A program made the translations under genes and the position numbers. Shown here in pieces: positions 1-39,016 of a DNA stretch of 39,016 nucleotides (the first letter of the stretch is position 1; each line of letters opens with the position of its first letter). Under the pieces are notes generated by a model. That model saw nothing but the letters and a program-made list of their open reading frames with translations, was not told where the DNA came from and searched no databases. The stretch is from an uncultured Clostridia bacterium (GTDB taxonomy: Bacteria; Bacillota; Clostridia; TANB77; CAG-508). Location: the NCBI GenBank assembly GCA_947594065.1, contig CANQDX010000012.1, positions 1 to 39,016 of the forward strand, given 5' to 3'.

Positions 1-438
1 TAATTCTGGGTCGTCAACCATATCGCATTTATTTAAGTATACAACGATATATTTAACACCAACTTGTCTTGCAAGTAAGATATGCTCTCTTGTTTGAGGC
101 ATTGGTCCATCAGCTGCAGAAACAACTAATATAGCACCATCCATTTGTGCTGCACCTGTAATCATATTTTTTACATAGTCTGCGTGTCCTGGGCAGTCAA
201 CGTGTGCATAGTGTCTTTTATCTGTTTCATATTCTACGTGAGCTGTGTTGATTGTAATTCCTCTTGCTTTTTCTTCTGGTGCTCCGTCGATTTGATCATA
301 AGCTGTGTATTGAGCCTTTCCTAATAATCCTAAATATTTTGTAATAGCGGCAGTTGTTGTTGTTTTACCGTGGTCTACGTGACCAATTGTACCGATATTA
401 ACGTGTGGTTTTGTTCTTTCAAATTTAGCTTTTGCCAT
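1..438 (-). CDS. tuf: Elongation factor Tu, N-terminal part (runs off left edge)
   Basis: EF-Tu carries aminoacyl-tRNA to the ribosomal A site as a GTPase. Only the first 146 residues are in the window. The G domain is clear: P-loop GHVDHGKT at residues 19-26, switch I RGITIN near 59-64, DCPGH at 81-85 and NKCD at 136-139. The ATG at 436-438 is preceded by a strong AGGAGG (448-453 on the plus strand), 9 nt away. It is the last visible gene of the str operon, 131 bp after fusA. Identity is certain; the C-terminal domains lie outside the window. Confidence 0.97.
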
Positions 439-501
439 TTTTGAATTCCTCCTTTAATTTTTTTATATTTAATTTTTAAAATTTAATAACTAAGTTATTT
501 T

Positions 502-537
502 AAATAGCAACTGTATTGTATACTAATTTTGCTATTT
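502..537 (-). other. Hairpin in the fusA-tuf spacer
   Basis: A 9-bp perfect inverted repeat (AAATAGCAA at 502-510, TTGCTATTT at 529-537) with an 18-nt loop lies between the fusA stop and the tuf ribosome binding site. It is not followed by a convincing T-run before tuf, so it could be an mRNA processing or stability element or a weak attenuator rather than a full terminator. Confidence 0.4.
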
Positions 538-569
538 TTGCAATACTTTTTTTATATTTTTCATTTGTT

Positions 570-2654
570 TTATTCTTCTTTCTTAGCACGAGAAGCAACA
601 ATCGTTTCAAAAACAGATTTTGGAACTTCTTCATAATGAGATGGTTCCATTGAGTATGTTCCTCTACCTTGTGTTTTTGAACGTAAGTCTGTAGCATAAC
701 CAAACATTTCTGATAATGGTATGAATGCTCTTATTTCTTGCATTCCATCGTTTGCTTCCATTCCTTCCATTCTTCCACGTCTTGAGTTTACGTCTCCAAT
801 TACATCTCCCATATATTCTTCTGGAACAGTAATTTCTACTTTCATAATTGGTTCTAGAATAACTGCTTTTGCTTTTCTACATCCTTCTTTGAATGCCATA
901 GAACCAGCAATTTTGAATGCCATTTCTGAAGAGTCAACATCGTGATAAGAACCGTCTACTAATGTTGCTTTAAAATCAATAACTGGATATCCAGCTAATA
1001 CTCCGGCTTCAGCTGCTTCACGAACTCCTTCTTCAACTGGTTTGATGTATTCTTTTGGAACAACACCACCAACGATTTTGCTTTCAAATTGAATTCCTGA
1101 ACCTGGCTCTAATGGTTCCATTTCTAGCCATACGTGACCATATTGTCCACGTCCACCTGATTGACGAATGAATTTTCCTTCTACTTTTACTGCTTCTCTA
1201 ATTGTTTCTTTGTAAGCAACTTGTGGTTTACCTACATTACATTCTACTTTGAATTCTCTTTTTAATCTATCAACAATAATGTCTAGGTGTAATTCACCCA
1301 TACCAGCAATAATTGTTTGTCCAGTTTCTTGGTTTGTGTATGCTTTGAAAGTTGGATCTTCTTCTGCAAGTTTACCTAATGCGATACCCATTTTTTCTTG
1401 AGCTGCTTTATCTTTTGGCTCAATTGCGATATCGATAACTGGTTCAGGGAATTCCATTGATTCTAGAATAATTGGATGATTTGGATCACATAAAGTATTT
1501 CCTGTTGTTACATCTTTTAATCCTACAGCTGCTGCTATATCTCCTGCATATACTTTATCAATGTCTTCTCTATGGTTAGCGTGCATTTGAAGAATTCTTC
1601 CTACTCTTTCTTTTTTATCTTTGCTTGAATTTAAAACAGTTGATCCAGACTCTAATGTTCCTGAATATACTCTAAAGAAACATAGTTTTCCAACAAATGG
1701 GTCTGTTGCTATTTTAAATGCCAATGCTGCAAATGGTTCTTGATCAGAAGTTTTAGCTTCTGTTTCTTCACCTGTTAATGTTTCACCTTTGATATGTGGA
1801 ATATCAAGTGGTGATGGCATATAGTCTACAATGTTATTTAATAATTCTTGAACACCTTTATTTTTATAAGAAGAACCACAACATACTGGAACGATTTTAT
1901 TGTTAATTGTTCCTTTTCTTAATCCTTTTTTTATTTCTTCTTCTGTAAGTTCTTCTCCATCAAGGTATTTCATCATTAATTCATCATCTTGCTCACAAGC
2001 TGCCTCTACCATAGCGGCTCTGAATTCTTCTGCTTGTGCTTTTAATTCATCAGGTATTTCTGTTTCTTCAATTTCTTTTCCTAAATCATCTTTATGAATA
2101 TAGGCTTTCATTTTTATTAAATCTACAATACCTTTAAAATTATCTTCTGCTCCAATTGGTAATTGGATTGGAACTGCATTTGCTTTTAGTCTATTTTTTA
2201 ATTGTTCAACACAAAGCATAAAGTTAGCTCCCGTAATGTCCATTTTATTAACATATACCATTCTTGGAACGTGATATTTATCTGCTTGTCTCCAAACAGT
2301 TTCTGTTTGTGGTTGTACACCACCTTTAGCAGCTAAAACTGTAACTGCACCGTCAAGAACTTTTAAAGATCTTTGAACTTCTACTGTAAAGTCAACGTGT
2401 CCTGGGGTATCAATAATGTTTATTCTATTATTGTTCCAGAAACAAGTTGTAGCAGCTGAAGTAATTGTAATACCTCTTTCTTGTTCTTGTTCCATCCAGT
2501 CCATTGTAGCTGCACCTTCGTGAACTTCTCCTATTTTATGTGTTTTACCTGTATAGAATAGTATTCTTTCTGTTGTTGTTGTTTTTCCTGCATCAATGTG
2601 GGCTACTATTCCTATATTTCTTGTTTTTTCTAATGAATATGCTCTTCCAGCCAC
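570..2654 (-). CDS. fusA: Elongation factor G
   Basis: EF-G is the translocase GTPase that moves tRNA and mRNA after peptide bond formation, and it also helps recycle ribosomes. The 694-residue product is the normal family length. The G domain begins with AHIDAGKT (residues 18-25), followed by DTPGH and NKMD. The later part carries domain IV and V hallmarks, such as the GRGQYGHV and GxMGxV-type segments. The ATG start is backed by AAAGGAGGG just upstream. It sits third in rpsL-rpsG-fusA-tuf, 153 bp after rpsG; that spacer contains a long hairpin. Nothing in the sequence suggests a truncated or paralogous copy. Confidence 0.98.
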
Positions 2655-2722
2655 GGGTTTTTCCCTCCTTTATTTCATCTGTTAAAAATTGATTAGAAAC
2701 GAGTATAACAAGGCAACCGAAG

Positions 2723-2766
2723 CAAAAATATATGAGACGTACTAGTGTACGTTGATTATATTTTTG
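2723..2766 (-). promoter_or_regulatory. Two-step stem-loop between rpsG and fusA
   Basis: CAAAAATATA (2723-2732) pairs with TATATTTTTG (2757-2766), and inside it ACGTAC (2737-2742) pairs with GTACGT (2747-2752) around a TAGT loop. The two stems are separated by a symmetric 4-nt internal loop. Flanking AACC and GGTT sequences may lengthen it. There is no U-tract after it, so it is probably an mRNA structure rather than a terminator. Function is unknown; translational control or processing within the str operon is an inference. Confidence 0.5.
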
Positions 2767-2807
2767 TCTGAAGGTTAACGCAGTTAGACGACGTTTATAA
2801 TCGATTT

Positions 2808-3278
2808 TTAGAATTTATAATGTGCAAAAGCCTTATTAGCCTCTGCCATTCTATGTGTATCTTCTTTTTTCTTGTATGCTCCACCATTTTGGTTTGTAGC
2901 ATCAATAATTTCTGCAGCCAATTTATCTGCCATTGTTTTTTCGTTTCTTTTTCTAGCATAAGTAACTAGCCATCTTAAGCCTAAAGTTTGTCTTCTTTCT
3001 GCTCTGATTTCTAGTGGAACTTGATAAGTTGCTCCACCAACTCTTCTTGCTTTAACTTCAAGAACAGGCATAACGTTATTTAAAGCTGTTTCAAAAACTT
3101 CTAATGGATCTTTTTGTTCTTTTTCTTTTATAATGTCAAATGCACTATATACGATTGTTTGAGCAATAGATTTTTTTCCATCTAACATAATATTGTTAAT
3201 TAATTTTGTAACAACTTTGCTATTATAAATTGGATCTGGTAATACATCTCTTTTTGCAATATGTCCTTTTCTTGGCAC
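2808..3278 (-). CDS. rpsG: 30S ribosomal protein S7
   Basis: S7 is a primary 16S rRNA-binding protein that nucleates assembly of the small-subunit head. The 156-residue length and the sequence (N-terminal MPRKGH, the basic [12 protein letters not shown] loop and RWL segment) match the family throughout. Translation starts at a GTG (3276-3278) with AAGGAG upstream. It follows rpsL across a 214-bp spacer that is unusually rich in inverted repeats. In Escherichia coli, S7 represses its own operon by binding the S12-S7 spacer; whether that happens here is not shown by the sequence. Confidence 0.98.
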
Positions 3279-3371
3279 TATACTTCACTCCTTCTTGAGA
3301 TGTGAGTAATGAGAAGTGAGATTTTATTTCTCGATTTTTATTCTCTTTTCTCTACTATCTCTAAATTTTTT

Positions 3372-3477
3372 ATACTTAATTTTAAGTATTAAGTTACTCT
3401 GGAAAGATTTTTCTTTCCCGCAATAGTGCTTATCTATTCTAAATTTAAGTACCGCTTAAAATTAGTAAGTTAGCACT
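3372..3477 (-). promoter_or_regulatory. Three hairpins in the rpsL-rpsG spacer
   Basis: Three inverted repeats follow one another. ATACTTA (3372-3378) pairs with TAAGTAT (3383-3389). GGAAAG (3401-3406) pairs with CTTTCC (3413-3418) around six bases. A longer imperfect repeat has AGTGCT (3425-3430) and AGCACT (3472-3477) at its base and a nearly complementary AAATTTAAG / CTTAAAATT part at its tip. No coding potential is visible. In E. coli this spacer is the S7 autoregulatory site; the role here is inferred from position only. Confidence 0.45.
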
Positions 3478-3492
3478 AGTTTTCATTGATTT

Positions 3493-3906
3493 TTATTTTT
3501 TTGGACGCTTAGCTCCATACTTAGAACGCGCTTGCATTCTATCTTTAACACCAGCAGTATCTAATGTTCCTCTGATAATGTGATATCTAACACCAGGTAG
3601 GTCTTTTACTCTTCCTCCTCTTATTAGAACAACACTGTGCTCTTGTAGGTTGTGACCTATACCAGGAATATAAGATGTTACTTCAAATCCATTAGATAAT
3701 CTAACCCTTGCAACTTTTCTTAAAGCTGAGTTTGGTTTTTTAGGTGTAACTGTTTTTACAACTGTACATACTCCTCTTTTTTGTGGAGATCTACTATCGG
3801 TTACTCTTTTCTTTCTAGAATTGTATCCGTGTTGTAGAGCTGGTGCAGTTGATTTAGTACTAGAAGAACTTCTTCCTTTTCTTACTAATTGATTAATTGT
3901 TGGCAC
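3493..3906 (-). CDS. rpsL: 30S ribosomal protein S12
   Basis: S12 lines the decoding centre and affects translational accuracy. The 137 residues are typical of Bacillota S12. The loop [11 protein letters not shown] (near residues 54-64) and [13 protein letters not shown] are intact, with lysines at the positions where streptomycin-resistance changes usually fall, so the gene is the wild type at those sites. The GTG at 3904-3906 is the start, with AAAGGAGGTGAAA 10 nt upstream. It is the first gene of the str operon, directly behind a near-consensus promoter. Confidence 0.98.
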
Positions 3907-3961
3907 TCAAATTTCACCTCCTTTGGCAATTTTGTTAATTTTTAACAAATTAACGCCTTAT

Positions 3962-3990
3962 ATTATACCAATTATTAATTTAAAAGTCAA
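3962..3990 (-). promoter_or_regulatory. Sigma-A promoter of the str operon
   Basis: On the minus strand TTGACT (plus positions 3985-3990) and TATAAT (3962-3967) are separated by exactly 17 bp. The predicted transcript starts about 50 nt before rpsL and contains a small palindromic hairpin, TTTGTTAA...TTAACAAA, at plus positions 3931-3949. Confidence 0.85.
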
Positions 3991-4113
3991 TAGGGAAATT
4001 GGTATTTCAGGGTTTTTCTAATAAGATTTTTTTTGTGTATTAAGAATATAAAAATTTCTTTTATTTTTTGTTGCTTTTTTATGTAAAATATTATGATGTC
4101 TATGTAAACCCGC

Positions 4114-4146
4114 AAAATCCCCGTTAGCTATGCTAATGGGGATTTT
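4114..4146 (-). terminator. Terminator of smc
   Basis: A 15-bp stem, AAAATCCCCGTTAGC against GCTAATGGGGATTTT, with a TAT loop and one non-Watson-Crick pair lies 11 nt after the smc stop codon. It separates smc from the str operon promoter. Confidence 0.8.
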
Positions 4147-4157
4147 AATTTATGCTT

Positions 4158-7100
4158 TTATTTTAATTTCATTGATAACAATTTAGAAATTCCATTTTCC
4201 TCCATTGTTATTCCATAAACAGTATCTGCAACTTCCATTGTTCCTTTTCTATGGGTAATAACTAAGAATTGAGTGTCTTTCGTAAATTTCTTTAAATAAT
4301 CTGCATAACGATAAACATTTACATCATCTAGGGCTGCTTCTATTTCGTCTAATACGCAAAATGGTGATGGATTTATTTTTAAAATAGCAAACAATAAAGC
4401 AATTGCTGTAAATGCTTTTTCTCCTCCTGATAATAATGTCATATTTTGCAATTTCTTTCCTGGAGGCTGTACGCTTATATCTATTCCACATTCCAATATG
4501 TTTTCAGAGTCTGTTAAGGTTAATTCTGCTTTTCCTCCTCCGAAAAGCTCTTTGAATACTTCTCCAAAATTACGATTAATAATTTCAAATTGTTTTGCAA
4601 ATTGCTCTTTCATAATATTGGTCATATCTTGAATAACTTTTTTTAATTTTGAAATTCCATCTTCTAAGTCTAATCTCTGTTCACACATAAAATCATAACG
4701 TTGTTTTGTTTGATTATATTCTTGTATACTATCAATGTTGATGCTTCCTAAATCTTTAATTTTATTTCTTAATGCATTTACCTTTTTAGTTGTTTCTTGG
4801 ACATTTTCAGGTTTCGTGTAATTTTCAACTTGATTTGGTGTTAATTCATATTCTTCCCAAAGTTTATTAACTACTTCTTCTATATCTTGTTCTATTTTAT
4901 TTTTCTTTACTTCTATTTTTAGTAATTGTTCTTTTAAGTTGTTAATAACATCTAATTGTTCTGTAAACTCTGTTTCTGTTTTACTTAATTCTTCATTCTT
5001 GCCTACTCTTTGCTCTTTCAATTCTACAACTTTCGAATTGCTATTAGCTACCTGTTCATTTATTGCTTCAATTTGATTTTCCAAATCTTTAATCTTGTTT
5101 TCCAAATTAATATTTTCTTGTTTAATTATTTCTTTTTGTTTCTTTTTATTTTCAATACTTTGACAATTGTTTTGAACATCTTGTTCAATTCTTGTAACAA
5201 TTTCATCAATAGAAGCTTCTGATTCATCAAAAGAAGAAACAGATATTTTTAAGTTGGTTACATCTAATTTTAAATCATCAATATATCTTTGGTTATCTTT
5301 ATTTAATGTAGCAAATTGCTCTATCATTTCATTTAGTTTTGCATTTTCATCTGATAATGCTTTAATATCTTGCTCATCTTTTTCTTTGTTTTTGATATTT
5401 TCTTCTTTTTGTTTTTGTAAGTCTTCACTTTCTTGTTTTAATTTTTGTAATCTGTTTTCTAATCTTGAAATATTTTCTTCCACTGCAACAAGTTTTTGCT
5501 TATCTGTAGCATATACTATGTCTATATCTTGCATATTTTTTTCAAGGCCAGTTATTTCTTCTAAAACATCTTCAGATGAGTTTATATATTGCTTTTTCTC
5601 TTCTTCAATTTTTTCAATTTTATTTTTTAATTTAGAAAGTTCCTTTTTTAATTCTTCAATTTCTCTTGTTCTGCCTAAAATATTTACAGTTTTTTGTGCA
5701 ACTGAACCGCCTGTTATGCTACCTGATGGATTAATTAAATCTCCTTTTAGCGTAACTATTCTAAATGAATAATTATTTTGTTTTGCTAAACTAATAGCAA
5801 CATCCATATTTTCTACAATAACTGTTTTTCCAAGCAAATTTAATACAATTTGCTCATATTTTTTATCATATTGAACTAAATCTGATGCTATACCAAGTAT
5901 ACCATCTGAACTTTTAGAATTATATTTTTCTAGTTTTTTACCTTTTACAGATGATAATGGTAAAAATGATGCTCTACCTAAGTTGTTAATTCTTAAGTGT
6001 TCTACCATTTTTTTAGCTGTTGCTTCTGTATCGGTTACAACGTTTTGGGTTGCAGCACCTAAAGACATTTCAATTGCTGTTTCATATTCCTTAGGAGAAT
6101 GAATTAAATTTGCTAAAACTCCTTGCATTCCCTTTTTTAAGTTTTCATCCTTATCAGCATCTAATAATAGTGATTTTACACTTCTTGTATAGCCTTCTTT
6201 TTCTCTTTCAGTTTCTTCTAGAAATTTTAATCTAGACTCTTTCATTCTATATTCAGAAGTAAGAGTATTTATATTTTCCTCATATTGTTTTATTTTGTTT
6301 TGTGCCTCTTCTTTTTTATTTACAATTAATTCTAATTGCCTTTCCACACTATTTCTTTTATTTTCTATTTCGTAAAAACTTTTTGCAATTTCCTCTTTTG
6401 TCAATCGAGTAGCATCAAGTTCTGAAATATTTAAGTCAATTTCTGACTTAATTTGCTTGCTTCTTTTTTCTATGTTTTCTAAATTTGCCTCTATTGTGCT
6501 TATATTTGCAGATTTTTCATATTTTAAATCTGTATTTTCTTCTACTTTCTTTTTCTTTTCTTCTATTTCTAATTCTTTACTTGATAATTTTAATGTTAGT
6601 TCTGTTAATTCATTCTCTTTTTCTGTTAGTTCATTTTGGAATTTTTCTTTATTTGTAAATAGACTATTTTTCTTTTCTAATTTTGCATTCTTTTCTTCTT
6701 CTAATTTAACATTCCTAGCTTCTATCTCTTCTATTTCTTTATCGAATCGGCTATCATTAGAACTGTTATTAGTTATTCTTTCTTTAGAAACTTTAATTTC
6801 TGAATGAATTCTTTCTTTTTCTTTTTCGCTTTCAAAACCTATATTTTGCATACCTTCTATTTCAGTTGTAAGATTCTCAATTTCTAGCTTTAAACTTTCT
6901 TTTAAAGTAGTAATATTTTCTAATTTAGCTGATTGCTGATCATTATCATTTTTTAGTATATCTTCGTCCCCTACTATTTTTTCAAGTTTTTCTTTATATG
7001 AGTTGATGTTGTATAAAAATAATCCAATTTCTATATTTTTTAATTCTTCCCTTAAATCTAGAAATTTCTTTGCTTTTTCAGATTGAACTTTTAAAGGTTC

Positions 7101-7706
7101 AATATTATTTTCTATTTCTGCTAATATATCATTTATTCTTAATAAATTAAGTTTCGTTTGCTCTAACTTCTTTTCGGACTCTGCTTTTCTTACTCTATAT
7201 TTTACTACACCTGCTGCCTCCTCAAAAATGTGCCTTCTATCTTCTGATTTGTTGCTTAATATTTCGTCAATTTTTCCCTGTCCTATAATTGAATAACCAT
7301 CTTTTCCAATTCCGGTATCCATAAATAGCTCTAGAACATCTTTTAATCTACAAGGAGTTTTGTTAATATAATAGCCTGATTCTCCGCTTCTATATAATTT
7401 TCGTGTAACTACTACCTCGTTATATTCAACTGGCAATCTTGAATCTGAATTGTCGAAAATTAAAGAGGCTTCTGCAAATCCTAAAGATTTTCTGTTTTGC
7501 GTTCCTGCAAAAATAACATCCTCAGATTTTGCTCCTCTCAAAGATTTCATACTTTGTTCTCCTAATACCCATCTAATGGCATCAGAAATATTGCTTTTAC
7601 CAGACCCATTTGGTCCAATAACAGTTGTAATTCCTGGCATAAATTCAAGAACTGTTTTATCTGCGAAGGATTTGAATCCTTGCATTTCTAATCTTTTTAA
7701 ATACAT
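4158..7706 (-). CDS. smc: Chromosome partition protein SMC
   Basis: SMC is the ATPase of the condensin-like complex with ScpA and ScpB that compacts and segregates the chromosome. The product has the N-terminal Walker A GPNGSGKSN (residues 31-39), two long charged coiled-coil arms, a central hinge region near 510-670 with glycine-rich GSITGGS, the signature LSGGEKA and Walker B CVLDEIEAALDD close to the C terminus. The longest frame opens at a GTG at 7713-7715, but that GTG lies within the Shine-Dalgarno-like AAAGGTGA; the ATG at 7704-7706 gives the family start MYLKRLE and 1182 residues. The gene stands alone with its own promoter and terminator; rnc and ftsY, its usual neighbours, are absent here. 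Confidence 0.97.
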   Translation of the reverse strand: MYLKRLEMQGFKSFADKTVLEFMPGITTVIGPNGSGKSNISDAIRWVLGEQSMKSLRGAKSEDVIFAGTQNRKSLGFAEASLIFDNSDSRLPVEYNEVVVTRKLYRSGESGYYINKTPCRLKDVLELFMDTGIGKDGYSIIGQGKIDEILSNKSEDRRHIFEEAAGVVKYRVRKAESEKKLEQTKLNLLRINDILAEIENNIEPLKVQSEKAKKFLDLREELKNIEIGLFLYNINSYKEKLEKIVGDEDILKNDNDQQSAKLENITTLKESLKLEIENLTTEIEGMQNIGFESEKEKERIHSEIKVSKERITNNSSNDSRFDKEIEEIEARNVKLEEEKNAKLEKKNSLFTNKEKFQNELTEKENELTELTLKLSSKELEIEEKKKKVEENTDLKYEKSANISTIEANLENIEKRSKQIKSEIDLNISELDATRLTKEEIAKSFYEIENKRNSVERQLELIVNKKEEAQNKIKQYEENINTLTSEYRMKESRLKFLEETEREKEGYTRSVKSLLLDADKDENLKKGMQGVLANLIHSPKEYETAIEMSLGAATQNVVTDTEATAKKMVEHLRINNLGRASFLPLSSVKGKKLEKYNSKSSDGILGIASDLVQYDKKYEQIVLNLLGKTVIVENMDVAISLAKQNNYSFRIVTLKGDLINPSGSITGGSVAQKTVNILGRTREIEELKKELSKLKNKIEKIEEEKKQYINSSEDVLEEITGLEKNMQDIDIVYATDKQKLVAVEENISRLENRLQKLKQESEDLQKQKEENIKNKEKDEQDIKALSDENAKLNEMIEQFATLNKDNQRYIDDLKLDVTNLKISVSSFDESEASIDEIVTRIEQDVQNNCQSIENKKKQKEIIKQENINLENKIKDLENQIEAINEQVANSNSKVVELKEQRVGKNEELSKTETEFTEQLDVINNLKEQLLKIEVKKNKIEQDIEEVVNKLWEEYELTPNQVENYTKPENVQETTKKVNALRNKIKDLGSINIDSIQEYNQTKQRYDFMCEQRLDLEDGISKLKKVIQDMTNIMKEQFAKQFEIINRNFGEVFKELFGGGKAELTLTDSENILECGIDISVQPPGKKLQNMTLLSGGEKAFTAIALLFAILKINPSPFCVLDEIEAALDDVNVYRYADYLKKFTKDTQFLVITHRKGTMEVADTVYGITMEENGISKLLSMKLK

Positions 7707-7736
7707 AAGTTTCACCTTTATCTTACAATATACTTT

Positions 7737-7765
7737 ATAATATATTAAAATGATTCAAAAAACAA
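7737..7765 (-). promoter_or_regulatory. Likely smc promoter
   Basis: On the minus strand TTGTTT (7760-7765) and TATTAT (7737-7742) are 17 bp apart, about 30 bp before the smc start. The match to sigma-A consensus is moderate. Confidence 0.5.
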
Positions 7766-7817
7766 GAGTTTTTTAGTTATTTAGTTATATAAATTAAAAT
7801 TTCCCTAAAACTCCCTA

Positions 7818-7846
7818 TTGACTTTTTTTATAATTATTTATATATT
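7818..7846 (+). promoter_or_regulatory. Likely promoter of the HD-GYP gene
   Basis: TTGACT (7818-7823) and TATATT (7841-7846) are 17 bp apart. The start codon follows closely, leaving a very short leader that holds the ribosome binding site AGGTG. Confidence 0.65.
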
Positions 7847-7864
7847 ATAAATAGGTGAAAACAA

Positions 7865-8809
7865 ATGAAAAGTTACTCTTTTGACTTTTATAATTCTTCA
7901 AGTTTAAAAGCATATAACTTGAATGATACAATGCGCTATCAATTAGCAATATTAAATAGAATGGATCCAATTACTAAGAAACACTCTGAGAATGTTGCAA
8001 ATCTTGTATGTAGAATTTGCGAATATTTGAGATTTAATTGGCAAGCCACTATTCATTCAACAATGAATGCATATTTGCACGATGTAGGTAAATTAGAAAT
8101 TCCTGTTGAAATTTTAAATAAGCCAACCAAACTTACAGACGAGGAATATGAAATTATTAAAACACACACAACAAAAGGATACGAAATTTGTATGAAAGAT
8201 ATTAAGCTTCGTCCTTATGCCGCTGCAGCACTTTGCCATCACGAGGCTTTAAATGGAACAGGATATCCAAGGGGTATTGGTAAAAAAGATATTCCTTACA
8301 TTGCTCAAATTGTTAGAGTTGCAGATGAATATGATGCAATTACTTCTAAAAGGCAATACACTACTCACGTTAATATTTCTTCTACTTTAAAATTATTAAT
8401 TAATGATACCAAGCCAGAAGAACATATGAAGGTCGTTGCTTTAGACCAATTAAAGATTAATCAAAAAATGGGTAAGATTAACCCTAGAATATTAAAAATT
8501 CTTTTTAAAGTTGTAATTGATGACATTGTATATGAAATTGCGTGTATTGAAGAATATGTAAAATATCTTGAATCTGAAATTAAAAGATTAAATACTATTG
8601 ATAAATATCTTGAAAAAATTGAAAATTCTCATAAAGAAAAGGATAAGGCATATTTTTCTGAAAGTATAAAATATTTGCTTTCTCCTGGTGAAACATTAGA
8701 TAATTTTAGAGATATAAGAAAAGAATATGAAAATGTTTTAAACGTAAAAAACGATGCTATCCTTAAATTATTTGATGAAATAAAAATTATAAAAAGATTA
8801 AAAGTTTAA
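7865..8809 (+). CDS. HD-GYP domain protein (putative cyclic-di-GMP phosphodiesterase)
   Basis: This 314-residue protein has a metal-dependent phosphohydrolase HD domain of the HD-GYP kind: HSENVA, HDVGK, KTHTTKGYE, HHEALNGTGYPRG and ADEYDAIT in the expected order between about residues 38 and 165. HD-GYP proteins usually hydrolyse cyclic di-GMP; other nucleotide or phosphate substrates are possible because no sensor domain is attached. The C-terminal third (about 210-314) is charged and helical, with possible coiled coil, and is not recognised. There is no membrane segment, so it should be cytoplasmic. It is the only plus-strand gene in the housekeeping half, with its own promoter and a shared bidirectional terminator. 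Confidence 0.85.
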   Translation: MKSYSFDFYNSSSLKAYNLNDTMRYQLAILNRMDPITKKHSENVANLVCRICEYLRFNWQATIHSTMNAYLHDVGKLEIPVEILNKPTKLTDEEYEIIKTHTTKGYEICMKDIKLRPYAAAALCHHEALNGTGYPRGIGKKDIPYIAQIVRVADEYDAITSKRQYTTHVNISSTLKLLINDTKPEEHMKVVALDQLKINQKMGKINPRILKILFKVVIDDIVYEIACIEEYVKYLESEIKRLNTIDKYLEKIENSHKEKDKAYFSESIKYLLSPGETLDNFRDIRKEYENVLNVKNDAILKLFDEIKIIKRLKV

Positions 8810-8810
8810 A

Positions 8811-8843
8811 AAACTTTGTGCTGATTTTGCACAAAGTTTTTTT
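8811..8843. terminator. Bidirectional terminator between HD-GYP gene and mazF
   Basis: AAACTTTGTGC (8811-8821) pairs perfectly with GCACAAAGTTT (8829-8839) around a 7-nt loop, with A and T runs on both sides. It serves the plus-strand HD-GYP gene and the minus-strand mazF gene, which converge here. Confidence 0.9.
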
Positions 8844-8854
8844 GCAATTTTTCC

Positions 8855-9199
8855 CTATAGTCCAAAACTTACGCCAATTGCATTATTAATTTTATCTAGC
8901 GTTTTTTCGTCTTCTATATGTCCAATTTTCTCTTTTAGTCTGCTTTTATCAATTGTTCTTATTTGTTCTGCAAGAACTACAGAATCAGATTTTAATCCAT
9001 ACGTTTTAGAATCTATTTCTATATGAGTTGGTAATTTATTTTTTCCAGTTTGCGATGTTATAGCTGCAGCAATTACAGTAGGACTATATTTATTTCCCAT
9101 ATCGTTTTGCACAATTAATACAGGTCGTATTCCTCCTTGTTCTGAACCAATTACAGGGCTTAAATCTGCATAAAACATATCTCCTCTTTTAACTATCAT
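8855..9199 (-). CDS. MazF/EndoA-type mRNA interferase
   Basis: The 114-residue product is a full-length PemK/MazF family endoribonuclease, close to Bacillus EndoA (NdoA). The N-terminal [13 protein letters not shown], the [12 protein letters not shown] strand and the residues matching EndoA catalytic Arg25 and Thr48 are present, so it looks active. EndoA cleaves single-stranded mRNA at short motifs and is held in check by its antitoxin EndoAI (MazE-like). No antitoxin gene is next to it: only 75 bp separate it from the upstream LolA-like gene. It is the last gene of the minD-to-mazF block and ends at a strong terminator. Confidence 0.93.
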
Positions 9200-9274
9200 A
9201 CATTTTTCACTCCTACTATTTGTGTAATAAGATAGATATATTTCTTAGTTCTTTTTGAGAATAAATAGTTAAAA

Positions 9275-9925
9275 TTATACATCCTTTCTAATATCTTCTG
9301 TTTTGAAGGCAAAAATATTATTATTTTGTATAGTATTTAATTTTATCTCCTTATATTCTATGTAGATTTTAGTCTGATTGCTATTATCTAATACCTCTAT
9401 TTGAGTTGGCAAAGCTGTTTTTTTGTTAATATGCAATTTTTCTTTATAATTATATATGTTTATATTGCTTATTAAAATAATTTCTTCTTCGTTTTCTTCT
9501 ATGTTATATTCCTTTTTATAATTTTCTATAAAGAAATTTAACCATAACACATTATTATTTAGATATTGATAATCTTCGTAGATTTTATTTAGTCCTAAAT
9601 TTGTATTTTTAATTTCAAGATTTTTACCATTATATAAAATTTCTAAGTTTTCTATATTTTGTGGCTGATTTACTATTTGTTTAGAATAATTTGGTTGCAT
9701 ATAATATTGTTCTAATAGATATTGATTCGTCGTTTTGTTAGAATGAACGGTAACTTCTATTTTTGCTTCATAAGAACTAATATTTAAAATATATTCTATT
9801 AAATCGTCAGTTGATTTATTTATATTGTTTCCAGTTTTATGAGATTTATAAGCAATTTGCATTAAAAAAATAAAAATGAAAAAAAATAATAGAATAATTA
9901 AAAATATTTTAACTCTTTTACTCAT
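9275..9925 (-). CDS. Membrane-anchored LolA-like protein, related to sporulation YdcC/GerS type
   Basis: The 216 residues begin with a short basic segment and one strongly hydrophobic helix (about residues 6-25) that would anchor the protein in the membrane with the rest outside. No lipobox cysteine is visible. The remainder has the alternating strand pattern and EAKIEVTVHSN / YYMQPNYSKQ / ILYNGKNLEI motifs of LolA/LppX-like fold proteins. In Bacillus subtilis the similar ydcC precedes alr-ndoAI-ndoA, and in Clostridioides difficile GerS lies next to an alr gene; here it directly precedes mazF. A role in spore formation or germination is inferred from this context. Family assignment is moderate. 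Confidence 0.6.
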   Translation of the reverse strand: MSKRVKIFLIILLFFFIFIFLMQIAYKSHKTGNNINKSTDDLIEYILNISSYEAKIEVTVHSNKTTNQYLLEQYYMQPNYSKQIVNQPQNIENLEILYNGKNLEIKNTNLGLNKIYEDYQYLNNNVLWLNFFIENYKKEYNIEENEEEIILISNINIYNYKEKLHINKKTALPTQIEVLDNSNQTKIYIEYKEIKLNTIQNNNIFAFKTEDIRKDV

Positions 9926-9999
9926 AAAATTACCTCTTTCAATAGAGTTTTTGGAAAAAACATTTTCCTTATTTTAATTTATATGAGTTTTATTTTTAA

Positions 10000-10968
10000 T
10001 TATTCTATATCGATATTTTTAAGATAATTTGAAATCTCTTCAATGAGCTCTTCTGTATTTTCTATTTTATTTATTTTTACACGGAATGCTGAAGAATTTG
10101 GTAAGTTTTTTGTATAACCAGCTATATGTTTTCGCATTTCTCGTATTGCTACATATTCTCCCTTTTCTTCTATAGCTAAGTTAAGATGTTCCATAATTGT
10201 ATCGAAACGTTCATAATTAGAAGGCACATATTCTTTTTCTTCTATAATGGATCTAAATATCCAAGGATTTCCTAAAGATGCTCTTCCAATCATTATGCCA
10301 TCTACTCCTGTATATTCAAACATTTTCTTTGCTGATTTAATATCTTTTATATCTCCATTTCCTATAACTGGAATAGAAACAGCATTTTTTACCTGTTTAA
10401 TGATTTCTAAATCGCATATACCACTATAATAATCTTCGCGTGTTCTTCCGTGTATTGTAATTGATTTTGCGCCGGCTTTTTCGAATCTTTTAGCCGCTTC
10501 TACTGCTACTATATTGCTGTTGTTGTATCCTTTTCTCATTTTAACGGTTACTGGTTTGTGAACAGCTTTTACTACTTGTTTTACTATTTCCTCTGCTAAA
10601 TCTAAATTCAATAGTAATTTTGAACCATCGCCGTTTTTTACTACTTTTGGAGCAGGACACCCCATATTAATATCAATTATATCTGCTAGGGTTTCTACAT
10701 ATTTTGCAGCATATACCATTGATTCTATATCACTACCAAAAATTTGAGCAGCGATTGGCCTTTTTTCTTCTTTCATATTAAGTAATTTTTTTGTTTTTTC
10801 GTCATTATGAAATATTGCTTTGCTACTTACCATTTCTGTACATACTAGACCTGCACCTTGTTTTTTGGCAATTATTCTAAAAGGCAGGTCTGTAATGCCT
10901 GCCATTGGTGCAAGTAAGATGTTGTTCTCTAATTTAATTTCTCCAATTTTTAGTTTATGAATATACAT
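10000..10968 (-). CDS. dusB: tRNA-dihydrouridine synthase
   Basis: This FMN-dependent enzyme reduces uridine to dihydrouridine in the tRNA D-loop using NADPH. The 322 residues form the DusB/Nifr3 type TIM barrel: APMAGITDLPFR (20-31), NMGCPAPKV with the catalytic cysteine at 104, VTVKMRKGY, ITIHGRTREDYYSG, VIGNGDI and MIGRASLGNPW. The C-terminal helical tRNA-binding domain is present. Spacing to rodA is 30 bp, so it is very likely cotranscribed with the min and rodA genes. The exact Dus subfamily cannot be proven by eye. Confidence 0.93.
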   Translation of the reverse strand: MYIHKLKIGEIKLENNILLAPMAGITDLPFRIIAKKQGAGLVCTEMVSSKAIFHNDEKTKKLLNMKEEKRPIAAQIFGSDIESMVYAAKYVETLADIIDINMGCPAPKVVKNGDGSKLLLNLDLAEEIVKQVVKAVHKPVTVKMRKGYNNSNIVAVEAAKRFEKAGAKSITIHGRTREDYYSGICDLEIIKQVKNAVSIPVIGNGDIKDIKSAKKMFEYTGVDGIMIGRASLGNPWIFRSIIEEKEYVPSNYERFDTIMEHLNLAIEEKGEYVAIREMRKHIAGYTKNLPNSSAFRVKINKIENTEELIEEISNYLKNIDIE

Positions 10969-10998
10969 TTTTTATCCTTTTTATAAATTGTAATTTGT

Positions 10999-12108
10999 TT
11001 AGTTCATAAATATTGTTTTTTGTCTTCTTCCACTTATGTTTAAAAGAATTGCAATACACATAAAGTTTGTAAGCATAGAACTTCCACCATAACTAACAAA
11101 TGGTAATGGTACACCTGTTATTGGTAATAGTCCCATTGTCATTCCTATATTTTCAACCATATGGAATAAAAAGATTCCTGCTATTCCTATTGCTATATAA
11201 GATCCTAAATCGTTTTTGGCAGTTTTAGCAACATAAATTGATTTTGTAATCATTATAATATAAAGCGCAATAATTGATGCTGAAAATATAAAACCTAATT
11301 CTTCTCCAATAACTGAAAATATAAAGTCTGTTGTTTTGGGATATAAATAGCCCAATTGTGTTTGGTTTCCGGAAAGTAACCCCATTCCAAATAGTTTACC
11401 TGCTCCTATTGCAAGTTTCGACTGAATAATATTATAGCCTGCTCCTCTTGGATCTATATTCGGATTTAAAAATACCTGTATTCTCGTTTTTGCGTGCTCT
11501 GGAAGAGCATATAGGTATATAAATGGAAGACTAATTGCTAGAATTAAAAGCACAGCTATAATATATTTTTTATCAATTCCTGCTGCAAATAACATTAAAC
11601 AAGTTGCAATAATAAAAGCCATAGCAGTTCCATAGTCTGGTTGCAAAATAATTAATATTAGTGGAACTCCCACTATTAATAGAACTAATAAAAGCCTAGA
11701 TATTCTATTAATTTCATTTTTATTATTTTTTTGAATTCTAACAATGACTGTAGCTAAAAACATAATTATAAATATTTTTGCAAGTTCGCTTGGCTGAAAT
11801 TTTAGTGTATCTGTAATTTCATACCAACTTCTTGCACCATTAACTGGATCGGTGAATAGAACACCTACAAGTAACACAATAAATACTATATAAAAAAATG
11901 GAGATATTTTTGCAATTGTATTATAGTCTATTAGCATAGCCAAAATAATTACCGGCACACTAATTATGAACCACAAAATTTGCTTTTTAAATTCAGAGTA
12001 GCCACTTTCTTGTGTTGCAGAAAATAAAGCAACTAGTCCAATTATGAATAATACAATACTACAAATTAATATTCCCCATTCAACATTTCGTAAGAATCTT
12101 TTTCTCAT
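10999..12108 (-). CDS. rodA: Rod-shape peptidoglycan polymerase RodA (SEDS family)
   Basis: RodA is the SEDS glycosyltransferase that polymerises lipid II into glycan strands during lateral wall growth. The 369 residues contain about ten hydrophobic segments. SEDS motifs are clear: QPDYGTA, the periplasmic loop with NIIQSKLAIGAG and GEELGF, and the C-terminal TGVPLPFVSYGGSS. The absence of a long cytoplasmic C-tail and the position beside minD and minE favour RodA over FtsW, as in other clostridia where rodA follows minE. It lies 59 bp after minE. Confidence 0.9.
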   Translation of the reverse strand: MRKRFLRNVEWGILICSIVLFIIGLVALFSATQESGYSEFKKQILWFIISVPVIILAMLIDYNTIAKISPFFYIVFIVLLVGVLFTDPVNGARSWYEITDTLKFQPSELAKIFIIMFLATVIVRIQKNNKNEINRISRLLLVLLIVGVPLILIILQPDYGTAMAFIIATCLMLFAAGIDKKYIIAVLLILAISLPFIYLYALPEHAKTRIQVFLNPNIDPRGAGYNIIQSKLAIGAGKLFGMGLLSGNQTQLGYLYPKTTDFIFSVIGEELGFIFSASIIALYIIMITKSIYVAKTAKNDLGSYIAIGIAGIFLFHMVENIGMTMGLLPITGVPLPFVSYGGSSMLTNFMCIAILLNISGRRQKTIFMN

Positions 12109-12167
12109 ATTTTATATCATTCCTTCTAGATGCAAAAATTATTTTTCAACCTTTGTTCTTCCAGAAT

Positions 12168-12719
12168 TTACTTCTTATCTGAAATGGTTTCTGTTTTTTT
12201 ATCACTTTCATTTATTTCTTCTACAATTTCTTCCGCTTTTTCAATTACCTCGTTTGTTTCTTTTTCTTTTTGTTCTTCTATTTCTGTTTGACTTTTATTT
12301 TCTTCCTCAACAGCTTCATTTTTCTCTGCTTGTCCCTCTTTATTTTCTTCTTTCTCAGCTTGAGGCTCTACTTTTTCTTCTTTATTTGCTTCCTGTTGTT
12401 TTTCCTTTCTAACTTCTTCCTTTGCTTCTTCTTTTACGCTCATAATAGGAATGTTAGCATATAGAACAGGAGCACCTGTTGTTCCATCTTCATTTGCTTT
12501 ATTTGTTAATCTTACATCAATTGCATTTTCATCAACATCAATGTATTTTTTAATAACTTCTATAATTTCTTGTTTCATTAAAGCTAGAAAATCTGCTGAG
12601 ATATTTGCTCGGTCTTGCATAAGCACTAGATGTAGTCTTTCTTTTGCAGCATCTTTTGACTTTGTTTCTTTTTCACTCTTTCCTAAACTTTTGAAAAATT
12701 TTACTATATTTTCAAACAT
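12168..12719 (-). CDS. minE: MinE with a long charged C-terminal tail
   Basis: MinE stimulates the MinD ATPase at the membrane and so positions the division site. Residues 1-95 match the whole MinE family: an amphipathic N-terminal membrane-binding stretch (MFENIVKFFKSLG), the anti-MinD segment AAKERLHLVLMQDR and the dimer domain with IEVIKKYIDVD and YANIPI. The usual protein is about 80-95 residues. Here 183 residues are encoded because about 87 extra Glu/Lys-rich residues follow, with no hydrophobic or catalytic motif, probably helical or disordered. The gene is 29 bp after minD. The function of the tail is unknown. Confidence 0.92.
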   Translation of the reverse strand: MFENIVKFFKSLGKSEKETKSKDAAKERLHLVLMQDRANISADFLALMKQEIIEVIKKYIDVDENAIDVRLTNKANEDGTTGAPVLYANIPIMSVKEEAKEEVRKEKQQEANKEEKVEPQAEKEENKEGQAEKNEAVEEENKSQTEIEEQKEKETNEVIEKAEEIVEEINESDKKTETISDKK

Positions 12720-12748
12720 TTTTCTATTCCCCCATTACTTATCTTATT

Positions 12749-13546
12749 TTATTTATCTTTTGAAAACAATCTTTTCAGTTTAGCAAAGAATCCTTTTTCT
12801 CTACCAGGAATTGTAATTTCTATGTTCTCTCCTAAAATTCTTTTTGATATTTCCAAATAAGCTTTTCCAGAAGGAGCCTTTTTGTTAGAAATAACTGGTT
12901 CTCCTTTGTTTGTTTGAGTAATAATGTATTCGTCATCTGGTACAACACCAATTAAGTCAATAGATAATAAATCAACAATATCATCTACATCCATCATTTC
13001 TCCCCTTCTTACCATACTTGGACGTAATCTATTTACAACCAATTCTGGATTTTTTATTTCAGAGGATTCTAAAAGTCCAATAATTCTGTCTGCATCTCTT
13101 ATAGCTGAGATTTCTGCTGTTGTAACAACAATAGCTCTATCAGCACCAGCTATTGCATTTTTAAATCCTTGTTCAATTCCTGCTGGACAATCTATTAAAA
13201 TATAATCAAACTCTTCTTTTAGTTTGCTTGTTAAATCTTTCATTTGTTCTTCATTTACTGCACTTTTATCACGTGTTTGAGCTGCAGGTAATAAGAATAA
13301 CTCTTCAAATCTTTTATCTTTAATAAGAGCTTGTCTTAATTTGCATTTTCCTTCTACAACATCTACAATATCGTATACTATTCTGTTTTCAAGCCCCATT
13401 ACAACATCTAGGTTCCTTAAGCCTATATCTGTATCTACTAAAGCTACTTTTTTACCTTCTAATGCTAGGGATGCTCCTAAATTTGCTGTTGTAGTTGTTT
13501 TTCCAACTCCACCTTTACCAGATGTAATAACAATAACTTCTCCCAT
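12749..13546 (-). CDS. minD: Septum site-determining ATPase MinD
   Basis: MinD is a ParA-family ATPase that binds the membrane as an ATP dimer and recruits MinC or MinE. The deviant Walker A GKGGVGKT (residues 10-17), ALVDTDIGLRNLD and DYILIDCPAG motifs are intact, and the last 14 residues (GFFAKLKRLFSKDK) form the amphipathic membrane-targeting helix. Length 265 is normal. Start ATG 13544-13546 has AAGGAGG upstream. minC, often the gene before minD in clostridia, is not adjacent. It begins a probable operon minD-minE-rodA-dusB-LolA-like-mazF. Confidence 0.97.
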   Translation of the reverse strand: MGEVIVITSGKGGVGKTTTTANLGASLALEGKKVALVDTDIGLRNLDVVMGLENRIVYDIVDVVEGKCKLRQALIKDKRFEELFLLPAAQTRDKSAVNEEQMKDLTSKLKEEFDYILIDCPAGIEQGFKNAIAGADRAIVVTTAEISAIRDADRIIGLLESSEIKNPELVVNRLRPSMVRRGEMMDVDDIVDLLSIDLIGVVPDDEYIITQTNKGEPVISNKKAPSGKAYLEISKRILGENIEITIPGREKGFFAKLKRLFSKDK

Positions 13547-13605
13547 TTTTATTCCTCCTTGATTGTTTCATTTCCGTAGTGCTTCATACATTTTTTAATA
13601 TATCT

Positions 13606-13634
13606 ATTTTATACGGATTTTCGAATAAAGTCAA
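13606..13634 (-). promoter_or_regulatory. Promoter of the minD block
   Basis: On the minus strand TTGACT (13629-13634) and TAAAAT (13606-13611) are separated by 17 bp. The predicted leader to minD is about 55 nt. Confidence 0.75.
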
Positions 13635-13706
13635 TGCGTAATACATAAAAAGTGAAATTTATTTTTATTTTTTATGTAGAAATTTTCTTTTTTAAACAAT
13701 AATAAA

Positions 13707-13729
13707 GCCCTGAAATTAAATTTCAGGGC
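13707..13729 (-). terminator. Terminator of rpoBC
   Basis: GCCCTGAAATT and AATTTCAGGGC form a perfect 11-bp stem with a one-base centre, 16 nt after the rpoC stop, followed on the minus strand by a T-rich run. Confidence 0.88.
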
Positions 13730-13745
13730 AAAATAAATTATATTG

Positions 13746-16700
13746 TTATCCTACTAAATTAGATTCAATTTTTGAAATAGTTGCCGTACTTTCAACTGTG
13801 TTTTCTAATTCTGTATTTATTTTAGTGTTTTTATATCTGCTCATTCCTGTTCCTGCTGGAATTAGTTTACCAATAATAACATTTTCTTTTAATCCTATTA
13901 ATGGGTCTATTTTTCCTTTGATAGCTGCATCTGTAAGTACTCTTGTTGTCTCTTGGAATGACGCTGCAGATAAGAAGCTTTCTGTTGCTAAAGCTGCTTT
14001 TGTAATACCAAGTAATGCTCTTTTTCCTGTTGCAGGTCTCTTTCCTTCTTCCTCTGCTTTTTTGTTTTCCTCTTCAAAGTCGTATATATCTACCATAGAA
14101 CCTGGGAATAAATTTGTATCTCCTGCATCATATACTTTTACTTTTCTAAGCATTTGTCTACCAATTACTTCAATGTGTTTATCGTTTATATCAACACCTT
14201 GGTTTCTATAAACTTTTTGAACTTCTTGAATTAAGTAGTTATATACTCCGTCTGGTCCATTTATTTCAAGTATTTCATTTGGATTAACAGATCCTTCTGT
14301 AATTTGATCTCCGGCTTTAATTTGATCTCCATCTTTTACACGTAATTTAGATCCAAATGGTATTGTATATGTTTTTGAATCCTCTTTTGATGTAACAATA
14401 ACTTCTTTCTTTTTCTTATCTTCTTTGATTTTTACCTTACCATCAATTTCTGTAATAATTGCTAATCCTTTTGGTTTTCTAGCTTCAAACAATTCTTCAA
14501 CTCTAGGAAGACCTTGTGTAATATCTCCTCCTGCAACACCACCTTCGTGGAATGTTCTCATTGTAAGCTGTGTACCAGGCTCACCAATTGATTGTGCAGC
14601 TATAATTCCTACTGGTTCTCCTATTGTTACTTCTTCCCCTGTTGCTAAACCTTTACCATAGCATTTACTACATACACCGTGTTTTGTTCTGCAGCATAAT
14701 GATGAACGTACTCTTAATTCTTCTATTCCTGCATTTACAATTTTGTTAGCAATTTCGTCATTAATCATTGTATCTGTATCTACAATCAATTCTTTTGTAT
14801 TTGGATCATATACATTTTCTATTGTATATCTTCCAAGTAATCTTTCTTGTAATGGTTCTAGAATTTGATTTCCATCTCTTATATCTCTTACAAGAATACC
14901 TTCGTGTGTTCCACAGTCGTGCTCTCTTACTATAATGTCTTGGCTTACGTCTACTAATCTTCTTGTTAGGTAACCAGAGTCTGCTGTTCTTAAAGCTGTA
15001 TCTGCTAGACCTTTTCTTCCACCGTGAGATGAAATAAAGTATTCTAGTGGGTCTAATCCCTCTCTAAAGCTTGCTTTAATAGGAATTTCAACCGCTTTAC
15101 CTTGAGTATTTGCCATCAATCCTCTCATACCTGCGATTTGTCTTAACTGATTAATATTTCCTCTGGCTCCAGATTGTGCCATCATATAGATTGGATTCAT
15201 TTCATCAAAGTTGTCTTGCATTGCTTTAGTTACATCTTTGGTTGCTTGTTCCCATACTTTTATTGTTTCATTATATCTTTCATTTTCTGTAATTAAACCA
15301 CGTTTATATTGCTTTGCAATATCTTCAACCTTTTTATCTGCATCAGCTAAGATTGATTCTTTTTCTTTAGGAGATGTAACATCTGCCACACTAACTGTGA
15401 TTGCACCTTTAGTTGAATATTTAAATCCTGTTTCTTTTATATAGTCTAGTACCTCTGCTGCTTTACTTAGTCCGTGTTTATCGATACATTTTGCAACTAT
15501 CTTTCCAAGATTTTTCTTTACAACTGGGAAATCTATCTCTAATTTAAATGCTTCATCTGGGTTGCTTCTATCTACAAAGCCTAGATCTTGTGGTATTCCT
15601 TGATTGTATATAACTCTACCAACTGTTGTTTCTACTTTTTTAGATTGCATTTTGCCATCTATCTTTTTATATATTCTTATAAAAATTTTAGCGTGTAATC
15701 CTAAATCTCCATTTTGATATGCAAGTAGTGCTTCCTCTACATCTTTAAAATATGTTCCTTCTCCTGGTTCTCCTGCTTCTTCCATAGTTAAATAATAACT
15801 TCCTAGAATCATATCTTGTGTTGGAACTGTTACTGGCTTACCATCTTGAGGTTTTAGTAAGTTGTTTACAGATAACATTAAGTATCTTGCTTCTGCTTGT
15901 GCTTCTGGTGATAGTGGTACGTGAATTGCCATTTGGTCACCATCGAAGTCTGCGTTGAATGCTGTACATACTAATGGATGTAATTTAATTGCTCTTCCTT
16001 CTACTAAAACTGGTTCAAATGCTTGAATACCAAGTCTATGTAGTGTTGGTGCACGGTTTAACATAACTGGATGGTCTTTTATAACTTCTTCCAAAATGTC
16101 CCAAACTTCTGGTCTTAGTCTTTCTACCATTCTTTTTGCGTTTTTAATGTTATGTGCTATTCCACGTCCTACTAATTCTTTCATTACAAATGGTTTGAAT
16201 AATTCTACTGCCATTTCTTTTGGCACACCACATTGATAAATTTTAAGCTCTGGTCCTACAACTATAACAGAACGTCCTGAATAGTCAACTCTTTTTCCAA
16301 GTAAGTTTTGTCTGAATCTACCTTGTTTTCCTTTTAACATATCTGATAAAGATTTTAAAGGTCTATTTCCTGCTCCTGTTACTGGTCTTCCACGTCTTCC
16401 ATTATCGATTAGAGCATCTACAGATTCTTGTAACATTCTTTTTTCATTTCTTACTATAATTTCTGGCGCACCTAATTCTAGTAATCTTTTTAATCTATTA
16501 TTTCTGTTAATTACTCTTCTGTATAAGTCATTTAAGTCAGATGTTGCAAATCTTCCACCATCTAATTGTACCATTGGTCTTAGTTCTGGTGGAATAACTG
16601 GTACAACATTCATTATCATCCATTCTGGTCTGTTTCCTGATAATCTAAATGATTCTATTGTGTCTAGTCTCTTTGCTAGTTTTATCTTCTTTTGTTCACT

Positions 16701-17342
16701 TGCCTTTTCTATTTCTTTCTTTAATGATTTAGATAATTTTTCTAAGTCTACTTCTTTTAATAATTTTTCTAAGGCTTCTGCACCCATTTCAGCTTTAAAA
16801 GAACCTTTTCCGTATTTTTCTATAGCTTCACCATATTCTTTTTCTGTTAAAACCTGACATTTTGTTAGTCCTGATGTTCCTTTGTCTGTAACAATATATG
16901 ATGCAAAATAGATTATTTTTTCTACATTTCTTGGTGAAATATCTAATACTAAAGCAATTCTACTTGGAATTCCTTTAAAATACCATATATGTGCTACTGG
17001 TGCTGCAAGTTCTATGTGTCCCATTCTTTCTCTTCTTACTTTAGATTTGGTTACTTCAACACCACATCTATCACATATTATTCCTTTATATCTAACCCTT
17101 TTATATTTTCCGCAGTGACACTCCCAGTCTTTAGTTGGGCCAAATATTCTTTCACAAAATAGACCATCTTTTTCTGGTTTTAATGTTCTATAGTTAATTG
17201 TTTCTGGTTTCTTTACTTCACCTTTTGACCACATTCTTATAGTCTCATCTGAAGCTAGACCTATTTTAATTTTATCAAATATTTCTAATTCGTCCAATTT
17301 TTTTACCCCCACTATTTTTAATTTGTCTTCTTTTAAATACAT
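13746..17342 (-). CDS. rpoC: RNA polymerase beta-prime subunit
   Basis: The 1198-residue product holds the catalytic NADFDGDQ loop that binds the active-site magnesium ions, the N-terminal zinc ribbon (CHCGKYK...CDRCG), the second zinc site [12 protein letters not shown] and the bridge helix and trigger loop region ([18 protein letters not shown]). Length fits a Bacillota RpoC. The start is uncertain. The ATG at 17340-17342 has AGGA directly abutting it, which is too close for a normal ribosome binding site. A TTG at 17295-17297 has a GGGGG 7 nt upstream and gives the family-like distance of ten residues to the KIGLAS motif. It follows rpoB by 95 bp, in a spacer with a 10-bp hairpin. Confidence 0.97.
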
Positions 17343-17346
17343 TCCT

Positions 17347-17395
17347 ACAAATAGAATGTACTCTGCTGCGCATATCTTCGTGTTATTCTATTTGT
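17347..17395 (-). promoter_or_regulatory. Hairpin in the rpoB-rpoC spacer
   Basis: ACAAATAGAA (17347-17356) and TTCTATTTGT (17386-17395) form a perfect 10-bp stem immediately before the AGGA and ATG of the longest rpoC frame. A smaller GCGC element sits in the loop. It could be an RNA-processing site or limit access to the first ATG. Confidence 0.45.
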
Positions 17396-17437
17396 TTTAT
17401 GTATTTGATATTCACTTTTCATTACTATTCAATATGA

Positions 17438-20400
17438 TTATTTATCTTCTTCTGATAAGTCCTCTTCATCTTCTAAATTGTCTACTGCAAGGTCTGAATC
17501 ATAAAGGTCTTCATTGTCCTCATCATCTAGTAGGTCATCTGTATCAAATAATTCATCTGTATCTTCTAGGTCTTCTTCTATATACCCGCCTTCTAGTTCG
17601 TCATTTTCAATTACATTTTCTTCATCTAGAGACAATTTTTCTTTTTCTAAGTTAAAGTCTATACCATCTTCAATATTTTCTTTTAATTCAAGCTCTTTAT
17701 TGTCTTCAGAATATAGTTTTACATCTAGTCCTAAGCTTTGTAATTCTTTGATTAACACTTTAAAGCTTTCTGGAACACCTGGTTCTGGTATATTTTCTCC
17801 TTTTACAATTGCTTCATAGGTTTTTACTCTTCCTACAACATCATCTGATTTTACAGTTAAGATTTCTTGCAATGTATGTGCTGCACCATAAGCCTCTAAT
17901 GCCCAAACTTCCATTTCTCCAAAACGTTGTCCACCAAATTGTGCTTTTCCTCCTAAAGGTTGTTGAGTTACTAATGAGTATGGTCCAGTTGAACGAGCGT
18001 GTATTTTATCATCAACTAAGTGGTGAAGTTTTAACATATACATTACACCAACAGTAACTGGTTTATCAAACTTTTCACCTGTTCTTCCATCGTAAAGGTC
18101 TATTTTTCCATCTGGTCTACGTCCTACTTTTTCTAATAATTCACATATTTCCGCTTCAGTTGCACCATCAAATACTGGAGTTGCAATTTTCCATCCTAAC
18201 TCACGAGCTGCTGCTCCTAAATGTACTTCAAGAACCTGACCTAAGTTCATACGTGAAGGAACACCTAATGGGTTTAATACAACATCAACTGGTGTACCAT
18301 CTGGTAAGAATGGCATATCTTCCTCTGGAAGAATTCTAGAAACAACACCTTTATTTCCGTGACGTCCAGACATTTTATCTCCAACTGATATTTTTCTTTT
18401 TTGTGCAATGTAGCATCTAATAACTTGATTTACTCCTGGTCCTAGTTCTTCTGAATTATCTCTTGTAAATATTTTTATATCTACAATTGTTCCTGCTTCT
18501 CCGTGTGGAACTCTTAATGATGTATCTCTAACTTCTCTTGCTTTTTCTCCAAAGATAGCACGAAGTAGTCTTTCCTCAGCTGTAAGCTCTGTTTCACCTT
18601 TTGGTGTTACTTTACCAACTAGGATATCTCCAGGTCTTACTTCTGCACCAATTCTTATAATACCATTTTCATCTAAGTCTTTTAAGCTATCTTCTCCAAC
18701 GTTTGGAATGTCTCTTGTAATTTCTTCTGGTCCTAATTTTGTATCTCTACATTCGCAATCGTATTCTTCTATATGAATAGATGTATATACGTCATCTTTT
18801 ACTAATCTTTCACTAATTAAAACTGCATCCTCGTAGTTGTATCCTTCCCAAGTTGCAAAGGCAATTAATACGTTTTTACCTAATGCCATTTCACCTTTAT
18901 CGGTTGATGGTCCATCTGCTATAACATCTCCTGCTTTAACTTTTTCACCTTTTACAACAATTGGTCTTTGATTAATACAAGTACCACCGTTGGTTCTTTT
19001 AAATTTACGTAGTTTATATGTTTTTAAACCTTTTTTTGTTTTTAATATAATTTCGTCTCCTGTTACTTTTTCAATTGTTCCGTCTTCGTCAGCTATTACC
19101 ATAATTCCAGAATCTTTTGCTGCTCTATATTCCATACCTGTACCAACAATTGGTGATTCTGTTTTTAATAGTGGAACTGCTTGACGTTGCATATTTGCAC
19201 CCATTAATGCACGGTGAGCGTCATCGTGCTCTAAGAATGGTATCATTGCAGCACCAACAGAAACTAATTGTTGTGGTGAAACGTCTATGTAATCTACATC
19301 TTCTGGTGGAACCTCTGCGATTTCATCAGCAATTCTTACTTTTATTTTTTTATTAATAAATTTTCCATTTTTATCAACAGGTTCTGATGCTTTTGCTATA
19401 ACATAGTTTTCTTCTACATTTGCTGGCATATATTCTACAATATCTGTTAATTTATGTGTTTTTTTATCTACTTTTCTATATGGTGTTTCAATAAATCCAT
19501 ATTCATTAATAATTGCAAATGATGATATTGCTGAAATTAATCCAATGTTTGGTCCTTCTGGAGATTCTATTGGGCATAATCTTCCATAGTGTGTAAAGTG
19601 AACGTCTCTTACTTCAAATCCTGCTCTTTCTCTTGTTAAACCTCCAGGTCCTAATGCTGATATTCTTCTTTTATGTGTAAGTTCTGATAATGGATTGGTT
19701 TGATCCATAAATTGTGATAATTGTGAACTTCCGAAGAATTCTCTAATAGATGATGTGATTGGTTTTGTATTAATTAATGTTTGTGGTGTTACAACATCTA
19801 AGTCTTGAATTGTCATTCTTTCACGAACAACTCTTTCTAATCTTGTTAAACCAATTCTAAATTGATTTTGTAATAATTCTCCAACGCATCTTACACGTCT
19901 ATTTCCTAAGTGGTCAATATCATCTACTTTTCCTAGTCCGTGATCTAAATTTAATAAGTAGTTAATAGAAGCTATTATATCTTCGTTTGTAATATGTTTT
20001 GGTAATAGCTCTTCCATTCTTTCTACAATTACTTTTAGCAAATCTTTTTTATCTGTATTTTCAATTATATTTTTAAGCACTTCATAGTTAACATTTTCTT
20101 TTATAACTACATCTTTAAAATCAATGTCTAAAACGCTATGAATATCTACTGTTCCATTACCAATAACTCTAACTTTTTTATCATTTACTTTTACGTCTAC
20201 AATATTAATTCCAGCATTTTGAATTTGTTTTGCTGTTTCTGCTGTAATGGTACTATCTTTTTCTACCAAAACTTCTCCTGTTTCTGGATTAATAATGTCT
20301 GAATAAGCAATTTGATTTGTTATTCTTGTTGCTAAACATAATTTTTGATTATATTTATATCTACCAACTTTTGCTAAATCATATCTTCTTGGATCAAATA

Positions 20401-21172
20401 ATAATCCACTAAATAGGTTTCTTGCAGCATCTGCAGTTGGTAATTCTCCTGGTCTTAATTTTTTATAAATTTCAATTAATGCTTCATCTTGAGTTTTGAT
20501 TGTATCTTTTGCAAGAGTTGCTTTTATTTTTTCTTCTTCTCCAAATAATTCTACTATTTGCTCATCTGTAACTAAGCCAATTGCTCTTAATAATGCAGTT
20601 ACAGGTATTTTTCTTGTTCTGTCAACTCTGGCATAAAATACATCATTTGCATCTGTTTCATATTCTAGCCACGCACCGCGTATTGGCATAACAGTTGAAG
20701 TAAATAATTTTTTTCCTGTTTTGTCGTATGTAAAAGCATAGTAACATCCTGGTGAACGTACTAACTGACTTACTACAACTCTTTCTGCACCATTAATGAC
20801 AAAAGTTCCCGTGTCAGTCATTAATGGAAAATCGCCTAAATAGATTTCTTGCTCTTTAATTTCTCCTGTTTCTTTGTTAATTAATCTTACTTTTACGTGT
20901 AATCTTGTTGCATAAGTTGCATCTCTTTCTTTTGCCTCTTCTAGAGAATATTTTGTTGTATCCTCCATATAGTAATCAAAAAATTCAAGTATTAGATTGC
21001 CAGAATAGTCTACTATAGGTGAAATATCTTTTAAAACTTCGCCTAAACCTTCTTTTACGAACCAATCATAAGAATCTTTTTGAACCTTGATAAGATTTGG
21101 CATTTCAATGCTATCTTCTGTTTTTGCGAACGTTTTACGTACGCATTTTTCGTGTTTGATATCTTTTACCAA
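17438..21172 (-). CDS. rpoB: RNA polymerase beta subunit
   Basis: The beta subunit forms half of the polymerase active cleft. The rifampicin pocket reads [16 protein letters not shown] then [13 protein letters not shown], wild type at the usual resistance positions. [17 protein letters not shown] and the C-terminal [18 protein letters not shown] are present. The last roughly 80 residues are a Glu/Asp-rich tail, as in several clostridial RpoB proteins. The longest frame opens at a GTG (21179-21181), but this GTG is within the Shine-Dalgarno-like AGGGGTGA; a TTG at 21170-21172, 5 nt after it, is the better start and gives 1244 residues. No rplL precedes it. Confidence 0.97.
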
Positions 21173-21181
21173 ACTAATCAC

Positions 21182-21460
21182 CCCTGTTTTTAAAATTAGC
21201 AGGTAGTAAATTTATTTCATAAAAGTCCTTCTTAATTGATAAGGTTTTTAAATAGTCTTTCGGTCCCTGCCAATATTTCCGTAGGACTATTCACACTTTC
21301 TTATCATTAATTCCTCTTTTACAAAATGTTTTAAAAGGCAACAAAAAAGTAGGCTGATAAACTAGCATTTTTATCAACTTACTTAATTTTATGTTATATT
21401 TAAAAAACTCTTTGCGCAACTATAAGTTTTTTAATTTTAATCACCCTTCTCTTATACAAT
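21182..21460 (-). promoter_or_regulatory. Structured leader of rpoBC with attenuator-like hairpin
   Basis: The predicted transcript runs about 290 nt before rpoB without an obvious coding gene. In transcript order it holds an A/T-flanked hairpin (plus 21402-21432), a terminator-like hairpin (21348-21383), then a structured part with AATAGTC / GACTATT and TTAATGATAAG / CTTATCAATTAA pairings plus a possible long-range GGCAGG / CCTGC pairing (about 21200-21310). The complexity and the U-run suggest control of rpoBC by premature termination. Similarity to the L10(L12) leader class is possible but not established. Confidence 0.6.
21343..21383 (-). terminator. Terminator-like hairpin within the rpoB leader
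   Basis: On the minus strand AGTAAGTTGATAAA pairs with TTTATCAGCCTACT over 14 positions with one mismatch and one G-U, around an 8-nt loop, followed by six T. It lies about 80 nt into the leader and about 170 nt before rpoB, so it would stop transcription before rpoB unless bypassed. Confidence 0.65.
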
Positions 21461-21466
21461 GGCAAT

Positions 21467-21495
21467 ATTATATTATTTTTTAAAGGGCTTGTCAA
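21467..21495 (-). promoter_or_regulatory. Consensus promoter of rpoBC
   Basis: On the minus strand TTGACA (21490-21495) and TATAAT (21467-21472) are separated by exactly 17 bp, a perfect sigma-A consensus. Confidence 0.9.
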
Positions 21496-21738
21496 TACTT
21501 TTTAGCAAATTTTTTATGAAAATTGAAGTGTCCGTAAGAATTATATTAAAGTTTAGTTTTAATATAGAAGAAATATTAAAAAGATATTAAAATTAATCTT
21601 ATTAATCTCGATGAAATAGAAGACAAAGGTTATTTTTTATGATATAGTAATAAATATCAATAATAAGATTAAACTTTTATGAAAAAATGGTTATATTCCT
21701 TTTGATATAATTATCTTAAAAAATATAGGAGGTGTAAT

Positions 21739-22246
21739 ATGCCAAATTTATATATTATAACAGGTCCTGCTGGTGTTGGAAAAAGTACAATTTCAAAAAA
21801 AATTGCAGAATCAAAAAGTAAATCAGTTTTAATAGAGGGTGATGATATTTATCATCAGGTTGTTGGAGGATATGTTCAAGCTTGGAAAGATGGAAATCAT
21901 CTTGAAACTTTTTGGAAAGTATGCATAAATATAATTAAAATATATTTAGAAGATGGATACGATGTAGTATTTAATTACATTGTAACACCTCCCCCCATTA
22001 AAGCAATTGTATAATCAATTTAATAATTATACTATAAGGTTTGTTGTATTATTAGTAGATGAAAATACTTTACTTTTAAGAGATAAAGAAAGGCCAGAGG
22101 ATTGTCAAATGCAAGAACGCTGCATTGCTTTATTAAATAGTTTTAAGAATAATAATTACAATAAAGAAAACATATTAGACACCTCTAATTTATCAATTAA
22201 TGAAACAGTTAATATAATTGAAACTAATAATAGATTTGTTTTATAG
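21739..22246 (+). pseudogene. P-loop kinase-like protein, interrupted by a frameshift in a C6 tract
   Basis: The first part (21739-22014) encodes 91 residues with Walker A GPAGVGKST at 9-17 and the EGDDIYHQ segment typical of small P-loop kinases related to zeta toxin, AAA_33 and antibiotic phosphotransferases. It stops shortly after a run of six C at 21991-21996. Removing one C joins it smoothly to the second frame (KQLYNQFNNYTIRFVV...LLRDKERPEDCQM), which runs to 22246 and holds the lid-like arginines, giving about 169 residues. A strong AGGAGGTG precedes the ATG. It may be a true pseudogene, a phase-variable gene switched off, or a sequencing error. The substrate is unknown. It is divergent from rpoB and begins the accessory region. 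Confidence 0.75.
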
Positions 22247-22420
22247 GAGTTTTTTAAGGATGCAGATAGAACTTACTCTTACTTTTTGAATTTTACATTG
22301 ACTTGTAAGAAAACAAGCAAAAGTGTTGCGTCAAAAACATCAAAATCTTTACGTGATAGTAGAACTTCAAAGACTATAAAGGTAACTTAAACATACACAT
22401 AAGAAAAAAATTAACAAAAG
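22247..22420. other. Short gene-free stretch between the kinase remnant and the methyltransferase
   Basis: About 170 bp without a convincing reading frame. It could hold decayed sequence; only the terminator that follows is recognisable. Confidence 0.4.
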
Positions 22421-22445
22421 AGCAGACTTTATTAAAAAGTCTGCT
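22421..22445 (-). terminator. Terminator of the D12 methyltransferase gene
   Basis: AGCAGACTTT (22421-22430) pairs with AAAGTCTGCT (22436-22445), followed on the minus strand by a T-rich run. It lies 5 nt after the methyltransferase stop codon. Confidence 0.85.
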
Positions 22446-22450
22446 TAATA

Positions 22451-23491
22451 TTAACATTTTTTTAAACAATGTATATATTCTATAGTACTATCTTTTAAAT
22501 AATCTCTATTGCTATCTGCTTTAAACCTTTTATAATTTTTTTCGTATACCTTATATTCACCATATTTTGACATTATTTCTTTTATTCTATTCAATGGAAT
22601 AATTCCTTCATCATTATAACTTAAAAATATATATTTAAATTTAGCTTTTTCTATTATATCTTCAAGAACTGTTTCAACTTCTTTTTTTATACAATATTTA
22701 GATCGTTTTTTAGTTTCTTCTCTTACTCCAGCTTTTCCCTTAATTAATGGATTATCATACAACGCAATAGTTTCTAACATGTGATAATTTGTATCATATT
22801 TCCTTGTATTATATGGTGGATCCATATATAAAACATCTCCCGAAATTTTATTTATTAATAAATTTGCGTCTTCGTTTGTTACAAAATATTTTTTTTCTTT
22901 ATCATTAGTTAATATTTCTAAAGGTTTTATTTCCATTGTTTTTTGGGCTGATTTTTTTATGTCTTTTAAAAAAGCCTCATATACAGAAGCAGTATTTGCT
23001 ACTTTATCTGCAGCTTCTAATAAGCACGTAATTAAATAATAATATTCATTTTCTTTTATTAATTTATTATTCTTCCATTCTTCTATTTTATTTCTTACTG
23101 AGTCAATTTTTATAGCATTTTCTTCAGTAAAGTATTTTCTTTCATACTCTTGGTTTTGAGTACCACTTATAGTATAATTTTGAAATATAAATCCCTTTTT
23201 ATCATTTAACTTATTTAAATATTCAAATACACTTTGTATTCCTTTATCTTTCAATTTATTAAAAGTTATTTTTTCATTATTTTCTATAAAATGTTTTGCA
23301 TATACAAAACTATAATATTCTATATCATTTGAAATAATATTGTATCCCTTATTTTTAAAATATTTTCCTACACTTGAAGTTCCAGCAAATATATCACAAA
23401 ATGTAACGTCATTATCAGATATTTCTGCAAAATCTTGTATTGTATTATCAATATAGCTAAGTATAGACATCTTTGATCCTATATAATTCAT
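22451..23491 (-). CDS. D12-class DNA adenine N6-methyltransferase
   Basis: The 346-residue protein belongs to the Dam/D12 (alpha-class) DNA methyltransferases that transfer a methyl group from SAM to adenine N6. The N-terminal NYIGSK and CDIFAGTSSVGKYF form the SAM site (motif X and motif I, about 2-45), and DPPYN at 224-228 is catalytic motif IV. The target recognition region lies between them and after. It has its own promoter and terminator and is 200 bp from the next nuclease gene on the same strand, so it probably protects the chromosome from one or both of the nucleases encoded at 23692-25426. The recognition site cannot be read from the sequence. Confidence 0.9.
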   Translation of the reverse strand: MNYIGSKMSILSYIDNTIQDFAEISDNDVTFCDIFAGTSSVGKYFKNKGYNIISNDIEYYSFVYAKHFIENNEKITFNKLKDKGIQSVFEYLNKLNDKKGFIFQNYTISGTQNQEYERKYFTEENAIKIDSVRNKIEEWKNNKLIKENEYYYLITCLLEAADKVANTASVYEAFLKDIKKSAQKTMEIKPLEILTNDKEKKYFVTNEDANLLINKISGDVLYMDPPYNTRKYDTNYHMLETIALYDNPLIKGKAGVREETKKRSKYCIKKEVETVLEDIIEKAKFKYIFLSYNDEGIIPLNRIKEIMSKYGEYKVYEKNYKRFKADSNRDYLKDSTIEYIHCLKKC

Positions 23492-23517
23492 TTCAATGCC
23501 CCTTTCAACGTAAATAC

Positions 23518-23545
23518 ATTATAACATTATATATTTTTTTCTCAA
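23518..23545 (-). promoter_or_regulatory. Promoter of the D12 methyltransferase gene
   Basis: On the minus strand TTGAGA (23540-23545) and TATAAT (23518-23523) are 16 bp apart, and AAAGGGG lies before the ATG. Confidence 0.7.
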
Positions 23546-23691
23546 TTTTTACTTAAATTTTTTTATAATCTTTATTTATAATATTGGAAATATTTATAAA
23601 AAGAGTGAATGGATTCATTTAAATACTTACATAAACTTGTTAATGATAAAAACAGGCTATATATTAAAATCAGTTGTTGTGAAGAATTTAG

Positions 23692-24318
23692 TTACTTTTT
23701 TATTAAATGTTTTCTAAATTCTATTGGATCGTACCAAAAACAACCTATACATCCTTCTTCATTTCCAATATGATTTTCATCTCCAGCATAAAACGACATA
23801 GGATATCCTATTTTTTTAGCATCAAATCTTTTTTTAGTTCTTCTACACTCTTTACAAAACTGTCTTTTAGCGTCATTAGCTGCTTTGCTTAACGGTTGAA
23901 AATCTTCTAACTTTTGAGTTTTTATATCCATAGCGCCATCATTTTTCCAACCGTTTTTGTGATCTATCTCTGGATTAGAGGTATATAAAATCACGCATCT
24001 TTTATTCTTATAATAATTTTTTATATCGCTTCTTATTGTTTGATTTCCAATTCTGTCTTTTTCTTCCTTATATCCATTTAGTCTTATTCTATCTACACCA
24101 TTTCCTGAAGTAATTGACTTATCAAATTCAATATAATAATATTTTGCAATTGTGGATTCCTTTCTACACCAATCTGCTCCATTTTGAAACATTAAACTTG
24201 CATATTCTCCAACGAACTCATCTTTTGACACCCATCTACTTTTACCATTTTCGTTTGGGTTTGCTAATTTTATAAATAAATATGGTTTTGTTCCTTGTCT
24301 AAATTTTGGTTTATTCAT
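23692..24318 (-). CDS. HNH-type zinc-binding endonuclease, probably a restriction enzyme
   Basis: This 208-residue protein has a beta-beta-alpha metal nuclease signature: NPEIDHKNG with Asp119-His120, Asn148 in SKAANDAKRQ, and two CxxC pairs (155/158 and 190/193) that should bind a structural zinc. Small HNH restriction enzymes of this layout exist in several Type II systems. The N-terminal half (1-100) is not recognised and may read DNA. It overlaps the upstream nuclease gene by 8 nt, so the two are translationally coupled. Restriction activity is inferred from the fold and the neighbouring methyltransferase. Confidence 0.72.
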   Translation of the reverse strand: MNKPKFRQGTKPYLFIKLANPNENGKSRWVSKDEFVGEYASLMFQNGADWCRKESTIAKYYYIEFDKSITSGNGVDRIRLNGYKEEKDRIGNQTIRSDIKNYYKNKRCVILYTSNPEIDHKNGWKNDGAMDIKTQKLEDFQPLSKAANDAKRQFCKECRRTKKRFDAKKIGYPMSFYAGDENHIGNEEGCIGCFWYDPIEFRKHLIKK

Positions 24319-25426
24319 CTACTTTTACCTCATCAAAAAAAATATTATTATCTTTTATTTCATATTTAATATATTTTATAGGATTTATTGCCAATTGTTC
24401 TGATGTGCAAGTTAAATAATTTCTAATTGATTTATACATTTCTTTAGTTCTATTTAATGGTTTTTGTGCAACTATAATTTGATTTATAATAACCTTTTTA
24501 TTGTATGTTGGGACTATATAATCTTTAATCCATTCAATATATTTTTGCAATTGGTATTTAATATATTCTTTAGGTTGCCCCGCTTTTAATTCACATATGG
24601 ATATATTAGCTTCTTTTTCATTTTCTTGAACAAAGCAAATATCAATACTTTGCATTCCAACACCACAAGAAACTTCATTTCCTATCCAAGTAATTTTATC
24701 TCTACTTACTTTTAAGCAATCTATATCGAATAAATTTTGTAAAATATATGCTTGTAGGTGAGCTTCTTTTCTTTTATATAAAAATCTATCTTTTATATCC
24801 AAAGATTCTTTTTTACCTGTATATTTGTATTCTTTGTCTGATGCAATAATTCTAGTATTAGTTGCATCATAATCAAAATTATTTGTATTTATATATTCAT
24901 TACTATTTTTTTCTGCTAATTTTTTCATTATTTGATCATATTCATAATTAGTAATCATAGTACAACCTCTATTGCCTTTTAGCTTTCTATATATTAAACT
25001 CCAACACATTTGACTTGGATGTGTAATTCCATCTAAAGAGTCTAAACATTCTCGTTCTGTAATCCCTTTTGAATATACTTTATCTGGAATAAGTTGTACC
25101 CTAAAAATAAGATTTTTATGTAATCCTTCTTTATATAAGAAGTTATCATTGCATAAAAATGGTTCTTCTGCTACTTTAAAACTTCCAAAAAACATTCCTT
25201 CATGATCTTTACCTTGCTGTAAATAGAAAAGAACAGAATCTCCTTTTTTCACCCTTGAAATATCAGCAATCATTGAAATAAGTAATGTTTCCGTACGTTT
25301 TCCTTCTAATTCAATATTGTTATTTCTTAAGAATTCTCCTTTATATTCTCTTGCTCCTGTTCCTGCAAATTTATATTTTAAATGAAACGGTATAGTGTTT
25401 TCATTAACTATGAATATATGTGCCAT
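24311..25426 (-). CDS. EVE/PUA-like domain fused to a PD-(D/E)XK nuclease
   Basis: The 371 residues show two parts. Residues 1-165 have a PUA-superfamily look, with VKKGDSVLFYLQ (59-70) then GMFFGSFKV (77-85), as in EVE or YTH-like domains that can bind modified bases. Residues 215-330 resemble a PD-(D/E)XK nuclease: Glu222, Asp262 in QSIDICF and Glu279-Leu-Lys281 in ICELKAG, followed by a helix. It sits 2 nt after the small regulator and overlaps the HNH gene. It could be a Type II restriction enzyme or a modification-sensing nuclease; the sequence does not decide which. No named system is assigned. Confidence 0.68.
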   Translation of the reverse strand: MAHIFIVNENTIPFHLKYKFAGTGAREYKGEFLRNNNIELEGKRTETLLISMIADISRVKKGDSVLFYLQQGKDHEGMFFGSFKVAEEPFLCNDNFLYKEGLHKNLIFRVQLIPDKVYSKGITERECLDSLDGITHPSQMCWSLIYRKLKGNRGCTMITNYEYDQIMKKLAEKNSNEYINTNNFDYDATNTRIIASDKEYKYTGKKESLDIKDRFLYKRKEAHLQAYILQNLFDIDCLKVSRDKITWIGNEVSCGVGMQSIDICFVQENEKEANISICELKAGQPKEYIKYQLQKYIEWIKDYIVPTYNKKVIINQIIVAQKPLNRTKEMYKSIRNYLTCTSEQLAINPIKYIKYEIKDNNIFFDEVKVDE

Positions 25427-25428
25427 TT

Positions 25429-25668
25429 TTAAACCTCCTCAAAAAACTTATCAATTCTCACATCTAAAATTATTGATATTTTATATAATGTAATTAGAGA
25501 TATATTATTTCTATCATTTACTGATTCTATTCTTTTCAAATGATTTACTGAAACGTCTAATTTTTCTGCCAAATCAATAATTCTTACATTTTTTTGTTTC
25601 CTATATTTCTTAATATTTTGACATATTACATATTTAATATTAGGATTATATTTTTCATATTCTTCCAT
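25429..25668 (-). CDS. XRE-type transcriptional regulator (controller-like protein)
   Basis: The 79-residue protein is almost wholly a Cro/C1-type helix-turn-helix domain: IKKYRKQKNVRIIDLAEKLD, then VNHLKRIES and TLYKISIILDVRIDKFF. Size and place, first gene in a nuclease operon, match the C proteins of restriction-modification systems that time nuclease expression after methylation. A candidate operator covers the -35 of its own promoter. The ATG is preceded by GGAGG. Confidence 0.85.
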   Translation of the reverse strand: MEEYEKYNPNIKYVICQNIKKYRKQKNVRIIDLAEKLDVSVNHLKRIESVNDRNNISLITLYKISIILDVRIDKFFEEV

Positions 25669-25692
25669 ATATTTAGCCCCTCCAAAAAAATT

Positions 25693-25736
25693 ATAATATA
25701 AACCAAAAAATTTTTAAGCAACCTTTCGTGCCTAAA
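25693..25736 (-). promoter_or_regulatory. Promoter and palindromic operator of the regulator-nuclease operon
   Basis: TTGCTT (minus strand; plus 25716-25721) and TATTAT (25693-25698) are 17 bp apart. TTTAAGCA (25713-25720) and TGCCTAAA (25729-25736) form an 8-bp imperfect dyad over the -35, a good place for controller binding. A wider repeat, TATAAACC / GGTTTATA, brackets the promoter. Confidence 0.6.
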
Positions 25737-26257
25737 TGTTCGGTTTATAATTAATATATTACATTTCTATATTATCATATTTAAATAAAAATTTATCTAT
25801 TTAATAAAAAATTTTAAATCCTTAACTTATATGACTTTAGTCAATTAATAAATATCCGCCCGTAAAACAGGCGGTATTTATTCATCCCTATAAAGGTTTA
25901 TTACTTGGCAGCACCCACAGAAAAACTCTTTTTTATATGCCAATTGCATTTATCATTCTTACTAACTCGTAAGCAGGTAATTATATTCTTTTAAGCTTCT
26001 TTTATATTGTACTTTATCTTCAATTTCTTGCTCTTGTATATATTTCTTTTAAATGGACTTTCCTTTAGGTAAAGACTTATAAACTGATTGTTGAAGCAAA
26101 TTTAGAGCTTATGGCCTTCGGGTTATGAGCGCTTGATAAGTGATTTTGAGAAATTTTGTTAACTTGAGTTTTTGTTAGTTTAAATAGGGTTAGAACAAAT
26201 TGGTGCAATTATGAATTTGGTTAAATTAGGTCATTTTTTGCAATAATTGTCCCCAAT
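25737..26257. other. Gene-free stretch with strong hairpins, possible IS200/IS605-type remnant or small RNA
   Basis: About 520 bp hold no convincing gene. Two structures stand out. AATAAATA-T-CCGCC (25847-25860) pairs with GGCGGTATTTATT (25870-25882), as in the subterminal hairpins of IS200/IS605-like elements; a short TGACTTTAGTCA palindrome precedes it. At 26107-26130 GCTTATGGCC and GGTTATGAGC close a UUCG tetraloop over ten pairs, three of them G-U. No transposase is present. A decayed element or a noncoding RNA is possible. Confidence 0.4.
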
Positions 26258-26296
26258 TTGTTCCCAAAAATTTTAATAAAAATGGAGGTTAAAAGA

Positions 26297-26599
26297 ATGA
26301 AAATTAATGATATTTTTAATGATGAAGAAAGTAAAAATTTATTAGAAAAATGGTTAGAATTTAGAGAGGAAGATTTATGTCATCTAACCTGTGATGAAGA
26401 TAGAAAACATCATATTTATTTTGAAGAAATTAGTGAAAAAATTTTGAAATGTATTCCTAAAGGAAATAGAATATATGTACAAAAACAGTTGCAGTTACTT
26501 GATAAAAATTTTATGGATTATATTACATATTGGAATGCAAAGTATTATAGAAATGGGTTGAGAGATGGCGTTGAATTAATTATTAATTTAAAATTATAG
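26297..26599 (+). CDS. Small conserved-looking acidic protein, function unknown
   Basis: The 100-residue product is charged and helical, with a histidine/cysteine-containing stretch (EDLCHLTCDEDRKHH) and a C-terminal YYRNGLRDGVELI. Similar small proteins occur in clostridial accessory regions, but no function is known to me. The frame is open from a TTG at 26258, but GGAGG at 26284-26288 sits 8 nt before the ATG at 26297, which is the preferred start. It is the only plus-strand gene among the defence genes and converges on a bidirectional terminator. Confidence 0.65.
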   Translation: MKINDIFNDEESKNLLEKWLEFREEDLCHLTCDEDRKHHIYFEEISEKILKCIPKGNRIYVQKQLQLLDKNFMDYITYWNAKYYRNGLRDGVELIINLKL

Positions 26600-26677
26600 T
26601 TTAAAAAGTATAGAAAAATTTCTGTAAAATCTATCCATAACAAAATAAAAATATCAGGCATATACTTTTTCATAAGC

Positions 26678-26716
26678 AAAAATAGAGTTGAAAACTAAAA
26701 ATTCAACTCTATTTTT
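26678..26716. terminator. Bidirectional terminator between the small plus-strand gene and the HEPN gene
   Basis: A 15-bp perfect stem, AAAAATAGAGTTGAA (26678-26692) against TTCAACTCTATTTTT (26702-26716), with a 9-nt loop and terminal T-runs on both strands. Confidence 0.88.
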
Positions 26717-26717
26717 A

Positions 26718-27257
26718 TCATATTAAAGATTTAAAATCAACTCTACCATCTAATTCTATTAGCCTCTCACATATAGCATTATAATATTCCAATAGTAGTT
26801 CTATCGTTTCTTCAGATAATTCATCGTATTCATTTAACTTTTTCTTTAATACATCTATATTTTCTATATCAAATAGCTTATGTACCATATCATTTCTATT
26901 TTTGTTTAATTTTTCTAGACATTCTATCAAAATTTCTCTATTGTACTCTTTTATTGTAAGCTGTTTAAAATATTCTATTAATTTACCAAAGGTGCATTTT
27001 GTTAGTTGTAAATTAAATTCTATAGAAGTAGGCCAAATTTCTGCTTTTAAATATCCTATACTACATATTATGACTTCTTTTAAAAGTTGCTCTGCTATTT
27101 GATTAAAAATAAGCATTCCACCTATTTTTTGCGATATTTCTTCTGAATCTTTACTTTCTTTTGCTATATTAAATAAAAATCGTTTTCTTTCTATTTTACT
27201 TTCTTTTTCCCACTCTCGATTTATCATATATTCGATTACTTCATCATTTTCCTCCAT
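26718..27257 (-). CDS. HEPN-type helical protein, putative ribonuclease
   Basis: The 179 residues are mostly alpha helical and contain RNDMVH at 121-126, fitting the R-x4-6-H catalytic motif of HEPN RNases found in toxins and abortive-infection proteins. A preceding helix (GGMLIFNQIAEQLLKEVI, 46-63) would form the core of the bundle. The gene overlaps the upstream 309-residue gene by 14 nt and ends at a strong terminator, so the pair is cotranscribed. The motif is seen; RNase activity and a defence role are inferred. It could also be a structural HEPN without catalysis. Confidence 0.6.
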   Translation of the reverse strand: MEENDEVIEYMINREWEKESKIERKRFLFNIAKESKDSEEISQKIGGMLIFNQIAEQLLKEVIICSIGYLKAEIWPTSIEFNLQLTKCTFGKLIEYFKQLTIKEYNREILIECLEKLNKNRNDMVHKLFDIENIDVLKKKLNEYDELSEETIELLLEYYNAICERLIELDGRVDFKSLI

Positions 27258-28173
27258 AATCTATAATCTCCTTATTATATATTTTTATTATTTCATTTAA
27301 TTTTTCTAATTGCTTTTTAGTAAAATATTTTTTCAAATAATATTCTAAAAATTTATTAAGTTCCGATTTTTGAATATTCCCATTTTCTAATAATTCTGTA
27401 CTCTCTTTAGTATAGTATATAATTAATTCTCTTTCTTTTTCTGTTCTAATTCGAAATAGTTTGTCTGGCTCTCCAATAATCTTCTCACTAAAATTCTTTA
27501 TTTCTTCTATTTTGTTTTCATTTTTTAATAAAATATTTATCAAGTTAAAAGTAATAATTGTGTAAATAATACAAGTTTCATTTTGTAACTCTTCTAAACT
27601 TAATTTGGTACAAACAGCATCTATATACATTAATATAATAGGATAAATTAAAAATGTTATCAAGCAATAATTTAAAATATCTTTTATATTATTATTTTTT
27701 TGTGCTAGATATACAAACTCATTGACTTTTGTAGCATGTGCATATCTACACAAAGTTTTATATATATATGTTAAAATTCCTTCTTCCAAAATATTTTCAA
27801 AAATATTCTCTCTTTCTACAATTGAAAAATATCTATTTATATTATTTCCTATATATCTTCTAACTTTATCCATTCCGTCTTTATCTACTTTTTTAAATAT
27901 TTTGTTATAAGATTCATATATTTCTTTGTTATCTTCCAAAACTATTGCTTTTAGTGTCATTTCATATGCATTTCTTAAGCAAGGCAAAGCAACATTTATC
28001 TTTCCTTTTTCCATTAGTTGTAAAATATTAATAATTAATTCACCCGATGCACAAAGATTATTACTACATGAATTTTGTAAATTACTGTTTTCTAAAATTT
28101 TTAGTATATTCTTTAATTGCTTTATGTACATTTTATTGCATATATAGATAAATTCTTTTAATTGTTCCATCAT
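27244..28173 (-). CDS. All-helical protein of unknown function, partner of the HEPN gene
   Basis: The 309 residues are predicted helical, with ALPCLRNAYEMTLKAIVL (62-79) and LCRYAHATKV (141-150), a pattern recalling DUF5677 or AbiV-like proteins that also have HEPN-like folds. The spacing Arg143-x2-His146 does not meet the usual R-x4-6-H rule. Hydrophobic stretches near 165-220 might be buried helices or membrane segments. It begins with two ATG codons in a row after AGGAG, behind a hairpin that follows the Fic gene. The overlap with the next gene suggests a two-protein unit, either a toxin with its control protein or a heteromeric effector. Confidence 0.5.
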   Translation of the reverse strand: MMEQLKEFIYICNKMYIKQLKNILKILENSNLQNSCSNNLCASGELIINILQLMEKGKINVALPCLRNAYEMTLKAIVLEDNKEIYESYNKIFKKVDKDGMDKVRRYIGNNINRYFSIVERENIFENILEEGILTYIYKTLCRYAHATKVNEFVYLAQKNNNIKDILNYCLITFLIYPIILMYIDAVCTKLSLEELQNETCIIYTIITFNLINILLKNENKIEEIKNFSEKIIGEPDKLFRIRTEKERELIIYYTKESTELLENGNIQKSELNKFLEYYLKKYFTKKQLEKLNEIIKIYNKEIIDYGGK

Positions 28174-28190
28174 AATCTCCTATTATAATA

Positions 28191-28238
28191 AAAAGCAAAA
28201 TAATTTTATATAATTAATTACATTATTATTTTGCTTTT
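28191..28238 (-). terminator. Terminator of the Fic gene (copy 1 of a repeated hairpin)
   Basis: AAAAGCAAAATAAT (28191-28204) and ATTATTTTGCTTTT (28225-28238) form a perfect 14-bp stem with T-rich flank, 7 nt after the Fic stop. The same arms recur at 34290-34337. Confidence 0.8.
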
Positions 28239-28245
28239 ATTTAGT

Positions 28246-29181
28246 TTATTTATTTCCAATATAATATTTAATCATTTCTGTGTATTGATCTTGTGCGTTT
28301 AAACAAGTATCTATTAAATATCCTTTTTCTTTATTAGTTTGATATTGATTTAATCCCCTATAATAAAATAGTTTTTCTTTATCCATAATAATAAATGGTA
28401 CTATATTATTTTTCAAGCATTCTTTAAATGCAATTATTCTACCAACTCTACCATTACCGTCCTGAAATGGATGTATCTTTTCAAATTTTGCATGGAATTC
28501 TATTATTTCATTTATAGTTACTTGTTTTAAAGAATTATACCATTCTAATAATTTTTTCATATCTCTTTCAACATTTTTTGGATCTGTAGTTTTTAAACCG
28601 CCAACTTCATTTGGCAATTTTTTATATTCACCTACATTAAACCAGTCTTTTCTGCTATCTGATGTTCCTTCTTTTAATATTTTGTGAAATTCCTTTATCA
28701 TATTTTCAGTTATTTTTTTATCTGCTATTTCTAACATATAATCAACTAATTTAAAGTGATTAACTGTTTCTAAAACATCATCTAAATCTGTTATTGAATC
28801 TTTCTCTGCTAATAATATATTAGTCTCATAAATATATCTAGTCTGATCTTCTGTGAGTTTACTTCCTTCAATATGATTTGTATTATATGCAAATGTAATT
28901 TGTGTATTATGATATAAATTTCCTTTTAATTTCATATTTTTTTGTTCTCTTAACACTTTTATGATGTTTATCTTAGATATATCAAAATCATCTTCTTTTA
29001 GTAACTCATCAATTGAAATTTCATATAATTCAGCCAATTTTTTCAATGATTCTATATTAGGTTCTAATGTTCCAGCCTCATATTTTGAAATTGTTGCTGC
29101 TTTTACTCCTAGTATATTAGCCACTTCGTTTTGAGTCATATTTTTGTTTTCTCGATATAACTTTATTTTTTCTCCTAACAT
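28246..29181 (-). CDS. XRE helix-turn-helix plus Fic domain protein
   Basis: Fic enzymes transfer AMP or related groups from nucleotides to target proteins. The 311 residues start with a Cro/C1-type helix-turn-helix (1-62: MTQNEVANILGV...ISKYEAGTLEPN). The Fic domain follows with the complete catalytic motif HPFQDGNGRVGR at 237-248, so it is probably active. TNHIEG at 101-106 fits the (S/T)xxxE(G/N) inhibitory motif placed before the Fic core, as in autoinhibited class II Fic proteins. The attached HTH suggests that it controls its own promoter. It may be transcribed into the helical/HEPN pair if the intervening hairpin is read through. Targets are unknown. Confidence 0.9.
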   Translation of the reverse strand: MLGEKIKLYRENKNMTQNEVANILGVKAATISKYEAGTLEPNIESLKKLAELYEISIDELLKEDDFDISKINIIKVLREQKNMKLKGNLYHNTQITFAYNTNHIEGSKLTEDQTRYIYETNILLAEKDSITDLDDVLETVNHFKLVDYMLEIADKKITENMIKEFHKILKEGTSDSRKDWFNVGEYKKLPNEVGGLKTTDPKNVERDMKKLLEWYNSLKQVTINEIIEFHAKFEKIHPFQDGNGRVGRIIAFKECLKNNIVPFIIMDKEKLFYYRGLNQYQTNKEKGYLIDTCLNAQDQYTEMIKYYIGNK

Positions 29182-29202
29182 AAAAAAATTCTCCTTTTTA
29201 GT

Positions 29203-29239
29203 ATAATATTATTATATCATATTGTTTCCAAAAAGGAAA
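29203..29239 (-). promoter_or_regulatory. Promoter and palindromic operator of the Fic gene
   Basis: On the minus strand TTGGAA (29226-29231) and TATTAT (29203-29208) are 17 bp apart. TTTCC-AAAAA-GGAAA (29225-29239) is a perfect dyad overlapping the -35, a likely binding site for the HTH part of the Fic protein. Confidence 0.65.
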
Positions 29240-29282
29240 GTTTTTATTATTAAATAATTCTAAATCTCTAAAGCGGAAACAT

Positions 29283-30287
29283 TTAATTATTGTTTTTATA
29301 ATCAATATATTTTCTTTTTATATAAAATCCTAATCCAATTTCTACTTGATTATGCTTTATTTCTAATTCTGTATCTCCTACATAAGAAACATTTTTTCCA
29401 TATTCTTTTACTTCTTCAATATTTATATTTTTTATGTAATTATTTTTGAATTCTTCAAATTCTTTATTTGACTCAAATTCAACAACTACTTCGTTTAATC
29501 TATCCATAGCATATACTTCTTCTGAATTATCATAACCTTTTTCATAATTAAATAAAAAGTCTCGTAAAATAACTTCTTTAGAATTTTTTATAAAATACTT
29601 GTATTTATACACATTATTATTAAAATTTATGTATGCTGATAAAGGAACTACAGTTTTCAATCTTCCAGAATCTAGGCTCACAATTTGTTTTGAATATATA
29701 CAAGTATTATTATATTTTAAATATAACATAGAAAATTCAGTGCTATTATTACTCATTAAATAACTATAAAATTCAGTATTATAATTTTCTTCACTTTGAA
29801 TCTCAATTCTATAACTAGGATTTTCTTTATAATAGTATCCATCAATGTTTTCATCTTTAATTTCTGTCCAATTATCAACATCTTTTAATGTTTCAAATAT
29901 ATATTCCAACTTATCTTTTTGGCTTAAAATAATTCTTTTGCCAAAATTGTAACCAATTATATTTTCAGTCTGTTCTTTCCAAAGCTTTATTAATGAAACC
30001 GTATATTTATTTTCATCACTATCAATTAATTTAGCACAACTCTGACATAGCCAAATACCATTATCTATGCTTTTCCTTTCTTGCTCTGTCATATTAACAT
30101 CATATCTTGGTCCTCCTGGAGCTGCAGCACAAATATGAGCTGCAACTCCTATATTATTAATACCTTTTTTACTATCTGGACCTATTGTCATTTTTCTGCA
30201 ATTAGGATTAGAACAAATATAAGATACTCTTTTAGCTAACTTGTTTTTTATTAATTCAGTAAAATTATCTCTTTTATCAGATTTCAC
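29283..30287 (-). CDS. HNH endonuclease with unknown C-terminal domain, third gene of the Gabija-like operon
   Basis: The first 100 residues form a zinc-bound HNH nuclease: CSNPNC (25-30), AAHICAAAPGGPRYD (49-63) with His51, SIDNGIWLCQSC (73-84). This motif set is common in defence nucleases, including the HNH part of CBASS Cap5. Residues 120-334 have no recognised domain and look like a mixed strand-helix sensor or binding part. It starts with GTG and lies 48 bp after the UvrD-like gene on the same strand, with no obvious terminator between them, so it is probably cotranscribed with that pair. Classical Gabija has only two genes, so its job here is open. Confidence 0.72.
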   Translation of the reverse strand: MKSDKRDNFTELIKNKLAKRVSYICSNPNCRKMTIGPDSKKGINNIGVAAHICAAAPGGPRYDVNMTEQERKSIDNGIWLCQSCAKLIDSDENKYTVSLIKLWKEQTENIIGYNFGKRIILSQKDKLEYIFETLKDVDNWTEIKDENIDGYYYKENPSYRIEIQSEENYNTEFYSYLMSNNSTEFSMLYLKYNNTCIYSKQIVSLDSGRLKTVVPLSAYINFNNNVYKYKYFIKNSKEVILRDFLFNYEKGYDNSEEVYAMDRLNEVVVEFESNKEFEEFKNNYIKNINIEEVKEYGKNVSYVGDTELEIKHNQVEIGLGFYIKRKYIDYKNNN

Positions 30288-30335
30288 CTTAATTTAATAC
30301 CTCTCTTATTCTATTATTGTAAAATTTTAATGTTT

Positions 30336-32189
30336 TTATATCTTTATCACATTTTCTTCTCCAAACCATTCTTTTGCTTTATTTATTACTGTAATTGATG
30401 GTTGGCAATAATATACATATAATTTTTCTCTTGCTCTGGTACAACAAACATAGAAAATTTTTTGAGTCCTTTTTAATACATTTTCACTTCCAACTCCAGT
30501 AAATAAGTATTCAAAATTATATTGATTCCATTTTCCATTATCTAATATTACCAATACATTATCAAATTCAGTACCTTTTACTTTATGCTGTGTTGAAAAT
30601 GGAGTAAAGCCTTCTATATAATTAAATAAGTTTTCAAATTCCAAATATGGTAACTTTTTTACTCTTTCATATAGATATTGATTATTATCTATAAAAACTT
30701 TGAATCTATCATCTTTTTTACAAACTCCTAATTCATCTGCTAAATCTATTATTTCTTCAATTGTATGATTTTTGATTTCTTTTAACTTATTAATCTTTTC
30801 GTTAATATTTCTTTTATCTTTAATACTAATAATAGGATATTCTATTTTTCTTATAAATTCGTTATATTCTTTATTATTATATAATGCTATTAATTTTTGA
30901 ATTTTAAATAAGTGATTTATAAAATCATCTCTTTTTCTTCCTTTGCTTTCGATTTCCTTGAATGACAATTTTTTATCATCTACTAGTGAGTCTTTTGAAA
31001 AATACATTTTTCTAATTTTCATAAACGATTTATCTTTTACCATATTATATAAAATATTTTTTTCCTTATCATTCTTTATTTTCTTAACTTTTTCATAAAT
31101 TTTTGGATACGAATTAACTACTTCTTCAAAGGTAGCATTTTCATCTATTGCAGATTCACCAATTTCTTTTATTAATTCTTTCTTCAGTTGTAGAATAGGA
31201 TCCTTATCATATATATCCATTAGTTCTCCAAATCCTGCTCTAGATGCTATTAAATTATGTGTTAAATCTAATTCTTTTGTATTTACTGAGTCTTTAAAAT
31301 TCCAATTTTGAAATATTTTATTTTCTTTTAGATTTTCATAGTCAAGAGAACAATCTGAATATATAAATTTTATTTCTCCTATCTTCACTTTACCATTTTC
31401 CATGTTGGGAGCTCTTTTATCTTTTGATGGTTCTTGAATTAAACCGTCCATCCTTATTTTATTTGCTAGTGCTATAACATTCATTGGATTTCTTCTATTT
31501 TGTTTTTTCTGTATTTCTATGATTTCTCCATTACTTATGTATTCATTCAAGTCTCCTACTCCATCATTATATATTGATTGCATTGAATCTCCAAAAAAGC
31601 CTATAATATTCTTTTTATTACTTTTTTTTAAGCTCTCTAATAAAATTTCTATAACTAGCTTATTTGTATCTTGATATTCATCCACTAGTATAAAGTCATA
31701 TTTATCTTTTAATATATCACATAATATTTTATAGTCACTATACATTTTATTAGCAACTAATATAATTTCATCATGTGAAATTATTCCATTTGCAATGTCA
31801 AGATACTCTTTATATTGAACATTCATATCTTTAAAATAGTCGCTAGAAATATTTTTTTCTTTAAATTTTATATCCCCATTATTTATTAATACTACTAAGC
31901 AATTTTTTAATTCCTTTTGGTAATTTTTTATGTTCTCCCATAAGAAATCATGGATTGTAGATACAAAAAAATTTTTATCATCAATGACTCTTTCCTTTAT
32001 TTCATTTACAGCAACATTAGTATATGTTATACAAGCTATTGTTTTATTATTATATTTTTCTTTTATTAAATTAATGGTTTGAACTAGTGAATATGTTTTT
32101 CCACTACCAGCTCCTCCACTCAACAAAAAATTATTATTATTCTCTATGCATTTTTCAATTTCTTCTAACTCGTCTACTGTTTTAACCAT
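30336..32189 (-). CDS. UvrD/Rep-like helicase, GajB-like
   Basis: The protein is a superfamily 1 helicase-like ATPase: Walker A GGAGSGKT near residues 25-32, TYTNVAVNEIK, VDEYQDTN (Walker B, about 169-176), and C-terminal VKGTEFDNVLVI and CCTRAREKLYV. Counted from the ATG at 32187-32189 it has 617 residues; the frame stays open to a TTG at 32223-32225, but AGAGGG precedes the ATG. It overlaps the end of the OLD-family gene by 16 nt, as expected for translational coupling. In Gabija, GajB senses DNA termini and activates or works with GajA. It is somewhat longer than GajB of Bacillus cereus VD045, so a subtype is likely. Confidence 0.85.
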   Translation of the reverse strand: MVKTVDELEEIEKCIENNNNFLLSGGAGSGKTYSLVQTINLIKEKYNNKTIACITYTNVAVNEIKERVIDDKNFFVSTIHDFLWENIKNYQKELKNCLVVLINNGDIKFKEKNISSDYFKDMNVQYKEYLDIANGIISHDEIILVANKMYSDYKILCDILKDKYDFILVDEYQDTNKLVIEILLESLKKSNKKNIIGFFGDSMQSIYNDGVGDLNEYISNGEIIEIQKKQNRRNPMNVIALANKIRMDGLIQEPSKDKRAPNMENGKVKIGEIKFIYSDCSLDYENLKENKIFQNWNFKDSVNTKELDLTHNLIASRAGFGELMDIYDKDPILQLKKELIKEIGESAIDENATFEEVVNSYPKIYEKVKKIKNDKEKNILYNMVKDKSFMKIRKMYFSKDSLVDDKKLSFKEIESKGRKRDDFINHLFKIQKLIALYNNKEYNEFIRKIEYPIISIKDKRNINEKINKLKEIKNHTIEEIIDLADELGVCKKDDRFKVFIDNNQYLYERVKKLPYLEFENLFNYIEGFTPFSTQHKVKGTEFDNVLVILDNGKWNQYNFEYLFTGVGSENVLKRTQKIFYVCCTRAREKLYVYYCQPSITVINKAKEWFGEENVIKI

Positions 32190-34216
32190 TTCAATCCCTC
32201 TTCTATATAACTTGGTATATTCCAATTTGTATAATTTTCATCACTATTTAATAAGATTTCTATTGCAAACGATGGTTTACTATCAATACATTTCTGTGCA
32301 ATTTGGTAAAAATCATCAGGACTTTTTTCAATAATATCTTTATCTTTTAAAGACTCAAACTCATTTTGTTTTATAAATTCTTGATTGATACAAATAAAAG
32401 CATCTTCAAAGCTTCTAGGATAATAATTTACTATATCTTCTTTCAATTGATATTGAACCATTACTAATCCATTTATGTCCTTTTCCCATTTTTCTCCCAT
32501 TTTTCTCAAAATTCTTTTATCTGTTGTGATATTCTTTAATACTTCTAGACTTTTATCATCATTGTCAATATATTTATCAAAAAAGTATCTTAATGAATCA
32601 TTGCTTGTCCTAATTGCATCCACATTATTTACTGGACAGGATTTATAAACTATTTTCCCTCTAGAATCTAATTCTCTTTTTATTGAGTCGATATCGGTTA
32701 TAATTAATGTCTTTATTTGTATAAAATCAAGAAATTTATCAAATATTTTAGAATGACTTCCAACTTCTATTATTGAAATATTTTGTGATAATAATTTTTC
32801 TTCATCTTTATGATTTTCTAAATCAATTTTTTTCAACATTGCTGGTAGAAGAATTCTTTCAGTATCTCCTTCTATTAAAATAATCTTATCTGCAAAAAAT
32901 ATTTCAGATCTATTTAAAGTTAAATATTGTTTTAAAAATTTATAATTTTGTTTTTCTGACCCATAATGCTTTTCAAGGTCTTTTAAATTTTTGCACCAGG
33001 TTCCTCCGATATTATTTTTATTAAGATATTTTATATCATTAAAATCACTTTGCGATACAATATGAGAAGAATGTGTTGTTATTATAGTTTGTAAGTTAAT
33101 TTTCTTTTCTTCTTTTGATTCATTCAATAATTCTTTGATATTATTAATAAATATATATTGCATTTGTGGATGTGTATGTGCTTCTGGCTCTTCAATAAAT
33201 AGCAAATTTATATCTGAGCTTTTACCATCTTTACAAAAATCATTTATTATAATTTCAATGTCGAAAATAATACTAATTAAATTTAAATATCCTAATCCAT
33301 TATAATTTTCTGGTAAATTTGATTGTTCCTTATAATTATAGAATACCGTTGTATTTCCTTTTAATATACTGCTTTGTTGTAATAATGACTTTATTTTAAT
33401 ATTTAAATCATCTTTTTTTAAACATCCAAATTTTTTTACTTTTTTCAATACCCCTTCAAAAATTTTCTCATAGTTTTTATCAAATTTTTCATCTGTCTTT
33501 TCTAATTCATCTTTAAATTCTGTTAAGCTTTCTTCCATTTCTGGTTTTTCTTTTATCTTTTCATAATAACTTGATGATTGCACTGATAAAGTATTATTAG
33601 TATCCTTATTATCTACAGCCCTTTTGGCAGATATATATTTCATATTTATTATATTGTTAATTTCTTTATCATTTTCTATATCAATATATATTTCTTCGTT
33701 TTCCTTTTTTTTCTCAATATCATATTCTAAACTTCGCTTTATCGTTTTAAAATATTTTTTATAATTATGTTTAAAAAAGTATTCAAAATCCTTATTACTT
33801 TTTTTCTCCATAAATTTATTAAAATCTGTTTTTAGATTATCAAAATTTTCTTTGTTTAAAAAATATTCAAAGTTTAAAATGATATAATTATTTTCAACAT
33901 CAAGCGTTGTTAAAAATTTAGAAATATTCGATAAATTATCATTCTCATCGTATCTCACAAATATTATTAACTTAATTCCTTGATTATTAAATTCATAATC
34001 TTTATCTTTTATATTACTTTCTAATTCTTTTACATATTCTATATTAAAATCTTCACTTTCAATTGTATTTTTATTTAAAAACTTGTTTAATATCTCTATA
34101 ACTGATGTTTTCCCTACATTATTTTTTCCAACAACCAAAGATAGTTCACTTTCTAAATCAATACTAAAATTTTTTAAGCTTCTAAAATTTTCCACTTTTA
34201 TTTTTTCTATTTTCAT
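32174..34216 (-). CDS. OLD-family ATPase with TOPRIM nuclease, GajA-like
   Basis: The 680 residues have an SMC-like ATPase part with Walker A GKNNVGKTS (30-38), an ABC-type signature region around NGLGYLN (306-312), Walker B LLFIEEPEAHTHP (338-350) and H-loop THSSH (381-385). A TOPRIM domain follows, with Glu449 in LIEGDTE and Asp508-x-Asp510 in IITDIDS. This is the class 2 OLD architecture found next to UvrD-like helicases, i.e. the Gabija pair, where GajA nicks DNA when nucleotides are depleted. The TOPRIM acidic residues are intact. It has its own promoter (TGTCGA at 34264-34269 and ATCATA at 34242-34247 on the plus strand) and AAGGAG before the ATG. Confidence 0.88.
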   Translation of the reverse strand: MKIEKIKVENFRSLKNFSIDLESELSLVVGKNNVGKTSVIEILNKFLNKNTIESEDFNIEYVKELESNIKDKDYEFNNQGIKLIIFVRYDENDNLSNISKFLTTLDVENNYIILNFEYFLNKENFDNLKTDFNKFMEKKSNKDFEYFFKHNYKKYFKTIKRSLEYDIEKKKENEEIYIDIENDKEINNIINMKYISAKRAVDNKDTNNTLSVQSSSYYEKIKEKPEMEESLTEFKDELEKTDEKFDKNYEKIFEGVLKKVKKFGCLKKDDLNIKIKSLLQQSSILKGNTTVFYNYKEQSNLPENYNGLGYLNLISIIFDIEIIINDFCKDGKSSDINLLFIEEPEAHTHPQMQYIFINNIKELLNESKEEKKINLQTIITTHSSHIVSQSDFNDIKYLNKNNIGGTWCKNLKDLEKHYGSEKQNYKFLKQYLTLNRSEIFFADKIILIEGDTERILLPAMLKKIDLENHKDEEKLLSQNISIIEVGSHSKIFDKFLDFIQIKTLIITDIDSIKRELDSRGKIVYKSCPVNNVDAIRTSNDSLRYFFDKYIDNDDKSLEVLKNITTDKRILRKMGEKWEKDINGLVMVQYQLKEDIVNYYPRSFEDAFICINQEFIKQNEFESLKDKDIIEKSPDDFYQIAQKCIDSKPSFAIEILLNSDENYTNWNIPSYIEEGLKWLKQ

Positions 34217-34241
34217 TTTAAACTCCTTTTTTCTTTACAAT

Positions 34242-34269
34242 ATCATATTTAAGATATATATTTTGTCGA
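34242..34269 (-). promoter_or_regulatory. Likely promoter of the Gabija-like operon
   Basis: On the minus strand TCGACA (34264-34269) and TATGAT (34242-34247) are 16 bp apart, about 30 bp before the start of the OLD-family gene. Confidence 0.5.
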
Positions 34270-34289
34270 AACTTGTCTTTTATTATCAA

Positions 34290-34337
34290 AAAAGCAAAAT
34301 AATTTCGCAATATTTAAATTACAATTATTTTGCTTTT
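34290..34337 (-). terminator. Terminator of the second restriction-modification operon (copy 2 of a repeated hairpin)
   Basis: AAAAGCAAAATAAT (34290-34303) and ATTATTTTGCTTTT (34324-34337) form a perfect 14-bp stem, 8 nt after the HNH nuclease stop. The arms are identical to those at 28191-28238; the loop differs. Confidence 0.82.
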
Positions 34338-34345
34338 CATATGTA

Positions 34346-35737
34346 TTATTTAACTCTATATAGTTTCTTGATTTCATCTAAAGTAATGTTAAATCCAATA
34401 GATTTATATCTTGGTATTAATTTTTGATAAATATCTTCTATTATTTGAGCTTTTACTTCATTTGTGCCATTATGGAATGCCCTATGACAAGTTGGACAAA
34501 GTGAAACTATATTTTCAACACAGTCAACATTTATACTGTATTTAGCCCATATTAATTGTTGGTATTTTACTGGTACCAAATGATGAGCTTCCATGAAGTT
34601 TTTATGACTTTTTGCAGAAATGAAAGTTTCGTGATTAGGATTATGTTCGCAACAGTAATAAGATTTTTGAATAGCAATTTTACCTAATAATGGATTTCTT
34701 TTATACTTTTTACTGATTTTTTTATCATCATCCAATATAACTGGTGCTATTTTATATGCGCCATCAGCAACATCTGAATTGACATTATTTTCATCAATTT
34801 TATCAATTTTTTCAATATAATTGTCATCTTTTTCTTCGTCTGATTCTTCTGACTCAATTACTTCTTCTTTTATATTTTCATCAAGCCTTTCAACTTCAAT
34901 TTCTTGTGGTTCATCAATAAGATTTATATCGAAATCTTGTACATTATATAAAAAATATGAGTAATCAACATCTCTATAAAGAATTTCGTTTAATTCTTCT
35001 ATATCATATTTAAGCATAAAATTATTATAAAAATAATTGTCAAATACTGGATTAATAGCTATAGTATTAGCAGTTATATTAAATAGATTTGTATTGTTTT
35101 TAATTAGAGCAATAATTCTACTATAATCTTTGTAATGTTCAACATACTCTGATATTGGAGAATTTGTTCTTATAAATTCAACTGCTTGCTCCCATTGGTT
35201 ATATTCTTTGCAAGTCATTATATATGTATATAAATGATCTATTGATACTTCATTAATACCATATTTTAATTTCAATTCCTTTAAAACTTTATAAATAAAA
35301 ATTACGGGCAGAATGTGATAATCCTCATTATTATTTGCGGTATCAATAATTGCATGGATTTTTATTTTTAAAATTTGCTCTGTTAATACTTTGTGAAATC
35401 CATCTATGTTAAAAAATGGATTAATATTTTTTAATTTATCCCATACAGCTGTTGTTTTTTCTTTATTATATAATTGTCCTTTTTTATAAAAAGGTGTTTT
35501 AGTTACAAATCCGAAAAATTGTGGTATAACAAGTGTTCTATGTCTATCAGTTTCAACATCAAATTCATTATGATAATCCTTCCAATATTGTTCAATATCA
35601 GTATGTTCTCTATCAGGAATTTTGTCAAACATATTAGTTGCATTGATAATTTGATCTAAATTACTTGTTTGCTGTTTAGTAAATACCCACACAGATTTTT
35701 CATTAAGTGTTTTTAAGTACTCTTCTGCACTAATCAT
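34346..35737 (-). CDS. HNH endonuclease, probable restriction enzyme of the two-methyltransferase operon
   Basis: The 463 residues end in a classical HNH domain: CC at 362-363, EAHHLVP at 384-390, VENIVSLCPTCH at 407-418, and FHNG. The N-terminal 270 residues are mixed helix and strand without a recognised domain and may recognise DNA; an acidic linker (about 275-320) joins the parts. It overlaps the cytosine methyltransferase gene by 8 nt, so it belongs to the same transcript. A Type II restriction enzyme is the best reading of this context. A modification-dependent nuclease is less likely because two methyltransferases are coupled to it. Confidence 0.75.
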   Translation of the reverse strand: MISAEEYLKTLNEKSVWVFTKQQTSNLDQIINATNMFDKIPDREHTDIEQYWKDYHNEFDVETDRHRTLVIPQFFGFVTKTPFYKKGQLYNKEKTTAVWDKLKNINPFFNIDGFHKVLTEQILKIKIHAIIDTANNNEDYHILPVIFIYKVLKELKLKYGINEVSIDHLYTYIMTCKEYNQWEQAVEFIRTNSPISEYVEHYKDYSRIIALIKNNTNLFNITANTIAINPVFDNYFYNNFMLKYDIEELNEILYRDVDYSYFLYNVQDFDINLIDEPQEIEVERLDENIKEEVIESEESDEEKDDNYIEKIDKIDENNVNSDVADGAYKIAPVILDDDKKISKKYKRNPLLGKIAIQKSYYCCEHNPNHETFISAKSHKNFMEAHHLVPVKYQQLIWAKYSINVDCVENIVSLCPTCHRAFHNGTNEVKAQIIEDIYQKLIPRYKSIGFNITLDEIKKLYRVK

Positions 35738-36827
35738 TTTCTAATATCCTCCTTATCATTATTCCTAAAAAATATGACAATTTAGGTGGTACTGCATTTC
35801 CTATTTGTTTACATATACTGGATTTTGTGCCCACAAATTCAAAATCATCAGGAAAGCTTTGTATTCTTGCTGCTTCTCTTGGAGTAATAGTTCTATTTTC
35901 AAATGGATGAATAAATCTTCCTCCTGAAGGAGTATCAAATCTTGTAGTTATTGTTGGAGCTATACTATTAGGATCTAATCTTCCATATGATCCACTATGT
36001 ACAGTTTTTATTTTTTCATCTAATACTGTAAAATTTTCATTAATACCTACCTTTTCCATTCTTCTAACAGCAACAGAATTATGATTTGTCATTATATGAT
36101 TATATGTTTTACCTGAGTTTGAACTTAAAAATCTTTGATAATTATTTTCTGCTTTTTTTGTTTTTATCTTACCATCTTTTGTCGGTTTTGGCAAATTTGA
36201 TATAGCTTGCCAAACTGTAACATTATCAAAGAAATACTTGTCTGTTCCTTTTATATATTCTTTAGTTTTAATTATTTCTTCATCTAAATCAAAATCTATC
36301 GTTGAACCAATAATTATTGTTCTTTCTCTATTTTGTGGAATTCCGAATTCTTTTGATTTCATTACTTTGCATTGAATTTTATATGGCTTTCCTTCAAAAT
36401 TTTCTGGATTTTCAAATATTTTTTTTATTTCATTGAATACTTGTCCATTTTTCATTGTAAGTATTCCCTTTACATTTTCTATAATGAACATTTTAGGTCT
36501 TACAATTTTCACAACATTAAAGTAATGTTTAAATAGGTAATTTCTTGGGTCATCAATAAATCCTTTTCTTATCCTTGCTCCAGCCATTGAAAATCCTTGA
36601 CAAGGAGGTCCTCCTATTATAATCGTTGCGTCATTTTTTTTAAAAACATTATTATTATCTACATTTTTTATATCATCTGCTATCATTTTTGTTTTTGGAT
36701 GATTTATTTCATATGATTTTGCTATGTTCTTATCAAATTCAACTGCTGAAATTATATCATATCCAGCTTTTTCAAATCCACATGAAAATCCACCACATCC
36801 AGCAAATAAATCTATTACTCTAATCAT
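35730..36827 (-). CDS. DNA cytosine C5-methyltransferase
   Basis: This 365-residue enzyme methylates C5 of cytosine through a covalent intermediate. All main motifs are present and in order: DLFAGCGGFS (6-15), GGPPCQGFS with the nucleophile Cys76 (72-80), ENVKG (117-121), QNRERTIIIG, and the C-terminal REAARIQSFPDDF and QIGNAVPP. The variable target recognition region lies between motifs VIII and IX. It overlaps both neighbours by 8 nt (adenine methyltransferase upstream, HNH nuclease downstream). The recognition site is unknown. Confidence 0.95.
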   Translation of the reverse strand: MIRVIDLFAGCGGFSCGFEKAGYDIISAVEFDKNIAKSYEINHPKTKMIADDIKNVDNNNVFKKNDATIIIGGPPCQGFSMAGARIRKGFIDDPRNYLFKHYFNVVKIVRPKMFIIENVKGILTMKNGQVFNEIKKIFENPENFEGKPYKIQCKVMKSKEFGIPQNRERTIIIGSTIDFDLDEEIIKTKEYIKGTDKYFFDNVTVWQAISNLPKPTKDGKIKTKKAENNYQRFLSSNSGKTYNHIMTNHNSVAVRRMEKVGINENFTVLDEKIKTVHSGSYGRLDPNSIAPTITTRFDTPSGGRFIHPFENRTITPREAARIQSFPDDFEFVGTKSSICKQIGNAVPPKLSYFLGIMIRRILEND

Positions 36828-38490
36828 TTATTCCCTCACTAACTCTGTATTTTAAAGCAAAATTTTTACAGTATTTTATTTCATCATTACTTAATTTATA
36901 TTCTTTACCTATGCAATCATCTATTTCATCAATTATGTCTTTACACAACTTATGTTTATATTCATAATTCGTTTGTTTTGATCCTATATATTTCTTTGTT
37001 TTTTCAAGTTTATTTTCCAACTTCTTGTATAATTTTTCATACATTTTATTATCTTTTAATTCTTTTGGCAATATAAAATGTCTTAACTCTTTTGTAGTAA
37101 TATGCCAACAATCCGATATTATAGTCCAGTATACCCAAAATAGACTAGAATTTAATAAGCATAATATAAAATAATAATATTCATTTTCGTATTTAAATTT
37201 TTTATATTCATTACTTCCTGGGTTAAAAGTAAATGCTTTAATCCAAAATGTCGCTCTCATATTTATATTTATTTCTTTTCCATTTTGATTTTGAAAATCA
37301 TATAAATTATTTTTTTCTTCAGTATAAATTTTTTTATATATGCTTTCCTCTATCTTATTACCTATTTTAGGAATATAATCCATTATATCACATTTTTCTA
37401 TTCTTTTAATTTCTCTTCCATTTAATAATTCTTTTCTTTCTTCTTTATACCAATGTTTATAATTTGATGAATATATTTCCTTACTTGAGTTACCTAATCT
37501 AAAAATTAAAATTGTTAATTTTTGATGTACTCCAGTAAATAAGCAGTCTGGTCTATCTGCGAAATTAAGTAAAAATTGTTTTTCCGATTTTTCATAAATA
37601 AATTCTCTAATCTTGTTCATTCTTGGAGTTGCTACATATGATAACGGAATAATATATCCTAAGACTGTATTTTCATTACTCATATTTATACTGTTTTTTA
37701 AAACATCTGCATAAATATTTCCAAAATTATTTTCTAATTTGCATTTATTTTCCTTTTGATACTTTCCATATTCTACATACGGAGGATTTCCAACTATAAT
37801 ATCAAATTTCATCTTGATTTTTTCATATTTTTGTATATAATCAATTGTAAAAAATCTTTTATTTATTATCTCTGCTAATTTGTTAAACGATTCTTTTTTT
37901 TGTAGTTTATTTATTAATGTAAAATATATTCTTAATTTGCATATGTCAATCGATTCATTATCTATATCATTTCCATACATTGTTTCAGCTATTTTTAAAA
38001 CAATTTCATCTGTTATTTCTTCATATTTCAATATTTCAAACTTTACATTTATAGCATTTATTAAAAATTCTCCTGTACCGCAAGTAGGATCAAAAACTGT
38101 ATATTTATACAAAATATTATTTTTTTCCTCTTTTAGATTTCTAAGAATTTCAATACAATCTTCATCATTATGTGTTTGATTTAGTTCTCTATTTACTTTC
38201 ATAAGAAATGAATTACATATAATATACCTTGCTACATCATCCGATGTGTAATACACTCCGTTATTTTTTTGTTTTTTGCTTTTTTCATTTAGTTTAAATA
38301 AACTTAATTGAAAACTCTCATCCGTTATAAATTTTATATCATTTTTATTAATAGAATCATCAAAATCATACTTTTTGTAATTTTTATCTAGTAATATTTT
38401 TAACGCACTATAGATTTCATTTATATAATTTTCTGATTGAGATAACCTATTAATAGTTATATTTCTAACTTTTTGTTTTACATTAGTCAT
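36820..38490 (-). CDS. DNA adenine N6-methyltransferase, TaqI/Eco57I-like
   Basis: The 556-residue protein is a gamma-class amino-methyltransferase: motif X NGVYYTS (77-83), SAM motif I FDPTCGTG (133-140), GNDID (173-177) and catalytic NPPY (235-238). The C-terminal half resembles a TaqI-like target recognition domain with terminal helices. It lacks an N-terminal PD-(D/E)XK motif, so it is not a fused Type IIG enzyme. It follows the small regulator by 31 bp and is coupled to the C5 methyltransferase. Together they could mark the two strands of a non-palindromic site. Confidence 0.88.
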   Translation of the reverse strand: MTNVKQKVRNITINRLSQSENYINEIYSALKILLDKNYKKYDFDDSINKNDIKFITDESFQLSLFKLNEKSKKQKNNGVYYTSDDVARYIICNSFLMKVNRELNQTHNDEDCIEILRNLKEEKNNILYKYTVFDPTCGTGEFLINAINVKFEILKYEEITDEIVLKIAETMYGNDIDNESIDICKLRIYFTLINKLQKKESFNKLAEIINKRFFTIDYIQKYEKIKMKFDIIVGNPPYVEYGKYQKENKCKLENNFGNIYADVLKNSINMSNENTVLGYIIPLSYVATPRMNKIREFIYEKSEKQFLLNFADRPDCLFTGVHQKLTILIFRLGNSSKEIYSSNYKHWYKEERKELLNGREIKRIEKCDIMDYIPKIGNKIEESIYKKIYTEEKNNLYDFQNQNGKEININMRATFWIKAFTFNPGSNEYKKFKYENEYYYFILCLLNSSLFWVYWTIISDCWHITTKELRHFILPKELKDNKMYEKLYKKLENKLEKTKKYIGSKQTNYEYKHKLCKDIIDEIDDCIGKEYKLSNDEIKYCKNFALKYRVSEGIND

Positions 38491-38521
38491 AGTTATTTTC
38501 TTTCTCCTTTTTATAATATAT

Positions 38522-38740
38522 CTACTTTTTTTCCCACCTTATTTCATATCCCAAAATATCTGCAATTTTTTTAACTTCAGAATATCTTATAGTTTCTTTA
38601 GTTAACTTATTCGATAAATTTTGTAATGCTACTTTACTTTTTCTGTCACTTAATCTGTTAGCAACTTCTCCCATTTGCCAACCACTAAAAGTAATATATC
38701 CCTTGATTTCATCTTTTATAGTTTGTTCCTTTTCTTTCAT
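38522..38740 (-). CDS. Small HTH regulator of the second restriction-modification operon
   Basis: The 72 residues fit a compact helix-turn-helix protein often found in clostridial genomes, with FSGWQMGEVANRLSD, QNLSNKLTK, IRYSEVKKIADILGYEI. As first gene of the operon it could act as the controller that delays nuclease expression. GGGGG lies before the ATG. The promoter upstream is TTGCAT-17-TATAAA on the minus strand. Confidence 0.75.
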   Translation of the reverse strand: MKEKEQTIKDEIKGYITFSGWQMGEVANRLSDRKSKVALQNLSNKLTKETIRYSEVKKIADILGYEIRWEKK

Positions 38741-38772
38741 TCTGGTCCCCCAAATAATTATTATTCAATATA

Positions 38773-38801
38773 TTTATATCATATAATATAATTCTATGCA
38801 A
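38773..38801 (-). promoter_or_regulatory. Promoter of the second restriction-modification operon
   Basis: On the minus strand TTGCAT (38796-38801) and TATAAA (38773-38778) are separated by 17 bp. Confidence 0.6.
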
Positions 38802-38831
38802 TATTTATTTTATATTATATTAAATAAATAT
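38801..38831 (-). terminator. AT-only hairpin after the partial right-edge gene
   Basis: ATATTTATTT (38801-38810) pairs with AAATAAATAT (38822-38831). It lies 9 nt after the stop of the partial gene and abuts the next promoter. It has no GC, so it is weak at best. Confidence 0.35.
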
Positions 38832-38840
38832 AATATTATA

Positions 38841-39016
38841 TTATTTAATATAATTGTTACGATTAATTTCTTGCCACACATCTAAATCAAGTTTTTTATC
38901 AATAAGATTTAGCATTGTCTTTTGTCTTTTATATATAGATTGCATTAAATGTAAAAGTTCTTGTCTATCTCTTTCTGAAATTTGTGTAGCAAATGTGCAA
39001 ATATGCTTTATATCTT
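38841..39016 (-). CDS. Unknown protein, C-terminal end only (runs off right edge)
   Basis: The last 57 codons of a minus-strand gene are present, ending at a TAA at 38841-38843. The fragment is helical and charged (FATQISERDRQELLHLM ... KTMLNLIDKK ... VWQEINRNNYIK). No family is recognised. The absence of in-frame stops up to the window edge and the amphipathic pattern support real coding. Confidence 0.55.
   Translation of the reverse strand, partial: DIKHICTFATQISERDRQELLHLMQSIYKRQKTMLNLIDKKLDLDVWQEINRNNYIK

Follow-up and report, generated by a model that had tools for sequence, protein, structure and literature searches.

An HNH-S50 gene directly behind a Gabija pair in an uncultured Clostridia bacterium: a candidate one-gene defense module

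The Gabija pair, the third gene and their surroundings

In this work, we analyzed a stretch of 39,016 nucleotides from an uncultured Clostridia bacterium (contig CANQDX010000012.1; the window), whose source genome comprises 1.14 Mb in 43 contigs and is 98% complete. Three genes follow each other on the minus strand: gajA (32174..34216), which encodes an OLD-family ATPase-TOPRIM endonuclease of 680 aa; gajB (30336..32189), which encodes a UvrD/Rep-like helicase of 617 aa when read from the ATG at 32189; and a third gene (29283..30287), with a GTG start, which encodes a protein of 334 aa that we refer to as HNH-S50. GajA matched the PADLOC profile PDLC00079 (E 4.6e-256) and the Pfam families AAA_15 (7e-68) and OLD-like_TOPRIM (4e-16), and it carries a Walker A motif (GKNNVGKT, residue 30), a Walker B motif and the TOPRIM E...DxD signature (IEGDTE at about residue 449 and DID at 508). 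GajB matched PDLC00135 (E 6.1e-230) and the Pfam family UvrD-helicase (3.5e-22), with the UvrD motifs GGAGSGKT (Walker A), DEYQD and CCTRAR. The two genes overlap by 16 nt (32174-32189) if gajB starts at the ATG mentioned, or by 52 nt if it starts at the TTG at 32225 chosen by the ORF caller; the corresponding overlap is 19 nt in loci L042, L066 and L072-L074. Profiles, motifs and coordinates all agree with a preliminary description of this DNA that had recognized a Gabija-like pair with a 16-nt overlap. Both proteins, their motifs, the gene order and the small overlap are shared with known Gabija and, as judged from its sequence, this is an ordinary, complete-looking and intact gajA-gajB pair with a predicted defense activity. 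The difference lies in the appended third gene, which is foreign to known Gabija: in Bacillus cereus, gajA and gajB are enough for defense (PMC8136825), and their products form a 4:4 complex and provide phage defense (PMC10781630, PMC10822852).

The gap between gajB and the third gene spans 48 nt (30288-30335). A consensus scan detected no terminator on the minus strand in this gap, which contains a weak A/U-rich fold (-5.7 kcal/mol) without a T tail, so that coordinates, terminator scan and folding bear out the earlier observation that the third gene lies 48 bp downstream on the same strand with no obvious terminator. Upstream of gajA, an intrinsic-terminator-like hairpin followed by a T run (34285..34345, minus strand; -17.5 kcal/mol, z -5.1) separates the pair from a restriction-modification (R-M) operon. 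Since there is a clear terminator upstream of gajA and none after gajB, the three genes can form one transcription unit, and a single transcript for gajA, gajB and the third gene is plausible. A promoter-like site upstream of gajA (TCGACA-16-TATGAT; 34242..34269, minus strand) matched the consensus at 10 of 12 positions, in a consensus scan that returned promoter-like sites across the region in numbers near the shuffled expectation. Downstream of the third gene, the intergenic region 29182..29282 (minus strand) contains the palindrome TTTCCTTTTTGGAAA and a TATAAT element before a gene encoding an Xre-Fic protein; it forms no strong hairpin (z -0.8) and is likely the start of a separate unit, in which the Xre-Fic gene would have its own palindrome and -10-like element.

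The G+C content is about 0.21-0.25 for Gabija, HNH-S50 and most genes of the island, and about 0.33 for rpoBC (13746-21181); base composition cannot tell Gabija from the third gene, as both lie within the same range. The upstream R-M operon (34346-38490) encodes two methylases, an N6 enzyme of the Eco57I-like type and a C5 enzyme, together with an endonuclease of the HNH_2 type (463 aa); its genes overlap by about 8 nt and it ends at the strong terminator before gajA. On the other side, the product of the Xre-Fic gene (28246-29181) matched PADLOC PDC-S04 (E 2e-107), and two overlapping genes follow at 26718-28173, 1-2.5 kb downstream of HNH-S50, one weakly DUF5677-like and the other weakly HEPN-like. 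Farther away, a likely second R-M system is encoded beside rpoBC at 22451-25426; it comprises a D12-class adenine methylase, a member of the IceA family (PF05315, E 1.4e-69) and a protein of 371 aa that matched EVE weakly.

Domain architecture of the HNH-S50 protein

The third gene encodes an N-terminal Cap5-like HNH domain of about 112 residues (residues ~1-112; 29952..30287, minus strand) and a C-terminal domain of about 210 residues (residues ~120-334; 29286..29930, minus strand). Its GTG start is supported by an alignment with three full-length relatives, which share this start residue. A chance ORF or a decaying gene was ruled out, as the gene is intact and has three full-length homologues 66% identical to it; since the protein gave no match in Pfam or NCBIfam, its fusion to a nuclease or NTPase domain of a known family was likewise ruled out. 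A shorter relative, in genome G361, retains the HNH part alone.

The assignment of the N-terminal domain relies on PADLOC, PDB and Foldseek matches and on the alignment. It matched PADLOC PDC-M68A (2.3e-23) over residues 9-133, that is, in the N-terminal half of the window protein only; the name of PDC-M68A suggests a multi-gene candidate. It also matched the PADLOC CBASS endonuclease effectors (1.7e-16) and, by sequence, the Cap5 structure 7rwm (1.3e-5). Furthermore, its AlphaFold model (pLDDT 80) was matched to Cap5 by Foldseek with a probability of 1.00 and an rmsd of 1.9-3.7 Å over about 110 columns, a match whose support is the probability and not the E-value (about 0.01). Within the Cap5-like zinc-ribbon fold, the cysteines C25, C30, C81 and C84 are present. 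The domain thus has the zinc-ribbon ligands and the fold of the HNH nuclease superfamily but not the full H, N, H motif: H51 and N76 are in place, whereas Ala85 occupies the position of the third His. All 13 aligned members of the clade have Ala, Ser or Gly at this position, whereas two Cap5-like outgroup sequences retain the His-His pair; C25, C30, H51, N76 and C81 are conserved across the clade. Because the third His is missing across the clade, we infer, rather than assign, a nuclease activity; its metal site may be reduced, it may introduce nicks instead of cuts, or its role may be limited to DNA binding. In addition, a model of the Shedu protein SduA, described by the DUF4263 domain, matched the N-terminal region of the third gene.

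The C-termini to which the HNH module is joined on plasmids and phages are many and unrelated; one case is a P2-like lysogenic-conversion gene (P2-EC46). A large clade of such HNH-like proteins lacking the third His, with many different C-termini, is found on plasmids, phages and chromosomes (L012, L022, L027, L028 and L078-L084).

The preliminary description had likened the protein to the HNH nucleases of CBASS effectors. This holds at the level of the fold, as indicated by the PDB and Foldseek matches to Cap5, but not beyond it: Cap5 is an HNH-SAVED protein, whereas the window protein lacks the third His and has no SAVED domain, since there is no sequence match past the HNH domain and the isolated C-terminal domain has no significant fold match. 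Besides, PADLOC detected no CD-NTase among the nine neighboring proteins scanned. A CBASS effector was ruled out on these two grounds, the missing SAVED domain and the missing CD-NTase.

Residues 117-331 matched the C-terminal part of PADLOC PDC-S50 (E 1.5e-34), a name of the PDC-x type given to unpublished candidates of the PADLOC authors (PMC11811056); we use "S50 domain" for this C-terminal domain. Modeled alone from 20 sequences with AF2, it showed a beta-rich core followed by helices (pLDDT 87, pTM 0.85). Neither its sequence nor its fold had a significant match in the PDB. It is not a SAVED domain, and it is possibly a sensor or an assembly domain. The "unknown domain of about 200 residues" of the preliminary description thus corresponds to this domain of PDC-S50, of about 210 residues, and is not unique to this protein.

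The usual N-terminus of PDC-S50 is a Schlafen AlbA_2 domain. In contrast, the window protein has the HNH domain at this place, gave no AlbA_2 match and belongs to a separate clade. A genome-wide scan for the S50 domain yielded 25 loci: three with HNH-S50 and 22 others, in which the N-terminus is of the AlbA_2 type unless a contig end or a truncation has removed it; the AlbA_2 identity was established with Pfam PF04326 on L029, L042 and L055. In a tree of 26 S50 domains, the four HNH forms constitute one clade (100/100). The AlbA_2-S50 genes, which correspond to PHROG 29016, are mostly solitary and lie on plasmids and in prophages; among the latter, L091 adjoins an integrase gene, and L092 and L093 are located among phage genes (loci L101-L105 were read from annotation only). 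A scan of viral contigs found no relatives with the window HNH protein, its C-terminus or GajB as queries, in part owing to poor automatic peptide patterns; it worked with AlbA_2-S50 as the query. The distribution of the S50 and HNH modules is the pattern of a stand-alone cargo with exchangeable N-termini.

Neighborhoods of HNH-S50 relatives and of other Gabija loci

The three full-length HNH-S50 relatives (L009-L011) come from the same family of organisms and are located on mobile elements, which also carry a gene for a Mob_Pre relaxase or for an integrase. In each of them, a YaaC-like gene (PF14175, E 4e-25) lies 22-25 bp upstream of HNH-S50. None of the three has Gabija beside it, and no GajB was found in their genomes at E<=1e-20. 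The three relatives represent few independent events, however, because all of them look like one element family. The genome of the window gave no YaaC match, in a search run without a positive control; the family searches in general were close-homology methods.

Thirteen other Gabija loci were available for comparison (L066-L074, L085, L086, L089 and L090), some of them with split genes, a small sample in which relatives retrieved by sequence search are overrepresented. Within the stretch examined, neither an HNH nor an S50 module was found near Gabija in any of the 13, and the genes downstream of Gabija vary, with Fic in two loci and unrelated genes in the others. The preliminary description had raised two possibilities, a Gabija subtype with an additional effector and a separate one-gene defense that had joined Gabija. 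The search for an HNH gene after Gabija elsewhere revealed no co-occurrence (0/13 Gabija loci and 0/3 relatives), which, together with the genomes of the relatives devoid of GajB, argues against the former; the latter fits better, given that S50 proteins are mostly solitary on plasmids and prophages and that PDC-S50 is itself a PADLOC candidate.

One observation argues against wholly discarding the subtype. In L042 (Oscillospiraceae JAUNJJ010000120.1), a divergent Gabija pair (GajA 7e-183, GajB 1e-183; profiles PDLC00071/00138, versus PDLC00079/00135 in the window) is followed, 16 bp after gajB, by an S50 gene with a different N-terminus, AlbA_2. The S50 domain of L042 falls in a different supported clade of the S50 tree from that of the window; as the S50 clades and the Gabija profiles both differ, the two pairings arose separately. 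Furthermore, an S50 gene and a Gabija pair lie about 2 kb apart, on opposite strands, in L099. On account of L042 and L099, S50 genes are perhaps drawn to Gabija beyond chance, and there may be some attraction to Gabija or to defense islands generally, two situations that these numbers are too small to separate. Around 40 other S50 loci sit away from Gabija.

Alternative readings and a model for HNH-S50

The pairings just described could mean that Gabija has an optional third component in the S50 protein, which would dock on GajAB or be triggered by them and whose exchangeable N-terminus would add a second activity attacking nucleic acids. An S50 gene stands directly behind gajB twice, in very different Gabija lineages and from different S50 clades. 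Nevertheless, none of the 13 other Gabija loci has one, including L089, whose GajB is 61% identical to that of L042; most S50 loci are elsewhere; and the B. cereus pair needs no further gene. We therefore consider a third component unlikely, and slightly more so in its specific form, in which at least two lineages would have separately recruited S50 proteins as an undescribed component with a swappable HNH or AlbA_2 effector; it is because of L042 that this reading keeps the small probability that we give it. A literature search outside subscription papers retrieved no third Gabija gene, no naming of PDC-S50 and no link between YaaC and HNH in defense.

Two further readings concern the protein itself. 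The HNH-like domain could be a DNA-recognition module, with the zinc ribbon kept and the active site degraded, and S50 could be the acting or assembly part. The substitution of the third His in every clade member examined, against its retention in the Cap5-like relatives, and the SduA match of the N-terminal region point in this direction, but the conservation of H51, N76 and the zinc-ribbon positions, together with the Cap5 fold, is what would be expected for a retained active site, and the third His is also absent from some nucleases of the HNH superfamily; we regard this reading as improbable as well. Alternatively, HNH-S50 could belong to a two-gene system in which its partner is YaaC-like or HEPN-like; the copy in the window would then have lost YaaC or use the genes at 26718-28173. 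YaaC precedes all three HNH-S50 relatives, genes of the AlbA_2 type are overlapped by DUF5677 genes in L100 and L102, and the window has its weak DUF5677-like gene, so that DUF5677/HEPN-like or YaaC genes are possibly a recurring partner of S50 proteins. Against this, the window's genome has no YaaC match, HNH-S50 is separated from the candidate partners by the Fic gene, most AlbA_2-S50 genes lack a neighbor of this kind and the YaaC cases belong to one element family; a two-gene system is the reading to which we give the least credit.

Altogether, we favor as probable that HNH-S50 is a self-contained, modular one-gene defense candidate that moved in behind an ordinary Gabija and is not part of it, because its relatives are separate from Gabija, S50 is mostly solitary and the N-termini are exchanged. 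In this model, an HNH-S50 cassette, directed against phages or mobile elements, would have landed downstream of gajB in a defense island, where it can be transcribed together with Gabija. By analogy with the domain swaps of other defense effectors, the S50 domain would recognize an infection cue or keep the protein inactive within an assembly; triggering would release the Cap5-like zinc-ribbon HNH domain, which would then attack DNA; HNH-S50 would act alone, in parallel to Gabija. Several findings count against parts of this model. The 48-bp spacing, the common strand and the lack of a terminator, which fit co-transcription with Gabija, the Gabija-S50 neighborhoods of L042 and L099, and the single element type shared by the three Gabija-free relatives all weigh against a separate module, and the missing third His weighs against the nuclease step. 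The model places an uncharacterized domain with no significant solved-fold match at the center of a mobile mix-and-match candidate defense module, whose N-terminus is interchangeable between at least two types, HNH and AlbA_2. If S50 proteins cooperate with Gabija, an overlooked accessory arm is added to a two-gene system that has been widely studied; otherwise, the locus clearly exemplifies the drift of a defense gene into the operon of another system.

Fic genes recur in some of these neighborhoods. In L072 and L068 they are found near Gabija, and in L051 and L052 (Clostridia/Lachnospiraceae) they immediately precede AlbA_2-S50, the two genes being arranged head to tail (L051:2611-4829 and L052:7162-10991). 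In L052, the gene after AlbA_2-S50 resembles, as judged by eye, a class III nucleotide cyclase.
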